Assembly (NCBI GenBank): GCA_016744855.1
Contig: JADGDO010000003.1
Location: 186,001-250,000 of the forward strand
DNA length: 64,000 nt
Direction: 5' to 3'
From: Candidatus Fermentibacteraceae bacterium
GTDB lineage: Bacteria > Fermentibacterota > Fermentibacteria > Fermentibacterales > JCC-6
Every line of letters begins with the position of its first letter. The first letter of the stretch is position 1. The notes below the pieces were generated by a model. The model was given only the letters and a program-made list of their open reading frames with translations. It was not told the origin of the DNA and did no database searches. Of this stretch, positions 1 through 64,000 are shown one piece after another. The translations under genes and the position numbers were made by a program.

Positions 1-2055
1 CGCGTTGCTGAAGAGGTTCTTTCACCCCAAGAAATTACAATGGCACTGCACCGATGGCTTCGCCATGAGAAAATCAGATTTCTCTCTGTCACAGCCGGTC
101 GCCGTGATGTTCCTCTAGGAATACTTCGGGAAGCTCTGGACAGATACGAAATGCTTCCTAGACGCAACAAAAAAATGGAAGCTCGCGATCGGGAAAACAT
201 AATTGTTGGGCTTACCAGGAGGATTTTCACCGATGATCTCAACTACATAAGTACCATCAGAAAACATGTAAGTATCGGGGATTTTGCTCACGTAATTAAT
301 CACACAATCGGACCCTACAATGGAAATGGCAAAGTTGGTGGCAAAGCGGCAGGTCTTTTCAGAGCTGAAAAAATCCTCAACACATATAAAAAAACACACT
401 CAGTACTCAGAAATCTGAAAGTCCCTAAAACTTGGTTTATCTCATCAGATTCAGTTCTTGAATTCATCAGCCACAATGCTCTTGAGGAGATGATGGCGAT
501 AAAATATGCCCGTCAGGAGGAGATTCGACAGGAGTACCATCTTCTGGAGCAGGTTTTCAAACATTCCATCATGCCGTACAGTGTTCTTGCCGGGCTCGAG
601 CACGCCCTCGACTATTTTGGAACAGCTCCCATTGTTGTTCGCTCTTCCAGCCTTCTTGAGGATAGCACAGGTGCAGCATTTGCAGGTAAATACAAGAGTC
701 TCTTTGTTGCAAACCAAGGACCAAGACCGCAAAGGCTTGAAGCTCTTGTTGATGCTGTTCTTGAAATTTACGCAAGTATTTTTGGACCAGATCCCATCGA
801 GTATCGTCGCGAACGAGGACTTCTTGACTTCAATGAAGAAATGGGCATTCTGATTCAAGAAGTTGTCGGCACAAAAATAGGCAAGTACTACTTCCCTCCT
901 TTTGCCGGAGTAGCTTTCAGCAGGAATGATTACAGATGGTCCAAAAAGATTAAATCAGAGGATGGCATAGTCAGGCTGGTAGCAGGACTTGGGACAAGAG
1001 CTGTCGACAGAACCGGGCAAGACTTCCCGGTACTAATGAGTCCGGGGCAACCGAAGCTGCGCATAAATGTTACAACCGAGGAACTCATACGTTACGCACA
1101 AAAATACATGGATGTAGTAAACCTTGAAAAAGGTTGCCTTGAAACAGTAAGTACGGAGAAGATAATTAAAGAGCATGGTGCTAAAATTCCGTGCCTTCCC
1201 TATCTTGTATCGCTCTATGAAGAGGGTGGAATCCAACTATCCCCCGGATCCATGCTGAATATTCAGCGAAAGGATTCAATAGTAACCTTCCATAATCTAC
1301 TGGAGAGAAGCCCTGTTCCGCTCTTCTTCAAAACGGTGCTAAGTATCCTGGAAGATGAAATTGGTCTGCCTGTAGATATAGAGTTCGCGTACGGTCCTGA
1401 TATTCATACACCTTATTTGCTTCAATGCAGACCGCAGAGCGTAGGTGGAGGAACAGTAGACATCACAATTCCTTCAGGAATCACTGATGATTCGGTAGTT
1501 TTCACTGCAAACAGGTACATCATGTCAGGAGCTTGCCACAACATTAAATACATGGTCTATGTAGATGGTATAAAATATGATAAGGTCGAAAGCCGCGAGA
1601 AGCTACTTGAAATCGGTCAAATTGTGGGTAAACTCAACAAATTACTCCCTCAGAAGCAATTCATTCTTATCGGACCGGGAAGATGGGGAAGCAAGGGTGA
1701 CATCAAACTCGGCGTTCACGTAGGCTACAGCGATATAAATAACACAGCAATGCTGATAGAAGTTGCTAAAATGAAGAAGGGGCAATTGCCCGATCTTTCA
1801 TTCGGTACCCACTTCTTCCAGGATCTGGTTGAAGCTAATATCAGGTACCTTCCATTGTATCCGGATGATGAAGGAGTCGTTTTCAAGGAAGAAATCTTCA
1901 TGAACTGTAAAAATATGCTTGCTTCTCTGGTTCCTCAAACATCAGATTTTGAGGACATAATCAAAGTTGTGCAAGTTGAAGACATCCGAAAAGATTCATC
2001 TCTCTCGGTTATTTTGAATGGTGAAACAGATAAAGCAATTGCTTACCTGAACTAA
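1..2055 (+). CDS. PEP/pyruvate-binding (PPDK_N) protein, 5' end outside window
   Basis: The frame is open from base 1, so the N-terminus lies upstream; 684 codons are present. Counted from base 1, the ATP-grasp landmarks of PEP synthase and pyruvate phosphate dikinase are present: GGKAAGL at 113-119, VVRSSSLLED near 213, and LLQCRP near 474. After this domain comes a C-terminal module with GPGRWGS (about 559) and GTHFF (His 604), shared with the proteins at 3706 and 24682. There is no TSxGGxTSHAA-type phosphohistidine domain and no C-terminal barrel, so it is not a complete PEP synthase. The substrate is unknown. The gene converges on gdhA across a shared terminator. A receiver domain may lie in the missing part, as in the two complete paralogs. 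Confidence 0.85.
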   Translation, partial: RVAEEVLSPQEITMALHRWLRHEKIRFLSVTAGRRDVPLGILREALDRYEMLPRRNKKMEARDRENIIVGLTRRIFTDDLNYISTIRKHVSIGDFAHVINHTIGPYNGNGKVGGKAAGLFRAEKILNTYKKTHSVLRNLKVPKTWFISSDSVLEFISHNALEEMMAIKYARQEEIRQEYHLLEQVFKHSIMPYSVLAGLEHALDYFGTAPIVVRSSSLLEDSTGAAFAGKYKSLFVANQGPRPQRLEALVDAVLEIYASIFGPDPIEYRRERGLLDFNEEMGILIQEVVGTKIGKYYFPPFAGVAFSRNDYRWSKKIKSEDGIVRLVAGLGTRAVDRTGQDFPVLMSPGQPKLRINVTTEELIRYAQKYMDVVNLEKGCLETVSTEKIIKEHGAKIPCLPYLVSLYEEGGIQLSPGSMLNIQRKDSIVTFHNLLERSPVPLFFKTVLSILEDEIGLPVDIEFAYGPDIHTPYLLQCRPQSVGGGTVDITIPSGITDDSVVFTANRYIMSGACHNIKYMVYVDGIKYDKVESREKLLEIGQIVGKLNKLLPQKQFILIGPGRWGSKGDIKLGVHVGYSDINNTAMLIEVAKMKKGQLPDLSFGTHFFQDLVEANIRYLPLYPDDEGVVFKEEIFMNCKNMLASLVPQTSDFEDIIKVVQVEDIRKDSSLSVILNGETDKAIAYLN

Positions 2056-2070
2056 GGGTTCAGATATAAA

Positions 2071-2101
2071 GAAATCCCCCGCACCCGGTGCGGGGGATTT
2101 C
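2071..2101. terminator. Bidirectional terminator hairpin between converging genes
   Basis: A perfect 14-bp stem (GAAATCCCCCGCAC and its complement) closes a 3-nt loop. The A/T ends give a U-run in either direction. It sits 16 bases after the stop of the PPDK_N gene and 20 bases beyond the gdhA stop, so it can end both transcripts. Confidence 0.85.
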
Positions 2102-2120
2102 TGTAGTATCGTATTCTAAA

Positions 2121-3542
<1,422 letters not shown>

Positions 3543-3604
3543 TTAGGGTAGACTACTCGGAAGACCTTGGCTCTGTCAATAGCAATTATCTACAGGAGTC
3601 AAAC

Positions 3605-3634
3605 TTGACTCTCTGCATGGGCACATGCAATAAT
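3605..3634 (+). promoter_or_regulatory. Extended -10 promoter for the PPDK_N/receiver gene, with palindromes
   Basis: TTGACT (3605-3610), an 18-bp spacer and AATAAT (3629-3634) preceded by TGC form an extended -10 promoter about 70 bp before the ATG at 3706. Two perfect palindromes overlap it: TGCATG-GGCA-CATGCA at 3614-3629 in the spacer, and GCAAT-A-ATTGC at 3627-3637 over the -10. This is where a dimeric repressor would bind. Assigned from the sequence only. Confidence 0.5.
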
Positions 3635-3705
3635 TGCTTTGTATCCCGACAAAGCCTTATTTCAGCAATCAATCAGTGCAAATCAAAAACCGGGGGTGGT
3701 TCTGA

Positions 3706-6681
3706 ATGATGTTCTCTCCAGGAAATCTTAACGGTAAACTTCAACTCCGAAGAACAGAATTTCTCCTGAAAGACCTCAATAAATTTAAAGTTCAGAATGT
3801 AATGCTAGTATGCAGCCTGTATGATTACTACACAGTAGAAGAAGACGGAATGCTCGAGGATATTCTTGGCGCTACTCATTCCTGGGGTGACTATGGGAAA
3901 GCCGCTGTCATCACACAGGTATCTGATGCTACAACAGCGCTGAAAATGCTGAAAGACGAAGCGGGTAAGCACTTCCGATTGATCATCTGCATGTCGACAG
4001 GCGAGCAACTCTCTTTCACCGAATTCACAGAGCGTGTGCATACGGTTCAGCCGAACCTCGCTGTTGCTGTCGTCACACACAACCGTGAGGAACTCAGGAA
4101 AGTTAGCAACAACAATCCCGGCATACTCCCCTACCGACTCTTTAACTGGATGGGCACCGGTGATATAATCCGAGGAATCATTCAGCTCACAGAAGACACT
4201 GCCAATGCTGAGAGTGACTGCGGCGACCTTAACGCTCCCTGTATTCTATTGGTAGAAGATGATGTCCTCTTCTATTCGAAATATCTTCACCAGGGAATGA
4301 GCCAGATTCACCTTAAAACCAGTCATATCCTGGAACAGATGAAGTCCCAAACGATGCGCAAAATGAAGAGCAAAGCCAGAACCAAATTCCTCCTCGCCGT
4401 TAACATGGAGGAAGCAGAGAAGGCTCTTGATCTTTTTAGCAACTCTCTTGTCGGTGTTATCACAGATATGAGGTTTCACCATCAGGGTGTCCATGATGAA
4501 ACAGCTGGAGTAAGCTTAATCGGTAAGATAAGAGAGAAAAATCATAACATTCCGATTGTTCTTCAAACAAGTGAGCAAAATGGTAGACAAATTTCTGAGA
4601 AAATGGGTGTAGGCTATCTCTGCAAGCACTCTGAAACTCTGATATCGGATTTCAGCAATGCACTAGTCGACTCCTTCAACTTCGGAGATCTGTATTTTGA
4701 GAATGCTCTTGGCAAACCCATCAGAAGGGTTTCAAACATCAGAGAGCTTGGAATTGCACTAGACAAACTGCCGGCAGAATCAATAAAGAAGTGCTGGGAT
4801 TCAGGTAGAGTTTCCCGCTGGTTAAAAATCCAAACTGAACTGGAGCTTGCAGAAGATCTTGATAACTGCAATTTCCCCGATACCTCTCCCGAGGGTGTAA
4901 AATCAGCCCTTATTAAATCCTTCAGGTCATGGAAAGCTGACCAGCGGAGAGGGTATGTAGTCCCATACAGCAGATCTTTCCATGAAGAGGATCTTATGTT
5001 CAGCAGGATCGGCAACGGTTCAATGGGAGGGAAAGGAAGAGGTCTAGCATTTATCGACCGTGTGCTTGTAGCAAATCTCAAAGATGATGCTTTTAAAAAA
5101 GTTGCGGTTTCAGTGCCTAATACTGTGATCATTACAACAGAATTTTTCGATGAATTCATGAAGATAAACAAGCTTCATCAATTTGCAATTGAATGTGAAG
5201 ATGACAACAAAATACATAGAGTCTTCCAGGAAGCGTCTCTGCCGGCAACCATCCTAGGTGACCTCCGTGATTATGCAAACACGGTTACCACTCCCTTGGC
5301 AATTCGTTCATCAAGCCTTCTCGAAGACGCTATGTACCAGCCTTTTGCCGGTATTTACGCAACGAAAATGCTCCCTAATAATTCGAGAGATCTCACTGTC
5401 AGATTCAAGCAACTTTCCAGTGCTGTAAAATTTGTATATGCCTCTACTTTCATGCAATCCGCAAAGTCCTACATTAAAGCAACAAATCACCGGGTGGAAG
5501 AAGAAAAAATGGCGGTTCTTCTTCAGCAGGTTGTCGGCCGTGAACATGGAAAACTCTTCTACCCCCATTTCTCGGGTGTTGGAAGATCCTATGATTTCTA
5601 TCCGGCTGGTTCTGCAAAGCCTGAAGATGGTGTAGTAAATGTTGCCCTTGGGCTGGGTAAGGCTATTGTTGATGGTGGGATGTCTCTTCGTTTTACTCCG
5701 AAGTACCCGAGGGTTCTCCCTCAATTCGGTACTGTTAAAGACATGATGGACAATTCTCAGAAGAGCTTCTATGCAGTACAGATGAACAACAACTACTGGG
5801 GATCCAAACTCGATGAAGATCAATATATATCGAGCCACGACCTTGCAACTTCAGAAAAAGATGGCACACTCGAATTTCTTGGTTCCACGTACGATGCTCA
5901 CAACGACAGAGTAATGGATGGTACTACCAGACATGGGCCTAGAATTGTCAGCTTCGCTCATATTCTGAAAAATGATGTTTTTCCTCTTGCCCGGATAAGC
6001 AATTATCTGCTGAAAATGGGAGAGAAATCAATGGGTTGCCCAGTTGAAATAGAGTTTGCTGTTACACTGGGCAAAAAGCGCGCCCTACCCGCTCATTTCA
6101 GTCTGCTACAGATAAGACCGATGGTTGTAAGCAACGACATGGTTGATATTGATCCATCAACTTTCGATGAGTCAAAACTTCTCTGTAAAACTGACACAGC
6201 CCTGGGTAACGGTACAATACAGAGCATCAGAGATATCGTCTACATAAAACCAGACAGTTTCACCGCCTCGAAAACTAAAGATATCGTAAAAGAGGTGCAA
6301 GCTCTGAATCAGCAGCTTTTCCAGGAGGAAAGACCCTTCGTACTGATAGGACCGGGAAGATGGGGTTCTTCCGATCCATGGCTGGGTATCCCGGTAACCT
6401 GGAGCCAGATATGCGGTGCAAAAGTAATAGTTGAAGCAAGTCAGAAGAACATGAACATAGATCCCTCACAGGGATCCCATTTCTTCCAGAACATGACCTC
6501 TCTTGGTGTGGTCTATTTCACTGTGCCGCATAACAGAAGCGGTTCAATGATTAACTGGGAGTGGTTAAATTCCCTTGAATCGGTAGCTGAAACAGAATTT
6601 ATAAGACATGTTTCAGTGAATGAGCCGGTTAAGGTAATGGTTGATGGAAGAACAGGCAAGGGAGCAATGCTGCTGAGTTAA
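3706..6681 (+). CDS. Receiver-domain protein fused to PEP-synthase-like ATP-grasp domain
   Basis: 991 residues. Residues about 25-160 look like a degenerate receiver without its phosphorylatable Asp. Residues about 178-320 are a second receiver with the acidic pair (LLVEDD, about 179), acceptor Asp (VITDM, about 253) and Lys (about 306). The PPDK_N ATP-grasp domain follows, with GGKGRGL at 441-447, AIRSSSLLED near 532 and LLQIRP near 800. The last part holds GPGRWGSSD (882) and GSHFF (His 925). The swivelling phosphohistidine domain and PEP barrel of real PEP synthase are absent. The closest relative here is the protein at 24682. It lies divergent from gdhA. A phosphorylation-controlled ATP-dependent phosphotransferase or ATP sensor is inferred; no substrate can be named. 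Confidence 0.8.
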   Translation: MMFSPGNLNGKLQLRRTEFLLKDLNKFKVQNVMLVCSLYDYYTVEEDGMLEDILGATHSWGDYGKAAVITQVSDATTALKMLKDEAGKHFRLIICMSTGEQLSFTEFTERVHTVQPNLAVAVVTHNREELRKVSNNNPGILPYRLFNWMGTGDIIRGIIQLTEDTANAESDCGDLNAPCILLVEDDVLFYSKYLHQGMSQIHLKTSHILEQMKSQTMRKMKSKARTKFLLAVNMEEAEKALDLFSNSLVGVITDMRFHHQGVHDETAGVSLIGKIREKNHNIPIVLQTSEQNGRQISEKMGVGYLCKHSETLISDFSNALVDSFNFGDLYFENALGKPIRRVSNIRELGIALDKLPAESIKKCWDSGRVSRWLKIQTELELAEDLDNCNFPDTSPEGVKSALIKSFRSWKADQRRGYVVPYSRSFHEEDLMFSRIGNGSMGGKGRGLAFIDRVLVANLKDDAFKKVAVSVPNTVIITTEFFDEFMKINKLHQFAIECEDDNKIHRVFQEASLPATILGDLRDYANTVTTPLAIRSSSLLEDAMYQPFAGIYATKMLPNNSRDLTVRFKQLSSAVKFVYASTFMQSAKSYIKATNHRVEEEKMAVLLQQVVGREHGKLFYPHFSGVGRSYDFYPAGSAKPEDGVVNVALGLGKAIVDGGMSLRFTPKYPRVLPQFGTVKDMMDNSQKSFYAVQMNNNYWGSKLDEDQYISSHDLATSEKDGTLEFLGSTYDAHNDRVMDGTTRHGPRIVSFAHILKNDVFPLARISNYLLKMGEKSMGCPVEIEFAVTLGKKRALPAHFSLLQIRPMVVSNDMVDIDPSTFDESKLLCKTDTALGNGTIQSIRDIVYIKPDSFTASKTKDIVKEVQALNQQLFQEERPFVLIGPGRWGSSDPWLGIPVTWSQICGAKVIVEASQKNMNIDPSQGSHFFQNMTSLGVVYFTVPHNRSGSMINWEWLNSLESVAETEFIRHVSVNEPVKVMVDGRTGKGAMLLS

Positions 6682-6714
6682 CAGCAGCGAAGCTCTCAAT
6701 ACTTGCAATATGAA

Positions 6715-7212
6715 TCAGCCCTGATTTTTCATCTCTCCTGTAAGGAAGGAGATACCGGAAAGTCTTTCCATCTCCATGGCCATTTCTAAAGAATTTTCAA
6801 TTGTATGGGCTGGAATCATATGGTTTCTTTTCTTTCCTTTAATCTTAAAATAGAGTGGCCCTTTCAGACCTTGTGTTTTCTTCTTTACTGCTGATGCTGC
6901 TGCAAGTCCTATAAGCCCGCCTCCATACATTGAGGCTCCCATATCGCCTACAGAAAATGACTCTATATCAGACCAGCGGTAAGCGACTACGGTAAGGTAG
7001 GTAAAGGCAAAACCCTCAGGTGTAAGCCCGGCTCTTGCATTTTTCGCCCGCATAATAATCCAGATCCCCAGAGGTAGTGTGATTACCAGTAGGCAGCACA
7101 GAACACCTGCGAATATCTGCATTTTTCTCCATGCATCCTTTGTGCGATAGATCTGTCCACCCAGTTCTGCCTGCTCCAACAACAGCTTACCATCAAGTTT
7201 TTCTGTCTCCAT
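6715..7212 (-). CDS. Membrane protein with a PH-like domain
   Basis: 165 residues from an ATG at 7212 with GGAGGG 5 nt upstream; a reading 20 codons longer has no such site. One clear membrane segment spans about residues 32-55. The following part (GLTPEGFAF, then YRWSDIESFSV) has the spacing of bacterial PH-like domains, where a short strand is followed by W-x-D-I. A Gly-rich stretch (MYGGGLIGLAAASAV) could dip into the membrane. No enzyme motif is seen. It converges on the PPDK_N/receiver gene, which ends 33 bp away, with no obvious terminator between them. Function unknown. Confidence 0.65.
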   Translation of the reverse strand: METEKLDGKLLLEQAELGGQIYRTKDAWRKMQIFAGVLCCLLVITLPLGIWIIMRAKNARAGLTPEGFAFTYLTVVAYRWSDIESFSVGDMGASMYGGGLIGLAAASAVKKKTQGLKGPLYFKIKGKKRNHMIPAHTIENSLEMAMEMERLSGISFLTGEMKNQG

Positions 7213-7329
7213 ACACCCTCCACAGATTGAAGTTAAAACCCAGCAAAAACCAAGTTTCTGCAACAAAAACATACAATCTGAGCCTTATGACAGCAATGAT
7301 GATAATGGATAACAGAATAAAGATAAAGT

Positions 7330-9477
7330 CTAGAAGAATCTGGTCATTTTCGCGTAGACAGTAAACTCAGGATCACTCTCATCTTCAGCAACCTCGCCGA
7401 TAAGGAAATGGAACCAGCTTCCGGGATTGTATTCCCAGCTATACAAAATATTGGCCCAGATGTTATCTGTTTCGTAAGAGCTGCTGTCTGTTTCCCAAGT
7501 GCGTTCGAAACGGGAAATCTGTCCATTCAATCTGATACGCATTAGTTGTGTAAGCATGTATGTAGCAGAAACGCTGAATGACTTCCAGTCTGAAGATGTC
7601 TTCTCCCAACCCTCGACATTCCAGTTATACCTGGTTGCCGGTTCCTGAATCCTCAAAGACGGTTCCAGGTTAATTGAGAGTACAGAAGAAGGCTTGATTC
7701 TAAGGCCTAAAGAGAAGCGTCGCATCCAGGAATCAAGGTAGGTACTGCGGTTGGCACTGACCCATCCAGCTAATGGTTTTCTGTAATCTGTTGACGAGGA
7801 AATTCCCCCGGAAAAACCACCATTATACCATCTTCCGTCCGGTCCCTCGTACCTGTCATACCAACGATCATTGTAATCAGTCCATATATTCAAATCATAT
7901 CTGCTGACTGTCGCAGTCCCGGCCCAGATATTAACACCGCTTCCTGCATTTCTATCTTCCATATCGGTGCTGTACCAAGGATTTATACCAAGCCAAAAAC
8001 CATCCATAAGACCTGAAGTGAAGTCATGGGAATAATCGGAGTAAACAGAATAAGTGGTCTCACCGTTCCCCTGGTTATATCCCATGTATGAGGGATTGAA
8101 GTCCTCTCCTTTTCTCTCATAACGGAAATTAACTTCATAATGTTCCTTGAAGTATCCTGCGTCTACTCGAACTGCTGAATTATCTGAATCCGTTTGGAAT
8201 CGATTCCAGGTAAGACCGAGTTTGCCCTTTACCTCGAAGTGTTCTCTGAAAGTCAGCATTCCGCTGAAAGCTCCTGATCTTCCGAAGGAGTATTCTTCCT
8301 CCTCCTGTTCGGGGAGATCAACACTTGTTGCAGAAAACTTTATCCAGTTCCCCGGACTGAACTCCTCAAGTAGAGAGCCAGCTGTGTATGAAGCAGCTCT
8401 TTCCACAAGAGTAGTGTCGTTTTCCCAAACTCTTCCCGTTACAACTTCAAGAGCACCATACCTGAGTTTGCCTGATGTGCCGGTAATCTTAACACCACCA
8501 ATAATGGGAATAAGCTCACCGTTCCAAGCGACAGAACCAATATTTCTGGAGTAGAACATGTGAAAAGGCATGTCAAAGATGTCAGTGCCCTCCATGAAAA
8601 AAGGTCTCTTCTCATTCAGCCAAGGGGCCCAGTGCGAGATATTGCCCTGATCTTCATCTGATTCAACCTGACCGAAATCGGGGTTTACAGTTACATCCAT
8701 GACAGACTGCATATCAAGTGGAATCTTGATATCTACTCCGGCAGTGCCCCATGGGTCACTGAATATCTCATTAGCCTCTGTGAATCTGAGGCGACCCGCA
8801 ATAGAAGGTCTGATCTCAATACTGTGTCCTGATGGAAGATCGGAAAGTCCGGTAAGATCACCGAAACAGGAGACATCAGTGCCTCCTTGCTCCTTCATTC
8901 GGAACATGTAGCCGGCTTCGTTGGTGAATGATATCGTTCTACCAAAGTTGATTCCCCAAAGTTGTTCATCATCAGGTGAGTATCTGAGTACCGAAAAGGG
9001 CAGGGCAACTTCAAGAGTCCAGCCGGAATCACTCATAGCAACAGCTGATCTCCATACTGCATCCCAGTTCCGGTCTTCCCCGTTAACTTTTGTTCGCCTG
9101 GAATCACATTGAACACCATCAACAGAAACTGTAAAAACAAAACAGTTGGAATCGTCATTGAATGTATCGATGTATATGTAGAACTTATCTACCGGTTGAT
9201 CTTCATCCCTGGCGCCCAGTTGATGATTTATTGTTTCCGGTTCTGGGTCATACATGAATGCAGAAATGTATAGAAATTCTTCATCATAAGATAGTTTAAC
9301 CTCTGTCGGTTGCGACAAAGGTAGGTCTGCTCTGGGTCTGAATGCTGTAAAATAGCCTCCGTAAGGCTCCGCACTCTGCCAGCAGAAGTCATTGATAACT
9401 CCATCAATCTCAGGAGTATGGTCCGTTTTTTCAACGGTCAGGCCGCAAATAGCAGCAAACAATAGTAAGAAATTCAT
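7330..9477 (-). CDS. CBM9-like / DUF5916 outer-membrane protein
   Basis: 715 residues. A short signal peptide (about 1-15) leads to a family-9 carbohydrate-binding-like beta-sandwich (EIDGVINDFCW to about 215), then the DUF5916 signature (NPDFGQVESDE; EKRPFFMEG; FYSRNIG at about 260-320). The C-terminal 370 residues alternate aromatic and polar residues like an outer-membrane beta-barrel and end in Phe, the usual barrel-assembly signal. Known family members are outer-membrane proteins of uncertain substrate, often near polysaccharide or protein degradation genes. No Shine-Dalgarno precedes the ATG, and a promoter lies directly against it (see 9484-9511), so the message may be leaderless. Confidence 0.85.
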   Translation of the reverse strand: MNFLLLFAAICGLTVEKTDHTPEIDGVINDFCWQSAEPYGGYFTAFRPRADLPLSQPTEVKLSYDEEFLYISAFMYDPEPETINHQLGARDEDQPVDKFYIYIDTFNDDSNCFVFTVSVDGVQCDSRRTKVNGEDRNWDAVWRSAVAMSDSGWTLEVALPFSVLRYSPDDEQLWGINFGRTISFTNEAGYMFRMKEQGGTDVSCFGDLTGLSDLPSGHSIEIRPSIAGRLRFTEANEIFSDPWGTAGVDIKIPLDMQSVMDVTVNPDFGQVESDEDQGNISHWAPWLNEKRPFFMEGTDIFDMPFHMFYSRNIGSVAWNGELIPIIGGVKITGTSGKLRYGALEVVTGRVWENDTTLVERAASYTAGSLLEEFSPGNWIKFSATSVDLPEQEEEEYSFGRSGAFSGMLTFREHFEVKGKLGLTWNRFQTDSDNSAVRVDAGYFKEHYEVNFRYERKGEDFNPSYMGYNQGNGETTYSVYSDYSHDFTSGLMDGFWLGINPWYSTDMEDRNAGSGVNIWAGTATVSRYDLNIWTDYNDRWYDRYEGPDGRWYNGGFSGGISSSTDYRKPLAGWVSANRSTYLDSWMRRFSLGLRIKPSSVLSINLEPSLRIQEPATRYNWNVEGWEKTSSDWKSFSVSATYMLTQLMRIRLNGQISRFERTWETDSSSYETDNIWANILYSWEYNPGSWFHFLIGEVAEDESDPEFTVYAKMTRFF

Positions 9478-9483
9478 AGGGGA

Positions 9484-9511
9484 ATTATTGTAACGAAACC
9501 GGTTTTGTCAA
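9484..9511 (-). promoter_or_regulatory. Promoter abutting the start codon (leaderless candidate)
   Basis: On the minus strand, TTGACA (9506-9511), a 16-bp spacer and AATAAT (9484-9489). Only 6 nt separate the -10 from the ATG at 9477, so transcription should begin on or next to the start codon. The bases between read TCCCCT, with no ribosome-binding site. Confidence 0.55.
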
Positions 9512-9619
9512 GATTCGAGCTATAGTGCTCCTCTTAAACAACTTTCTGTCGTAGCTGGCGAATGGTATATTTTCGTTTCGGCATTCACTTTTTACCCGAG
9601 ATTAAGGAAGGGATACATC

Positions 9620-10582
9620 ATGAAAAGAGTTTTTACGATACTGATAATCCTGATGTTCATGCTGCTTACAGCTTGCGGATTAGGGGGAGAAAAAACCGAT
9701 GAAACCTCGAGTAGCGATAGAGAAGATAGAGAGGCTGGAATCGAGATTGTGATCGAAAACGGACTGGAGGATTCTGAACTAACTGAGATCTGGATCGATC
9801 CATCTGATCAACCATGGTCCGAGAACCTTCTTGATGATCCTGTAGAACCAGGAGAAGAATTCACTCTATTGGTAGATGAACCTCTCGAGTATGACATACA
9901 GGTTATAGATGGATACGGTGAAAGCTACACAATCATGAATCAGAGTGTTGATGAAGACGGCTTCGAATGGGAAGTAGTCTATGAGGACGCCGACTGGAGC
10001 TCTGTCCCTTCAGGAGAGCCTGTAGAAATTACTGTTGAAAACGGACTTTGGGACGACACTATCTGGTACGTATACTGTACCCTCTCCTCGGAAGATGCGT
10101 GGGGAAGTGAAAGACTGGACTACATGGTTCTTGAAGAAGGAGAGTCTTTTACATTCGAGATTTCAGCAGGAGATTACTATGATTTCTACGCTAGAAATGA
10201 CAGAGGCGACTTCTTCTTCTCTTTCGATAACTACATAGATGAAAGCGGATTCAGCTGGAAGGTTTCTGAGAGGGATCTGGACAATACACTCTACGAAGAT
10301 GAAACACATGGAGCTAGTGCTCCGGTTTCCCTAATCAACCGACTTGGAAATGTTAGCATTCTTTATGCTTATGAGGATGAAAGCGGTGGAGAATCCTGGG
10401 GCGATGACCTCATGGAGGGTGATGTTCTGGAGCCGCGTGAAGAGTTCACTTTTTACCTCCGAGCAGACAGATTCTATGACTTTCATGTACAGGATGAATT
10501 GGGAAACACATATACGCTCTACGAAGTTGCCATTAAAGACAACGGCATTTTCTGGGAAGTCATTCAGGACGATATAGACTGA
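9620..10582 (+). CDS. Lipoprotein made of three repeats
   Basis: 320 residues. Signal peptide with lipobox LTAC (Cys 19), followed by an acidic linker and three repeats of about 85 residues (about 41-125, 135-221, 234-319). Each repeat begins with a strand like I-x-I-x-N-x-L. It continues through a WG/WSE segment, a GEEFTF turn, YDF-x-V-x-D and closes with GF-x-WEV. All look like beta-sandwich units. The residue after the Cys is Gly, not Asp, so sorting to the outer membrane is likely. Shine-Dalgarno AAGGAAGGG precedes the ATG. Composition is very acidic. I do not recognise the family; a surface or periplasmic binding role is a guess. Confidence 0.8.
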   Translation: MKRVFTILIILMFMLLTACGLGGEKTDETSSSDREDREAGIEIVIENGLEDSELTEIWIDPSDQPWSENLLDDPVEPGEEFTLLVDEPLEYDIQVIDGYGESYTIMNQSVDEDGFEWEVVYEDADWSSVPSGEPVEITVENGLWDDTIWYVYCTLSSEDAWGSERLDYMVLEEGESFTFEISAGDYYDFYARNDRGDFFFSFDNYIDESGFSWKVSERDLDNTLYEDETHGASAPVSLINRLGNVSILYAYEDESGGESWGDDLMEGDVLEPREEFTFYLRADRFYDFHVQDELGNTYTLYEVAIKDNGIFWEVIQDDID

Positions 10583-10591
10583 TGATAGTTG

Positions 10592-10624
10592 AGTCCGTGC
10601 AGGAATCTTCTTCCTGCACGGACT
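10592..10624. terminator. Terminator-like hairpin between converging genes
   Basis: A perfect 14-bp stem (AGTCCGTGCAGGAA with its complement) closes a 5-nt loop, between the triple-repeat lipoprotein gene and the end of glnA. The U-run on either side is weak, so efficiency is uncertain. Confidence 0.6.
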
Positions 10625-10634
10625 AAAAGTGTAA

Positions 10635-11966
10635 TTAGTATCTGTCCAGGTATCTATCTATCTCCCACGGGTGAATCACCTGTATGTACTGCTCCCATTC
10701 TCTTCTCTTGTTTAAAAGAAAGTGATTGAATACATGCTCTCCGAGAGCATCGGCAATCACTTCATCTTTTTCCATACAGTCGAGTGCAGCACACAGGCTG
10801 TCAGGAAGAGCACTGATCTTCAATCTCTTCTTCTCTCTCCCGCTCATGGAGAAAATGTTTCTGTTCACCGGTTCACCGCAATCCATCTTCTTCTCTATTC
10901 CCTCAAGTCCGGCTGCCAGCATCGCTGCAAGTGCCAGGTAAGGATTGCAGGAAGGGTCCGGTACTCGAATTTCGCATCTTGTTCCGTTTCCTCTGGCAGC
11001 AGGTACCCTAAGGAGAGGAGACCGATTTTTCAGAGACCAGGCTACATTAACAGGTGCCTCGAATCCGGGAACAAGTCGTTTGTAGGAGTTCACAAGCGGA
11101 TTTGTTACAGCAACAAAGCCTTTTGCATGCTTGAGAACCCCGGCCATGAATCCTCTGGCAATGGATGAAAGACCTTCAGGACTCTTCTCGTCGTAAAACA
11201 CATTTTCACCGTCGGAGTTAAACATGGAAAAATGGGTATGCATTCCAGAACCGGCAGCATCAACAATTGGTTTAGGCATGAAAGTAGCGTGAAGACCGTG
11301 CATCAATGCGACTTTCTTCACAACAAATTTGAAGGTAACAATATTATCTGCAGCTTCAACGGCCTCGACATACTTAAAATCAATCTCATGCTGACCGGGA
11401 GCAACCTCGTGATGTGCTGCTTCCACTTCGTAACCCATAGCCTCGAGAGCAAGAACGATATCCCTGCGCCCTTCTTCTCCTTTGTCGACCGGGGAGAGAT
11501 CAAAATACGCACCCTTGTCATGTGTTTCAGTAACGGGGTTACCCTTGTCATCTAGGTGAAACAAGAAGAATTCAGCCTCTGGGCCAACCATAACCCTGTA
11601 ACCGAGATCGGCTGCACGGGCCACCTGCTTTTTAAGAACAGCCCGGGGACAACCCGGGAAGAGAGAACCGTCAGGCAAAGCGATGTCACAGATGAGTCGT
11701 CCGATTCTACCGTAATCACTTTCCCAGGGAAAAACTGCAAATGTATCAAGATCGGGAGTAAGTAGCATATCCGATTCTTCTATCCTGGTAAAACCTTCGA
11801 TTGAAGATCCGTCGAACATAACCTTGCCCTGGAGAGCCTTATCAAACTGGCTTTCGGGTACCTCTACATTTTTCACTATCCCGTCAATGTCAGTAAACTG
11901 AAGACGAAGAAAGTGAACATTGGATTCTCTGCAAAGATCAAGTATCTCAGAAATTCGCTTTTCCAT
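10635..11966 (-). CDS. glnA: Glutamine synthetase type I (alpha, unadenylylated form)
   Basis: 443 residues. Makes glutamine from glutamate, ammonium and ATP. Motifs: FDGSSIEGF, PEAEFFLF, the ATP/Glu site HHEVAPGQHEIDF, the conserved MPKPIVDAAGSGMH and RVPAARGNGTRCEIRVPDPS. The length and the C-terminal LGEHVFNHF...HPWEIDRYLDRY match the short GSI-alpha group, and no NLYDLP adenylylation segment is present. Feedback or repressor control is therefore more likely than adenylylation. The ATG has AAGGGG about 6 nt upstream. Promoter and operator candidates lie directly upstream (11998-12038). Confidence 0.95.
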   Translation of the reverse strand: MEKRISEILDLCRESNVHFLRLQFTDIDGIVKNVEVPESQFDKALQGKVMFDGSSIEGFTRIEESDMLLTPDLDTFAVFPWESDYGRIGRLICDIALPDGSLFPGCPRAVLKKQVARAADLGYRVMVGPEAEFFLFHLDDKGNPVTETHDKGAYFDLSPVDKGEEGRRDIVLALEAMGYEVEAAHHEVAPGQHEIDFKYVEAVEAADNIVTFKFVVKKVALMHGLHATFMPKPIVDAAGSGMHTHFSMFNSDGENVFYDEKSPEGLSSIARGFMAGVLKHAKGFVAVTNPLVNSYKRLVPGFEAPVNVAWSLKNRSPLLRVPAARGNGTRCEIRVPDPSCNPYLALAAMLAAGLEGIEKKMDCGEPVNRNIFSMSGREKKRLKISALPDSLCAALDCMEKDEVIADALGEHVFNHFLLNKRREWEQYIQVIHPWEIDRYLDRY

Positions 11967-11997
11967 ATTGCCCCTTCTTTTGTTATCAGAAGGAGCA

Positions 11998-12026
11998 ACA
12001 ATAGATCATGTTTTGCATAAAGTCAA
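11998..12026 (-). promoter_or_regulatory. glnA promoter
   Basis: Minus strand: TTGACT (12021-12026), 17-bp spacer, TATTGT (11998-12003), about 31 bp before the glnA ATG. The same two hexamers with the same spacing occur ahead of nfnA at 14105-14133. Confidence 0.6.
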
Positions 12027-12038
12027 TCTTTTTATGCA
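12014..12038. promoter_or_regulatory. Operator-like inverted repeat over the glnA -35 box
   Basis: A perfect 8-bp inverted repeat, TGCATAAA-N9-TTTATGCA, is centred on the -35 hexamer of the glnA promoter. A dimeric regulator bound here would block polymerase. The arms are not the TGTNA-type site of GlnR, so the regulator is unknown. Confidence 0.5.
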
Positions 12039-12058
12039 CTTTGCTCTGCATTTTTAGA

Positions 12059-12406
12059 TCAATATGTACTTTTAGAGCTTTGCATCTCCAAATTAGCCTT
12101 TGCTTCGGGGACATGCACGAAGAAACCAGCCAATTCTTCACAAGGGTAGTCTGAGCACAGACTGCAGTTGTCAATTCCCTTTTCAATGGCGCATTTCCTG
12201 AAAGTGCATCCATTCTCACAGTGTGGAAACTTTATTCCCTCACCCTTGCAACCGGTGCAGTTTACGTCAGTTGCTTTGATCTCAGCGCCATAAAGCTTCG
12301 ACCACTCGGCAGCAGTCTTAATCCTCAACACATTGTCATCATTCAAAAAAGAAAGTCTTGCTGGACACTCGGAGCAGTCCAGACCACAGATGGAAATCAT
12401 CTTCAA
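12059..12406 (-). CDS. Cys-rich DUF3795 family protein
   Basis: 115 residues with the DUF3795 pattern: CGLDCSECPA at the start, CTGCKGEG, HCENGCTFRKCAIEKG and CSLCSDYPC. The 12 Cys suggest metal or Fe-S binding; the family function is not established. The start is TTG at 12406, with GGAGG 6 nt upstream; the in-frame ATG at 12400 would be 12 nt from that site, which is too far. It lies downstream of the radical SAM gene on the same strand with an 82-bp gap. Confidence 0.8.
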   Translation of the reverse strand: MKMISICGLDCSECPARLSFLNDDNVLRIKTAAEWSKLYGAEIKATDVNCTGCKGEGIKFPHCENGCTFRKCAIEKGIDNCSLCSDYPCEELAGFFVHVPEAKANLEMQSSKSTY

Positions 12407-12488
12407 CCAACACCTCCACTATGTATAAATTCTCCCTCAGCATACTTACCGGTAAAAAAGTGTTTTCAGTACATACCGTGGGATGCTA

Positions 12489-13895
12489 TCAGTAGTATCG
12501 ACTCTGAAAGTATGATCTAACATTGGAAACATACTCAGCGAAAGAAAGTTTGTAAGGGAATTCTCTCTGTTTGATACAGTATCCCTTCCAGAGCTTATCC
12601 AGAAAACCGTAAAGACCGTCAAATGGAAGTTCTAGCAGAAACAGAATCATTCTCTTTATCAAGCTGAATTCAATACCAAGAGCAAACAACTGCCTAAGTC
12701 TCTTTCTCTTCTTGATATCATCAATTTTGACCACAATGTCATCAAAGAATGAATCAGGGATTGTCTCGTCTCCATCAATCAGGTTGTTTTCCAGGCAAAA
12801 ACTTGAGATCTGAGTTTTGGGGTATGGCTGTAAGAGCGTTGCAAAAGCAAATGCGGGTTTTGCTCTGCAGTTTAGCTCTAGGGTAGCGAGATCATCCTCC
12901 AGGGTCGATGTAGGAATGCCGAGAATATTCTGCGCTATGACTTTGATATTCGTTTTGCTCAAAGCCTCAAATGCATTTGTTAGAACTTCACAATTCATGT
13001 CCCTGCCAAGCACTTCATTTCTTAATCGGGGAATTGCAGTCTCTATTGCCATTTTTGCGCTGACGCAACCAGCTTTATCCAAAAGGTCGACTATTTCTTC
13101 GCTTACCAGGTTTGCTCTGAGGTGACAATGAAAGGGTAATCCAATTTTGTCTGTGTACTTCTCACAAAAAACGCGTATCCAACAATGATCCAGAATAAAA
13201 ATATCATCCTGAAAAACAATCATTTGAAGCTTTGGATTCATCTGCTTCATTTCCAGTAGTTCTTGAATCACATTATCTACAGATCTTCTCCTGCAATACT
13301 TACCCAGTCCGGTGTACAGTTCGTTGTAGGAACGGTTGAAGCAGTAAGTGCAATTGTAAGGACAGCCCCTGGATGTGATGCAAAAAACCGCATGCTGATT
13401 CGCACCGGTGAGCATATTCCTTTCCGGGAATGGAACTGTATCCAGATCATTCACCAGAGGAAGCATGGGGTTCTCGGTGATTTCTCCGTTTTTTCTGTAT
13501 ATCAGATTTCCAACGCTCTCAAGGGGAATCTTGCCCTCAATAGCATCAAGAAACATTGGGAAAGCATGATCTGCTTCACCGCGCATTGCATAATCAAGCC
13601 AGTTGTTTTCTTCCATCACTTCAGGAAAAAATGTGGGGTGAGAGCCCCCCATGATTACTGGAATATTCAGTTTCTCCCGGATAGGTTTCACCAGCTCCAG
13701 GTAGTGCCGGTGAAATCCGGTAGTAGAACCAAATCCAATAACATCCGGCTGGTAATCACTTATTTCTCGTTCAATACCCCTCCCGGTAAGCGAGAGAGCC
13801 TTCACTCGATGTCCCTTTTCTTTAGCCAGTGCTGCTAAATAGCTGACACCGAGTGGAACGGTGATACAATCGTGAACAAGAAAAAGAATCTTCAT
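12489..13895 (-). CDS. B12-binding radical SAM protein
   Basis: 468 residues. Residues 1-130 form a cobalamin-binding Rossmann domain (YQPDVIGFGS; PVIMGGSHPTF). The radical SAM cluster motif RGCPYNCTYC is near residue 175, followed by VFQDDIFI and the barrel. The C-terminal third is Lys/Phe-rich and unrecognised. Such class B enzymes methylate or rearrange unreactive carbons in cofactors, lipids or natural products; the substrate cannot be read here. ATG with GGGGGG about 10 nt upstream. No biosynthetic partners are adjacent. Confidence 0.85.
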   Translation of the reverse strand: MKILFLVHDCITVPLGVSYLAALAKEKGHRVKALSLTGRGIEREISDYQPDVIGFGSTTGFHRHYLELVKPIREKLNIPVIMGGSHPTFFPEVMEENNWLDYAMRGEADHAFPMFLDAIEGKIPLESVGNLIYRKNGEITENPMLPLVNDLDTVPFPERNMLTGANQHAVFCITSRGCPYNCTYCFNRSYNELYTGLGKYCRRRSVDNVIQELLEMKQMNPKLQMIVFQDDIFILDHCWIRVFCEKYTDKIGLPFHCHLRANLVSEEIVDLLDKAGCVSAKMAIETAIPRLRNEVLGRDMNCEVLTNAFEALSKTNIKVIAQNILGIPTSTLEDDLATLELNCRAKPAFAFATLLQPYPKTQISSFCLENNLIDGDETIPDSFFDDIVVKIDDIKKRKRLRQLFALGIEFSLIKRMILFLLELPFDGLYGFLDKLWKGYCIKQREFPYKLSFAEYVSNVRSYFQSRYY

Positions 13896-14223
13896 GGCGA
13901 AAGATCCCCCCTTCCTTTCTTATCAACGCTCAAATGATACTCAAGGGGTATGGTCAAGTAAAGCCTTGTACTGCTATGGTTTGAGAAATGTATATATATA
14001 TGGCGTTTTGTGGTTTCAGGTGATTTATCTAACAGCGATCAACTTAATAAAATACGTCCAAACAGCTGATAATCTTAGCAGGTAAAGCCCCGATGTAACT
14101 CCTCTTGACTGACCGAGCATTGGAGAATATTGTGTAGTGCGCTGTTCGCCATGCACATACTGGATTGGGGGGCAGTCTTTTGTTTCGAACGATATTCAAA
14201 TTCTTACTATCGGAGAACAAAAC
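13896..14223. other. Intergenic region between divergent genes
   Basis: 328 bp without a supported gene. It holds an AT-rich tract with a TATATATATA run at 13990-14000, the nfnA promoter at 14105-14133 and the nfnA ribosome-binding site (GGAG, 9 nt before ATG 14224). An in-frame upward extension of nfnA to an ATG at 14137 exists but has no ribosome-binding site. Confidence 0.6.
14105..14133 (+). promoter_or_regulatory. nfnAB promoter
   Basis: TTGACT (14105-14110), 17-bp spacer, TATTGT (14128-14133). The predicted transcript starts near 14140, giving a leader of about 84 nt. The hexamers equal those of the glnA promoter. Confidence 0.5.
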
Positions 14224-15093
14224 ATGCACAAAATACTGCACAAGGAAATTCTGGGGCCCGATGTTACTCTCTACAGATTCTATGCTCCCGATATAGCTCA
14301 GTACCGCCAACCCGGGCAGTTTGTTCTAATTCGCATTTCTGATGAGGGAGAGAGAATACCCATTACCCTGGCAGATGTTGACCGGTCTGAGGGAAGCATT
14401 ACTCTCATAATTCAATCCGTCGGCAAAACTACCCTTAAACTCGCTCAAATGAATGTTGGAGATTCCATCCCGGACATTGCGGGTCCTTTGGGGGAACCAA
14501 CACACATAGAGCTTCTAGGTCATGTTCTCTGCGTAGGGGGCGGCATAGGAACTGCACCCCTCTACCCGGTTGCGAAAGCTATGAAAGATTTAGGGAATAG
14601 AGTAACCTCGATTATCGGGGCAAGATCTGAAAACCTTCTGATACTAGAGGATAGAATGAAAGCGGTCAGCGACAAAATGGTAATCACTACCGATGACGGC
14701 TCCAAGGGTAAGAAGGGTCTCGTCACAGATGCAATAAGCGAGCTCGTTGAAAGCGGAGAAAAGTTCGATCAATGTGTCTGCATGGGTCCTCCTATCATGA
14801 TGAAATTTGTCTGCCTCCTAACAAAGAAACTAGGCATTCCAACAATCGTAAGTCTGAATCCCATAATGGTTGATGGAACCGGTATGTGTGGGGGATGCAG
14901 GGTTACTGTGGGTGGGAAAACAAAATTTGCATGTGTTGATGGTCCTGAATTTGACGGTCATCAGGTAGATTTTGATGAGATGATGGCTCGCCTGAACACC
15001 TACAAAAACCATGAAAGAAAAGCACTGGAACACTATTCGAAAGAAACCGGTTGTAGACTTGAAGCCTCTTTGAACAAAGGGGAGTCAAAATGA
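14224..15093 (+). CDS. nfnA: NfnA-type ferredoxin:NADP reductase subunit alpha (FAD, 2Fe-2S)
   Basis: 289 residues, starting at ATG 14224. An FAD-binding barrel (about 1-95, with PGQFVLIR) and an NAD(P)-binding half (GGGIGTAPLYP at about 103) end in the 2Fe-2S ligand set MCGGCRVTVGG...KFAC near residue 225. This is the small subunit of the NfnAB/SudBA enzymes, which couple NADH and ferredoxin to NADP by electron bifurcation; a sulfide:NADP reductase role is an alternative for the family. The stop overlaps the next ATG by 4 nt, as expected for subunits of one complex. Confidence 0.9.
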   Translation: MHKILHKEILGPDVTLYRFYAPDIAQYRQPGQFVLIRISDEGERIPITLADVDRSEGSITLIIQSVGKTTLKLAQMNVGDSIPDIAGPLGEPTHIELLGHVLCVGGGIGTAPLYPVAKAMKDLGNRVTSIIGARSENLLILEDRMKAVSDKMVITTDDGSKGKKGLVTDAISELVESGEKFDQCVCMGPPIMMKFVCLLTKKLGIPTIVSLNPIMVDGTGMCGGCRVTVGGKTKFACVDGPEFDGHQVDFDEMMARLNTYKNHERKALEHYSKETGCRLEASLNKGESK

Positions 15094-16553
15094 AACCTGC
15101 AGAAAGACTGAAAATTCCACCAACAGTAATGCCTGAACAGGATCCAAAACTCAGAATTCAGAATGTTAACGAGGTACCCCTCGGATACACTCCCGAAATG
15201 GCAATGGTCGAGGCAAAACGCTGTCTGCAGTGTAAAACACCCTTCTGCATTGAAGGCTGTCCGGTGGGGATTGATATCCCCGGTTTCATATGTGCAATTG
15301 AAAAGGGAGACTTTAAAGAGGGAATCCATGTTCTGAAGCAGAGGAATCTTCTTCCTGCAGTTTGTGGGAGGGTGTGTCCACAGGAAGAACAATGCCAGGC
15401 AATGTGTGTTATTGGTAAGGCAAAAAAGGACCCGGCTAAAGCAGTAATGATTGGCAAACTTGAGATGTTCCTTGCCGACTGGGAGAGGAAACAGGGAGAA
15501 TATGCTACCCCTCCCGAGGTCAGAAAAACAGGAAAAAAAGTGGCAATAGTAGGCGGTGGCCCTGCTGGTCTGACAGTGGCGGGAGACCTGATAAAATACG
15601 GTCACGATGTTACTGTGTATGAGGCATTTCACAAAGCGGGTGGGGTTCTTGTTTATGGAATTCCGGAATTCAGACTGCCCAAGGCAATAGTGCAGACTGA
15701 AGTTGAATATCTTCAGAAACTCGGAGTTAAGTTCCGCTACAACTTTATTGTGGGCAGAACTGCTCCTGTAGCGAAAGTTGTAGAAGAAAACGATGCCGTT
15801 TTTATAGGCACAGGGGCAGGTCTTCCAAGATTCATGCGAGTTGAAGGAGAGAACCTGCTAGGAGTACTCTCCGCCAATGAATATCTCACTAGGGCAAATC
15901 TGATGAAGGCGTATTCATTCCCCCAGACAGACACCCCAATTGTAAAAGGAAGAACCGTTATTACTGTTGGCGGTGGCAACGTGGCAATGGATTGCGCAAG
16001 AACAGCTCTTCGAATGGGGGCTGAACGCTCTCTGATTGTATACAGAAGGGCTGAAGAACAGATGCCGGCAAGATTGGAAGAGCTTCATCACGCAAAAGAA
16101 GAGGGTGTTGAATTCCATCTTTTGAACAATCCGGTTCGGCTGGTTGGCGATGATACCGGCTGGTTGAAGGGTGCTGAGCTTATAAAGATGGAACTGGGGA
16201 AACCGGATGCTTCGGGAAGAAGAAGACCAATGCCGATCGAAGGTTCGGAATACATTCTGGAAGCAGATATTCTGATAGTAGCCATTGGAAACAGCCCCAA
16301 TCCGCTCATACCGGCATCCTACCCTGAACTTGATGTTACAAACTGGGGTGGTATTATTGTTAATGAGGTAACAGGCCAGACTTCGGTTCCGGGAGTTTTT
16401 GCCGGTGGTGATATTGTTCTAGGAGCCGCAACGGTAATCCTTGCGATGGGTCACGGTAGGCGAGCAGCCAGAGCAATGAACCTCTACCTTTCATCAGGCC
16501 GCTGGACAGATCTTGAAGACGGTCTCGAATTATGCAGAGCAGAAGTTCGGTAG
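15090..16553 (+). CDS. nfnB: NfnB-type NADPH-binding subunit (GltD-like, two 4Fe-4S)
   Basis: 487 residues. The N-terminal domain carries two 4Fe-4S clusters (CLQCKTPFCIEGCPVG near 45; CGRVCPQEEQCQAMC near 95). Two dinucleotide folds follow: IVGGGPAGL (about 155) for FAD and VGGGNVAMD (about 290) for NADP. The closing FAD motif is PGVFAGGDIV (about 432). It matches NfnB and the glutamate synthase small subunit. Because nfnA is directly upstream and no large glutamate synthase subunit is nearby, the bifurcating ferredoxin:NADP oxidoreductase is preferred. Shine-Dalgarno GGGGAG precedes the ATG. Confidence 0.92.
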   Translation: MKPAERLKIPPTVMPEQDPKLRIQNVNEVPLGYTPEMAMVEAKRCLQCKTPFCIEGCPVGIDIPGFICAIEKGDFKEGIHVLKQRNLLPAVCGRVCPQEEQCQAMCVIGKAKKDPAKAVMIGKLEMFLADWERKQGEYATPPEVRKTGKKVAIVGGGPAGLTVAGDLIKYGHDVTVYEAFHKAGGVLVYGIPEFRLPKAIVQTEVEYLQKLGVKFRYNFIVGRTAPVAKVVEENDAVFIGTGAGLPRFMRVEGENLLGVLSANEYLTRANLMKAYSFPQTDTPIVKGRTVITVGGGNVAMDCARTALRMGAERSLIVYRRAEEQMPARLEELHHAKEEGVEFHLLNNPVRLVGDDTGWLKGAELIKMELGKPDASGRRRPMPIEGSEYILEADILIVAIGNSPNPLIPASYPELDVTNWGGIIVNEVTGQTSVPGVFAGGDIVLGAATVILAMGHGRRAARAMNLYLSSGRWTDLEDGLELCRAEVR

Positions 16554-16638
16554 TAATTAATAAGTTCTTGACTTCGGGGAGAATGCGTTTTAGCGTTCAC
16601 TCACCAGTACAGTTTATTCACAACAGAGGAGGAAACCA

Positions 16639-17625
16639 TTGAAGGGTCGAGTACTCATAATAGATGACGAAGCCGAGATCCGAAGAAATCTAACCTTCGG
16701 TCTCACCCAGGAAGACTATTCCGTGGTATCATGCCCAGACGGGATTTCTGCAGTACACGAGCTGAACCAGTCCCGTAATAAGGGAATTGCATACGACTAC
16801 CTTATCACAGATATTTTCATGCCTGATATCGATGGGCTGAAAATCCTCAAGGTTATCAAGAATCAGTATCCTGATCTTCCAGTACTTGTGATTACCGGAT
16901 TTGGTGATGAAAGACTAATGATGACTGCTCTCGCTGAGCACAATACGGGTTTCCTCAACAAACCGTTTGAGATTCCTGAACTGGTTGAAGCTCTCGATGA
17001 ATTGACACCGGGAAAAACATCAACAGATTCAGAAAAAGAAGAAACAGATGATGGAATGCGCGAATCAATCAGTGCATACCTCACTATTAAGATCACAGAC
17101 TCAGAGAACAGCATGGAAATTTTCGACAAGCTTTATTCTATGCCCGGTATCCAGTCATGTGATGCTGTCCGTGGAGATTTCGATGTAATTCTTCTTGCCC
17201 AAGCAGAATCGGATGCCGGTATTCAGAAGGTCTTCAGCGATGTGAAAGCAATTGAGGGAATCAAACTTCTTTCAATGTCTCAGGTTGAAAGACCAAAACT
17301 CGACAGAGATGTTGACCAGTTTATTGATACCTACCAGAAAGCAGTTAAGCAAGAAGCAAGAACCGGTGCAAGAAGGCAGCCGGGTACAATGAGTTACATC
17401 ATTGTTGATATAGATCCCGACTCCATCCAGCAAATATTTACTACCGTATTCTTTATCGATGAAGTGGTAGTCTGCGATGTCATTGAGGATGGTACAAAAT
17501 TGGTTGGCATGATAACCGGAAGTGGTGCTGTTGGTAAAACTCCCAGAGTTATCGAAAAGCTCAGCCAAGTAGACGGGGTTCTGCGTGTAAGAGAGGCTAA
17601 GGTAATCAAACTGATAGACGACTGA
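16639..17625 (+). CDS. Receiver protein with two Lrp-type (RAM) ligand domains
   Basis: 328 residues from a TTG start with AGAGGAGG 6 nt upstream. Residues 1-122 are a receiver: acidic pair DD 9-10, acceptor Asp 58, Thr 86, Lys 108. After an acidic linker come two beta-alpha-beta-beta-alpha-beta units (about 146-226 and 250-327) that read like the RAM amino-acid-binding domain of Lrp/AsnC: SMPGIQSCDAVRGDFDVIL in the first, FIDEVVVCDVIEDGTKLVGM in the second. No helix-turn-helix is visible, so direct DNA binding is unlikely. It lies between nfnB and the NuoE-like gene, on the same strand, and may link phosphorylation and small-molecule sensing to these enzymes. Confidence 0.75.
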   Translation: MKGRVLIIDDEAEIRRNLTFGLTQEDYSVVSCPDGISAVHELNQSRNKGIAYDYLITDIFMPDIDGLKILKVIKNQYPDLPVLVITGFGDERLMMTALAEHNTGFLNKPFEIPELVEALDELTPGKTSTDSEKEETDDGMRESISAYLTIKITDSENSMEIFDKLYSMPGIQSCDAVRGDFDVILLAQAESDAGIQKVFSDVKAIEGIKLLSMSQVERPKLDRDVDQFIDTYQKAVKQEARTGARRQPGTMSYIIVDIDPDSIQQIFTTVFFIDEVVVCDVIEDGTKLVGMITGSGAVGKTPRVIEKLSQVDGVLRVREAKVIKLIDD

Positions 17626-17664
17626 TAAACTGACAGACAACAAAACCAATTCTGATCTGTACTG

Positions 17665-17691
17665 ACCCCGATGGGGAGTCTCCACCGGGGT
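17665..17691 (+). terminator. Hairpin between receiver gene and NuoE-like gene
   Basis: ACCCCGATGG pairs with CCACCGGGGT (one A-C mismatch) around a 7-nt loop, 39 bp after the receiver stop. No run of Us follows, so it could be a weak terminator, an mRNA-processing site or a stabiliser that sets subunit ratios. Confidence 0.35.
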
Positions 17692-17716
17692 TCCGGTTCT
17701 GATTCTGAAGGGAGTG

Positions 17717-18223
17717 ATGAAAACGGCAGCCAAGAAGGAAAATTTCAATTACAGGCTCTGGAAATATGATGGAGCACCGGGGGAACTGATTCCCCTTTTG
17801 CAGTCTGCTCAAGAGCACTTTGGATACGTTCCCAGACGAGCTATCACTTACATCTCCGGAGTCACAAATATTCCCGAATCCGACATCTACGGTGTAATAA
17901 CTTTCTACAGTCAATTCAGACTTCAACCAATGGGCAAGTATGTCGTAAGAGCCTGTGCTGGCACCGCTTGTCATGTGTCCGGTGCAAAAGCAATCATTAA
18001 CACTGTTGAGGATGAACTGGGAGTTGAAGTGGGAGACACTTCAGAAGACGGTCTCTTCACCTTCCTGACTGTTGCCTGTATCGGATGCTGTTCACTGGCT
18101 CCTGTGATAATGGTTAATGATGAAACCCATGGCAGGCTTACACCTGCATCCCTCCGTAAAATATTGAAAGAGTACAGAAGAAAAGGTAAGAAAAATGCTG
18201 AAGGTGCTGTGGGTGCCCCCTGA
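17717..18223 (+). CDS. NuoE/HydC-like thioredoxin-fold 2Fe-2S subunit
   Basis: 168 residues. An N-terminal helical bundle is followed by a thioredoxin-like 2Fe-2S domain with ligands CAGTAC and, about 40 residues on, CIGCC. This is the NuoE / HydC / HndA-type subunit that hands electrons to or from the NuoF-like flavoprotein. The ATG at 17717 is used; a GTG one codon earlier is possible. It leads a three-gene set (17717-23717) read as an Stn-like or hydrogenase-like electron-bifurcating complex. No H-cluster protein lies in the set. Confidence 0.9.
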   Translation: MKTAAKKENFNYRLWKYDGAPGELIPLLQSAQEHFGYVPRRAITYISGVTNIPESDIYGVITFYSQFRLQPMGKYVVRACAGTACHVSGAKAIINTVEDELGVEVGDTSEDGLFTFLTVACIGCCSLAPVIMVNDETHGRLTPASLRKILKEYRRKGKKNAEGAVGAP

Positions 18224-18259
18224 TTCCGTCACAAAATTGAAATCTCTAGGAGCAAATAG

Positions 18260-20044
18260 ATGAAGAAAATAATTGTCGGAATGGGAACCTGCGGTCTCTC
18301 CGCCGGCGCCCAGCCAGTGTATGACAAGCTTGAGGAATTGGCAGAAAAACACCCTGAAGCCTGTGTTCTTGATATCACCGGATGTATTGGAATGTGTTTC
18401 CGTGAACCACTTGTTGAAATACAGGATGATACCGGAAGAACCATTTATGGAGATGTATCGGAAACATCCGCTGAGGAAATATTCAATGAGCACATCCTGG
18501 GTGGCATCAAAGTAGATAACGATAATGTGATCTACGGAGTGAACAAAGATGGATCTACTTATGGATCAGAAGTATCTTTTCTCGATTTGCAGGAAAGAAT
18601 AGTTCTCAGAAATTGCGGAATCATCAACCCAGAATCAATAGATGACTATGAAGAAATTGGCGGAGGATACAAGGGGTTGAAAAAAGCTCTCACAGCAATG
18701 ACACCTGACGAAATCATTCAAACCATGAAAAGCTCCGGGCTTCGCGGACGTGGAGGAGCAGGCTTCCCAACAGGTCTGAAATGGTCATTCGCTGCTGCAA
18801 ACAAAGGTGACACAAAGTATGTTGTCTGCAATGCAGATGAGGGTGATCCCGGTGCATTCATGGATCGTTCTGTTCTTGAAGGAGATCCTCATGCGGTTCT
18901 TGAAGGCATGATCATCTGCGGAAAAGCTATCGGTGCAAGCTTCGGTTACATCTACTGCAGAGCAGAGTACCCTCTTGCAATTGAACGGCTTGAGAAAGCC
19001 ATTACTGCGGCAAAAGCAAAAGGCTATGTCGGAGAAAACATCTTCAATTCAGGATTTACATTCAACTTGAAAGTAAAACAGGGAGCAGGAGCATTCGTCT
19101 GTGGTGAGGAAACAGCTCTTTTTGCTTCTATCGAGGGTGAACGAGGAATGCCCCGTATTCGGCCCCCGTTCCCGGCAGAGAAAGGTCTCTGGCAAAAACC
19201 GACTAACAACAACAATGTCGAGACTTTTGCAAATGTTCCATGGATTATTGCAAACGGAGCTGAAGCTTACTCCTCAATCGGCACAGAAAAAAGCCCCGGA
19301 ACCAAGGTGTTTGCCCTAGCGGGTAAGGTTGCCAAGGGCGGTCTGGCTGAGGTTCCTATGGGAACGACTATTGAGCAACTTGTTTTCAATATCGGTGGCG
19401 GTATCAAAGACAACGGAGAATTTAAAGCAGTACAGATGGGTGGACCATCAGGTGGTTGCATTCCTGCCGATCAGAAGACAACACCGGTAGACTTCGAGTC
19501 TATTCCTGCCACAGGTGCTATTATGGGCTCCGGTGGAATGGTTGTAATGGATCAGGGAACATGCATGGTTGGAATTGCCCGGTTTTTCCTTGATTTTACT
19601 CAGAGTGAATCCTGTGGCAAGTGTACTTTTTGCAGAATTGGAACACTTCGAATGCTAGAAATCCTTGACCGGATTACAAGAGGAGAAGGTATTCCATCAG
19701 ACATAGAAAAGCTTCAAAAATTATCCATCCAGATAAAGGAAGCGAGTCTCTGCGGACTTGGTCAAACTGCACCCAACCCTGTTCAGACCACCATCAGATA
19801 CTATCTGAATGAATACAAAGCTCACATCGAGGATAAAAAATGCCCTGCCGGGGAATGCGAAGCTCTTGTTGACTTCGTAATTATCCCAGAGAAGTGTGTA
19901 GGATGCACACTTTGTGCCAGAAACTGCCCGGTGGATGCTATAGAAGGTAAAGTCAAGGAAATTCACATCATTGACCAGGAAAAATGCGTGAAGTGCGGCA
20001 AGTGCATAACCAGCTGCAACTTCAGTGCAGTAGTGAAACGGTAG
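18260..20044 (+). CDS. NuoF/HydB-like NADH-binding flavoprotein
   Basis: 594 residues. An N-terminal thioredoxin-like domain with Cys near 35, 42 and 46 precedes the NuoF core: FMN loop RGRGGAGFPTG (about 162), NADH loop GAGAFVCGEETAL (about 276), and the 4Fe-4S site SCGKCTFCRIGT (about 452). Two C-terminal ferredoxin motifs follow (CVGCTLCARNCP; CVKCGKCITSC). This is the subunit that holds the FMN used for bifurcation in HydABC and Stn enzymes. The next gene begins 7 nt later. Confidence 0.93.
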   Translation: MKKIIVGMGTCGLSAGAQPVYDKLEELAEKHPEACVLDITGCIGMCFREPLVEIQDDTGRTIYGDVSETSAEEIFNEHILGGIKVDNDNVIYGVNKDGSTYGSEVSFLDLQERIVLRNCGIINPESIDDYEEIGGGYKGLKKALTAMTPDEIIQTMKSSGLRGRGGAGFPTGLKWSFAAANKGDTKYVVCNADEGDPGAFMDRSVLEGDPHAVLEGMIICGKAIGASFGYIYCRAEYPLAIERLEKAITAAKAKGYVGENIFNSGFTFNLKVKQGAGAFVCGEETALFASIEGERGMPRIRPPFPAEKGLWQKPTNNNNVETFANVPWIIANGAEAYSSIGTEKSPGTKVFALAGKVAKGGLAEVPMGTTIEQLVFNIGGGIKDNGEFKAVQMGGPSGGCIPADQKTTPVDFESIPATGAIMGSGGMVVMDQGTCMVGIARFFLDFTQSESCGKCTFCRIGTLRMLEILDRITRGEGIPSDIEKLQKLSIQIKEASLCGLGQTAPNPVQTTIRYYLNEYKAHIEDKKCPAGECEALVDFVIIPEKCVGCTLCARNCPVDAIEGKVKEIHIIDQEKCVKCGKCITSCNFSAVVKR

Positions 20045-20051
20045 GGGCATC

Positions 20052-23000
20052 ATGGACATGATTAAACTGAAGATCAACGGACAGGAAATCGAATCTGCTC
20101 CGGGAAAAACCATTCTGGAAGTGGTGCGGGAAAATAACCTTGATGACATTCCTACACTCTGCCACTCTCCAGAACTAACACCTTACGGCTCATGTTTTGT
20201 TTGTGTCGTTGAGGTTAAAGGCAGGGGAAATTTAGTACCCTCATGTGCTACCCGTATTACTCCGGGGATGGAAGTAGTTACGCGCAACGAAAGAATCACC
20301 GACTCAAGAAAAACGGCTTTCGAGCTTCTTCTCTCAAACCACTATGCCGACTGCAGTAGCCCATGCATGGACGGATGTCCGGCAAATGTTGATGCACAGG
20401 GATACATTGCCTTCTCAGCAATGGGTGAACTTCAGAAAGCCATAGACCTTATTCGTGAGAAAAATCCTCTTCCAGCAGTCTGCGCAAGAGTATGCGTAAG
20501 AAAATGCGAAGATGTATGCCGCAGAATGGATGTTGACACCCCTGTGGCGATTAACAACATCAAGCGATACCTGTCTGATGCTGAAAATGCCTATGCAACC
20601 GAGCCAGAGTGCCTCCCTCCTACGGGAAAGACAGTTGGTATTGTAGGTGCAGGTCCAGCAGGTCTCACCGCTGCATGGTTCCTCGGGAAACAGGGAATTA
20701 AGCCAGTAATCTACGAGGCAATGGAACGCACCGGTGGAATGCTCCGCTACGGAATCCCAGAGTACAGACTTCCAGACGATGTAATGGACAAGGAAGTTGA
20801 GTACATCGAAAAAGTCGGGGCTGAGATTCACTGTGGAGTAAGAGTCGGAACTGATATCACACTGAATGAGTTAAAGAAGAAACATGACGCCCTGTTCCTT
20901 GCCGCCGGTGCCTGGACCGGTAAAGCAATGCGTGTCGAAGGTGAATTCGACACCGAAGGTGTTGTTACAGGAGCAGATTTCCTGCCGGAAAAAGTAGACA
21001 ACCCCCTGCCCCTGACCGGAACCATTGTTGTTGTGGGTGGCGGTAACACCGCCATGGATGCTGCAAGAACAGCATGGCGCTTGAATGCAGACAAGGTGAT
21101 TGTTCTTTACAGAAGAACCAAAGCTCAGATGCCTGCAGACAAAATGGAAATAGAAGACTGCATTGAAGAGGGCATCGAGATAATGGAACTTGCAGCACCT
21201 GTAGGTATCATTCGAGAGAATGGCAAGCTACAGGCCCTGAAATGCCAGAGAATGAAGCTCGGTGAGCCTGATGCTTCAGGAAGACGCAGACCAGTACCTC
21301 AGGAAGGTTCAGAATTCGAGCTTCCCTGTGACCTGATTATCTCAGCAATCGGCCAGAATACTATTCTGGAAGGTCTGACGGAGATAGAAACCGGTGAAGT
21401 CGAGCTCACCAGGTGGAATACTTATGTAATCAACACCAGAACAATGGAAACAAATGTAGAGGGTGTTTTTGCAGGAGGAGATGCTGCAGATGATGGTCCA
21501 ACGGTTGCTATTGATGCAATAAGGGATGGACAGAGAGCTGCTGATTCGATTCAGGCATGGCTTTCAAGCAAAAAAATCACCCCTGAACCATTTGCTGTTC
21601 ACAAGGAATTCTGGTCTAAGCCGGGTAAAAATGAACTCGGAGATATCAAAGAATCCACCAGACACGAACTCCAGACGATAGAAGTAGATGAACGCCGAAA
21701 CAGCTTTGCAGAAGTCGCAACGGGATTTGATACCGAAGATAACGAGCATGAAACAGAGAGATGCCTTTCATGCGGTTGCGTACGCTTCGACGACTGCGAT
21801 CTCAGATTGTATGGTGAAGAGTACGGTGTGGACATGGATGAGTTCAAGGGTCACGTGCGTAAACACAAGGTTGATGAAAGACATCCCTACATCGTTTACG
21901 ATCCAAACAAATGTGTTCTCTGCTCTAGGTGTGTAAGAACATGCGCCAGAGTTCTTCCCATACCTGCTCTTGGTCTTGTGGGCCGTGGTTTCAAAACCGA
22001 GATGCGCCCTGCAATGAATGACCCACTGGTAGAGACAAGCTGTATAAGCTGTGGTAACTGTGTTGACTCATGCCCCACAGGCGCTCTCACAATGAAATAC
22101 CCCTTTAATGGTAGAGCCTGCCTGGAAACTGAGGACATCAGCACTCACTGCGGTTTCTGTTCCATCGGCTGTGAAATAGTAGTAAGAAGCTTTGGTGATC
22201 AGCGCTACTTCATAAAATCAAGCGGAAAACCAGGGGACTACCTTTGCCGTTATGGTAGATTCGGTAATGAACTGTTCATCAAACAGGGCAGAATGAAAAA
22301 CTTTGTTATGAGAGATGGCGGTTCATACAAGGCTGTTCAGCAAACTCTTGCAAACGAAGCAATCGTAGCAAAGATGAAGAAAGCAGCAGAGCAGTATGGT
22401 GCAGATAAGGTTGCAGTATTCATTTCCCCTGAACTTACCAATGAAGAGTTCTATCTTGCCTCTTCCATAGCGAGAGAAGGTATTGGCACCAATAATATCG
22501 GTTCACTAGCAATCCTCAGTGGAGGTGGCCGCTCAGGTGTACTGGATAGATCTTTCGGCTTTACAGCATCCACTTCCGATAAGGAATGCCTTACAACAGC
22601 CGACCTGATCATCTGCAACAACACAGCTCTCGAAGGTGATCATCTCATCCTCGCAGTTGATGTTATTCAGAAGGTTAAAGACGGAGCAAAATTGATAGTT
22701 GCCAACTCTACCCTTGCCAACTCAGATCAGCACCTTGCCTCTCTGGCAGTTGATCCGATGCGTGGAAGGGCATCTTACTTCTGGAATGCAGTAATGCAGG
22801 AACTGATGGACAAGGGCGTTATTAGCCCAGATAACCTGCCAGGAAAAGATAAATTCCTGGAAGGCAGAAATACTTCCAGCGAAGTATCAGCTGCTAAATC
22901 GGGAGTAGAGTTAGAAGACATCCAGCAGGCCGCCCAGCTTATTATGGAAGCCGGAAACGTTGTCTTTATTCACAGTCCGGACAGACCGCAGGATGCAGCC

Positions 23001-23717
23001 CCAGAGGATATCGAGATATTCGCAGATCTTGCGTTAATGATGAAAGATTCTGGAAAACACTCTGACATTCTTCTTCCAAGACTTATTGCAAACAGTGCAG
23101 GTCTTGAGGTAATGGGTGCTGATCCTGCCTTCACAGCCGGGCGTGTACCTGTAGGAGAAAACTGTCTTCCAGGAGCAAAGACCAGCCGTGAACTCAGAGC
23201 TTTTCTTGAAGAAGGAGAACTTAGAGCCGCATTCATTATTGGAGAAAACCCACTCGACTTCAGTCGAACGGGATCATGGTTCCAGAACTGCGAGTTCATC
23301 GCAGCAATGGACTGGACAGACACCGAAACAACAATGGCTGCTGATGTTACGCTGCCCGGTTCAACCTATCTTGAAACCCCTGGAACCAGATGTAATTACG
23401 AAGGCAACCTGATCTGCTTCAACGGTGCTGTTACTCCTGCGTCGGGTAAAACCGGAAGAGAAGTTCTTGAGTGCTTAGCAAAAGCCTTCGGTCTTACTCT
23501 TAATGATTCTCCAGATGAACTGGTCCGAGAGAAACTTGGAGATATGGTTCGTTTCTACTGGAACACAGGAGAAGAACGAAACTGGGATGGCACGGGTGCT
23601 CTTGTGCCGATAACTCTCGGTACAAAGGCTTCTTCAATACAACCCCCAATGACGCACAGTCAGCAGTATCGCAAAGATATCATGGAGGTTGGAACGGAAA
23701 GGTTCCGGGTACTCTAA
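20052..23717 (+). CDS. NuoG–GltD–ferredoxin–formate-dehydrogenase-like fusion (StnC-like)
   Basis: 1,221 residues. Order: NuoG-type 2Fe-2S domain (Cys 37, 48, 51, 65); GltD/NfnB-like part with Cys-rich start (about 100-165), FAD motif VGAGPAGL (about 197), NADP motif VGGGNTAMD (about 327) and closing FAD motif (about 471). Then ferredoxin motifs CVLCSRC (about 621) and CISCGNC (about 664), a 4Fe-4S site CGFCSIGC (about 700) and a formate-dehydrogenase/NuoG-like domain to the end. The place of the Mo-binding Cys or Sec (about 814-826, NNIGSLAILSGGG) has Ser/Gly, so that domain should be non-catalytic. With the NuoE and NuoF partners this fits an Stn-type NADH/ferredoxin/NADP transhydrogenase; assignment by architecture, not proven. 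Confidence 0.88.
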   Translation: MDMIKLKINGQEIESAPGKTILEVVRENNLDDIPTLCHSPELTPYGSCFVCVVEVKGRGNLVPSCATRITPGMEVVTRNERITDSRKTAFELLLSNHYADCSSPCMDGCPANVDAQGYIAFSAMGELQKAIDLIREKNPLPAVCARVCVRKCEDVCRRMDVDTPVAINNIKRYLSDAENAYATEPECLPPTGKTVGIVGAGPAGLTAAWFLGKQGIKPVIYEAMERTGGMLRYGIPEYRLPDDVMDKEVEYIEKVGAEIHCGVRVGTDITLNELKKKHDALFLAAGAWTGKAMRVEGEFDTEGVVTGADFLPEKVDNPLPLTGTIVVVGGGNTAMDAARTAWRLNADKVIVLYRRTKAQMPADKMEIEDCIEEGIEIMELAAPVGIIRENGKLQALKCQRMKLGEPDASGRRRPVPQEGSEFELPCDLIISAIGQNTILEGLTEIETGEVELTRWNTYVINTRTMETNVEGVFAGGDAADDGPTVAIDAIRDGQRAADSIQAWLSSKKITPEPFAVHKEFWSKPGKNELGDIKESTRHELQTIEVDERRNSFAEVATGFDTEDNEHETERCLSCGCVRFDDCDLRLYGEEYGVDMDEFKGHVRKHKVDERHPYIVYDPNKCVLCSRCVRTCARVLPIPALGLVGRGFKTEMRPAMNDPLVETSCISCGNCVDSCPTGALTMKYPFNGRACLETEDISTHCGFCSIGCEIVVRSFGDQRYFIKSSGKPGDYLCRYGRFGNELFIKQGRMKNFVMRDGGSYKAVQQTLANEAIVAKMKKAAEQYGADKVAVFISPELTNEEFYLASSIAREGIGTNNIGSLAILSGGGRSGVLDRSFGFTASTSDKECLTTADLIICNNTALEGDHLILAVDVIQKVKDGAKLIVANSTLANSDQHLASLAVDPMRGRASYFWNAVMQELMDKGVISPDNLPGKDKFLEGRNTSSEVSAAKSGVELEDIQQAAQLIMEAGNVVFIHSPDRPQDAAPEDIEIFADLALMMKDSGKHSDILLPRLIANSAGLEVMGADPAFTAGRVPVGENCLPGAKTSRELRAFLEEGELRAAFIIGENPLDFSRTGSWFQNCEFIAAMDWTDTETTMAADVTLPGSTYLETPGTRCNYEGNLICFNGAVTPASGKTGREVLECLAKAFGLTLNDSPDELVREKLGDMVRFYWNTGEERNWDGTGALVPITLGTKASSIQPPMTHSQQYRKDIMEVGTERFRVL

Positions 23718-23722
23718 AAGAA
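23686..23722 (+). repeat. 37-bp imperfect direct repeat, copy 1 (tail of StnC-like gene)
   Basis: Covers the last codons and stop of the fusion gene. It matches 24512-24548 at 32 of 37 positions, including 15 identical bases (GGTTCCGGGTACTCT). The two copies flank the satD segment. Confidence 0.7.
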
Positions 23723-23734
23723 CCGACAAACTCG

Positions 23735-23764
23735 ATCAGCGCCCACCAGACGGGGGGCGCTGAT
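23735..23764 (+). terminator. Terminator-like hairpin after the StnC-like gene
   Basis: ATCAGCGCCC pairs with GGGCGCTGAT in a 10-bp stem starting 17 bp after the stop. The following bases are only moderately T-rich. It may also serve the convergent satD remnant. Confidence 0.55.
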
Positions 23765-23775
23765 TCATCTAATGA

Positions 23776-24305
23776 TTACACCATCAGCCACTTCACTGCA
23801 ATTGTCTCAATTGGAGATTCTCGAAGCAATCTGGTCTGTATCCCAATCCTGTTTTTCTTCCAGTATTCATTTGAATCAGCAATAAGAGTTAGAGAATTAT
23901 TCACGAGTTCCGGCAAGGATTTTCTAACCCGGAAACAACAAAAACTGAAGTAGATTTCTTCATAGCTTTCAGCGCATCCCTAGCCAAATAGAACGCTTCA
24001 CCATCCATTCCAATAGCAGTAGCCTTCATCATTTCAGTCGAAATCGACCCAACTGCAATTGATATTCTCAACTTGCTTGGGAAAACACTTTCCTTAATGC
24101 TCCATAAATCAGAAAAAAGATTATCTGATTTGCTTTGAACAGCCTGAAACTCGTCTCCAAGTGTGATTGTATATGGAGAAAAAACCGAATCAGAAGTACT
24201 GTTCACCTCTTCGAGAACCGTCCGCAAACGCTTTTGGAGATCCATTCGGTTCTCAACAGTCCGAGAGCCTACAATATCTACAATAACAACTATCCACTTT
24301 TTCAT
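23776..24305 (-). pseudogene. satD: SatD family protein, frameshifted near the 3' end
   Basis: The ATG at 24305 opens a SatD-like protein (IVDIVGSR near the start, TITLGDEFQ, IGMDGEAFYLARDAL). It runs to a stop at 23901, giving 134 residues, shorter than the family usually is. A second frame continues from about 23915 to a TAA at 23776 with about 44 sensible residues (LPELVNNSLTLIADSNEYW, then RIGIQTRLLRE), like the usual SatD tail. A single-base indel near 23910-23930 would join them. It is either a decayed gene or a sequence error. SatD's role is poorly known. No clear Shine-Dalgarno was found. Confidence 0.6.
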
Positions 24306-24336
24306 AAAGCAAACATCAGCAAACACTATGCCATGT

Positions 24337-24409
24337 CAAGCATATCGCTTCTCTTTCTCTAATTTGAAGCATATTGCTTCACTTTGCAGATATTGAAGTA
24401 TTTTGCTTC
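24337..24409. promoter_or_regulatory. Three palindromic operator-like sites at an exact 29-bp period
   Basis: Copies begin at 24337 (CAAGCATATCGCTTCTCTTT), 24366 (GAAGCATATTGCTTCACTTT) and 24395 (GAAGTATTTTGCTTCACTTA). The cores are palindromes of the type GAAGCA-N3-TGCTTC, centred at 24344, 24373 and 24402. They lie just upstream of satD on the minus strand, where an autoregulator or repressor array would sit. Three copies of about 20 conserved bases are too few and too short for a CRISPR. Confidence 0.55.
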
Positions 24410-24511
24410 ACTTACTTCCGATCGCATAGCAATCGAGCTTACCGGTAGAAACTGATCTGTATTCAGAATAACAAATATAGCTCGATACATCAGAACAGAA
24501 TTCCAATTGAA

Positions 24512-24548
24512 AGGTCGGAGCAGAACGGTTCCGGGTACTCTATAAGAA
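24512..24548 (+). repeat. 37-bp imperfect direct repeat, copy 2
   Basis: Partner of 23686-23722. Read in the same frame it still spells VGAERFRVL, against VGTERFRVL at the end of the StnC-like protein, but no open frame leads into it. It looks like a vestige of a duplicated gene end. Confidence 0.65.
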
Positions 24549-24681
24549 GATAATGTATGAGTGAAGCGTTCACTTATTTGTGAGTGATTTTGCATCATTA
24601 AAAAGGAGGGTTGACTCGGATAAAGCTTTTTATCTAATTATCTGAGAAGGAGTTCAATTTACGGAGAAGGGATGGCTAAGA

Positions 24682-27675
24682 ATGAAAGACAGGAAACTTG
24701 ATAGCATCATTGAAAAAAGAGGAGAAGAATCTATACCCTTTCATTCCCTGATGTCACGCAGAATTACAAACATTCTGCTGGTCTCAAGCCTTTATGATTC
24801 TTTCACCCTGCAGGAGGACGGGAACTTTACAGAAGTACTCTTCTCGGAGTATCTGGATCTTAATCTAAGATACGCTCCGAGGATTGTAAGGGTTTCCACA
24901 GGGAAGGAAGCATTGCTTCTTCTGGAAAAAGAAAGCTTTGATCTGGTTATTTCCATGTTGAGTATAGGCACAATGCAGTGTGATGAGCTTGGGAAAGCAA
25001 TAAATGAGCGCTTTCCTGATCTCTTTTTTGTGATTCTCGCATACAGTCAGCGTGATCTTAAAATACTCTCAGACAATCGCACAGAAGATTTCAGGCATCA
25101 ATCCTTTGTTTGGCAGGGTGATGTACGCCTGTTCATGGCAATAATCAAGTCGGTAGAGGATCGATTGAATGCAGAGAAAGATACACGTATTGCCGGAGTA
25201 AAATGCATAATTCTTGTTGAAGACTCTCTTAGATTCTACTCATCTTACCTCCCAATGCTATACTCAGAGCTTATGAAACAAACTCAGCTACTAATGACTG
25301 AGGGTGTAAACCAGATGCAGAAGTTAATGCGGATGAGGGCCAGACCAAAAATTCTTCATGCGAAGAATTATGAGGATGCAGTTTCTCTCTATAAATCTTT
25401 CAAAAACAATATTCTGGGAGTTATTCTGGATGTAGGGTTTAAAAGAAACGGTGAGGAGCACCCTGAGGCTGGCTTTGAATTCGCCAGGGAGATAAGAGAA
25501 CAAGACACTGAATGCGTAATTCTGTTCCAATCGTCTGAAGAGTCCGACAGAGCGGAAGCACTAAATCTCGGATGTGCATTCATAAACAAGAATTCAGCAA
25601 CTCTTCTTGCGGATGTTCGAGGGTTTATGGAAGATTATCTGGGTTTTGGTGATTTCATTTTCAGAAGCCCGAGTGGTGTTGAAATAGCAAGAGCAAGTGA
25701 TTTAAGAGAGTTAAAGAGAGAACTGAGGATGGTTTCTGATGAAAGCATCTATTTCCATGCTAAGAAAAACCACTTCTCCACCTGGCTCATGGCCAGAACA
25801 GAATCTCATCTGGCTCAAACTCTGCGGCTACAGGATGCAGATGATTTTGAGAGCGTCACAAGCCTTAGAGAATATCTGATTTCTTCACTGAAACTCTGGA
25901 TGGACAGATCTAAAGCTGGGCAGATCGAAGACTTCTCCGCCGAAACATTTGATTACGATTCAGAATTTGTAAAAATTGGTTCAGGCTCTCTGGGAGGCAA
26001 AGGAAGAGGATTGGCCTTGTTTCATTCCCTCCTGAATACCTACAACATTGGGGACCACTTTCCGAATGTTGATATTCTGGTTCCACACACAGTAGTACTT
26101 GCTACCGGTGTTTTTGACAGCTTCATGGATACTGGAGAGCTGAGAGATATTATTTTCAAGCCGGAAACGAGAGACTCGCAAGAAGAAACTGACTTGGATA
26201 AGTTTGTAGTAAAAACTTTTCTCAAAACGCCTTTACCGGAGAAGGCAATAGAAATGCTTCTATCCTTCCTCCACAAAGTTGATTATCCGATTGCAGTCAG
26301 GTCATCCAGCCTCCTTGAAGACAGTCCGGCATATCCTTTTGCTGGGATATACAGCACCTATATGCTTCCAAACAACAACAAAGATATCAACGTTCGCCTC
26401 GAGCAACTTCTGGAGGCTGTTAAGCTGGTCTATGCATCAGTCTATTTCAAGGAGTCTAAAGCCTACATCGAAGCTACTCCGAACAGACTGGAAGAGGAAA
26501 AGATGGCAGTAGTTATTCAGCAGATTGTTGGTGCAAGGCATGGATCAAACGTCTATCCAAATTTTGCAGGAGTTGCAAAATCATTTAACTACTATCCACT
26601 TGAAGGCATGAAAGAGGAAGACGGTGTTGTTTCAGTAGCTCTCGGACTGGGCGGTACAGTTGTGGATGGTGGCAAATGCGTACGGTTTTCACCGGAGACT
26701 CCGAGAAAGTTGTATCAATTCTCATCCACAGAGCAGTTCCTGAAGAATTCCCAACGGAAGTTCCTTGCTATTGATATGGGAGTAGAAAATGGCCTCAGCT
26801 CTAATGAAGCCGGAGCAGATCTACATCTTGTTTCACTTGACCTGGAGAAAGCTCAGGAGGACGGAACATTGCCTGCTGTCGGATCTGTCTATTCGCCAGA
26901 AAACGATACGATTATTGATGGAACATTCAGACCCGGAGTAAAACTTGTTACGATGGCAGGGGTCTTGAAGGGAGATTTCTTCCCCCTTGCACCTATCTTA
27001 AAACACTTGTTGAAGATAGGAAAAATAGCTTTCTCATCCGATGTGGAAATTGAATTTGCTACAATCCTTGGAAGTAAAGTGAAAAAAGAGAGAAGCAAGT
27101 TTGGCTTTCTCCAGATAAGACCTATGGTGTGCGGTACAAAAGCTCATTCAGAATTGGATGACATTGATGAAACCAATGCTATCTGCATATCTCACAATGT
27201 TCTTGGCTTTGGGTACATGAAAGAGATCAGTGACATTATCTATGTTCCGGCAAAGGACTTTAATCGAAGCGACACGAACAAAGTCGCCATGCAAATAGAA
27301 AAAGTAAACAGTCAGTTGAAACAAGAAAACAGAAACTCACTTCTAATTGGACCCGGAAGATGGGGCAGTTCAGATCCCTGGCTTGGAATACCAGTCAAAT
27401 GGAATCAAATCTCGTCAGTTAAATGCTTCATTGAAATACCCTTCCCGGACATGGATGTGAATCAGTCCCAGGGAACCCACTTCTTTCAAAACATCACCTC
27501 TCTCGGCCTTGGATACTTCACCCAGACCAGAGCCCGGACTGACTTCCTGGACACCAGTTTTCTGGAAAACCATAAGAACAAAACAGATTATGGCTTAGTC
27601 AAACACATCAGATTGGAAAAGCCCCTGGAGATACTCATCAATTCCAGGAAGAAAAAAGGAGTTATCAGACCCTAA
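24682..27675 (+). CDS. Receiver-domain protein fused to PEP-synthase-like ATP-grasp domain (second full copy)
   Basis: 997 residues, same architecture as the protein at 3706. Degenerate receiver at about 30-160; second receiver at about 176-320 (acidic residues in ILVEDS, acceptor Asp near 251 in VILDV, Lys near 304). PPDK_N domain: GGKGRGL at 438-444, AVRSSSLLED near 538, LQIRP near 811. C-terminal module: GPGRWGSSD at 890 and GTHFF with His 933. No swivel phosphohistidine domain and no PEP barrel. The acidic pair is ED rather than DD, so phosphorylation may differ from the paralog. It sits downstream of the Stn-like set on the same strand but is separated by the satD segment. Confidence 0.8.
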   Translation: MKDRKLDSIIEKRGEESIPFHSLMSRRITNILLVSSLYDSFTLQEDGNFTEVLFSEYLDLNLRYAPRIVRVSTGKEALLLLEKESFDLVISMLSIGTMQCDELGKAINERFPDLFFVILAYSQRDLKILSDNRTEDFRHQSFVWQGDVRLFMAIIKSVEDRLNAEKDTRIAGVKCIILVEDSLRFYSSYLPMLYSELMKQTQLLMTEGVNQMQKLMRMRARPKILHAKNYEDAVSLYKSFKNNILGVILDVGFKRNGEEHPEAGFEFAREIREQDTECVILFQSSEESDRAEALNLGCAFINKNSATLLADVRGFMEDYLGFGDFIFRSPSGVEIARASDLRELKRELRMVSDESIYFHAKKNHFSTWLMARTESHLAQTLRLQDADDFESVTSLREYLISSLKLWMDRSKAGQIEDFSAETFDYDSEFVKIGSGSLGGKGRGLALFHSLLNTYNIGDHFPNVDILVPHTVVLATGVFDSFMDTGELRDIIFKPETRDSQEETDLDKFVVKTFLKTPLPEKAIEMLLSFLHKVDYPIAVRSSSLLEDSPAYPFAGIYSTYMLPNNNKDINVRLEQLLEAVKLVYASVYFKESKAYIEATPNRLEEEKMAVVIQQIVGARHGSNVYPNFAGVAKSFNYYPLEGMKEEDGVVSVALGLGGTVVDGGKCVRFSPETPRKLYQFSSTEQFLKNSQRKFLAIDMGVENGLSSNEAGADLHLVSLDLEKAQEDGTLPAVGSVYSPENDTIIDGTFRPGVKLVTMAGVLKGDFFPLAPILKHLLKIGKIAFSSDVEIEFATILGSKVKKERSKFGFLQIRPMVCGTKAHSELDDIDETNAICISHNVLGFGYMKEISDIIYVPAKDFNRSDTNKVAMQIEKVNSQLKQENRNSLLIGPGRWGSSDPWLGIPVKWNQISSVKCFIEIPFPDMDVNQSQGTHFFQNITSLGLGYFTQTRARTDFLDTSFLENHKNKTDYGLVKHIRLEKPLEILINSRKKKGVIRP

Positions 27676-27693
27676 TAAACGAGAAACGCTAAT

Positions 27694-28863
27694 TCATTCC
27701 TGCAATTCAAGAATGTAAACAGAATAGTAGCTCTCCGGATCCTCGGGTACTGCAAGAATACCGTTCCTGGATATGCTAAATCTCCAGTGAGCAGTATCGT
27801 CTCTGCCAGAAAGAATTGTAGTCATCAGAAGTTCACCGGACACATCATAAAGATCAAAGGTTGGATTCTCCTCGAATCCCCTCTGCACCCAGATCCTGTT
27901 CAAACCGTCCACTCCCAGATTTGAGATCATAGGTTTGTTGGGAAACGGCTCCCAGTCAACTCGATTAGTAAGAGTTGCTGAATAGAAGAGTTCCTCAATA
28001 AACTGCTTCTGTTCAAGAAGCTCTTCCTCTGTTCTTGCAACTTCAGGATAGGGAAGCATAAGAGTATCCATTGCTAAACCATCTTCATGAAAAAGAAGAA
28101 CAAGCGGATCAGTTCGGGGATCAGGAGCAACGCATACAAAATTATCACCGACTGCGGAAAGAATCGGGAAGAAATCAACTCTAACGATGTCTTTTCTGAA
28201 TTGCTCAATATCCACAGCATCAAGGAGGTATTCGCAGCTGAAGAATTCAGTTAATACTGAGTCGGCTCTATCTGCATTCCACCCGCAAATCTGCTTCTCC
28301 ACTAAGAAGTTATTGTCCTCGCGGCTCAGTCCACTGAGCATACCAACAATGAGTGTGGAATCTGCAGCCATCATCCTCATCGGGAAGGGTCGTAAAAGGG
28401 CTCTTGCTCCAATGCTCATCCCATCTGAATTGTACCTTTGCCAGCCGAGTTCCCCGTCATCGATTGCAATTGACCCATCATCCATTACAGCAACCCATCC
28501 CGGCTGGAGCAACTCACCAGGACCTTCGCCTCTTCGACCAATCTGCTGGATGAACTGACCATCAGGGGAGTATCTGAAAATGCAGCACTTCATTTTGTCA
28601 ACAACATAAATATCCCCGCCCGAGCCAACACACACATCCCCAATCGCTCCAAAAACATAATTCGGGTCCCCAAGTTCAACTCCGATAGAGTCTACAACAA
28701 TCAAACAGGGGCCGTCTGGATTGCTCTCCTGCATTAATGAACTGCTTTCGGGCTCGATGTTTTCAGCATCGCAGGAAACCAGTAGGAAGAGGAAACAAGC
28801 AAAGACAAACACACAGCGATGCATTGGTTGATGAGCTTTGGATTGCTGAATGAAAATATTCAA
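27694..28863 (-). CDS. Six-bladed beta-propeller lipoprotein
   Basis: 389 residues from a TTG at 28863 with GGGAGA 5 nt upstream; an ATG 13 codons in has no such site. Signal peptide with lipobox LLVSC (Cys 31). Blade-like repeats follow: GAIGDVCVGSGGDIYVVD, RRGEGPGELLQPGWVAV (typical of NHL/6-bladed propellers), and near the end the WVQRGF...FDLYDVSGE pattern. It is related to the protein at 30265. Family members are cell-envelope proteins of unknown ligand. It converges with the PPDK_N gene 18 bp away. Confidence 0.8.
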   Translation of the reverse strand: MNIFIQQSKAHQPMHRCVFVFACFLFLLVSCDAENIEPESSSLMQESNPDGPCLIVVDSIGVELGDPNYVFGAIGDVCVGSGGDIYVVDKMKCCIFRYSPDGQFIQQIGRRGEGPGELLQPGWVAVMDDGSIAIDDGELGWQRYNSDGMSIGARALLRPFPMRMMAADSTLIVGMLSGLSREDNNFLVEKQICGWNADRADSVLTEFFSCEYLLDAVDIEQFRKDIVRVDFFPILSAVGDNFVCVAPDPRTDPLVLLFHEDGLAMDTLMLPYPEVARTEEELLEQKQFIEELFYSATLTNRVDWEPFPNKPMISNLGVDGLNRIWVQRGFEENPTFDLYDVSGELLMTTILSGRDDTAHWRFSISRNGILAVPEDPESYYSVYILELQE

Positions 28864-28904
28864 CAGAATCTCCCATACATGATTATGTGTTGATAAACAG
28901 TAAA

Positions 28905-28942
28905 ACCCCCGGGAGCAACATAGTTACTCAGTAGCCGGGGGT
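28905..28942 (-). terminator. Intrinsic terminator of the 28972-29478 gene
   Basis: Minus strand: ACCCCCGG / CCGGGGGT stem (8 bp, 22-nt loop) followed by TTTT, 30 bp after the stop. Confidence 0.65.
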
Positions 28943-28971
28943 AAATATGATTGTTGCTAAGTTGGTTTTAG

Positions 28972-29478
28972 CTATTCAGCTTCTACTGCTTCTTCTAGCA
29001 CCTCTTCTGCGCAATTTCCGCTATTGGGGCAAGTGCCGCAACTGTGAGTATCTTCAACTTCAACTTTATTCATAGCTGCAACCAGAGAGATCTCAAGAAA
29101 CCTGGGATTTTCTCTGAGAGTTGCAAGATCCTGATCCTGAAGCATCCAGTCAGCGTCGGAATAACCAGTCTCAACTGCCTCCTCAAGCCAGGTCAGAGCC
29201 TCGTCGCTGTTGCCGGAAAGTGCATCGAGACAAGCCAGATTGTAGGTTACCATGCTGTTCATTGATGCAAGAACAGCCAGTTCCTGGTCGCTGGTAACAT
29301 CAGCACCCGCTATCATAGAATGAGCTTCAATTAGAGTATCATAAGCTCCATCGTTAAAAGTACCGGTCTCCTGGTTTATGGCAGTCTGTATTTTTACAGC
29401 GATTTCCTCAAATACTTCAGCTCCGGCAATGGCAACTGATGCAAAAACCGACAGCGCAAGAATTGTAAACAGTTTCAT
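28972..29478 (-). CDS. Secreted TPR-like protein with C-terminal Cys cluster
   Basis: 168 residues. Signal peptide ending about residue 18 (SVAIAGA). Residues about 75-130 carry a TPR pair (YNLACLDALSGNSDEALTWL, then LRENPRF). The C-terminus has CGTCPNSGNC in an acidic tail, which could bind a metal or form disulfides. Shine-Dalgarno GAGGGAG precedes the ATG. Its own promoter lies at 29525-29553 and an intrinsic terminator at 28905-28942, so it is a single-gene unit. Function unknown. Confidence 0.75.
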   Translation of the reverse strand: MKLFTILALSVFASVAIAGAEVFEEIAVKIQTAINQETGTFNDGAYDTLIEAHSMIAGADVTSDQELAVLASMNSMVTYNLACLDALSGNSDEALTWLEEAVETGYSDADWMLQDQDLATLRENPRFLEISLVAAMNKVEVEDTHSCGTCPNSGNCAEEVLEEAVEAE

Positions 29479-29524
29479 ATTCTCCCTCTTCCTTTAAAAA
29501 AATAGACCCTCTCAAAGACTATAC

Positions 29525-29553
29525 AGAATACGACCGACATACACAAATATCAA
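29525..29553 (-). promoter_or_regulatory. Promoter of the secreted TPR gene
   Basis: Minus strand: TTGATA (29548-29553), 17-bp spacer, TATTCT (29525-29530), about 46 bp before the ATG. Confidence 0.5.
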
Positions 29554-29638
29554 CAACTTTTCGAGTCTTATCTAACTATTATGGAATATCTTAGCGAGTG
29601 AGTGGGCAACTTCAACAATAAACTGTTGTCGCTAATAC

Positions 29639-29667
29639 TTGACACTTTGTCTTGTTTTATATATGAT
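29639..29667 (+). promoter_or_regulatory. Strong sigma-70-type promoter of the XRE regulator
   Basis: TTGACA (29639-29644), 17-bp spacer, TATGAT (29662-29667). Transcription would start near 29674, giving a leader of about 13 nt that still holds the AGGAG site. It rules out an upstream start for the regulator. Confidence 0.75.
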
Positions 29668-29686
29668 TGTTTTGAGAGGAGTCTAT

Positions 29687-29911
29687 ATGAAATTAAACAA
29701 CAGGCTTCGAGTTCTTAGAGCAGAGAAGGAAATATCACAGCAGACGCTGGCTGATGAAGTGGGCATCAGCAGGCAGACTGTCAATTCAATTGAACGGGGT
29801 AAATTCAACCCATCCGTAAAGACGGCTCTCAAGATGGCAGAATACTTCGGCATTGCAGTGGAAGATGCTTTTCAGTTAGAGGGGGAAGAAAATGACGAAA
29901 GTAAGAGGTAA
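29687..29911 (+). CDS. XRE-family helix-turn-helix regulator
   Basis: 74 residues, starting at ATG 29687 with AGGAG 7 nt upstream. A single Cro/CI HTH: SQQTLADEVGISRQTVNSIERG, then FNPSVKTALKMAEYFGIAVEDAF. This short form commonly precedes a small membrane protein, as here: the next gene overlaps by 20 nt. It probably regulates its own operon; no operator palindrome was recognised in the promoter. Confidence 0.92.
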   Translation: MKLNNRLRVLRAEKEISQQTLADEVGISRQTVNSIERGKFNPSVKTALKMAEYFGIAVEDAFQLEGEENDESKR

Positions 29912-30239
29912 CTTCTATTGGTGGGCCGCAGGTAATGTTACAGCTGGAGCTCTTTTCATTATTCTTGGTTTGCTTCTGACCAGTATGAAACCTGTATATG
30001 TAATGGCGATAATATTGATACCATTCGGAACTTTCGATTTCTGGTGGATACACGGATCGAAAGCGGACGAAAGAGAAAGTCGAATTGTCACCAAGGTATT
30101 TGCACAATCAGGCCTTTTTCTATTCACCGTAGCCTGGATCCTCGCAGCAATGCATTCCCCCTATGGTGTTTACCCTATTTTTGCAGCGGCATTTCTATCC
30201 AGAGGCGCCTGTGCTATCTACTACTTCCAAAAATACTAG
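29892..30239 (+). CDS. Small membrane protein paired with the XRE regulator (DUF2178-like)
   Basis: 115 residues, three or four membrane segments (about 10-30, 34-52, 70-88, 92-110). The loop ADERESRIVTKVFAQ between segments 2 and 3 matches the pattern seen in DUF2178-type partners of small XRE regulators. Shine-Dalgarno GAGGGGGAAG precedes the ATG. It is translated with the regulator. Function unknown; a membrane signal acting on the regulator is inference. Confidence 0.75.
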   Translation: MTKVRGNFYWWAAGNVTAGALFIILGLLLTSMKPVYVMAIILIPFGTFDFWWIHGSKADERESRIVTKVFAQSGLFLFTVAWILAAMHSPYGVYPIFAAAFLSRGACAIYYFQKY

Positions 30240-30264
30240 CACAGAATGAAAGGATTAGCACAAT

Positions 30265-31395
30265 ATGAGTTTCCCCAAACAACAAGTACCCATTTTACTT
30301 CTATTTCTGTTTTCAATTGTAAATACTGGATGCAATGAATCAAAAGTCTGGCAGGAACCCTTTCCAGACAGGTTAACCATCTCCGCAGTGGACAGTATCG
30401 GTATTGAAATGGGCGACTCTTGCTATGTCCTTGGTTCAATTGCAGACGCAGATTTTTCCGGCCAGGGCAATATTCTTCTACTGGATCAGAGCGCTGCCTG
30501 TATTCGCCGGTACACATCAGGCGGGGTTTTCATGAACTGTCTCTCGGGTAGGGGCAACGGCCCCGGTGAACTGAGCATCCCTACTGAAATGGCAGTTCTA
30601 TCAGACGGTAGCATTATTGTTATCGACCCGATCAGGACTGCCATGATTCGTATCTCTGACACAGGTGAAAAATGTGAGGATATGGCCGAGTTCTCATTGA
30701 CAACCCCCAATTCTGTTTCCACTCTGGCTGACAGCTCATACTGTGCATGGGAAATCAGTTTTCAACAGCAGGGAGACGATTTTATTCTTATGGTTCCTCT
30801 GGGGCTTTATTCAACATCAGGAACAAACCAATACCTTACACTTTCTACTGATACACTTAACCAGGAGCAGATGACAAAGGCTTTTTCTTCCATAAGCGGG
30901 ATGTCTGCAATGAGGGTTGTAGCCTCCAATAACAATGACCGGGTCTACCACTGCAGAAAATCAATCTCAGAATATGCGGTAGACTGCTGGAACAGCAGCG
31001 GTACCCACCTTTTCACTGCTTCTCTACCACTTTCTCTGGTAGAGAAAACTGCAGGAGAACTTGATTTAGAGAAGGAGTATTCAAGAATGCTGCTTGCTTC
31101 ATATGGAAGCAATTCTCTTCCGGAGGGCTGGGAGCCAGAACCGTTTCATAATCTTGTGGACAATATAGGTGTAGACTCGGAAGGAAATCTTTGGGTGCAG
31201 CGGGGAACTGAACCCAATCCTGTTTTTGATGTGTTTGATACCGATGGGGTTCATGTTGCAACTGCAGAGTATCCGCGAGTTGGGAAATCCTGGCAGTTCA
31301 GGATAACACCCAATGGCACTCTTGCCTGGAACAATGATCCATTGTCGGGTGTCCAGAAACTCTACATGATTGATCTGCCTGTTCTCAGCAGATAG
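30265..31395 (+). CDS. Six-bladed beta-propeller lipoprotein
   Basis: 376 residues. Signal peptide with lipobox-like NTGC (Cys 23), then propeller blades: LGSIADADFSGQGNILLLD, SGRGNGPGELSIPTEM, and near the end WVQRGTEPNPVFDVFDTDG. It resembles the lipoprotein at 27694 in both the first blade (DSIGIE and DSIGVE) and the C-terminal WVQRG region, so the two are paralogs. It follows the XRE/membrane pair by 25 bp and may be co-transcribed. Ligand unknown. Confidence 0.8.
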   Translation: MSFPKQQVPILLLFLFSIVNTGCNESKVWQEPFPDRLTISAVDSIGIEMGDSCYVLGSIADADFSGQGNILLLDQSAACIRRYTSGGVFMNCLSGRGNGPGELSIPTEMAVLSDGSIIVIDPIRTAMIRISDTGEKCEDMAEFSLTTPNSVSTLADSSYCAWEISFQQQGDDFILMVPLGLYSTSGTNQYLTLSTDTLNQEQMTKAFSSISGMSAMRVVASNNNDRVYHCRKSISEYAVDCWNSSGTHLFTASLPLSLVEKTAGELDLEKEYSRMLLASYGSNSLPEGWEPEPFHNLVDNIGVDSEGNLWVQRGTEPNPVFDVFDTDGVHVATAEYPRVGKSWQFRITPNGTLAWNNDPLSGVQKLYMIDLPVLSR

Positions 31396-31408
31396 ATACG
31401 GAGGTTTT

Positions 31409-31522
31409 GTGAGCAAAGTACAACTTTCTAAAGAAGAAGCCGTTGAGCGGGTTATAAGGGAATCTCTTGATGAACGGATGCCCCTTCCGGTTTTCGCTTT
31501 CACGGAATGCCTGACTGCATGA
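31409..31522 (+). CDS. Small 37-residue open frame at the edge of the ABC cluster
   Basis: GTG start with GGAGG 4 nt upstream; 37 codons, Glu/Arg-rich first half. Its TGA overlaps the ATG at 31519 by 4 nt. It could be a real leader gene coupled to the ABC ATPase, or the severed N-terminus of a longer gene cut when the GC-rich ABC segment arrived. Its first residues (SKVQLSKEEAV) vaguely recall those of the gene at 33158 (NREQLAKMELL). Confidence 0.35.
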   Translation: MSKVQLSKEEAVERVIRESLDERMPLPVFAFTECLTA

Positions 31523-32451
31523 TTAAATTAAAGTCGGTTTCCAAGAGCTACGGAACTGTCCACGCCCTTCATGATCTTTCTCTGGAGTTGACCCGCGGGG
31601 AGATATTCGGCTACATAGGGCCAAATGGGGCGGGTAAAACTACCACCTTCAAAATTCTCACCGGTCTCATCCGAGACTACCGCGGCCATGTTGAAATTGA
31701 CGGCGTGGATATTCGCACACCAGGTACGCAATTGTACGCACGGGTCGGCTATATGCCACAGGATGCCGGATTCCAGGAGTGGCGAACTGTTGAGCATGTG
31801 CTTCAAACATTCGGGCTGCTTTCCGGGCTCGATCGCACCATTCTTCCGAATGCCATCGACCGTGCTCTCGAACGGGCCGGGATCACCGAGCATCGGAAGC
31901 GGCGTATCACGCACCTGAGCGGCGGGACGGTGCAACGGCTTCGACTCGCCCAGGCAATCCTGCATGAACCCGATATTCTCGTGCTTGACGAACCGCTGTC
32001 CGGACTCGATCCGGCGAGTCGATTTCAGGTTAAAGAAATCGTCAGGGAATTCGCAAGTAAGGATCGTTTGGTCTTAGTATCGTCGCACATTCTCAGCGAG
32101 ATTGAGGGGCTGGCAACGAAGATAGGCATCCTTCACGAGGGTCGAATCCAAGAGACCGGAACGCCGGCAGAACTCCGAAATCGCTATCAGGTTGGAATGG
32201 TGGTTGAAGTGAGTGTTCGCCCGGGAACTGAGATAGATTGGGATGTGCTCGGAGGATTACCGATCATCCGGGTTGCCCCGCAGGAAAGCACCGCTGCACG
32301 ATTGCACCTTGATCCGTCAATAGATCTGGACGATGCGATCAACCTGATTATGAAGCGCCTCCTCGCAAACGCTATACCGATTCGAGGCATCCAGCATGTT
32401 CAACCAAGCCTTGAAGAAGTGTATCTACAATTTACGAAGGGATGCACATGA
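31519..32451 (+). CDS. ABC transporter ATP-binding protein
   Basis: 310 residues from ATG 31519; an ATG 4 codons earlier lacks a ribosome-binding site. Walker A GPNGAGKTTT, signature LSGGTVQRLRLAQ, Walker B ILVLDEPLSGLD, switch His in LVSSH. Type is the single-domain exporter ATPase used with multi-span permeases (antibiotic, Na or lipid export). Base composition is well above that of neighbours (40 of 60 bases at 31861-31920 are G or C, against 29 of 60 at 30721-30780), so transfer is likely. It overlaps its permease by 4 nt. Confidence 0.93.
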   Translation: MIKLKSVSKSYGTVHALHDLSLELTRGEIFGYIGPNGAGKTTTFKILTGLIRDYRGHVEIDGVDIRTPGTQLYARVGYMPQDAGFQEWRTVEHVLQTFGLLSGLDRTILPNAIDRALERAGITEHRKRRITHLSGGTVQRLRLAQAILHEPDILVLDEPLSGLDPASRFQVKEIVREFASKDRLVLVSSHILSEIEGLATKIGILHEGRIQETGTPAELRNRYQVGMVVEVSVRPGTEIDWDVLGGLPIIRVAPQESTAARLHLDPSIDLDDAINLIMKRLLANAIPIRGIQHVQPSLEEVYLQFTKGCT

Positions 32452-33110
32452 CGTTTCGTATCCTGTATAACGATGAACTGCGCGGATTTGCGCACTCCAA
32501 AATCATCATCGCATTGTGGGTAGGGCTTCCCCTTCTCACACTGCTCATCAAATTCATTCAGCCAGACACCGAAGGCATGCCCCTGCTGTTCTTTGCGGGA
32601 GCCATGGTCGGGAGCATCGGCGGCACCCTCTCTGCCGTAATGTTGAGCACGATGATAACCGGAGAACGCAAGAGGCATGTCTACGATCTGTTTCTGACTC
32701 GTCCAGTTCGCCGAGGAACGCTGCTTAGGGCCAAGTTCTTTGCCTCCCTTACCTGCCTGCTTGTTGCTGCAGTAGTGAGCTTAGGGCTAGCTCTGGTAGT
32801 GGACACTGTTAACGGTGTTCTGATGCCGGGCCTGGGCGAGCTACTTGGCGGATTCCTCCTAATCAGCGTGGTTGGGTTGGCCATTTCCAGTGCTGTGGGC
32901 ATTCTCTTTGGTGTACTCATCAAATCAACCGCTTTGAGCGCCATCCTTTCGCTCTACCTGGGAGGGAACCTCTTGTCCGCAATCATTATGCTGCCCACTA
33001 TGTTGCTGGATGGACAAAACATTCCCTTGTTTACTGGATTGCTGGGTGTTCTGCTACCTACCGCACTGATGGTTGTGGCGGTCAGGGTGTTTAACAGAAA
33101 GAGCCTCTAG
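32448..33110 (+). CDS. ABC transporter permease
   Basis: 220 residues, six hydrophobic segments (about 20-38, 46-65, 95-120, 130-150, 155-175, 190-212). The cytosolic stretch TGERKRHVYDLFLTRPVRR is typical of ABC-2-type permeases. ATG 32448 overlaps the ATPase stop and has AAGGGA 6 nt upstream; an ATG two codons earlier is also in frame. It shares the high GC content of the ATPase gene. Substrate unknown. Confidence 0.88.
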   Translation: MTFRILYNDELRGFAHSKIIIALWVGLPLLTLLIKFIQPDTEGMPLLFFAGAMVGSIGGTLSAVMLSTMITGERKRHVYDLFLTRPVRRGTLLRAKFFASLTCLLVAAVVSLGLALVVDTVNGVLMPGLGELLGGFLLISVVGLAISSAVGILFGVLIKSTALSAILSLYLGGNLLSAIIMLPTMLLDGQNIPLFTGLLGVLLPTALMVVAVRVFNRKSL

Positions 33111-33157
33111 ACCTGAGTAAACCAAACCGGAAGACTTAGATAGACAGGAAGGTTTTT

Positions 33158-33628
33158 GTGAACAGGGAACAACTTGCAAAAATGGAACTGCTAATCAAAA
33201 ACAGAGAAGAAACTGTTGACCGGGTTCTCAGTGAATACTGCCAAGAGGACGGGTGCCCCTGCGGCTTCAGAAAATTCCAATACTGGGCAGGCAAAGAGCA
33301 GGGACCGGGATGGCAGGACAGCATTCAGAATCAGCTTGTAAAATCAACTCTGAAGCTAAAGTGTTTTAAGGCTATCGATGATTTCAAGAAGGAATACTGG
33401 CTTGAGGGTGAATACTACTGCAAGAACTGCGGCACCAAGTGGAAGCACTTCTCGGAGGAATGGAGAATGCTGGCCTTCAGGGAAAGACTTCTCATAATTG
33501 GGAAGAGTAACCCGGAAAAATTGTTTGAAGGAATTGTCGGGGCAGAAATCTTCGCAACCGCAGGTTCCGAACCAAAGGGCAAAACGCTTCTAACTCTTGA
33601 AGAGTGGGAAAAGTTTATGGTCGAATGA
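33158..33628 (+). CDS. Hypothetical protein with zinc-ribbon-like Cys pairs
   Basis: 156 residues from a GTG with AGGAAGG 5 nt upstream. Cys cluster CQEDGCPCGF (about 28-37) and YYCKNCGTKWKH (about 87-98) resemble a split zinc ribbon. Charged helices surround it. No family recognised. Base composition returns to the local average, so it lies outside the acquired ABC segment. Confidence 0.65.
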   Translation: MNREQLAKMELLIKNREETVDRVLSEYCQEDGCPCGFRKFQYWAGKEQGPGWQDSIQNQLVKSTLKLKCFKAIDDFKKEYWLEGEYYCKNCGTKWKHFSEEWRMLAFRERLLIIGKSNPEKLFEGIVGAEIFATAGSEPKGKTLLTLEEWEKFMVE

Positions 33629-33677
33629 TAATTACGGCTCCGGGTTCACTGATACTTCACGAACACTGAAATTTGAT

Positions 33678-33686
33678 TGCTATAAT
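33678..33686 (+). promoter_or_regulatory. Extended -10 element (TGC-TATAAT) ahead of the histidine kinase
   Basis: A perfect TATAAT with the TGn extension and no convincing -35. The transcript would begin near 33693, with a leader of about 108 nt before the kinase ATG (33801; GGAGGGG upstream). Confidence 0.5.
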
Positions 33687-33800
33687 GGTTTATTGCAGGC
33701 GTCCAATTCTCTAATAAGAAGACTTGGTTGACGATAGCCAATTATTGTAGCATTTACAGGATGAGTTTAAGTACTGTCACCCTGAATCCGGAGGGGCACA

Positions 33801-35783
33801 ATGATCAGTCTTGAAGATCTCTATTCACTTATAGAAAGCACCTTTGATCTTCTCCTTGTCGTAGATAACAATGAGAAAATTCACTATGTCTCCCCTCTGA
33901 TGGAAAACTCATGCTCAGCTACTGATTCAGGCGTTGCAGGCGAGCACCTGGAAAATATTCTTGATCATTCGTCCCTTGATTCATTCAGACGTGCAATGAA
34001 GAAAGTCAGCTCTGGCTCCCGTGGAGTTCTGGCGGTATTCTGTACCGGCAAAGTGGATTGTGTTCCGATTCCCATGAAAGTCGGATACACTGGAAGTGTC
34101 ACGGGTGGATTCTACCTGTTTTTCGGCAAACAAGCGGATGCTTTAAGGAAAATAGATAACTGGGAAAAGGAAGAACGGGCAAAAGAACTTTCCTGTCTTT
34201 ATGCAGTTGCAGAGTGGATAGAGGTTTCAAAAACAATTCAGGACTTCTTTACTAAACTTCCATCTTTCCTCTCTGGTGGAATGCGTTATCCAGACGAGGC
34301 AACCGTCTACTCTATCTATCAAAACGTAGAATATGGCCAGAAACCGGAAGGCAGTGAGTATATCAGTGTCAGGCTTTTCGTCAGCGGAGATCTTAAAGGT
34401 GAAATCAGAGTCGGATACATTAACAACGAAAGAGAACTGCTTCCCGAAGAATACAAATTGTTAAATCAGATTGGGAAAATGCTCAGTCTTGCTCTGGAGC
34501 GTAAGGAACTCTCCGAGAGCATAGTACTCAAGGAAGAAGAGGAAGCAGAATTTGCAGCAAGACTGAAAGATTTAGAAAATGAAATCGGTGTTCGCGAATC
34601 TGATCTTGCCTCTCAGAAGCAAAAACTAAAAACTGTTGATTCATATCTGAACAGGGTTAATGAAACCATTGAAGAGAGCACAAGAAGATTCGATACAATG
34701 TTCAAAGCCATTCCAGACAAGGTTCTGATGATAGACTTGAACAGGAATATTGTAATGAGCAACAGAGATGACATCAGTTCAGGTGAAAAATGTTATCGTG
34801 CCAGCTTCAACAGAGAAAGCCCCTGCATAGATTGTAGGCTCTCTAAAATTATCAAAAACAAAACACCTATTACTGTAACTCTAAGAGATGGTGATGAATA
34901 CCTCGAAGTTCACGCTCTTCCCGTCTTCAATAAGAATGAGGAAGTTGAAGGCATTATGGAGTTCTACAGGAACGTCACACTTGAGAAAACCTATGAGCAG
35001 CAGATTCAGCAGGCAGATAAACTGGCCTCACTCGGGCAGCTTGTGAGCGGCATTGGCCATGAGATCAACAATCCCAATCAGTTCATAAGAGGCAATATTA
35101 AAATTGTGAAACAGGCTCTCGATGACATGCTGCCGATAGTCGATGACTATCAGAAGGACCATCCTGACCTGAAGATTGCCCGTTTGAAATACAATTTCTT
35201 CAGAGAGCACATAATGACCCTGGTAGACGACATGGCCCACGGGTCAGAAAGAATTAAGGGTATCGTTGAGGGGCTTAGAGGTTTTGCCCGTAAGGATGAA
35301 GGGCTTCTTGTAGACAATGTTGATATCAATACCCTTATCAGTTCAGTACAAAGGCTTGTTCAGAATGAAGTGCACAAGCATGGGGAAATAGAACTTAACC
35401 TCTCTGAAAATGTGAAAATATTCCCCGGTAACTCTCAGAAAATTGAGCAGGTTCTTGTTAATCTCATTGTAAATGCAGCGCAAGCAATTCCGGATGATCG
35501 TAAGGGGCTGATAACAGTTAGCACATCCATGGACGAGAATACGGTTGTAATAGAAATTGAAGACAATGGGAAAGGAATGGACGAAAAAACCCAGAGACAG
35601 ATATTCGATCCTTTCTTTACGACAAAAAGAGCAAAAGGGGGCACTGGGCTCGGATTGGCAATCTCCTACAGAATACTTGAGGAGCACGGGGGCAACATTT
35701 CGGTGAGCAGCAAGCCGGGATCAGGCACGAAGTTCACTTTGAGAATCCCGGTAGTTGGAAATGGAAAGGAGAGCAAGTCATGA
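33801..35783 (+). CDS. PAS/GAF sensor histidine kinase (cytosolic)
   Basis: 660 residues, no membrane segment. Order: PAS (about 1-115), GAF-like (about 130-235), coiled coil (about 235-300), second PAS (about 305-410), HisKA with phosphorylatable His 420 (GIGHEINNP), HATPase with N box (about 552), DNGKGMD (about 588) and GGTGLGLAIS (about 613). The second PAS holds CYRASFNRESPCIDC, a Cys arrangement found in PAS domains that bind a metal or sense redox. The stop overlaps the ATG of the regulator by 4 nt, so the two form a two-component pair. Confidence 0.92.
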   Translation: MISLEDLYSLIESTFDLLLVVDNNEKIHYVSPLMENSCSATDSGVAGEHLENILDHSSLDSFRRAMKKVSSGSRGVLAVFCTGKVDCVPIPMKVGYTGSVTGGFYLFFGKQADALRKIDNWEKEERAKELSCLYAVAEWIEVSKTIQDFFTKLPSFLSGGMRYPDEATVYSIYQNVEYGQKPEGSEYISVRLFVSGDLKGEIRVGYINNERELLPEEYKLLNQIGKMLSLALERKELSESIVLKEEEEAEFAARLKDLENEIGVRESDLASQKQKLKTVDSYLNRVNETIEESTRRFDTMFKAIPDKVLMIDLNRNIVMSNRDDISSGEKCYRASFNRESPCIDCRLSKIIKNKTPITVTLRDGDEYLEVHALPVFNKNEEVEGIMEFYRNVTLEKTYEQQIQQADKLASLGQLVSGIGHEINNPNQFIRGNIKIVKQALDDMLPIVDDYQKDHPDLKIARLKYNFFREHIMTLVDDMAHGSERIKGIVEGLRGFARKDEGLLVDNVDINTLISSVQRLVQNEVHKHGEIELNLSENVKIFPGNSQKIEQVLVNLIVNAAQAIPDDRKGLITVSTSMDENTVVIEIEDNGKGMDEKTQRQIFDPFFTTKRAKGGTGLGLAISYRILEEHGGNISVSSKPGSGTKFTLRIPVVGNGKESKS

Positions 35784-37138
35784 AAAAGGTACTGATTGTT
35801 GATGACGATGTTGCTGTAACCAACTACTTCATGGTTTTTCTGATGCAAACTGAGAGATTTGAATCAACCGTTGTAAATGACTCACGCAAAGTAGAGGAAC
35901 TGCTTTCCAATGAAGATTTCTCCGTGATAATGCTGGATCTTGATATGCCCAACGTAAGTGGAATCGATATACTTAACATGATGCAGGCAAGGAAGATCTC
36001 TACCCCTGTGATAATACTTACTGGAGCCAATGACGTTGATCTAGCGGTGAAAAGCATGAAACGCGGGGCCTTTGATTACCTCACGAAACCTGTTGACGAC
36101 GAGCATCTCATAGAAGTGCTTGACAGCGCTATTGAACATGGTGCCTTAAATGTAAAACTTGATTTGCTTCCAGAAAACCTGACTCAAGGTGAGCTGACAG
36201 ACAAGAAAGTATTCGAACATCTTCCTACACAAAACAAGGAAATGATTTCACTTTTTCACAATGCAGAAAAAGTTGCGAAATGCGACCTTAGTATTTTCAT
36301 CTGGGGAGAACAGGGAACCGGGAAAGAGAGTCTAGCCAGAGCCATTCACCGTTCCAGTCTCCGGGTAAGTAAACCATTTATCGCCGTTGACGGAGCTGCC
36401 CACAGGCAGGATGACTTCTCTTCTGAATTGTTTGGCAGGGCCAAAGATTGGAGCGGTAAACATGACGAGAAACAGGGATTCATAGAAGCATCAAAGGGTG
36501 GTACCTTATTCATAGACAACATAGACTGCCTCGGGCTTCCCGTTCAGGCAAGGTTAAAAAGAGTAATTCAGAATTCAGAATACTATAAGGATAGCTCAAC
36601 AGAAATAATTAAGAGCGATGTTCGAATTATAGTTTCATCCACCCGGGATCTTACCAGTTCCAAGTACAGGGATACCTTCTCAAGGGATTTACTTTACCAT
36701 TTGATGGTGAATTCAATGAGGATTCCCCCTCTTAGAAAGAGACAGGAAGACATCCCACTGATAGTGGATTACTTCCTAAAACAGGAACTGACGAAACTGA
36801 AGCAGGATGGAAAAACACTCACCATATCCGATGACTTCATGGAACTTCTTCTACAATACAGCTACCCTGACAATATCCAGGAATTACAAAATATTATCGC
36901 ATGTGCAGTGGTAGGTGCAGAAGGAAATGAGATAACGCTAAGCAACCTCTCCCCTTACATCAGAGAACGAATAAATCCGGGAGATTCCACTGGTGACTTT
37001 ATTCCTGCACGACTCAAAGATTGTATCAGTGACCATATAGACAAAACCCTCAAATATTGTGGCGGGAACATAGACCAAGCTGCAGCTCTGCTTGGTGTTT
37101 CAGTCGATAAGGTTAGTGATCATTTACTGACAAAGTAA
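35780..37138 (+). CDS. NtrC-like response regulator lacking the GAFTGA motif
   Basis: 452 residues: receiver (Asp 53, Lys 103), AAA+ domain, Fis-type HTH (GGNIDQAAALLGVSVDKVSDH at the end). Walker A is GEQGTGKE (177-184). Where sigma-54 activators carry GAFTGA after ELFG, this reads AKDWSGKH (221-228). Walker B is GGTLFIDN, with Asn 247 in place of the usual Glu. Both sigma-54 contact and ATP hydrolysis are thus doubtful. It likely acts as a DNA-binding regulator without sigma-54, as do some GAFTGA-less NtrC relatives. Partner of the kinase upstream. Confidence 0.88.
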   Translation: MKKVLIVDDDVAVTNYFMVFLMQTERFESTVVNDSRKVEELLSNEDFSVIMLDLDMPNVSGIDILNMMQARKISTPVIILTGANDVDLAVKSMKRGAFDYLTKPVDDEHLIEVLDSAIEHGALNVKLDLLPENLTQGELTDKKVFEHLPTQNKEMISLFHNAEKVAKCDLSIFIWGEQGTGKESLARAIHRSSLRVSKPFIAVDGAAHRQDDFSSELFGRAKDWSGKHDEKQGFIEASKGGTLFIDNIDCLGLPVQARLKRVIQNSEYYKDSSTEIIKSDVRIIVSSTRDLTSSKYRDTFSRDLLYHLMVNSMRIPPLRKRQEDIPLIVDYFLKQELTKLKQDGKTLTISDDFMELLLQYSYPDNIQELQNIIACAVVGAEGNEITLSNLSPYIRERINPGDSTGDFIPARLKDCISDHIDKTLKYCGGNIDQAAALLGVSVDKVSDHLLTK

Positions 37139-37141
37139 CCT

Positions 37142-37525
37142 TTACCAGGAACATGCACCATTGGTAATGGATCCGTGAGAAGGACTTGAGGGGCAGTCGA
37201 TTGTCCAGCTCTGACCGTTAAGAACATATCGATATGCTCCCCCATCGGGACAGATTGCAGATCCTATTTCCTCAATAGTTGCTGGAAATTCACCGTGCTG
37301 AGCCTGGTATATCACAATTGAAGTTGCATGTGACTGCATGTTTACCCTGCACACATTCTGATTCGCAAGGTTGATACCACCGGTAAGGTTGGGGGTAGGA
37401 ATATCAGAAATAATCTCTGCGGCAGACTCTTCTACAGGAATGTTGATTGCAGGATCAGTGTCAGGTTGTGGATTTCCGCATGATACAAACAGCAGCACAA
37501 AAGAAAACAGAAACAAGTGTTTCAT
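37142..37525 (-). CDS. Lipoprotein with a pseudopilin-like domain
   Basis: 127 residues. Lipobox FVSC (Cys 16). After a Pro/Glu linker, residues about 50-127 resemble the globular part of type II/IV pseudopilins: NLANQNVCRVNMQSHATSIVIYQ, EFPATIEEIG, then CPDGGAYRY and a closing CPSS...HGS. The usual N-terminal prepilin helix is replaced by a lipid anchor. Shine-Dalgarno AAGGAGG precedes the ATG. Converges with the NtrC-like gene, 3 bp apart. Confidence 0.75.
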   Translation of the reverse strand: MKHLFLFSFVLLFVSCGNPQPDTDPAINIPVEESAAEIISDIPTPNLTGGINLANQNVCRVNMQSHATSIVIYQAQHGEFPATIEEIGSAICPDGGAYRYVLNGQSWTIDCPSSPSHGSITNGACSW

Positions 37526-37588
37526 GTTACCTCCTTGATTGATTCCGGTGAAAGATAGAACTCACCAATTAAGCTTCTCTACCGGCAA

Positions 37589-37765
37589 TTACTCTTCTTC
37601 TTTCTCTTCAGCTTCCTGAGCCACCTGGGTTGTATCTGTTTCCTTGTCCCATGCACGCCTTTCCCCAGCTGGATCTGGCTGATCGTCTTTCTTCCTGCGC
37701 CAGATCTGTATGAGGTTTTTCGCTACCCGTTTACGCAAAGACTGATTCGCATTCCTTCTTGCCAT
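37589..37765 (-). CDS. Small charged protein downstream of DUF445 gene
   Basis: 58 residues, ATG 37765 with AAGGG 7 nt upstream and only 3 nt after the stop of the DUF445 gene, so it is probably translated with it. N-terminal half basic (MARRNANQSLRKRVAKN, then WRRKKDD), C-terminal half acidic with an EEKEEE tail. No family recognised. Confidence 0.6.
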   Translation of the reverse strand: MARRNANQSLRKRVAKNLIQIWRRKKDDQPDPAGERRAWDKETDTTQVAQEAEEKEEE

Positions 37766-37768
37766 TAT

Positions 37769-39145
37769 TTATCCCTTTCTTCTAAATGTAAGTAATCTTT
37801 CCGTCAACCAGAAAAATCCGGTTGCTGCCACTAGTATAACAACAAACCACTGGTTGATAAGAATCAAACCTGCAAGCATTCCAAGAATGCCTCCAAAAAG
37901 CTCAATTCCCGCAAGGCTTTCCCCACTTACGTCGGTAATAAGCGCTTCAAGCTGATCCAATTCGAATTCACTAACTTTTCTTCTCACCATATCTTTAATA
38001 TCAACTTTGTGGGCATACTGCAGCATAAAGCAATTTGCGGTTTTTCTAAATTCATCCGATTGTATTTTTTTCTCTGCAATGCTTTCCATCCTACCGATAG
38101 CGGTAGCCAGCTGCCGCTCCAGCCAGTTCCAGAAAGATTTTGATTCAAGATAGACTGTGAGCTTGCCTTTTGCGGAATCTACCCCTTCTGTTTTCAGCCA
38201 GTGATCAAATCTGTACTTCTGCTCATCAAAAAACTTCGAGAATCTTTTGCGTACAACAGGATCATCACCCATTGAGGAGATTGAAGCAATGTTCTCTTTG
38301 ATCAAGTCCATTAGGTTCTGAAAGAACAATGGATTCCCTGCTTTTGCAAGAAGCTCATCCTCAATTCGAGCACTGTCTATCCGGAACACGCCCTTGCCGA
38401 GCAGCATAGCCTTTTTCGTTACAAAGTTCTTCGAGTTTATCCAGTCCTCAATCATGTCATTTACAATTCCAGCGATGTTTGATGAATTATTCTTTATTAG
38501 GTCGCTGGCAATCATTGTAAGAAGATGAAGAGTTTCCGGTTTCTCAATCTCCTGCTCGATAGCTTTTCTTATATGGGACCAGACAACATCTGAGGAGAGG
38601 TTCTCTGAAGCGTGGGTTTTTATCAGTTCAGCAGCTCTGGAGAAAAGCAGACCGGCTTGTTCCACTCCCCTGTTCTGTACATACCTTCCAATGGCGTTAA
38701 TAACGACAGATCTATTCGCCGGATCTTCTATCCAGCGGTTGGCAAAAGCAAGGACACCGGAGGCGACCTTCTCTATAAGGTCATTTTCCTCCATATAGCT
38801 CAATATGGAATCCGTATCAAGAAGTTGATCAGACACAGCAGACGCAATACCCTCTGCAATATCATCTCTTCTTCTGGGAATCAAACCCTGTCTACCCAAA
38901 GCTGTTCTCTTGTGAGGTCGAAAGAGCATTTTTATGGCAATAGTATTTGTGCCAATACCCACAGTACCGGAAAGACAAATTTTGAAAATCCAATCGATCC
39001 ATTGATCAGTGTAGAAATTCAGCAGGATCCCTGACAGTAGTGTCAGGATCGGGAGTGCTATTATGGCTATCTTCCTGCCTGCTTTTATCATATAGCCTCT
39101 TCCAGGGCAAACAAATTTGATAATTTTTGAATGAATGTTTTTCAT
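37769..39145 (-). CDS. DUF445 family membrane protein
   Basis: 458 residues. Two N-terminal membrane segments (about 24-43, 47-68) with the family signature GIGTNTIAIKMLFRP, a long helical soluble region (Glu/Lys-rich, about 90-410) and two C-terminal segments (about 412-450). The DUF445 family (YjiN/YheB-like) has no firm function. ATG 39145 is preceded by CAGGAA; the TTG one codon earlier is less likely. Confidence 0.85.
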   Translation of the reverse strand: MKNIHSKIIKFVCPGRGYMIKAGRKIAIIALPILTLLSGILLNFYTDQWIDWIFKICLSGTVGIGTNTIAIKMLFRPHKRTALGRQGLIPRRRDDIAEGIASAVSDQLLDTDSILSYMEENDLIEKVASGVLAFANRWIEDPANRSVVINAIGRYVQNRGVEQAGLLFSRAAELIKTHASENLSSDVVWSHIRKAIEQEIEKPETLHLLTMIASDLIKNNSSNIAGIVNDMIEDWINSKNFVTKKAMLLGKGVFRIDSARIEDELLAKAGNPLFFQNLMDLIKENIASISSMGDDPVVRKRFSKFFDEQKYRFDHWLKTEGVDSAKGKLTVYLESKSFWNWLERQLATAIGRMESIAEKKIQSDEFRKTANCFMLQYAHKVDIKDMVRRKVSEFELDQLEALITDVSGESLAGIELFGGILGMLAGLILINQWFVVILVAATGFFWLTERLLTFRRKG

Positions 39146-39320
39146 CAAATTCCTGACGATTTAAAATAATATCGGAACTGTAAAACTGCAAGACAGAACA
39201 ATTCAAATTAACGATTTACAAACCGAATCAGCCTTAGAAACTGGACATAGTTAAGTCACCCGGCTTATTTTACAGAGTCATATCACATTACCGAGTGCAA
39301 GAAATAAATGGAGACGAATC

Positions 39321-40046
39321 ATGAAAATTGCCGCATTCAATGGAAGTCCAAGAGGCAGGAAGAGCAACACGGGAATTATGGTAACCGAATTCCTTACGGG
39401 AGCAGAAGAGGCGGGTGCTGAAACAGAGCACGTTTTCCTTTCAGAGAAGAAAATCGGCAACTGTCTGGGTTGTTTCAAGTGCTGGATAAATACACCAGGG
39501 AAATGCGTTATTCAAGATGATATGACTGAACTCTTAGGGCAAGTAATTAATTCTGATCTTATCATTATGGCAACGCCACTTTACGTCGATGGAGTAACAG
39601 GCATCATGAAAAACTTCATGGACAGATTTATTCCGCTTATAGACCCACACTTTGAAAAAGATGAAGACGGGGAATACAGACATGTAAAAAGATTTCCCAA
39701 ATACCCGAAGATCATGATTATCTCAAATTGCGGTATGCCGGGGCAGGAGCATTTTCAAGCAATCAAACTTCATTTCAGAAGAATGGCAAGAAACACTCAC
39801 TCTGAAGTAGTTGCGGAAATCTATTTGGACTGCGGCGAGATGCTGAAAAATCAGATCCCTATTCTGAGACCGGCAATTACAAAATACAAGAAGAACCTTC
39901 AAAAAGCTGGTTTCGAGATTGCAACTACTGGTGAAATCTCACAGAAAGTCAGCGAGAAACTTGCCAAGCCCCTGCTCCCAGCTAGCATCTTCGTCAGAGA
40001 AGCCAATAAATACTGGGACAGGGAGCTTGGAAAACTCAGTAACTAA
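39321..40046 (+). CDS. Iron-sulfur flavoprotein / NADPH-dependent FMN reductase
   Basis: 241 residues with a flavodoxin-like fold: FNGSPRGRKSNTG (FMN phosphate loop), CLGCFKCWINTPGKCVIQDDM (4Fe-4S or related Cys set, about 48-70), ATPLYVDGVTGIMKNFMDR. Archaeal and clostridial Isf proteins share this layout and move electrons between ferredoxin and small acceptors. Shine-Dalgarno GGAG 7 nt before the ATG. Natural substrate unknown; fits the ferredoxin-rich metabolism seen at 14-24 kb. Confidence 0.87.
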   Translation: MKIAAFNGSPRGRKSNTGIMVTEFLTGAEEAGAETEHVFLSEKKIGNCLGCFKCWINTPGKCVIQDDMTELLGQVINSDLIIMATPLYVDGVTGIMKNFMDRFIPLIDPHFEKDEDGEYRHVKRFPKYPKIMIISNCGMPGQEHFQAIKLHFRRMARNTHSEVVAEIYLDCGEMLKNQIPILRPAITKYKKNLQKAGFEIATTGEISQKVSEKLAKPLLPASIFVREANKYWDRELGKLSN

Positions 40047-40048
40047 GG

Positions 40049-41494
40049 CTACAAAACGAAGCGATCATGTTGGATGCCATAACGAGCCATGATTTCATGA
40101 TTTACGGCAAGAGCCTCTTCACTGTCTAGAATAATCACATTACCCAGGCTGGTGGTAAGTTCAAGAAAAGTGCCTGTTTCTGTGTCAACCAGCTCAACAA
40201 ACTGGGAGAAGCTACTTATCGGAGTGCCGTTCACAGTTTCAATTATCTCATTCTGAAGATCTTCATAGCCTGCATTGACCTCACCGGGAAGCATGAAGGT
40301 GAGAACTACTATTTCCTCTCTACTTTCGGTCCGCCAATTATCAAAGAGGAATGGGTAGGTCAAATAATCGACTGCATTAAGATACCAGTCATATCCCCAG
40401 GACTCGAGATAGTTCAGAGAAAGAGGCATAAATACAGCTCCACCAAAGATGAAGTACTCCGGTGGTGTATCGTAAATCTTATTGGGTACAACAGTAAGAT
40501 CATGAAGAGTTGTATTCAGTGTCATCTCAACATAAAGAGGAGCTCCATCTCTAATTATCTGAAGAGGTATGGTCTCTCCAACCTGTCTACGGTTAACCAT
40601 GTAATCGAGTCTTGTACGGCTACCAGATCGGAGCTGAACGGTCCCGTCCCCGGAGATTTCTCTACCGTCGATTTCCATAAGAATATCACCCTGTTGCAAT
40701 ACCGTTGAAGAAGGTGATCCATGAGCCAGCTTTGTTATCATTACGCCGGTTTGTTCCTGTGGAATATTGAAAGCAGAGGAAAATGCTTCATTACGAATAG
40801 TCTGATAACTGAAACCAGCTGAAGGAAATCCATCATAGCTTCCATCTTCAATATCTGAGAAGAAGTGTTCAATCACAGGCACTGGTATTACATAACTGAT
40901 GTTGTCTGCCTGGTTCATTGTCTGCATTGCAACACCGATAATGCGATTGTCGATAATTGCCGGTCCCCCGCTGTTGCCGGGATTAATAGCTGCATCAATC
41001 TGCACTGTCAGCAGAGAAAGACCGCTGTGTGCATAGCGTGAGCTTTCAACCCTTGAGATAACACCCTGAGTGGTACTGAGAGCATCACCTCCCATAGGGT
41101 AACCATAAACGGTAACCTCTTCTCTAGCCTCAGGCAAACCACCCAGTTCGATAGGGTCTATTCCCGAGAAGAAAGATTCATCATTAACGGTAATAAGAGC
41201 AAGGTCTGCCTCATGAGAAACTGCAACTATAACAGCCTGATACCGCTTGGGGTCCCCTTCCTTCCTCACCTGGAGATATGTCTGGTCTGTAACAACATGA
41301 GCATTTGTTAGTATCATGTTTCCCTGAACGATACAACCGGAGCCGGAACTCTCCATTGGAGCATCTGTGCTCCACGGAAGGTAAAAGTTGTAAGCCACGC
41401 TATTTGTGTAAATTTTAATCATTGCTTGATCAATATTGTCGGACACTGCCGAAAATGAAATCAGAAGCAGCAGTAGAATCATCATACTTTTCAT
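40049..41494 (-). CDS. HtrA/DegP-like serine protease with PDZ domain
   Basis: 481 residues, ATG 41494 with GAGGA 6 nt upstream (a GTG four codons earlier overlaps that site). Signal peptide to about residue 18. Trypsin-fold triad: His in LTNAHVV, Asp in ADLALI, Ser in PGNSGGPA. One clear PDZ (about 255-330) with GDILMEIDGREIS. A longer C-terminal part (about 330-481) with a second, degenerate PDZ-like stretch (ETVNGTPISSFSQF) recalls the Deg9-like layout. Periplasmic quality control or surface proteolysis is likely. Confidence 0.88.
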   Translation of the reverse strand: MKSMMILLLLLISFSAVSDNIDQAMIKIYTNSVAYNFYLPWSTDAPMESSGSGCIVQGNMILTNAHVVTDQTYLQVRKEGDPKRYQAVIVAVSHEADLALITVNDESFFSGIDPIELGGLPEAREEVTVYGYPMGGDALSTTQGVISRVESSRYAHSGLSLLTVQIDAAINPGNSGGPAIIDNRIIGVAMQTMNQADNISYVIPVPVIEHFFSDIEDGSYDGFPSAGFSYQTIRNEAFSSAFNIPQEQTGVMITKLAHGSPSSTVLQQGDILMEIDGREISGDGTVQLRSGSRTRLDYMVNRRQVGETIPLQIIRDGAPLYVEMTLNTTLHDLTVVPNKIYDTPPEYFIFGGAVFMPLSLNYLESWGYDWYLNAVDYLTYPFLFDNWRTESREEIVVLTFMLPGEVNAGYEDLQNEIIETVNGTPISSFSQFVELVDTETGTFLELTTSLGNVIILDSEEALAVNHEIMARYGIQHDRFVL

Positions 41495-41569
41495 TGTATT
41501 CCTCACAAAAAGATAGAGAGTATTGTTGTAATGGTGTATTCTAATGGACTGATGATGTTCCCGCCATTT

Positions 41570-42457
41570 TCAGGATACCTGTTTTCGAAGATAGGTCTCG
41601 ATCCCTGCATAAAAGATAAGATCAACACCTAAACCCCAGAGCGCTGCAAGTTGGGAATGATAGAACAGGAATATCTGTGTTATAAAAATACTAACCAGCA
41701 CGGCCCTTTTAAACCAGAGAAATGCAAGAAAGATGGATTTTCGGAAAGACAGAACTCCGTAAAGAACCATGCAACTGCTAACAAAAGTACCAATAAGAGC
41801 GTAACCTGAGGTTTCCCCGGAAAGTACCCATCCGCTGCTGATAAGTCCGAAGATTATACCGAGCTGAGAGAGACTCAGAACCACAAACACCACCATCAGT
41901 CCCGGAACAAGTCCCTTCAATGCAATTGTTCTATCAAAACCATCTTCAAACCGTCTCTTGAGTGTATCGTACCATTTTAAAAGTTTCGAAGATGTATCAT
42001 TCATATCCCCGAGCTCACTTCTCAGGCGATCATTCACCTGTAGCTCTCTTTTGGAAAGTGGAGTCTTCTCAGTTAAAACTCTGAAAAACAGATACATCAG
42101 TATGAAAATCACATAGATAACAGCTATGGTGGGTTTGTAAAAATAGTCATTACTATCAGTTATGAATTTTCCCAGTTCATCAAGAAACAAACCGAAGCCC
42201 ATACCACCGAAAAAGGCAGCAAGCCTTCGAACCGAAGGATTCCAGTACCTGAAAACCATTACGAGCGCTGCGAACATGAGTAAACCACCCCACAGCAGGT
42301 GAGCAATATGAAGATCTCCAGTTGAGAGCTGCGGATACCCGGTAGCTGCAAGAAACCCCCTGCTGACAAGTATTGTAACAGAAGCAATAACCATTAACAG
42401 TTCAAGGAGATCACCGGTATCAGTGTCTCGTACAAGTGGGCTTTTTCTTTTTTCCAT
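41570..42457 (-). CDS. Multi-span membrane protein of unknown function
   Basis: 295 residues, about eight hydrophobic segments. HIAHLLWGGLLMF near residue 50 and GFGLFLDELGKF near 90 suggest conserved intramembrane His, Trp and acidic residues. A soluble coiled region (about 135-185) splits two membrane halves. ATG 42457 is used; a TTG 11 codons earlier is open but neither has a clear ribosome-binding site. No transporter family recognised. Confidence 0.65.
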   Translation of the reverse strand: MEKRKSPLVRDTDTGDLLELLMVIASVTILVSRGFLAATGYPQLSTGDLHIAHLLWGGLLMFAALVMVFRYWNPSVRRLAAFFGGMGFGLFLDELGKFITDSNDYFYKPTIAVIYVIFILMYLFFRVLTEKTPLSKRELQVNDRLRSELGDMNDTSSKLLKWYDTLKRRFEDGFDRTIALKGLVPGLMVVFVVLSLSQLGIIFGLISSGWVLSGETSGYALIGTFVSSCMVLYGVLSFRKSIFLAFLWFKRAVLVSIFITQIFLFYHSQLAALWGLGVDLIFYAGIETYLRKQVS

Positions 42458-42655
42458 CTGCCAATATAGGCAATACCACAAGAGCAACAAGTATTGGAAG
42501 GATTAGTACATGTGCAATCCAACACCACTAGGCATAATCACTCTAAGCAACAGCTTACGATTGACAACAGCGGCACATTAGAGAATCTTAATCAGTACAT
42601 ATTTTAGTATTAAGATAGTAAGAATTAGTAGAATTATAGAAACCAGGGATGAATC

Positions 42656-43273
42656 ATGAAGAAAATTGACTATAAGAAAGAGCTGAAACACCTATACAGA
42701 CCTTCCCCGAAAAGAGTTAATATTGTCGGTGTACCAGAAATGAATTTCCTGATGATTGATGGCCATGGTGATCCGAATACAGCCAAAGACTATACAGACG
42801 CAATTGAAACACTTTTCGCCTTGTCATATGCTCTCAAGTTTATGGTCAAGAAAGGTGAAATAGAGATTGATTACGGAGTCATGCCATTGGAAGGACTATG
42901 GTGGGTTGACGACATGTCTCAATTTGACGTCACCGATAAGGCCAATTGGAACTGGACGTCTATGATTATGCAACCGGAATTTGTGACACAAACCCTGTTC
43001 TCTGAGGCCTGTCAACAGGTGAAGAAGAAAAAGACTCTAAAGGCATTGCCAAAGATTCGTTTTGAACCATTTTTTGAAGGAAAATCAGCACAAACAATGC
43101 ACATTGGACCTTTTTCAGAAGAGGGCCCAACAATTGAGCGTGTCCATGAGTTCATCCAAAGCAATGGATATAAGAAAACTGGTAAACATCATGAGATTTA
43201 CTTAAGCGATATTCGCAGAGCTGCTCCTGAGAAGTGGAAAACAGTAATAAGACAACCATTACAAGAAGTGTAA
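42656..43273 (+). CDS. GyrI-like small-molecule-binding protein
   Basis: 205 residues. The sequence follows the stand-alone GyrI-like (SOUL-related) domain family: VPEMNFLMIDGHGDPN, DYGVMPLEGLWW, WNWTSMIMQPEFVT, AQTMHIGPFSEEGPTI, GKHHEIYLSD. Members bind hydrophobic or drug-like compounds; no DNA-binding domain is present. Shine-Dalgarno AGGGA precedes the ATG. Isolated gene. Confidence 0.85.
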   Translation: MKKIDYKKELKHLYRPSPKRVNIVGVPEMNFLMIDGHGDPNTAKDYTDAIETLFALSYALKFMVKKGEIEIDYGVMPLEGLWWVDDMSQFDVTDKANWNWTSMIMQPEFVTQTLFSEACQQVKKKKTLKALPKIRFEPFFEGKSAQTMHIGPFSEEGPTIERVHEFIQSNGYKKTGKHHEIYLSDIRRAAPEKWKTVIRQPLQEV

Positions 43274-43389
43274 CAAACAGCATACTGGGTTTCTCTACGC
43301 TGTTCTTCTAAAACCAGTGAGTCTATACGGTAGGCAATCCATGAGAACGCAGGGTCTATCTTCGTTGGCATGGACAACTAGGGAGGGTG

Positions 43390-43764
43390 ATGACAACACT
43401 AAACAGAGCAATTCTCTTCGTGCAAGACATGGATAGTATGACTGCATTCTACGAGGGTCAACTCGGCCTTGTGGTTCAGAGTCGCTCCGAGAACTGGACT
43501 CTCCTTGGCGATTCCGGATATGAACTCGCGCTCCACTTGATACCGGAGGAGTACAGGGAAAAGAGATCTGCGTCCACCTCAGAAGTAAATGCTCGAACTC
43601 ATTCACAGACGAAGCTCTGCTTTTTCACTGAAGATGCAGTTAAATGCCGAGACAAACTGGTTACACAAGGGATTCCGATGAAGGGCCCAGTTTATCTTGA
43701 CGACATCGTCTACTGTGACGGTGTGGATCCAGAGGGAAACGTGTTTCAGCTTTGGAATGGTTAG
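43390..43764 (+). CDS. VOC (glyoxalase/bleomycin resistance) family protein
   Basis: 124 residues with two beta-alpha-beta3 modules. Module 1: NRAILFVQDMDSMTAFYEGQLGL, ending in YELALHLIPE. Module 2: TKLCFFTEDAVKCRDKLVTQG, then DPEGNVFQLW with the usual metal-ligand Glu/Gln region. ATG 43390 is used (GTG one codon earlier also possible); GGGAGGG lies directly upstream. Substrate cannot be predicted. Confidence 0.88.
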   Translation: MTTLNRAILFVQDMDSMTAFYEGQLGLVVQSRSENWTLLGDSGYELALHLIPEEYREKRSASTSEVNARTHSQTKLCFFTEDAVKCRDKLVTQGIPMKGPVYLDDIVYCDGVDPEGNVFQLWNG

Positions 43765-43858
43765 CAAGAGCATAATGAAGCAGCACTAAACACCCTTGGA
43801 ATTGGCTATGTTAATATTTGTGTGAGCTGTTTGTAACGTTAATTAGGATAGGGAAGAA

Positions 43859-44164
43859 GTGAGAAACGAACAAACAAGGAAAAAATTACTACTAGCTCTC
43901 TTGATCATTGAGATGGTTTTGATTGTAGTTTCTTCTGCCATTTACACTCAGTTAGGAAATGGTGACTCCCTTGTTTCCTATATGCTTTTTTTGCCATTGT
44001 TTAGTTTGTTATCGATTATTGGAACATACATTGGCATAGGACTATTCAAACTCAAAATTGAGAAAATAAAGCAATTTGTGGTTATCAACGCCATTATTCT
44101 TTCTGTTTCAATCGCAGCAGGACTTGTTTTGATAGTCTTTCCAATGATCAGAAATCCAATATAG
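43859..44164 (+). CDS. Small membrane protein
   Basis: 101 residues from a GTG with AGGGAAG upstream. Three hydrophobic segments (about 9-30, 40-63, 74-95) with a basic N-terminus. No family recognised. Low GC compared with neighbours. Confidence 0.5.
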   Translation: MRNEQTRKKLLLALLIIEMVLIVVSSAIYTQLGNGDSLVSYMLFLPLFSLLSIIGTYIGIGLFKLKIEKIKQFVVINAIILSVSIAAGLVLIVFPMIRNPI

Positions 44165-44199
44165 TATTAGAAAAACAAAATATGCTTGTCTAACAAGAA

Positions 44200-44601
44200 A
44201 TGAAGTGGTTGGATGGTGTAATGAATATCAGATACAAGTTTGGCGTAAGTGTATTAAGTGGGATCCTACTGTGGGTAGTTTTTTCCTTCTGTTTCAATAC
44301 TGAACCTTGGGATTCAAGGTATGGATACAGCACAGTTGGTCTTATTGGATTGGTTCTTGGTCTTTCCTGGCCTAAAAAACCTTTGCTATGGCCGCTAGGG
44401 CATTTTGCCGGACAGTTTTTGTATTGGGCTTTTGGATTAATAATAAACTTGCTCTTCTTCAATGGCACTGGTATTAAGTTCTTTATGCCGCTTGCTCTTG
44501 GAATGATATCACTAACAATATTTTGTTTACCAGCATTGATCATGTCTTTAGTCGGTGCCGGAATTCGGAAACTTGTTAAGAAATTATCCCATAAATGCTG
44601 A
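44200..44601 (+). CDS. Small membrane protein
   Basis: 133 residues, four hydrophobic segments, basic C-terminus (RKLVKKLSHKC). The start is uncertain: ATG 44200 or ATG 44221 (GGATGG 4 nt upstream). It follows another small membrane protein by 35 bp; both are AT-rich and unrecognised. Confidence 0.5.
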   Translation: MKWLDGVMNIRYKFGVSVLSGILLWVVFSFCFNTEPWDSRYGYSTVGLIGLVLGLSWPKKPLLWPLGHFAGQFLYWAFGLIINLLFFNGTGIKFFMPLALGMISLTIFCLPALIMSLVGAGIRKLVKKLSHKC

Positions 44602-44643
44602 AAGACTGCTTACAATCAGCTCAGGTTCTCACCAATGCGAGAA

Positions 44644-45099
44644 TTATCCCTTTGAAACTGAAGCTGTTCCGTGAGAATCTCTTAGTTTCTTCTCAAATCT
44701 GATCAGTACTATTTTTTGCTCATCTGTTTCTACTGCGTGGGGATTGGTTTCTCTGAGTTGTTCGATAGCAGTTGTAGCAGAAATTGCACTTCTATGCATT
44801 AGCCAGGCGGCCCCGAATGTTCCGGTTCGCCCACAGCCACCTTCACAGTGGACAAGAACTGTGCCTTCTGATTCTTCAACCAGTTTAACAAACCTGAGAA
44901 GTTTTTCCAAAGCAGGTGCATCATAATCTTTTATCGGGATTTCAAGCCACTTAACCCCGGGGATCGCAGGATTATACTTTAACTGTTGTTCCTTAGGATC
45001 GATAAGAGAAATAATAGTGGTGAGGTTCTCTATTTTCAATTCAGACTGCCTCGGGTTATGAGACCCCAAGAGTTTCGGTTTGTCTATCCACCACTGCAT
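44644..45099 (-). CDS. Dual-specificity/tyrosine-type phosphatase
   Basis: 151 residues from ATG 45099, with AAAGGTG 6 nt upstream (a GTG start at 45108 is too close to that site). The catalytic loop is HCEGGCGRTG (CX5R with nucleophile Cys near 89); the general-acid Asp is likely in KDYDAPAL about 30 residues earlier. Overall resembles cyclin-like/DSP phosphatases. Substrate could be phosphoprotein, phosphoinositide-like or nucleotide. Confidence 0.9.
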   Translation of the reverse strand: MQWWIDKPKLLGSHNPRQSELKIENLTTIISLIDPKEQQLKYNPAIPGVKWLEIPIKDYDAPALEKLLRFVKLVEESEGTVLVHCEGGCGRTGTFGAAWLMHRSAISATTAIEQLRETNPHAVETDEQKIVLIRFEKKLRDSHGTASVSKG

Positions 45100-45204
45100 T
45101 TCGGTCACCTTTCTTAAGGGATTAAATAAATCCTGACGCTGCTAACATACACTACGGACCCTTTGTGAGGTTACTATATTCCCGTTCAACTTTTGGAGGT
45201 AAAA

Positions 45205-45924
45205 TTGCTCTATCCTGTACTGTTAATTATCTGTTGTGCTGGAATACTCCAGGGCTTCTGTGGATTTGGCTACTCGCTGCTTGCTCTTCCTGTTATCTGC
45301 CTCTTTGCGCCGGCTCAATGGGCAGTTCCTGTCATAGCAGTCTCGAGTTTAGCCCTAAATATCATGGTGCTTAGTACTTCATGGCGAAACCTAAGACTCA
45401 GAGGATTCATTCCGCTTGCTGTTACCGGTATGCTTTTCACACCTCTGGGTGCATGGATGCTAGGTTCCATGTCGGACACAGCTGTACGGGTGATTATAGG
45501 AATAACAGTAACCACTGCTTCATTAGTTTCACTTTCCAGGTGGGCACCTCATATGAGAAGAAATCCCCTGGGCATGGCAGTAACAGGTGCACTATCAGGC
45601 ATTTTCAATGGTCTAACCACATTCAGCGGCCCCCCTGCAGTAATCTATTTGTCTGCAACAGAAACAGAAAAGGGGTCTTTCAGAGCCAATTTGTCAGCAT
45701 TCTTTCTTGCGCTCACTATTGTAGCAATACCTTCTTTTGTAGGAGCAGGAGTAACTTCAGCCTCCAATCTGATAGAGGCTGTTGTATACCTACCAGCAGC
45801 GGCCTTGGGGGGAACAATAGGAATCCTTCTCGCAAAAAAAATAGACAGCGCTGCTTTTAGAAAAACTGCTCTGGTTATTCTTTCTCTTCTTGGTGTTTCA
45901 GGAGCTCTGCAGGCCCTGATTTAG
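45205..45924 (+). CDS. TauE/SafE family sulfite/anion exporter-like permease
   Basis: 239 residues, about eight membrane segments in two related halves: LLIICCAGILQGFCGFGYSLL (first half) and GMAVTGALSGIFNGLTTFSGPP (second), the classic TauE/SafE repeats. The start is TTG 45205 with GGAGGT 4 nt upstream; a TTG at 45193 lies before that site. Substrate uncertain: sulfite, sulfoacetate or other small anions. Confidence 0.88.
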   Translation: MLYPVLLIICCAGILQGFCGFGYSLLALPVICLFAPAQWAVPVIAVSSLALNIMVLSTSWRNLRLRGFIPLAVTGMLFTPLGAWMLGSMSDTAVRVIIGITVTTASLVSLSRWAPHMRRNPLGMAVTGALSGIFNGLTTFSGPPAVIYLSATETEKGSFRANLSAFFLALTIVAIPSFVGAGVTSASNLIEAVVYLPAAALGGTIGILLAKKIDSAAFRKTALVILSLLGVSGALQALI

Positions 45925-45948
45925 TCTAGATCAACAGTTGCTTTGATT

Positions 45949-47253
45949 CTACAGATAACCCAGATCTCGAAGAGCTGGTCCAATTCCCATTCCGACAACT
46001 TCAATTCCAGGGTAAGCTGGTGGCGTAACCCAGTAGTTCAAAACCATCTCCATTTGAAGTGAATCCGGTACTATAGATGTGGTTTCTGCTGGATCGGATA
46101 TAAGGTTATAAGAGCGGAAAGTATCATATTCTGGATACCAGATTGTCTTTATAAAGTCACTGGTTACTGCTGCTGCTAGAAAAGGTGGTCCTGTATTTAA
46201 ATCGCTGGAAGGAATTCTTCTACTGGAAGGTAAATTCTCCGCAAAAAGATCAATACCATCAAAATCAGAAAAGTCTTGAGGTGAAGCTATATTAATCCTA
46301 CCAAGAATTGTTGGAAGGATATCCATTTGTGCTGCTGGATAATCAATTCTCTGCCCTGCAGGGATACTGGATCCAGACATTATGAAAGGTACACGAAGTA
46401 TCTCATCGTAAAGAGTCTTGCCATGACCGCCGTAACCGTGCTCCAGGAATTCTTCCCCGTGATCCGCTGTTACAATGATTATCGTGTTATCTGCAATCCC
46501 CCTGGCTCTTAGCTCCGCAAAGAGACGTGAGAGTTGATAGTCTGTCCAGGCAATTTCACCATCATAGAGAGCAATGAGATCGTCTTTCAGCTCCGGATTA
46601 GCAATAGCTCCCTCGGGAGTAAAAGTCCACACAGAATCCTCAAGCGTTTCACCGCTCCATAGAGTATCAAAAGGAGCAGGTGGAGAATATGGATCATGGG
46701 GATCAAATAAGTGTACTGCGAGAAAGAATGGTTGATCGTTATCACTCTGACGCAACCAGGTTATCACGCTGTCTACAGTTTCTCCTGCAAGTCCGTGCCC
46801 TTCAGGATTGCATTGAAAGTGATCATATCCACGATGATAACCGAATGTCTCACTCATAAGGAAAATATTGAAAAATGCTGCGGATGTGTATTTTTCGCCA
46901 TGAAGAATGGTTGCTATTGTGGGTAGGTGTGAGTTCATACCAAAGATGCGCTCTTGCGACACATTCATTGTAACACCGTGTGACTTTACAGATCTTCCAG
47001 TGAGAATGGAGGCGGTAGCTGGGAGGGTCCACGAAGCCTGTGCTCTGGTGTTCATCCAGGTGGTTCCCTCTGCGGCAAGACTGTCCAGGCATGGGGAAGT
47101 GTTTCTTTCATACCCATAAAATCCAAGATGGTCAGCTCTGAGTGTATCAATAATTACAAGAACCACATTGGGTCTGCTTTGTGTGCACCCCGAAAAAAGT
47201 CCTGTATAAATGAATACCAATGAATAAAGTAGTTTATGCGAAAGCTTTGTCAA
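45949..47253 (-). CDS. Sulfatase-family (alkaline phosphatase fold) lipoprotein
   Basis: 434 residues from a TTG with GGAGG 5 nt upstream. Lipobox FSGC (Cys 23). Metal site DTLRADHLGFYGY; nucleophile region ASWTLPATASILTGR, where the FGly-forming Cys or Ser of true sulfatases is Thr; second metal site VTADHGEEFLEHG. Thr there suggests a phosphotransferase or phosphodiesterase role (as in lipid-modifying members), or loss of activity. Anchored to the envelope. Confidence 0.85.
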   Translation of the reverse strand: MTKLSHKLLYSLVFIYTGLFSGCTQSRPNVVLVIIDTLRADHLGFYGYERNTSPCLDSLAAEGTTWMNTRAQASWTLPATASILTGRSVKSHGVTMNVSQERIFGMNSHLPTIATILHGEKYTSAAFFNIFLMSETFGYHRGYDHFQCNPEGHGLAGETVDSVITWLRQSDNDQPFFLAVHLFDPHDPYSPPAPFDTLWSGETLEDSVWTFTPEGAIANPELKDDLIALYDGEIAWTDYQLSRLFAELRARGIADNTIIIVTADHGEEFLEHGYGGHGKTLYDEILRVPFIMSGSSIPAGQRIDYPAAQMDILPTILGRINIASPQDFSDFDGIDLFAENLPSSRRIPSSDLNTGPPFLAAAVTSDFIKTIWYPEYDTFRSYNLISDPAETTSIVPDSLQMEMVLNYWVTPPAYPGIEVVGMGIGPALRDLGYL

Positions 47254-47315
47254 ACACTCCTCCTCTCCATAGATTTTTAAACCGTATCATAAAGCATAAG
47301 AAAACACATGCAAAG

Positions 47316-48737
47316 TTAGTCGAGATCAGTAATATGAACAGCTGCTTCAGCATCTTTCATGTCTAGTACAAGATGAGTTGCTTTGGTTTTCCAGGTGCCT
47401 TTTCTGAACCAAAACCAACCGATAACGGTAACCACAGTATTGGAGACAAACATAGACCACCAAATGCCAAGCGGGCCTAACCCAAAGGTATAAGCAAGCA
47501 GGTAGGCTCCCGGGATCCTAAGAAGCCAAAGCCGTGACATGTTAAGAACCATTACAGGCATTGTATAGCCAGATCCCTGAAAACTTCCGAGAAGAACCAT
47601 CAAGAATCCAAAGACGAATACTGAAGGGGTGGTTATCATGAACATTGTTTTCCCCAGTTGAATCACTTCCGGATCATTAACAAAAGCTCTTGATATATCT
47701 GCTCCAAAAAAGAACATCCCAAGAGTTATTGGCAATAGAATTAACCCGATCATAAGCAGAGCAGTTTTTGTAGACTTTTCTGCTCTGTTAACATTGCCGG
47801 CACCGAGATTCTGCCCAACAGCTGCAGCATTTGCCTGGCTAAGCCCCATAGCAGGTACGAATGCCATGTGTATTATTCTGTTGCCTACACCAAAGGCAGC
47901 TGTAACCGCACTACCGAACGAATTTACAATTCCAATCATGAATGTGAACCCAAGGCTTGTTGCCAGCTGACCCATTGAGACCGGAAGGCCTATCTTCATT
48001 ATCAGCCTCATCATGGTGCTATCAGGTTTCAAATTAGAAAGAGTGATCTTTACCCCGTTTGTACCCTTGTGAAGTCGGTACATGCCAATTCCGGACGCAA
48101 GAGCCCTGCTGAAAACAGTTGCTACAGCGGCACCAACAACACCCATCTCTGGAAATGGACCAATTCCAAAAATAAGAATTGGATCCAGAATCAGGTTCAC
48201 AATAACTGTAATAAGGTTAACTTGCATTGGCCCAACTGTATCACCCAGGCCAGTACTAATACCCTGATAAACAAAAAATACAAAAAGGAGAGGAAATCCT
48301 GTGAAGATCCAACGCATGTATTCATATGTCATCTGCCATGAATCGGCCGGAGTTTTAAGCAGGTTAAGAATTTGAGGAGTGAATAAAAAACCAGCGATAC
48401 CAAAAACAAGACCGATACCTGTAAGCAAAAGCAATAGTTGGCCGGCAACCAAGCTAGCTTTTTTTTCATCACCGGCTCCCTTAAATTGACTGACAAGAGT
48501 AGTTCCAGCTGCACCAAGACCCATTGCGAGGGCAAAAGCAATAAAAAACACATGCATTGTTATAGTCGGGGCCGTTAGCGCTTGTCTGCCAAGCTTACCC
48601 AGCCAGAAAGCGTCAGCAAGGTTGTAAAAGGTTTGAAGCAGATGGGAGAGCATAACAGGCCATGCAAGAAGCAAAAGCTTCCCCCTGACTGAGCCTGTTG
48701 TCATATCAATAACGCCGGTGGTTTTAACCCTATTCAA
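47316..48737 (-). CDS. MATE-family efflux transporter
   Basis: 473 residues, twelve membrane segments in two halves. MATE signatures: LLAWPVMLSHLLQTFYNLADAFW in helix 1 and, in the second half, GLPVSMGQLATSLGFTFMIG. Exports cationic drugs or metabolites with Na or H gradient. A TTG start with GAGAG 6 nt upstream is used; ATG 11 codons later is an alternative. Divergent from the ALDH gene across the 12-bp repeats. Confidence 0.92.
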   Translation of the reverse strand: MNRVKTTGVIDMTTGSVRGKLLLLAWPVMLSHLLQTFYNLADAFWLGKLGRQALTAPTITMHVFFIAFALAMGLGAAGTTLVSQFKGAGDEKKASLVAGQLLLLLTGIGLVFGIAGFLFTPQILNLLKTPADSWQMTYEYMRWIFTGFPLLFVFFVYQGISTGLGDTVGPMQVNLITVIVNLILDPILIFGIGPFPEMGVVGAAVATVFSRALASGIGMYRLHKGTNGVKITLSNLKPDSTMMRLIMKIGLPVSMGQLATSLGFTFMIGIVNSFGSAVTAAFGVGNRIIHMAFVPAMGLSQANAAAVGQNLGAGNVNRAEKSTKTALLMIGLILLPITLGMFFFGADISRAFVNDPEVIQLGKTMFMITTPSVFVFGFLMVLLGSFQGSGYTMPVMVLNMSRLWLLRIPGAYLLAYTFGLGPLGIWWSMFVSNTVVTVIGWFWFRKGTWKTKATHLVLDMKDAEAAVHITDLD

Positions 48738-48787
48738 AGTGCACTCTCTTCATATACAGGTGTTGAGTGGGAAACATAACACAGCAT

Positions 48788-48823
48788 ACAAACCGTAACA
48801 CAAACCGTAACACAAACCACAAC
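48788..48823. repeat. Three tandem 12-bp repeats between divergent genes
   Basis: ACAAACCGTAAC at 48788 and 48800 (identical) and ACAAACCACAAC at 48812 (two changes), period exactly 12. They lie between the MATE gene and the ALDH gene, in the control region of both. Possibly regulator-binding sites on successive turns of the helix; replication-origin iterons are unlikely without a rep gene. Confidence 0.6.
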
Positions 48824-48929
48824 ATTAAGCGTTACAAATTCCTATTGCAAGGAAGAATTTATTATATACGCTCCTGCGTTATGAAAATACGACATAACCC
48901 GTTCGTTTTACTAAAGAAAAGAGTTGGCA

Positions 48930-50474
48930 ATGAATTTAAAAGAGGCGAAAAAGAAGGTACTTGAAGGTCTTGAACTGCAGGAAGTAAACTCAGGTGTATA
49001 CTTCGGTGAGTGGATGAAGGTTCAGGGAAAAGATGTAGTTGAATCCATTTGTCCGGCCGATGGTCATGTTTTGGGCTCTGTTGCACAGGGCACAGAAGAA
49101 GATTACGAAAAGGTAATGATCGCTGCGGAAGATGCATACAAAGTGTGGTCCAGGGTTCCGGCACCCAGAAGGGGAGAAATAATCAGGGAAATTGGCTCTG
49201 AGCTCTTCAAAAACAAGGAATTGCTTGGCCTCTTGATTACCCTTGAGGTGGGTAAAACAGTTACTGAAGGTGCAGGTGAAATTCAGGAAGCAATTGATAT
49301 TGCAAACTTTTGTGTTGGACTCTCCCGCCAGCTGTACGGTCTGACTATCGCCAGTGAAAGACCAGAACACAGACTAATGGAGCAATGGCATCCTCTGGGA
49401 ACCATAGGAGTTATCACTTCATTCAACTTCCCTGCAGCAGTTTGGGCCTGGAATGCATTGATTGCTGCTGCTGTTGGTAATGTTACAGTTTGGAAGCCCT
49501 CCAGCAGTGCTTTGCTGACGGCTGTTGCAGTGTCTCACATTGCTAACCGCGTAGTAAAAAGAAACGGACTTCCCCCCATATTCCTGCTTTCATGCGGAAG
49601 TGGACGAACAGTTGGAAACCTGCTGGTTAACGACAAGAGAGCGGCTCTTATCTCATTCACAGGATCAACTGCTACAGGAAGAAGAGTCGGAGAGCAGACA
49701 GCAGCTAGATTCGGAAAGTCTATTCTCGAACTCGGTGGCAACAACTGTGCAGTTGTTACACCTGATGCAGACATCGACCTCGCTGTAAAGGGTGTTGCTT
49801 TCGGAGCAATGGCTACAGCAGGACAAAGATGTACATCAACAAGAAGAGTGCTCATTCACAGCAGCATTTACGATAATTTTGTAAGCCGGCTTCAGAAGGT
49901 ATATGGAAGTGTAAACATCGGCAACCCGATGAATCCTCATACAGTTGTTGGCCCTCTGGTAGATGCCGGTGCTGTCGAGGATTTCAAGAGTACTGTAGCT
50001 AAGGCACAGAAACAGGGCGGACGAATTCTTCATGGTGGACTACTGTTCAGTGTCGAAGGTTGCAAAGATGGCTGCTACGTATCCCCTACAATGATCGAAA
50101 TGGAAAAACAAGATGGAATCGTTCTTGAGGAGACCTTTGCTCCTATACTTTACGTAATGAAGTACGAAAGCATTGATGATGCCATCGCCACGCATAACGC
50201 TGTTCCTCAGGGTCTTTCTTCAGCAATCTTCTCAAACAACATCCGCGAAACGGAATACTTCATTAGCGCAGCAGGATCGGACTGTGGAATTGTAAATGTA
50301 AACACTTCCTCAGCGGGAGCAGAGATAGGTGGTGCCTTCGGAGGAGAGAAGGAAACTGGCGGTGGGCGTGAAAGCGGAAGTGATTCGTGGAAGTACTATG
50401 CAAGAAGACAGACTGTTACAATAAACTACGGTAAAGACATACCTCTTTCCCAGGGAGTTGAATTCCCCGTATAG
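48930..50474 (+). CDS. Aldehyde dehydrogenase, ALDH7 (aminoadipate semialdehyde) type
   Basis: 514 residues. HPLGTIGVITSFNFPAAVWAWN, KPSSSALL (NAD site), FTGSTATGRRVG, ELGGNN (catalytic Glu) and GQRCTSTRR (catalytic Cys) match the antiquitin/ALDH7 family, which oxidises L-aminoadipate semialdehyde and related aldehydes. ATG 48930 is used; a TTG two codons earlier is also open. No lysine-degradation genes are adjacent, so the exact aldehyde is uncertain. Ends at a strong terminator. Confidence 0.92.
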   Translation: MNLKEAKKKVLEGLELQEVNSGVYFGEWMKVQGKDVVESICPADGHVLGSVAQGTEEDYEKVMIAAEDAYKVWSRVPAPRRGEIIREIGSELFKNKELLGLLITLEVGKTVTEGAGEIQEAIDIANFCVGLSRQLYGLTIASERPEHRLMEQWHPLGTIGVITSFNFPAAVWAWNALIAAAVGNVTVWKPSSSALLTAVAVSHIANRVVKRNGLPPIFLLSCGSGRTVGNLLVNDKRAALISFTGSTATGRRVGEQTAARFGKSILELGGNNCAVVTPDADIDLAVKGVAFGAMATAGQRCTSTRRVLIHSSIYDNFVSRLQKVYGSVNIGNPMNPHTVVGPLVDAGAVEDFKSTVAKAQKQGGRILHGGLLFSVEGCKDGCYVSPTMIEMEKQDGIVLEETFAPILYVMKYESIDDAIATHNAVPQGLSSAIFSNNIRETEYFISAAGSDCGIVNVNTSSAGAEIGGAFGGEKETGGGRESGSDSWKYYARRQTVTINYGKDIPLSQGVEFPV

Positions 50475-50486
50475 AAAGTTCAAAAT

Positions 50487-50524
50487 TAAGAACGAGAGTG
50501 CCTTGCTGCACTCTCGTTCTTAAG
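50487..50524. terminator. Strong bidirectional terminator
   Basis: Perfect 16-bp stem (TTAAGAACGAGAGTGC and its complement) around a 6-nt loop, between the converging ALDH and hybrid kinase genes. Confidence 0.85.
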
Positions 50525-50549
50525 AAGCATCGCCTGATACGTATCCCTC

Positions 50550-52700
50550 TCACTCGCCTGTTTTGGAATTAGTTGGGGCTGGGAATGCCCATTTCGAAAT
50601 GATAGACAGAAGATCATCCCTGGAATATGGTTTCACCAGACAATCATTAAGCCCGGATTCCAGGTACAATTCATACTGCCCGGTCATAGCATGCCCTGTC
50701 GTGGCAATGATAGGCACTGTTACCCCCATTTCCCGAATTTTTTTGGAGGCAGTCAGGCCATCCATTACAGGCATCTGTATATCCATTAGAACAATATCAA
50801 AGTCATTTTTCTCCATTAGCAAAAGAGCATCTTTTCCATTCACTGCTGTTTCGTATTTGATTCCAGCCTCAGCCAAAAACAAACCGGCAATCTCAGTGAT
50901 CACCTCATGATCCTCAACCAATAGAACAGATACTCCTTTGATTTCAGCTTTCATCTGCTCAGGTGAACGATACTCTTCCGCAGTTCTAGTGTCTGGAGTG
51001 TTCAAAGTCAAAATGCACTTGAAAAGACTGCCTTCTCCTAGAGAACTCTCGACAGTCAGTGTTCCGCCCATGGCTGTGACCAGCAGGTGACAAATTGAAA
51101 GCCCGAGACCCGTTCCTCCAAATTTCCGTGTCATCGAAACATCCATCTGATGGAATGGTTCAAACAGATCGGCAAGGATCTTGCTATCCATTCCAATGCC
51201 TGTATCTCTAACGGCAATTTCAATTTCACAGGAGTTTTCTCCATTACTAAGAAGCTTGGAGCTAACTAAAACATTTCCGTTGTGAGTAAATTTTACAGCG
51301 TTCGATACCAGATTTCTCAATATTTGTGAAACTCTGAGGGGATCTCCGATGAGCAATTCAGGGATGGAATCGTCACAGTTAATTTCCAGACTAATCCCCT
51401 TGGTTTCCGCCTCGAGATCGAACAGTTCAACAGTTTCCCGTACAATTTCTTTAAAACGCAGAGGGATGGCTTCAAATGTCAGTTTGCCGGCATCTATTCT
51501 CGAAAAATCAAGAACATCATTAAGCACCCCGAGCAAAGACTTTGACGCAAAGTGAGTCTTTTTTAGGTAATTTTCCTGATCAGGTGTCAGGTTTGAATCA
51601 AGAAGAAGCTCGAGCATTCCTTGAATCACATTCATCGGTGTGCGTATCTCGTGGCTGATCATTGCCACAAAGTCACTTTTAGCCTTTGTCGATGCCTCTG
51701 CAATCTCATTGGCCATCTGAAGTTCTACATTTCTAAGTCGATAAATCTCTAACTCATTGCTTTTCTCCAAAGTCTCCATTTCGACTTTTAGTTGAGCTAT
51801 ATGACGATTCCGTGAATCATCCATGAACTTTTCTTTAGCAGAAGAGTACCTTTTCTGATAATCAAGAGCTTCACGGAAGAGAGACTGGCGCTCCTTCAGC
51901 GATGATAAGTCCATGAGAGTCGGTAATTCAATTTCATAATTATCTAACTCCCGATTTACCTCCAGAGATTCAAGAAACAATCTCTCTGCTTTCTTATCCT
52001 TCCCCTGAGTGATGTACACTCTTGCAAGCATCCACAATGCGCCTGCTTCTCCTCTTTTATTACCGGTTCTTTTACTTAGTTCAAGAGCTTTTTCTGCATT
52101 CTTTTCCGCTTCTTTAATCCTGCCAGTTTTGTTTGCCATATTGGCGGCATTGATAAAAGCCACAGCCTCAAAGTCGGGAATGTCGAGATCATTTATTAGT
52201 TTAGCTGATTCACTGTATTTATGGTATGCCGTTTCATAGTCTTCTGCAGCCTCATTGTTAAGACCCATGTTGTGGCAGGATACTGCTTTTTGTTCCAAAT
52301 TCTTAGCCTTATCCGCGGCGACCATAGCCTTGTTGATATAAGATTTGCTATTGTCTAGATCACCCAATCTTATATAAATGATACCTAGATTATTGTATAT
52401 TCCGGCCAATTGTTCAGCTTCACCGGATTCAAGAATAATGGACAGGGCTTTAAGGGCATTCTCAAGAGACTTATTGTAATCACCCCTCACTCCATAATAG
52501 GCACTGAGGTTTTGGTAAATCCTGTGATTCCAGTCAGGGGTGGAATACTCATCAGCCAATTGCTCCGCTTCTTTGAGGAGCTTGAACATCTCTGCGGGAC
52601 TCTGCATATGCAAAGCAAAAGCCAACTCAATAAGAAGCCTGATTCTTGCAGAACCTTCTGTGCGAGCTAATTCTTCTTTCAACCGAGTTATTTTATCCAC
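50550..52700 (-). CDS. TPR-containing hybrid histidine kinase with C-terminal receiver
   Basis: 716 residues from a GTG with GGAGGG upstream. Residues about 1-270 hold six or so TPRs (for example LAGIYNNLGIIYIRLGDLDNS and GEAGALWMLARVYITQGKD). A coiled coil leads to HisKA (MISHEIRTPMN), HATPase (NLVSNAVKF, DTGIGM, GGTGLGLSI) and a C-terminal receiver with acceptor Asp in IVLMDIQMP. No membrane span, so the TPRs probably sense a cytosolic protein. No output regulator is adjacent. A hybrid kinase like this usually relays to a separate phosphotransfer protein. Confidence 0.92.
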   Translation of the reverse strand: MDKITRLKEELARTEGSARIRLLIELAFALHMQSPAEMFKLLKEAEQLADEYSTPDWNHRIYQNLSAYYGVRGDYNKSLENALKALSIILESGEAEQLAGIYNNLGIIYIRLGDLDNSKSYINKAMVAADKAKNLEQKAVSCHNMGLNNEAAEDYETAYHKYSESAKLINDLDIPDFEAVAFINAANMANKTGRIKEAEKNAEKALELSKRTGNKRGEAGALWMLARVYITQGKDKKAERLFLESLEVNRELDNYEIELPTLMDLSSLKERQSLFREALDYQKRYSSAKEKFMDDSRNRHIAQLKVEMETLEKSNELEIYRLRNVELQMANEIAEASTKAKSDFVAMISHEIRTPMNVIQGMLELLLDSNLTPDQENYLKKTHFASKSLLGVLNDVLDFSRIDAGKLTFEAIPLRFKEIVRETVELFDLEAETKGISLEINCDDSIPELLIGDPLRVSQILRNLVSNAVKFTHNGNVLVSSKLLSNGENSCEIEIAVRDTGIGMDSKILADLFEPFHQMDVSMTRKFGGTGLGLSICHLLVTAMGGTLTVESSLGEGSLFKCILTLNTPDTRTAEEYRSPEQMKAEIKGVSVLLVEDHEVITEIAGLFLAEAGIKYETAVNGKDALLLMEKNDFDIVLMDIQMPVMDGLTASKKIREMGVTVPIIATTGHAMTGQYELYLESGLNDCLVKPYSRDDLLSIISKWAFPAPTNSKTGE

Positions 52701-52801
52701 TGACCCTCCAACTTATAAAAACTATAGGAGATAGTATATAAAAATAGTTGAAGAGGTACTATGGGAAAATGGTATATGATTTCTATTGCAATTGCGAAAG
52801 A

Positions 52802-53266
52802 TCAGAAGAAGGTTTCAGCTATTCTCCAAGTTCCCTGCTGGAGAACCATTGAATGCCTGTAAACAGAATCTTCATTGAGTATTGAGATAAAAACAACAGC
52901 TGTATCTCCCAACATTTCATGGTCTTCACAATTGATCATATCTCTGGAGTATGGAAGTTCACTTCTGAAAAACGGGGAATCAATAATCACAGAGATGAGA
53001 TCCTGTTCAGAGAGTGAGCAAACTTCAGATGAGCTGATTTGAACATCCAGATCTTGGCGGAGCTGGTTGGCCACCTGATCCGGTGCCATCCTCAACATAA
53101 CCATAACAGTAGAAAGTGCTTCCTGATTTTCAATAGTAAGTGCTCTGTAGATAGTATCACCATCAGCTCTGTATAGAGCATCCAGAATTGTATTCATGTC
53201 GGCTTCGGGGGTAGCAACTCCCCGAGCTACAAGTAGCAATAGTGAGAGGATAGCAATTCTCTTCAT
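52802..53266 (-). CDS. Secreted protein of unknown function
   Basis: 154 residues. Signal peptide to about residue 18 (ARGVA, then TPEAD). Two Cys (CSLSEQD, NCEDHE) could form a disulfide. The final WRIAETFF resembles the end of NTF2-like or DUF4878-type lipoprotein domains, but I do not claim it. AAGGGA precedes the ATG. Last gene of the minus-strand run that begins with the Lon-type protease, though separated from it by a hairpin. Confidence 0.65.
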   Translation of the reverse strand: MKRIAILSLLLLVARGVATPEADMNTILDALYRADGDTIYRALTIENQEALSTVMVMLRMAPDQVANQLRQDLDVQISSSEVCSLSEQDLISVIIDSPFFRSELPYSRDMINCEDHEMLGDTAVVFISILNEDSVYRHSMVLQQGTWRIAETFF

Positions 53267-53291
53267 AAAAATCCCTTCAGGAATGAAAGAG

Positions 53292-53319
53292 CCAGAGGAT
53301 GGAATAACCCATCCTCTGG
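53292..53319 (-). terminator. Hairpin terminator after the thioredoxin lipoprotein
   Basis: Perfect 11-bp stem CCAGAGGATGG / CCATCCTCTGG with a 6-nt loop, 11 bp past the stop of the gene at 53331. The downstream minus-strand bases (CTCTTTCATT) are T-rich. Confidence 0.65.
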
Positions 53320-53330
53320 TAGTATCTACA

Positions 53331-54521
53331 CTATTCGCTTAAAAGAGTTTCAAGAACAGCGGCAAGTGCTTCCTCGTTTGCAGGATCAGCACCAACTGCA
53401 TGGAAAGCAACAGTGCCATCCTGAGCAATTACATAAAATGTTGGGATGCCCTCAACGAAGTACTCTTGGGCTACCTCGTCACCATTTATAACGATGGGAT
53501 AAGTGTATCCGTTTTCAGTCATGAATGCTGCAGGGTCCTCCTGCTCCCATGTATTAACACCGATAACGACAAGTTCATCTCCATGAGTATCGTGGATTTC
53601 CTGAAGAGTTGGCATTACTTGGCGACATGGACCACACCACGTTGCCCAGAAGTCTAAAATAACGACTTTACCGCGAAGATCCTCCAGAGCAATGGTTCCA
53701 CCATCGGGTGTAGGGAGAGACCAGACTGGGGCTGGTGCACCAACTGCTATAGCACCGACATACTCTTTCGAAGAAAATCCATCAGGACATTCAAGAACAA
53801 AGACTGATGGGTCCGGCTGAATATCAACATTGATGTCTTGCAGAGTTACTGTGTAGTCCATACCGGATCCGTCTGGACCCCAAACTGACATTCTGTTTGC
53901 TCTGGGAAGGAATGTTTCAGCATCTATCCACCATGTTGATGTGTATGGAGGCATTTCTACAGTTACCACATGACATAGATGACCGTCAATTTCTTCCTGC
54001 TCCAGCATTTCGTATCCGGCTGCATTCAGCTCTGCACCAAAAGGATCTGTTGTAATTAAATACTCAACCAAAAGAACACCCTGAGGAGCGCTTTGAACAA
54101 GACGGGAGGCTCCCATTTCAATTAGTCCATAATGGAATTCCATTAACTGTGGATCAAGAAAGAAAGCTGTGACTCCGTCAGCAGCGACAGTACCAGAAGA
54201 GATTTCTTCGCCAACTTGAAGGGAGTATTCCGCATAAACAGAAGCTTCCTCTGTGGTTGCACCCTTCTGAAGAACTGCGCTAGCGGTCAGAGATAGCTCA
54301 GTAGTATCAGCCTCCACGAAATATCCTTCAAGGGTCATGTTGTATGAAACAGCGTTGACACCGAGAACAGCATCGGTAGCTGCCATAAGCAGATCCTGAG
54401 GATTCGTCGATACATCAACCGAAGCATCAGGGGTTTCCAAATCAGTATTAACCTCTTCTGTTGCAGACTCTCCGCAGGCAAAAAGCAACAGCAACAAACC
54501 CGCAATTGCGATTTTTTTCAT
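53331..54521 (-). CDS. Lipoprotein with LolA-like domain and TlpA/ResA thioredoxin
   Basis: 396 residues from ATG 54521 with AAAGGA 7 nt upstream. Lipobox LFAC (Cys 16). Residues about 45-245 are an all-beta region reminiscent of LolA/DUF2092 proteins (MDYTVTLQDINVDI near the end). Residues about 255-396 are a TlpA/ResA thioredoxin with the active site WATWCGPC. It would reduce disulfides or protect substrates in the periplasm. It follows nfo by 11 nt; an alternative ATG at 54536 overlaps the nfo stop. Confidence 0.88.
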   Translation of the reverse strand: MKKIAIAGLLLLLFACGESATEEVNTDLETPDASVDVSTNPQDLLMAATDAVLGVNAVSYNMTLEGYFVEADTTELSLTASAVLQKGATTEEASVYAEYSLQVGEEISSGTVAADGVTAFFLDPQLMEFHYGLIEMGASRLVQSAPQGVLLVEYLITTDPFGAELNAAGYEMLEQEEIDGHLCHVVTVEMPPYTSTWWIDAETFLPRANRMSVWGPDGSGMDYTVTLQDINVDIQPDPSVFVLECPDGFSSKEYVGAIAVGAPAPVWSLPTPDGGTIALEDLRGKVVILDFWATWCGPCRQVMPTLQEIHDTHGDELVVIGVNTWEQEDPAAFMTENGYTYPIVINGDEVAQEYFVEGIPTFYVIAQDGTVAFHAVGADPANEEALAAVLETLLSE

Positions 54522-54532
54522 AATAATTCCTT

Positions 54533-55357
54533 TCATTTTTCTTCTACCAGTTTTCTTATGTCAATAGCCCTATCATCATCATTACCAGGTGTTTCAGCTA
54601 TCCCGGGAGTAGCTGCAAATCGAGGAGCATTAAAGAGAGAACGAAGGCCATTCAAACCAATTGTTCCCTCACCAAAATGCTCATGTCTGTCTCGGTGACT
54701 GTCACATTCCACTTTTGAATCATTCATGTGAAATGCTTTTACGTTACTGCATCCGAGAACACTATCAATCTGCTCAACAAATACTGAAACAGTTTCTGTG
54801 TCTGAAATTTTGTATCCGGCGCCATGGGCATGAGCAGTATCAATACAGTAACCAATAAGTTCCGGGAGTTCTGAACATTCTCTGATCACAGCAAGTTCCT
54901 CCAAAGAAGTTCCTATAGTGGTCCCCGCACCAGCTGTATTTTCAAGAAGCAGTAAGGGCCCACCAGAGACTTCAGGTAATACTCGACGAAGAGCTGAGGA
55001 AATCATTTCAATCCCCTTTTCAAGACCGGCTTTCTGATGGGCGCCGGGATGCATTACCAGATATCCTATGCCCAATTCCTTGCACCGATCAAGCTCCTCC
55101 CTTAGCGCAATGTATGACTTCTCAACAACTTCAGGATTTGCCGACGCAAAATTAATAAGGTATGAAGCATGTGAAACAATTATCAAATCCTGTGAAACCT
55201 CTAGAAATTCGGATTTCACGGAAGGAGAAATCTCTTTGTTTTTCCATCTTCTTTGATTTGCTGTGAAAATTTGGCCGGCGCTCAATCCAAGCTCTTTTAA
55301 CTTGATTGGAGCCTTGTGCAGGCCTCCTGCTGTTGAGACGTGTATTCCTGAAATCAT
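54533..55357 (-). CDS. nfo: Endonuclease IV (AP endonuclease)
   Basis: 274 residues, the family's usual length. Zn-site motifs: VSHASYLINFAS, VMHPGAH, LLLENTAGAGT, CIDTAHAHGAGY, FHMNDSK and DRHEHFGEG. Cuts DNA 5' of abasic sites in base-excision repair. The ATG overlaps the stop of the gene upstream by 4 nt. Its partners in the operon are unrelated to repair. Confidence 0.94.
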   Translation of the reverse strand: MISGIHVSTAGGLHKAPIKLKELGLSAGQIFTANQRRWKNKEISPSVKSEFLEVSQDLIIVSHASYLINFASANPEVVEKSYIALREELDRCKELGIGYLVMHPGAHQKAGLEKGIEMISSALRRVLPEVSGGPLLLLENTAGAGTTIGTSLEELAVIRECSELPELIGYCIDTAHAHGAGYKISDTETVSVFVEQIDSVLGCSNVKAFHMNDSKVECDSHRDRHEHFGEGTIGLNGLRSLFNAPRFAATPGIAETPGNDDDRAIDIRKLVEEK

Positions 55358-56517
55358 AAGTTGAATGTCTTTCTAAAGTGAGCAGATGTTTGTTCGGCAC
55401 GATGAATGAGTTTTTTTCTGACCAAAACCATGCGATGTTGAATATTATCAGAATTAGCCCATGCTTTTTCCAAAACAGCAACAGCTGATCCTGCGGGAAC
55501 ACCGAGTTCACCCATAGGAAGGTACTCTTCGAGTTCTACCTGCTCCATAAATCTCACACACTTGCTGGAGTAGGATATTGAGACAGGAACAGTTCCGCTG
55601 GCAACTGCCATGATAAGGCCATGGAGCGGTGAGGTGATCAAAATCCTGCAAGAAGCAATAAGGCTGACAAATTCATCAGTTTTTGAAGTATCTGCAATAC
55701 TCACGCCGGAGGAATGGCTCATTCTGCTCCGAACAAGATCACAGAATTCTCGATCATCATTCGAAAGTGAACCAGTGTGAAAAGGAAAAAGAATCACTTC
55801 TGAGCCGTGTCTGCTCACATGGTTATCCAGAATTTCTGCCCAAGCATCAGCTGATGGCAGCGGATCTGGAGCTTGATAATTTTTGAACCTTCTACGTATC
55901 TCAAGAGGTAAGATCTTTCCGGATCTGTTTGATACATTCCGGGGAGCTGCTCCAAGAATATTAGGCTTCTCGAGATTGGAATTCTTAATGGGGAGAGTTA
56001 GAGCACAATCTGCCGCAAGAATCATATCCGGTTCGCGAAATCCAAGTTTGTGCAGAGTGTTAAAAGAACCTCTATCTCGAACGGTGATACCATGGCAGCC
56101 TTTAAGAGCAAGTCTGGTAAAACACGGGGTGAGTGGAGCAAGCTCATTTCCCTGACCAATGCCTACTGCCCAAGCAAAAGCCTTTTTCCTGAATAGGATA
56201 GCTAGGTAAAGGGGCAATAAATTATAGAGGCTGTACGCCATCGATGAAACATCCTGAACAAGCTCTCCACCACCGACAATGATTATGTCACTCCACATTG
56301 CAGCAGCAAGGATAGCCCTGAGCCTTCCCCCTGAGACATCAAAACACTTTATTCCCGGATACCTCTCAGCAGTGCGAGTTGGAGCAGCAGAAAGAACTCC
56401 TATCTCCACTCCCATTTCAGAAAGAGCCTGAAACTGGGATTGGAAAATAACAGTATCACCAAAATTAGACCCTCCAGCTTCAAGCTCTCCCCAGCTGAAA
56501 GAAATTACTTTTTTCAG
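55354..56517 (-). CDS. Polysaccharide pyruvyltransferase-like protein (CsaB type), CTG start
   Basis: 387 residues if translation starts at CTG 56517. The first ATG (56415) would drop 34 residues that look like the family's N-terminus: KKVISFSWGELEAGGSNFGD, the Rossmann strand and GD loop. GGAGG lies 6 nt before the CTG, and the CTGA overlaps the stop of the Lon-type gene by 4 nt, just as ATGA overlaps do elsewhere in this operon. Internal motifs: IIIVGGGELVQD, SPLHGLIMAVASGTVPVSI (conserved His). Adds ketal pyruvate to surface glycans in known members; the acceptor here is unknown. Confidence 0.8.
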   Translation of the reverse strand: MKKVISFSWGELEAGGSNFGDTVIFQSQFQALSEMGVEIGVLSAAPTRTAERYPGIKCFDVSGGRLRAILAAAMWSDIIIVGGGELVQDVSSMAYSLYNLLPLYLAILFRKKAFAWAVGIGQGNELAPLTPCFTRLALKGCHGITVRDRGSFNTLHKLGFREPDMILAADCALTLPIKNSNLEKPNILGAAPRNVSNRSGKILPLEIRRRFKNYQAPDPLPSADAWAEILDNHVSRHGSEVILFPFHTGSLSNDDREFCDLVRSRMSHSSGVSIADTSKTDEFVSLIASCRILITSPLHGLIMAVASGTVPVSISYSSKCVRFMEQVELEEYLPMGELGVPAGSAVAVLEKAWANSDNIQHRMVLVRKKLIHRAEQTSAHFRKTFNL

Positions 56518-58904
56518 TGTCTTCCTCCGAAATCCCTAACCGTCTCTGCCATCTCCCGAAGCCTTTTATCGGTTATTCCCAAGATTGTATCTGCGGGATA
56601 AGACCCATGTACACTTCTCTCTCCGGCTTCAATGCCCGTTAGAAGAGAAATGCCTTCTGCTATACATGAAATCGGATAAATGTGGAATTGCTTTTTCTCA
56701 ACTGCTTCTATAACATCCCTGTGAAGTTGAAGGTTAACAACATTGGAATCAGGAATCATAACACCCTGATTTCCGGTAAGGCCTCGTTCTTTGCAAACTT
56801 TGAAATGACCCTCAATCTTGTAATTAACTCCACCAATAGGTTGAATTCTACCGTGCTGATTAACAGATCCGGTTACAGCAAGATCCTGACGGAGAGGAAC
56901 ACCGGACAGAGCACTTAGAAGAGCATAAAGTTCTGTAGAACTTGCACTATCACCATCGACTCCCCCGTAACTCTGTTCAAACACTATCCCGGCCGAAAGA
57001 CACAGTGGATAATCTTTTGCAAAGTGTTCACGGAAGAAGCCGGTAATTACATAAACTCCTTTTGTGTGTATCCGACCGGACATTTCTGATTCGCGTTCAA
57101 CATTGATTATGCCTTCAACACCGGGGCTAACTGTTGCAGTTATTCTGCTTGGTAAGCCAAAAGAATGATCAGCACCAGAGTAAACAGCGAGACCATTAAG
57201 CTGACCAACAGCTGAACCGTCAGTATCAACCATTACCTGGTTTTCAAGGATCCTGTTTGTAGCATAATCCTGGCCCATGCTCAGTCGGTATTGCTTCTCA
57301 CTGATAGCTTTCGTCACATCAGCCGCGGTGACAACATCGTGACCCTCCTGGTTAGCCCAGTAGGATGCCTGTCTCACATAGTCGGCAACCATGTTGAATT
57401 TCAATGAAATTTTATCCTGCCTACCCGTAAGTCTTACAGCCTGCTCGGCTATAGAACCCATAGCCTCATTACTAAGGGGCAGAATTGATTCTGACTGACA
57501 GATATAGGCAATGACACCGGCAAAATCTCTTATGTTTTCCTCATTCAAGCTCATAGAGTCATCAAAGTCCGCTCTAACTCTGAAGAGATAACCAAAATCC
57601 GGGTCCTGAGATGCAAGCGTAGAGTAGAGCCATGATGGGCCTATAAGAATAACCTTCACGTCCACATCAATAGGCTCCGGTTGCAGTTCAATTGGCATGA
57701 AAGCCCTGGTCATCTCGTTGGGTCTCGTAATAACTGTTCTGTTTCGTACGGTTTGAATCAGGGTCTGCCACAGTCCAGGCTGCCGTACAACATCCATTGC
57801 ATTAATAATGAGATATCCACCATTTGCACGAAGGAATGAACCTGCGCGTATCATAGTGTGGTCACTGTAGGGTTTGCTGTCTATAACAATCCTGTCAATG
57901 TTTCCAAAAAGTCTGACTGCGTCAGGAAACTGCTCCACAACAACTGGTCGTTTCTTGATGTCAGAATTATCGACAATCAGGTTAACTTCGAAAATGATAT
58001 AGGGGTCGGCTTCCTCTGTATTTGCTGAAAACACATCGATGTTCGTTAGAATTGTCTCTTCAATCTGATTGACATACTCAGCAGATTCCTTGCCTCCGAG
58101 GCCTGAAAGCCGGTCTAGAATTCCTGCGACAGTTGGTTTAAGAATTCTCTTATAAAGCTTTTCTATCTCAACCTGAGCTTTTATCTCAATTGATTGAGAG
58201 TGTCTGATAGCTGAAGTCAGGAGCTTAAACAATTCTGTGTGAAGCTCTCTGTACTCCTTCAATTTCTCAGGTGTAATTTTTTCTTCTGCCGCCATCTGCT
58301 GCAATTGCTCATAGGTGTGCGGTTTTCCTTCTATAACGGGAAGCACATCGGGTCTGCTCTGCCCCTGCCCCGAGGGTATACTTACAACAGCAAACCCTGC
58401 GCTGACTGCTTCACTTTCCACCTTGCCCATATGAGTTTTCTTCTCGTTGGAAAATTCCTCAATCAGGGCACCTTTAGCTGCGGCTGTACTTTCACTTCTA
58501 AGGACAACCGGAATATTCTTTTTAAGAAGTTCTACGCAGAGTTCAACACCTTCTTTGAATTTCCTTCCTTCTCCTTTTGGAAAAACAAGAGCTCTTGGTC
58601 TGGTCGAGTCCTCAAAATTGTAGACATAACAGAGATCTGTAAGTTTGTCTGTCGTTGTATCTATCTTGTCAAGAATCCTCTTAACAGTTGTTTCTCGTCC
58701 ACTACCCGAAACACCTGTTACAAACATGTTGTAACCGCTGCTGGGGATCTCAAGCCCGAGTTTTACTGCCCTGACAGCCCTGTCCTGACCGACTATCTCT
58801 TTGGAGGGAGAAAGTTCACTGCTTTTGCTGAATTCAAAGAAATTGTCAGGACATGTCCATTTAAGCTCAGCGGGTTTCAGAGATTTCAGAGGCTTGGCTG
58901 TCAT
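56514..58904 (-). CDS. Lon-type ATP-dependent protease (AAA_32 / LonB-like)
   Basis: 796 residues from ATG 58904, with GGAAGG 7 nt upstream; ATG 58910 overlaps that site. N-terminal AAA+ domain with a degenerate Walker A (TGVSGSGRETT) typical of the AAA_32 Lon relatives, a long coiled insertion (about 140-280), lid region, and a C-terminal S16 protease domain with Ser 653 (VDGDSAS) and Lys 696 (GGVNYKIEG), 43 apart as in Lon. Degrades misfolded or regulatory proteins. First gene of the operon lon-like, pyruvyltransferase-like, nfo, thioredoxin lipoprotein. Confidence 0.9.
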   Translation of the reverse strand: MTAKPLKSLKPAELKWTCPDNFFEFSKSSELSPSKEIVGQDRAVRAVKLGLEIPSSGYNMFVTGVSGSGRETTVKRILDKIDTTTDKLTDLCYVYNFEDSTRPRALVFPKGEGRKFKEGVELCVELLKKNIPVVLRSESTAAAKGALIEEFSNEKKTHMGKVESEAVSAGFAVVSIPSGQGQSRPDVLPVIEGKPHTYEQLQQMAAEEKITPEKLKEYRELHTELFKLLTSAIRHSQSIEIKAQVEIEKLYKRILKPTVAGILDRLSGLGGKESAEYVNQIEETILTNIDVFSANTEEADPYIIFEVNLIVDNSDIKKRPVVVEQFPDAVRLFGNIDRIVIDSKPYSDHTMIRAGSFLRANGGYLIINAMDVVRQPGLWQTLIQTVRNRTVITRPNEMTRAFMPIELQPEPIDVDVKVILIGPSWLYSTLASQDPDFGYLFRVRADFDDSMSLNEENIRDFAGVIAYICQSESILPLSNEAMGSIAEQAVRLTGRQDKISLKFNMVADYVRQASYWANQEGHDVVTAADVTKAISEKQYRLSMGQDYATNRILENQVMVDTDGSAVGQLNGLAVYSGADHSFGLPSRITATVSPGVEGIINVERESEMSGRIHTKGVYVITGFFREHFAKDYPLCLSAGIVFEQSYGGVDGDSASSTELYALLSALSGVPLRQDLAVTGSVNQHGRIQPIGGVNYKIEGHFKVCKERGLTGNQGVMIPDSNVVNLQLHRDVIEAVEKKQFHIYPISCIAEGISLLTGIEAGERSVHGSYPADTILGITDKRLREMAETVRDFGGRH

Positions 58905-59218
58905 TTTCATACCTTCCGGCAAAGTGTGTAGTTCTACAAAATTGTACAGCATAGAATACCATAATTTGTTCTTTTTTCAAGACACAACATTTAATCGCAG
59001 GATAAGTGCGGAAAAGAAATTCAAAAGCAAAAAAATGTTTTGCTACCGAGTCCGGCTGTTCTTCCTGAAACGAGCATCACTTCTGATAAATGCCTCTATA
59101 CCCCTGCTCTTTGTAAACAAGACTGTTTGTCGACAACAGTCAATTGCCATTGTTGCTGAATAAGCATAGGATAAGTGTGCAACTGCTTACAGAGAAACCA
59201 AAACGAAAGAGGGGGAAA

Positions 59219-60031
59219 ATGCAGGCATTCTTTGATTCTCTGCCAGGGATTCTATCCACATACGGGCTGAAAGTGCTTATGGCTCTTCTAATTATTTTTG
59301 TTGGGCGCTGGATTGCTGCTCTTATCAAGAAAACAGTTAGAAAAGCTCTTCTTAAGAAAGATGTTGACCCAACCATTGTCAATTTTTCTTGTTCGATTGC
59401 ATATGTAGCTTTGATGGCTTTTGTACTTGTTGCTGCTCTAGGTCAGCTTGGAGTCCAAACCTCATCCATTGTAGCAATTCTCGGTGCATCGGCCCTAGCT
59501 ATCGGCCTTGCGCTGCAGGGCTCCCTTTCCAACCTCTCAGCAGGTGTAATCCTAATGGTTACAAGACCGTTCAAAATCGGTGATTACATAGAAGCCAGTG
59601 GAGACAAAGGTGTTGTAGAGCTTATCAGCCTACTTGCAACTACTTTAAAAACGGTCGACAACAAAAAAGTGATTGTTCCGAATGCAAAACTTACCGGTGG
59701 CTCAATTACAAACTACACTGCTGAAGAAATCCGAAGAATTGATCTGACTGTTTCAGTAGCATATGACTGCGATCTGAGAAAAGTACGAACCGTTCTTGTT
59801 GATGAAGTGCTGAAAGATTCAAGGGTTTTAAAAGATCCAGAGCTTTTTGTAGGTGTAGTCGAGATGGCAGACAGCTCGGTCAACCTAGTAGTCAGACCAT
59901 GGGTAAAAACATCAGATTACTGGAATGTTTTCTTTGCTCTTAATGAAAGCATCAAACTGAGACTGGATGCAGAGGAAATCTCCATTCCATTCCCACAGGC
60001 AGATATACATCTTTTCAACGCTGCTCAGTAG
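59219..60031 (+). CDS. MscS-family mechanosensitive channel
   Basis: 270 residues from ATG 59219 with GAGGGGG upstream; an ATG 25 codons earlier has none. Three membrane helices, the third being the pore helix GASALAIGLALQGSLSNLSAGVI, then the beta domain (RPFKIGDYIEASGDKG, IVPNAKLTGGSITNYT). Opens under membrane tension to release solutes. Converges directly with the polymerase gene; the two stop codons are adjacent. Confidence 0.94.
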   Translation: MQAFFDSLPGILSTYGLKVLMALLIIFVGRWIAALIKKTVRKALLKKDVDPTIVNFSCSIAYVALMAFVLVAALGQLGVQTSSIVAILGASALAIGLALQGSLSNLSAGVILMVTRPFKIGDYIEASGDKGVVELISLLATTLKTVDNKKVIVPNAKLTGGSITNYTAEEIRRIDLTVSVAYDCDLRKVRTVLVDEVLKDSRVLKDPELFVGVVEMADSSVNLVVRPWVKTSDYWNVFFALNESIKLRLDAEEISIPFPQADIHLFNAAQ

Positions 60032-62809
60032 CTAATCAACAACCTGACGCACAATTGTTCGCTCCGCTGTGGTTTCACAGCGGAGCGCCAGTGTGGCACC
60101 CTTTCTTCTAAGAATTACAGATGCTTTCCGGTACCAGGGTGAGGGTACAAACACATCAACAACACCCGTTTCATCTTCCAGCATAAAAAAACCTGCTCCA
60201 CCTTTCAGAGAACGACCTGTGATTACCCTCCCCCACACAACGGACTTCCCCCGCAAAGGCATCTCCGCGATACAGATTGTTCCGGAAGGTCTTGTTTTGA
60301 ATGCAAGGGGGTGCGACTCTGTGGTTACCTCCATAAGCTGAAGTTCTTTCTCAGCTCTTACGGATGGTATGTATGAAGGTAGTGGAGGAGGTGGCATCCC
60401 GAAGGGGAAAAGAGAGCTCCCCCCTTCTTGAATACACCATGCTGCCTGAGAGCGATTCATACTCATTGAGTCGAAGCAACCGGCAATAGCCATGTTCAGA
60501 CCAACTTTCAGCCCGATACCGACAGACCTAACCTGAACTGGATGCGTATATGGCCTTCCTCTTCTGATCTTTTCAAATTCGATCTCCCCCATTCCATCCA
60601 AGTAACCCATACCTATCATGATAGAATTTTCAGAGGGCGATGTGCAGAACCATTCCGAAGTGTTTGCATCAGGAGGAAGTATCCTTAGACCAAGCCTTCT
60701 TGCTTCCTCTATGTAAACAGGATGCCTGTAAAAGCCTCCTCCCGCTGCCAGAAAGGCTGCCATCGCATCGGCTGGTCTTTCAGCTTTTATAGAAGCGTAA
60801 GCAGACGCCACTGCAGCATAAGTCATGGAATGAGCTTTGCAGAAACCATATCCGGCATAACCTGAAAGCAGCTCCCAGGCTCGTTCCGCTATTAATCCTG
60901 AAAAACCGTTTCCCAGGCATCTCCTGACTATTTCATCACGCTCAACGGTTTTACGTTTCAGCCTTCTGCGCATAAGATCACCCTCTGCAGGAGATAGCCC
61001 CAGAAGTACACAAGCTGCTTCTGTAACATTCTCTTGGTAAAGCATTACTCCTCGGTTCTCAAGAAGGATGTTACGAAGGGGAGAGGGAATATTTCTTTCT
61101 CCACCGGCCATATACTTGTCACGTCCTCCGCCCGAGGCTGCCCCCGGCCTTACCAGAGCAAGAGCCCTCGCAACATCTTCTACAGACTGAATGCTCATTC
61201 TCTTTAAAAGACCCCTCATTGCAGGGCTTTCTATATGGGGCACCCCTATAGTAGCACCCCTGTTAATCAATTCACAGGTTCTCGATTCAAGAGAACCGTT
61301 GTGGTTTACGAGCTTGACAGGATCAGTCTTACCTGCAGCAAGTGAGAGAGAGGTGAGCCCTCTCTGCCCTAAAAGATCCATCTTTATAAGACCAGCGTAC
61401 TCAACTCCATGCATGTCCATCTGGGTAACTGGCAAGCCTCCGCTGCACATCTCCACGGGAACTGTTGAGGCAATAAGATCTTCTCCGACAACAACCCCGC
61501 ACGGGTGAGGCATCAGGTGGGAAGGAAGCCCATTTAAAAGCTCAGCGTGCTCCATAACGATTGCTGGCAAAGGCTGTTTCCACACCGGATTCCATGGAGA
61601 CCGTGACAATTTAGCCAGAACATCAGTTTCATCTCTGGAAATCCCACAGGCCGAAGCTGCAACCCGTACTGCCGACTTTGTGCGGTATGTCACTGTTGCT
61701 GATACAGCTGCAGTTCTCTCTCCCCATTCAGCCAGAAACCATTTGTATACCATGTCTCTTCTGCTTCCATCTATGTCGAGATCGATATCGGGAGGATCAT
61801 CGCGCAAGCGGTTAAAAAATCTGGAGAAAGAAAGTCCGTATCGAATTGGACAGATTGCAGAAAGGCCAAGAAGCCTCGAGACCAAACTGCCTGCAGCAGA
61901 CCCTCTGGCAACAGCCAGTATTCCTCTATCTTTGCAATAGGAGATTATCCTGTGAAAAACAAGAAAATAACCACAAAGGCCAGCACTGCTTAGCTCACGA
62001 AGTTCATCAAAAAGCCGTTTTTCTGCAGCTTCACTTCTTCCGTATTCCTCTCGAAGCCTGGGAAACAGTATCTCTCTCAGTCTACCGCTATCGTCGTCGG
62101 TTATAACCGGTGGCCTGTATGGACTTTGTACGGGAAGAGTGCAAACAAGCTCACAAAGTCTCAGATTGTTTTCCAGAGCAAATGGAGCAGCTCTCCACAG
62201 CTTCGGAGAGTACTGAACTGGAGATTCAAGGCAGGAGAAGAAGGGTGATTGCTGGACATGAGGGTCTGGAAGCAATTCATCTGCCTTGCGGAGGATGGAA
62301 TGAACAATAGGAGATTTTTCACTAACGTACATTGAAGGGAAACAGGCAATTGGAAGAACACCAAGTGGGCAGTCCGGGTCAGGCTGACCCGGCAAGACTG
62401 GAATGTATACCAACCCCCTCCAGCCCTTCTCAAGAATGTGTGTGGCATGCGATACATCCTTCACAAGAGAGAAGAGCTGATCGGAATCAGCAAATGCTTC
62501 CAGGTGATTAACTCTCTCTTCAAGGTGAACTGAAGTTACAAGCCTGCAAAGTTGCCCCCAGCCAGATGCCAGGGCTCCTACGACAATAATTCCACCTATA
62601 GTTTCAATTTCTGCACCAGCAACACCCTTGAAGCCTGCTTTTGTAGAGGCTTCAGCAAAGCGGTGCTGACCGTAAACACCGCCGGTATCTGCCAACAAAG
62701 CACCACCAAAGCCGCAACGCACAGCTTCTTCAACCAGTGACTCAGGTAAATCTGTGCCCCAGGAGAAGCTATAACCGCTTTTAACCCAAAGAAGTAGAGG
62801 TTTTCGCAT
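60032..62809 (-). CDS. DnaE/ImuC-like DNA polymerase III alpha, degenerate PHP domain
   Basis: 925 residues, short for replicative DnaE and close to error-prone DnaE2/ImuC. Catalytic acids in PPDIDLDID (about 340); RGSAAGSLVSRLLGL and PHPCGVVV are typical C-family motifs; an OB-fold ends the protein (WGRVITGRSLKGGAGFFMLED). The N-terminal PHP domain has lost its metal ligands: the HxH position reads VKSGYS and the TDH position reads ADTGG. No imuA or imuB lies in the window. A role in lesion bypass is likely; a replicative role is not excluded. Confidence 0.88.
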   Translation of the reverse strand: MRKPLLLWVKSGYSFSWGTDLPESLVEEAVRCGFGGALLADTGGVYGQHRFAEASTKAGFKGVAGAEIETIGGIIVVGALASGWGQLCRLVTSVHLEERVNHLEAFADSDQLFSLVKDVSHATHILEKGWRGLVYIPVLPGQPDPDCPLGVLPIACFPSMYVSEKSPIVHSILRKADELLPDPHVQQSPFFSCLESPVQYSPKLWRAAPFALENNLRLCELVCTLPVQSPYRPPVITDDDSGRLREILFPRLREEYGRSEAAEKRLFDELRELSSAGLCGYFLVFHRIISYCKDRGILAVARGSAAGSLVSRLLGLSAICPIRYGLSFSRFFNRLRDDPPDIDLDIDGSRRDMVYKWFLAEWGERTAAVSATVTYRTKSAVRVAASACGISRDETDVLAKLSRSPWNPVWKQPLPAIVMEHAELLNGLPSHLMPHPCGVVVGEDLIASTVPVEMCSGGLPVTQMDMHGVEYAGLIKMDLLGQRGLTSLSLAAGKTDPVKLVNHNGSLESRTCELINRGATIGVPHIESPAMRGLLKRMSIQSVEDVARALALVRPGAASGGGRDKYMAGGERNIPSPLRNILLENRGVMLYQENVTEAACVLLGLSPAEGDLMRRRLKRKTVERDEIVRRCLGNGFSGLIAERAWELLSGYAGYGFCKAHSMTYAAVASAYASIKAERPADAMAAFLAAGGGFYRHPVYIEEARRLGLRILPPDANTSEWFCTSPSENSIMIGMGYLDGMGEIEFEKIRRGRPYTHPVQVRSVGIGLKVGLNMAIAGCFDSMSMNRSQAAWCIQEGGSSLFPFGMPPPPLPSYIPSVRAEKELQLMEVTTESHPLAFKTRPSGTICIAEMPLRGKSVVWGRVITGRSLKGGAGFFMLEDETGVVDVFVPSPWYRKASVILRRKGATLALRCETTAERTIVRQVVD
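60061..60086 (+). terminator. GC-rich hairpin past the MscS gene
   Basis: Perfect 11-bp stem GCTCCGCTGTG / CACAGCGGAGC with a GTTT loop, 30 bp beyond the channel's stop and inside the last codons of the polymerase gene on the other strand. No U-run follows, so termination is uncertain. Confidence 0.4.
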
Positions 62810-62955
62810 GCCCTATACTAAACAAATGTTTACTTTTAGGCAAAGTATTGCTGATTTCACAAAAACTGATTCCCTACTTCCTCAAAGAAGCAGACCATGC
62901 AACTTGAAGCACAAATTCTATATATTCGTAGACAAACTTTTGAAGGGAGAATACC

Positions 62956-63063
62956 ATGGCCAAGGGACAGGATGCAAAGAAAAATGTAAAGAAAAAGGCG
63001 GAAAAAACGCTGAAAGAGAAACGCAAAGAAAAAAAGGAAAAGAAAGCCAATAAGAGTTATTAG
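62956..63063 (+). CDS. Tiny Lys-rich protein (35 residues)
   Basis: MAKGQDAKKNVKKKAEKTLK followed by a Glu/Lys-alternating tail to NKSY. 15 of 35 residues are Lys. A strong site, AAGGGAG, lies 6 nt before the ATG. Short Lys-rich proteins with the same MAKGQ-x-x-K start are found in unrelated bacteria, where they are mostly uncharacterised; this recall is unchecked. It may bind nucleic acid or ribosomes. Confidence 0.65.
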   Translation: MAKGQDAKKNVKKKAEKTLKEKRKEKKEKKANKSY

Positions 63064-63524
63064 TTTATAAAACTAGTTGATTACGAAACCAATCCAGAGA
63101 TATTTAATCTAAACCATAGATATGGAATGTCTCTGTTGGTTGGAAATGCAAGTCTAGGCATATCAAAGCTGAGCTGAGAGATCACACTCTGTACTCAGAA
63201 CAAATTTGAATCTGTATGGGCTTGTTCTAAAGATAATCTGGAATCTTTCATCCTGCTATGAACTACCTCGCTACAGAATACGGTGTTAAGATCCAGTGAA
63301 GGTAACTTTGCACCAAATCTGCGAGTAAAATACTGGAATGAATCAGCTGCAGCATATGTATATGAAAACCCCACAACATCAGATAACACGATGTGAAACC
63401 CGGAAACAATAAAATGCACAGACAGGGTCAAAATTTAAGAAATCATTCATTGACATGGGATTAGCTATTTTCAATACTAAACAAGATAAATTTGTTAGAA
63501 AATAATAATAATCGGAGGTCTTCA
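63064..63524. other. Gene-free stretch before the C25-propeptide gene
   Basis: 461 bp. A 78-codon minus-strand frame (63195-63431) starts at TTG without a ribosome-binding site and has no recognisable product. The last 80 bp hold the promoter at 63450-63478 and GGAGG 7 nt before the ATG at 63525. Nothing else was recognised. Confidence 0.6.
63450..63478 (+). promoter_or_regulatory. Promoter of the C25-propeptide gene
   Basis: TTGACA (63450-63455), 17-bp spacer, AATACT (63473-63478); leader about 40 nt. Confidence 0.55.
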
Positions 63525-64000
63525 ATGAAAGTTTCAATAGTACTTCCATTTCTTTTCTCGTTGATTGCTTACTCAAACACAGTAATTGTTAACTTTCCGA
63601 CAGAAAAACTCGCACCATGCAACCTCTCTTCAACATCAGATGGAATCAGTCCTCGTATACCCGGGGCCTACCCGGGCGACGTGGAGGGCAATCCATCACT
63701 TCCAGAATTACCATGGGCCATTCCTCTCGCTCCAGGAGACCGCGCAGCCTCTTTAACTTCCAGTTCAGTCTGGGAAACAATTGCAGAAGATGTTGTAATC
63801 CGGCCTCTTTCAGCTCCAACACCACTTACAATTACTGCTGAGGAAACAGCACCAATCCCTTCTATTGAGATCTATTCAACAAGCACCTTCTGGCCCTCAG
63901 GGCCGGTTCAATTAACTGGAAATGGTTTCAGGAATGGTCTTCCCCAGGCAGAGGTACTGATATCCCCACTACGGTGGAATCCCATTACCGGAGAACTGCA
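63525..64000 (+). CDS. Secreted protein with C25 (gingipain)-type propeptide, 3' end outside window
   Basis: 158 codons are present and the frame is open to the edge. Signal peptide to about residue 18 (LIAYSNT). Residues about 48-85 (PGDVEGNPSLPELPWAIPLA) follow the Propeptide_C25 pattern G-x-P-x-LP...P. The catalytic domain would lie beyond the window, so the protease assignment rests on the propeptide alone; other secreted proteins share it. ATG 63525 has GGAGG 7 nt upstream. Confidence 0.7.
   Translation, partial: MKVSIVLPFLFSLIAYSNTVIVNFPTEKLAPCNLSSTSDGISPRIPGAYPGDVEGNPSLPELPWAIPLAPGDRAASLTSSSVWETIAEDVVIRPLSAPTPLTITAEETAPIPSIEIYSTSTFWPSGPVQLTGNGFRNGLPQAEVLISPLRWNPITGEL

Follow-up and report, generated by a model that had tools for sequence, protein, structure and literature searches.

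The window, i.e., the whole 64,000-nucleotide stretch of DNA from a Candidatus Fermentibacteraceae bacterium analysed here, holds at 16639-17625 on the + strand a 328 aa ORF starting with TTG, preceded by an AGGAGG ribosome-binding site (16627-16632, + strand). Among the orthologue starts compared, the same start codon and a GGAGG-like site recur. The first-pass annotation had read this ORF as a receiver followed by two RAM-like domains, and had placed it between genes for redox enzymes. The ORF is real, its architecture is as claimed, and Pfam and NCBIfam assignments bear out the redox-enzyme genes on both sides.

Upstream, on the + strand, lie an NfnA-like FAD/NAD-binding subunit (14137-15093; the analysis took a later start, near 14224) and an NfnB-like GltA subunit (15090-16553); a glutamine synthetase gene (10635-11966, − strand) stands further upstream of this Nfn pair. 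Downstream, also on the + strand, come in order a NuoE-like gene (17714-18223), a NuoF-like gene (18260-20044) and a GltD/NuoG/FdhF-like fusion gene (20052-23717), all assigned by Pfam and NCBIfam. This is the order of stnA, stnB and stnC in Sporomusa ovata, as described in passages of PMC7483475, and the window StnC matches the S. ovata StnC chain 8oh5_C (entry 8oh5 being named in parts of PMC10482914) with an E-value of 2.9e-210. Judged by these matches, 17714-23717 is stnABC, the electron-bifurcating NADH/ferredoxin:NADP+ transhydrogenase. The spacer between the regulator gene and stnA (17626-17713) shows a GC-rich hairpin, and a structured RNA was considered here; folding of this gap gave a median z of -1.32 across loci, with z below -2 in 23 of 72 and -0.93 in the window, against a background shuffled by a simple dinucleotide walk. 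Rfam gave no match in the window. Beyond the operon, 24682-27675 encodes receiver-like stretches, a DUF5752 and a PPDK_N/PEP-synthase-type ATP-binding domain in one protein, homologues of which lie near the same operon in 21 of the loci searched, mostly from the window's phylum.

Domains of the regulator

The receiver domain occupies residues 1-121 (16639-17001, + strand), with a Pfam Response_reg match at residues 5-119 (E 6e-25). It carries the complete set of an acidic pair, a phospho-acceptor Asp, a Thr/Ser and a Lys, namely D9, D10, D58, T86 and K108, and all five are invariant in the 52 aligned orthologues, an alignment made of full-length orthologues picked from 80 loci kept by similarity to the regulator plus one further genome. 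The receiver with Asp 58 and Lys 108 proposed at first reading is, thus, upheld. So is the proposed lack of a DNA-binding part: the search of the 52 members for a helix-turn-helix (HTH) gave nothing convincing, a single member showing a noise-level match (E 0.035), and the protein does not have the N-terminal helix-turn-helix of Lrp/AsnC transcription regulators. All 52 members are acidic (pI 4.35-5.19, median 4.63).

The two C-terminal domains were more difficult to assign. RAM domain 1 (residues 144-220, 17068-17298, + strand) bears a GDFD motif at 179-182, passes the Pfam cut-off for AsnC_trans_reg (residues 157-209, E 5e-7, 29.9 bits for a cut-off of 25) and resembles RAM structures with Z 10-12; AsnC_trans_reg is matched at E<=1 by all 52 members. 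The third domain of the protein, RAM-like domain 2 (residues 250-325, 17386-17613, + strand), has no RAM profile match here, so that of the two RAM domains claimed initially, the first stands on its profile but the second only becomes RAM-like through its relatives and its fold. Indeed, when scanned alone, it had no Pfam match in the window protein, as holds for four of the five members tested, the fifth giving a weak NapD match only. Alignments of domains 2 and 3 of the protein compared with hhalign match each other with an E-value of 1.8e-5 and a probability of 78%; four of six divergent relatives have two AsnC_trans_reg stretches, and in one of these AsnC_trans_reg_3 is above cut-off at residues 280-332, across the third domain. 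AlphaFold2 predicts the receiver followed by two beta-alpha-beta-beta-alpha-beta units, at a mean pLDDT of 77 (whole protein) or 83 (C-terminal part). On profile comparison, divergent relatives and predicted fold, the third domain is best described as a diverged RAM domain.

The best VIA match of the C-terminal model is NirDL (Z 14.1, 157 residues, 3.1 Å), followed by many Lrp/FFRP RAM domains at Z 10-12; full-length Foldseek returned mostly receivers and said little about the C-terminal part. Since the C-terminal model resembles both the tandem Lrp-like NirDL and RAM domains, these two units probably pair with each other intramolecularly. The ligand pocket of Lrp RAM domains sits between dimers and takes up mostly amino acids, and DM1, a RAM protein that stands alone, responds to 2-oxoglutarate as well, as stated in passages of PMC2995911. 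A redox switch formed by C174 and C279, at equivalent positions of the two RAM domains, was considered and rejected, C174 being absent in two of the 52 members and C279 in four. A cysteine at the equivalent place occurs in Lrp proteins.

One has to consider here that the pair might be an assembly or maturation factor for Stn, a NapD-like RAM pair holding StnC or StnA during iron-sulphur loading, with phosphorylation acting as the gate. Several points speak for it: NapD matches 47 of the 52 members at E<=1 (best 1.2e-6), the NapD structure 2jsx aligns with the C-terminal model at Z 9.9, a receiver-less form of the protein persists beside stnA, and the FdhF-like domain of StnC is needed for a functional enzyme, as reported in parts of PMC10482914. 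However, the RAM match of domain 1 is clearly above NapD in four of the five members scanned and about equal in the other, and S. ovata Stn is active when produced from stnABC in E. coli (same source, in part), which implies that a maturation factor is not generally needed; we regard this role as unlikely. A NapD identity for the third domain was also tried and set aside: the NapD match of the window protein is below the curated cut-off (16 bits for 28), with the results of the separate scans as given above. Domain 1, taken apart, gave a weak NapD match in all five members scanned. Both C-terminal domains are, therefore, read as RAM-type rather than NapD.

Association of the regulator with stnABC

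We compiled 91 loci, comprising the 80 kept by similarity, 2 from family genomes, 6 from outside the phylum and 3 receiver-less ones. Wherever stnA is visible, it is immediately preceded by the regulator gene in the same orientation (90 of 90 loci), with a median gap of 95 bases; in the 91st (L098), the contig ends inside the regulator gene. The upstream side is different: 29 loci have a GltA-like gene as the immediate upstream neighbour and 47 with 1.5 kb or more of preceding sequence do not, the other 15 being too short. The arrangement between nfnB and the NuoE-like gene that the first-pass annotation wished to see in relatives is, thus, kept on the stnA side but not on the nfnB side. Because a GltA-like neighbour is missing from those 47 loci, the regulator is tied to stnABC and not to Nfn, and we discarded a dependence on, or fusion to, the upstream Nfn genes. 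No other conserved upstream neighbour of the regulator was found besides the Nfn pair.

The titles of the 80 similarity-kept loci name Fermentibacterota, Krumholzibacteriota, Eisenbacteria, Latescibacterota, Aminicenantes, Elusimicrobia, groups of Acidobacteria, Spirochaetales, Planctomycetes and others, these loci being MAGs with taxon labels given by their depositors. As this list was kept by similarity to the regulator, it is uninformative on Stn loci lacking it. We, thus, rely for these on 385 genomes, 343 of them outside the phylum, that were searched with a RAM-pair profile and with StnC (threshold E<=1e-200). Among the 343, 6 have the RAM pair and 17 have StnC, and all 6 are among the 17, an overlap with a chance of about 6e-9 under independence, although these genomes are not independent of one another. 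StnC without regulator occurs in 11 genomes outside the phylum, one of which (G312) has a contig that breaks off within stnB. Inside the phylum, Stn comes without the regulator in G016, and contig ends truncate the locus in G004 and G014; four genomes (G006, G008, G030 and G033) have the regulator but no StnC match at the threshold, their contigs ending in the operon. In a quick tree of stnB, the regulator-bearing rows are clustered without forming one clade, with 4 changes. The survey of close kin was small (n=7 genomes for the order of G343 and n=1 for the class of G144). In three regulator-less Stn-like loci (L138, L139 and L140), several other genes separate stnB from the NuoE-like gene; by eye, they look like HATPase and PHP genes. 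A glutamate dehydrogenase gene is often close by in the window's phylum, and such genes also stand beside stn loci with or without the regulator (L128, L138, L043 and L044).

Sequence conservation was compared in the 34 loci whose StnB is less than 75% identical to that of the window. There, median identities to the window copy are 79% for the receiver, 75% for RAM2, 72.5% for StnA, 72% for StnB, 61% for StnC and 54.5% for RAM1; the receiver is better conserved than the catalytic subunits of Stn, and it exceeds StnB in 34 of 34 loci. From this, the receiver probably faces conserved partners. The regulator could also be a mere co-inherited operon neighbour with its real target elsewhere in metabolism; the operons may have been transferred whole from phylum to phylum, and common descent alone can keep neighbours. 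Yet the upstream neighbours are not kept while the regulator is in all 90 loci, and hitch-hiking would sit poorly with a receiver conserved above the catalytic subunits, so that we hold this explanation to be highly improbable. The association of the regulator with stn is well shown.

Histidine kinase, NtrC-like regulator and natural variants

In many loci, a PAS-HisKA-HATPase kinase gene comes after stnC; in most phyla other than the window's, this soluble kinase and an NtrC-like regulator both follow stnC. Of the 58 loci offering 700 bases or more of room, 32 have a kinase homologue in the same orientation no further than 1.5 kb downstream of stnC; the other 43 of the 101 loci do not allow a judgement. 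The 26 loci where it is absent next to stnC comprise 14 from the window's phylum, L104, L123, L133, the receiver-less L134 and 8 Stn loci without regulator. In other words, the PAS kinase adjoins stnC in none of the 8 judgeable Stn loci lacking the regulator; among the regulator-bearing loci with enough room, 18 have no kinase next to stnC, and the window's phylum accounts for 14 of these.

In the window, the orthologue of this kinase by sequence comparison is a PAS/HisKA/HATPase histidine kinase identified with Pfam (33801-35783, + strand), soluble by hydropathy (highest 19-residue mean 1.33). The two are 57% identical over their length (E 4.2e-237), the next best match in its own genome reaching E 9.3e-27 over 175 residues. 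It lies 10 kb from stn, next to another response regulator that is possibly its only target. A kinase orthologue at E<=1e-60 is present in 34 of the 40 genomes chosen, in two of which (G403 and G414) it does not adjoin stnC. His420 is present in 31 of 31 aligned sequences, and Cys132, Cys331, Cys342 and Cys345 in 30 of 31. Residues 331-345 of the PAS region thus form a CX10CX2C cluster in all but one of the 31 sequences, and this may be a site for a metal or for redox chemistry; the conserved cysteines may serve in redox sensing. In one genome (G007, contig C99, locus L161), the kinase orthologue is interrupted by an in-frame TAG, and no NtrC-like gene follows it.

The window's NtrC-like response regulator (35780-37138, + strand; REC-AAA-weak Fis HTH by Pfam) lacks the GAFTGA loop. 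An NtrC-like gene follows the kinase in 31 of the 32 loci with at least 300 bases of room. Across these regulators (loci L158-L187 and the window), a main clade without GAFTGA can be told from a deep clade having it, with sigma-54-like sites at its operons: GAFTGA is kept in 3 of 3 deep-clade proteins (L131, L132 and L137) and absent in 27 of 27 judgeable main-clade proteins, the window's among them and L173 and L179 being dropped as broken frames. This absence could be a loss of sigma-54 control. Sites resembling sigma-54 promoters, scored against the same dinucleotide-walk background, were found upstream in 1 of 54 loci where the regulator gene comes first at a score of at least 10, and in 4 of 54 at a score of at least 9; the idea of a sigma-54 promoter before the regulator as a general rule was, thus, dropped.

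These data bear on an indirect control of transcription, in which REC-RAM-RAM would bind the kinase or the NtrC-like regulator and tune stn expression to a metabolite or redox signal, leaving the enzyme untouched. Operon regulators are often encoded with their targets, the NtrC-like gene follows the kinase almost invariably (the 31 of 32 above), and the deep clade combines GAFTGA with sigma-54-like sites ahead of the regulator scoring 10, 9 and 8 of 12 in L136, L131 and L132. Against this stand the missing loop in the whole main clade, the rarity of sigma-54-like sites and the fact that the RAM pair stays beside stnA where the kinase was not detected; we consider such indirect control doubtful.

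That last point leads to the natural variants. No kinase orthologue was found at E<=1e-60 in six of the 40 genomes (G016, G013, G017, G226, G337 and G343). G016 has no regulator; G013 and G017 have one that is 38% and 51% identical to the window's, their StnB being 76-78% identical, with Asp58 present; G226 has an intact receiver. G337 has no receiver, and neither do three kin genomes (G385, G386 and G387); the receiver-less RAM pair lies upstream of stnA in all four genomes of this family that hold it, the fifth genome (G388) showing no match to the RAM pair. In G343 (locus L135), D58 is changed to Ala, and the RAM pair is beside stnA. With a second kinase query, the genomes without orthologue and the three receiver-less kin gave matches of at most 156 bits, covering the catalytic core, for a paralogue background of 144. 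Among the 34 kinase-bearing genomes, D58 is intact in 30 of the 30 checked (G004, G023, G037 and G039 being outside the check). Loss of the receiver or of its Asp, thus, co-occurs with no detected kinase in two lineages, and the RAM pair stays with stn, from which it follows that the receiver may face the kinase and the RAM pair may face Stn. With so few losses, and with the four receiver-less genomes related to one another, this pattern is suggestive only.

Proposed mechanism and comparison with known systems

Our main reading, to which we give a probability of roughly 50%, is that REC-RAM-RAM would serve as the output component of a two-component system devoted to Stn, acting on the enzyme and not on DNA. 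The soluble PAS kinase (33801-35783) would phosphorylate Asp58 of the receiver, and probably the neighbouring NtrC-like regulator as well; the tandem RAM domains would fold into an intramolecular pseudo-dimer binding a small metabolite; phosphate at Asp58 would change the RAM pair, and this, in turn, the activity or assembly of Stn, the protein behaving as a regulatory or assembly partner of StnABC itself. The reading draws on the fixed place beside stnA, the presence of StnC in all six sampled genomes outside the phylum that have the RAM pair, the high conservation of the receiver, the link with the kinase, the variants lacking the receiver or D58, the acidic pI, the missing HTH and the NirDL-like fold. 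Weighing against it are the 11 StnC-bearing genomes with no regulator, the 18 loci whose kinase is not adjacent, the distant position of the window's kinase next to another response regulator, and G226, G013 and G017, which keep Asp58 with no kinase orthologue detected. The contact with the enzymes or with a kinase guessed by the first-pass annotation fits well with the conserved partners suggested by our comparisons, StnABC and the PAS kinase. With glutamate dehydrogenase often nearby in the window's phylum, nitrogen-linked ligands are a fair first guess for the RAM pair. Action on Stn, ligand binding and phosphotransfer are what we infer from these sequences, and so is the sign of the regulation. 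S. ovata Stn was purified and studied as StnABC alone, as described in PMC7483475 and PMC10482914, so the regulator is not needed for catalysis there.

A more detailed version of this mechanism is tentative: the kinase would sense the redox state through its Cys cluster and phosphorylate REC-RAM-RAM as a fourth, regulatory subunit of Stn, phosphate and RAM-bound metabolite jointly setting the electron flow between NADH, ferredoxin and NADPH. Sequence does not discriminate between direct action on Stn, transcription control through the NtrC-like regulator and a part in assembly.

Among known proteins, the Lrp/AsnC (feast/famine) regulators have the same RAM fold, our RAM1 sharing their GxxD motif and matching FFRP/Lrp RAM domains at Z 10-12, but our protein differs from them in that it carries both RAM units on a single chain behind a receiver, has no HTH and keeps a fixed position next to an enzyme operon. 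The stand-alone RAM proteins DM1 and STS042 are likewise without a DNA-binding domain, according to passages of PMC2995911. The NirDL/Ahb sirohaem decarboxylases are the best structural match to our RAM pair (the 157 residues at Z 14.1 reported above); that match, however, has no receiver, identity is about 15%, and the NirDL enzyme acts on sirohaem. Two of the 52 members weakly match (best E 0.0015) PF21699, the TM1266-like putative [FeFe]-hydrogenase regulator, a small-domain protein whose name ties it to a hydrogenase system. It is a single domain without receiver.

On the signalling side, response regulators without DNA-binding output, with CheY-like, enzymatic or ligand-binding outputs, share the full catalytic receiver set, and ours differs by its tandem RAM output, a pairing for which our searches of the open-access literature gave no report. 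As for the enzyme, S. ovata StnABC has the same stnABC genes, whereas ours stand in a cassette with a two-component system; a word search of the two Stn papers (PMC7483475 and PMC10482914) found no response regulator named, and our searches of the open-access literature gave no published description of a Stn-linked REC-RAM-RAM system. The domains, the enzyme and the signalling logic are each known; it is their pairing that we did not find described. Nor did we find the switching of bifurcating transhydrogenases described, for which a signalling cassette conserved across many uncultured phyla offers a handle, with the candidate kinase, two receivers and putative target all named in one 64 kb window. 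Within the family of response regulators, this one would bring a RAM-pair output together with natural variants (no receiver, D58A, no kinase found) that may separate its enzyme-facing half from its kinase-facing half.
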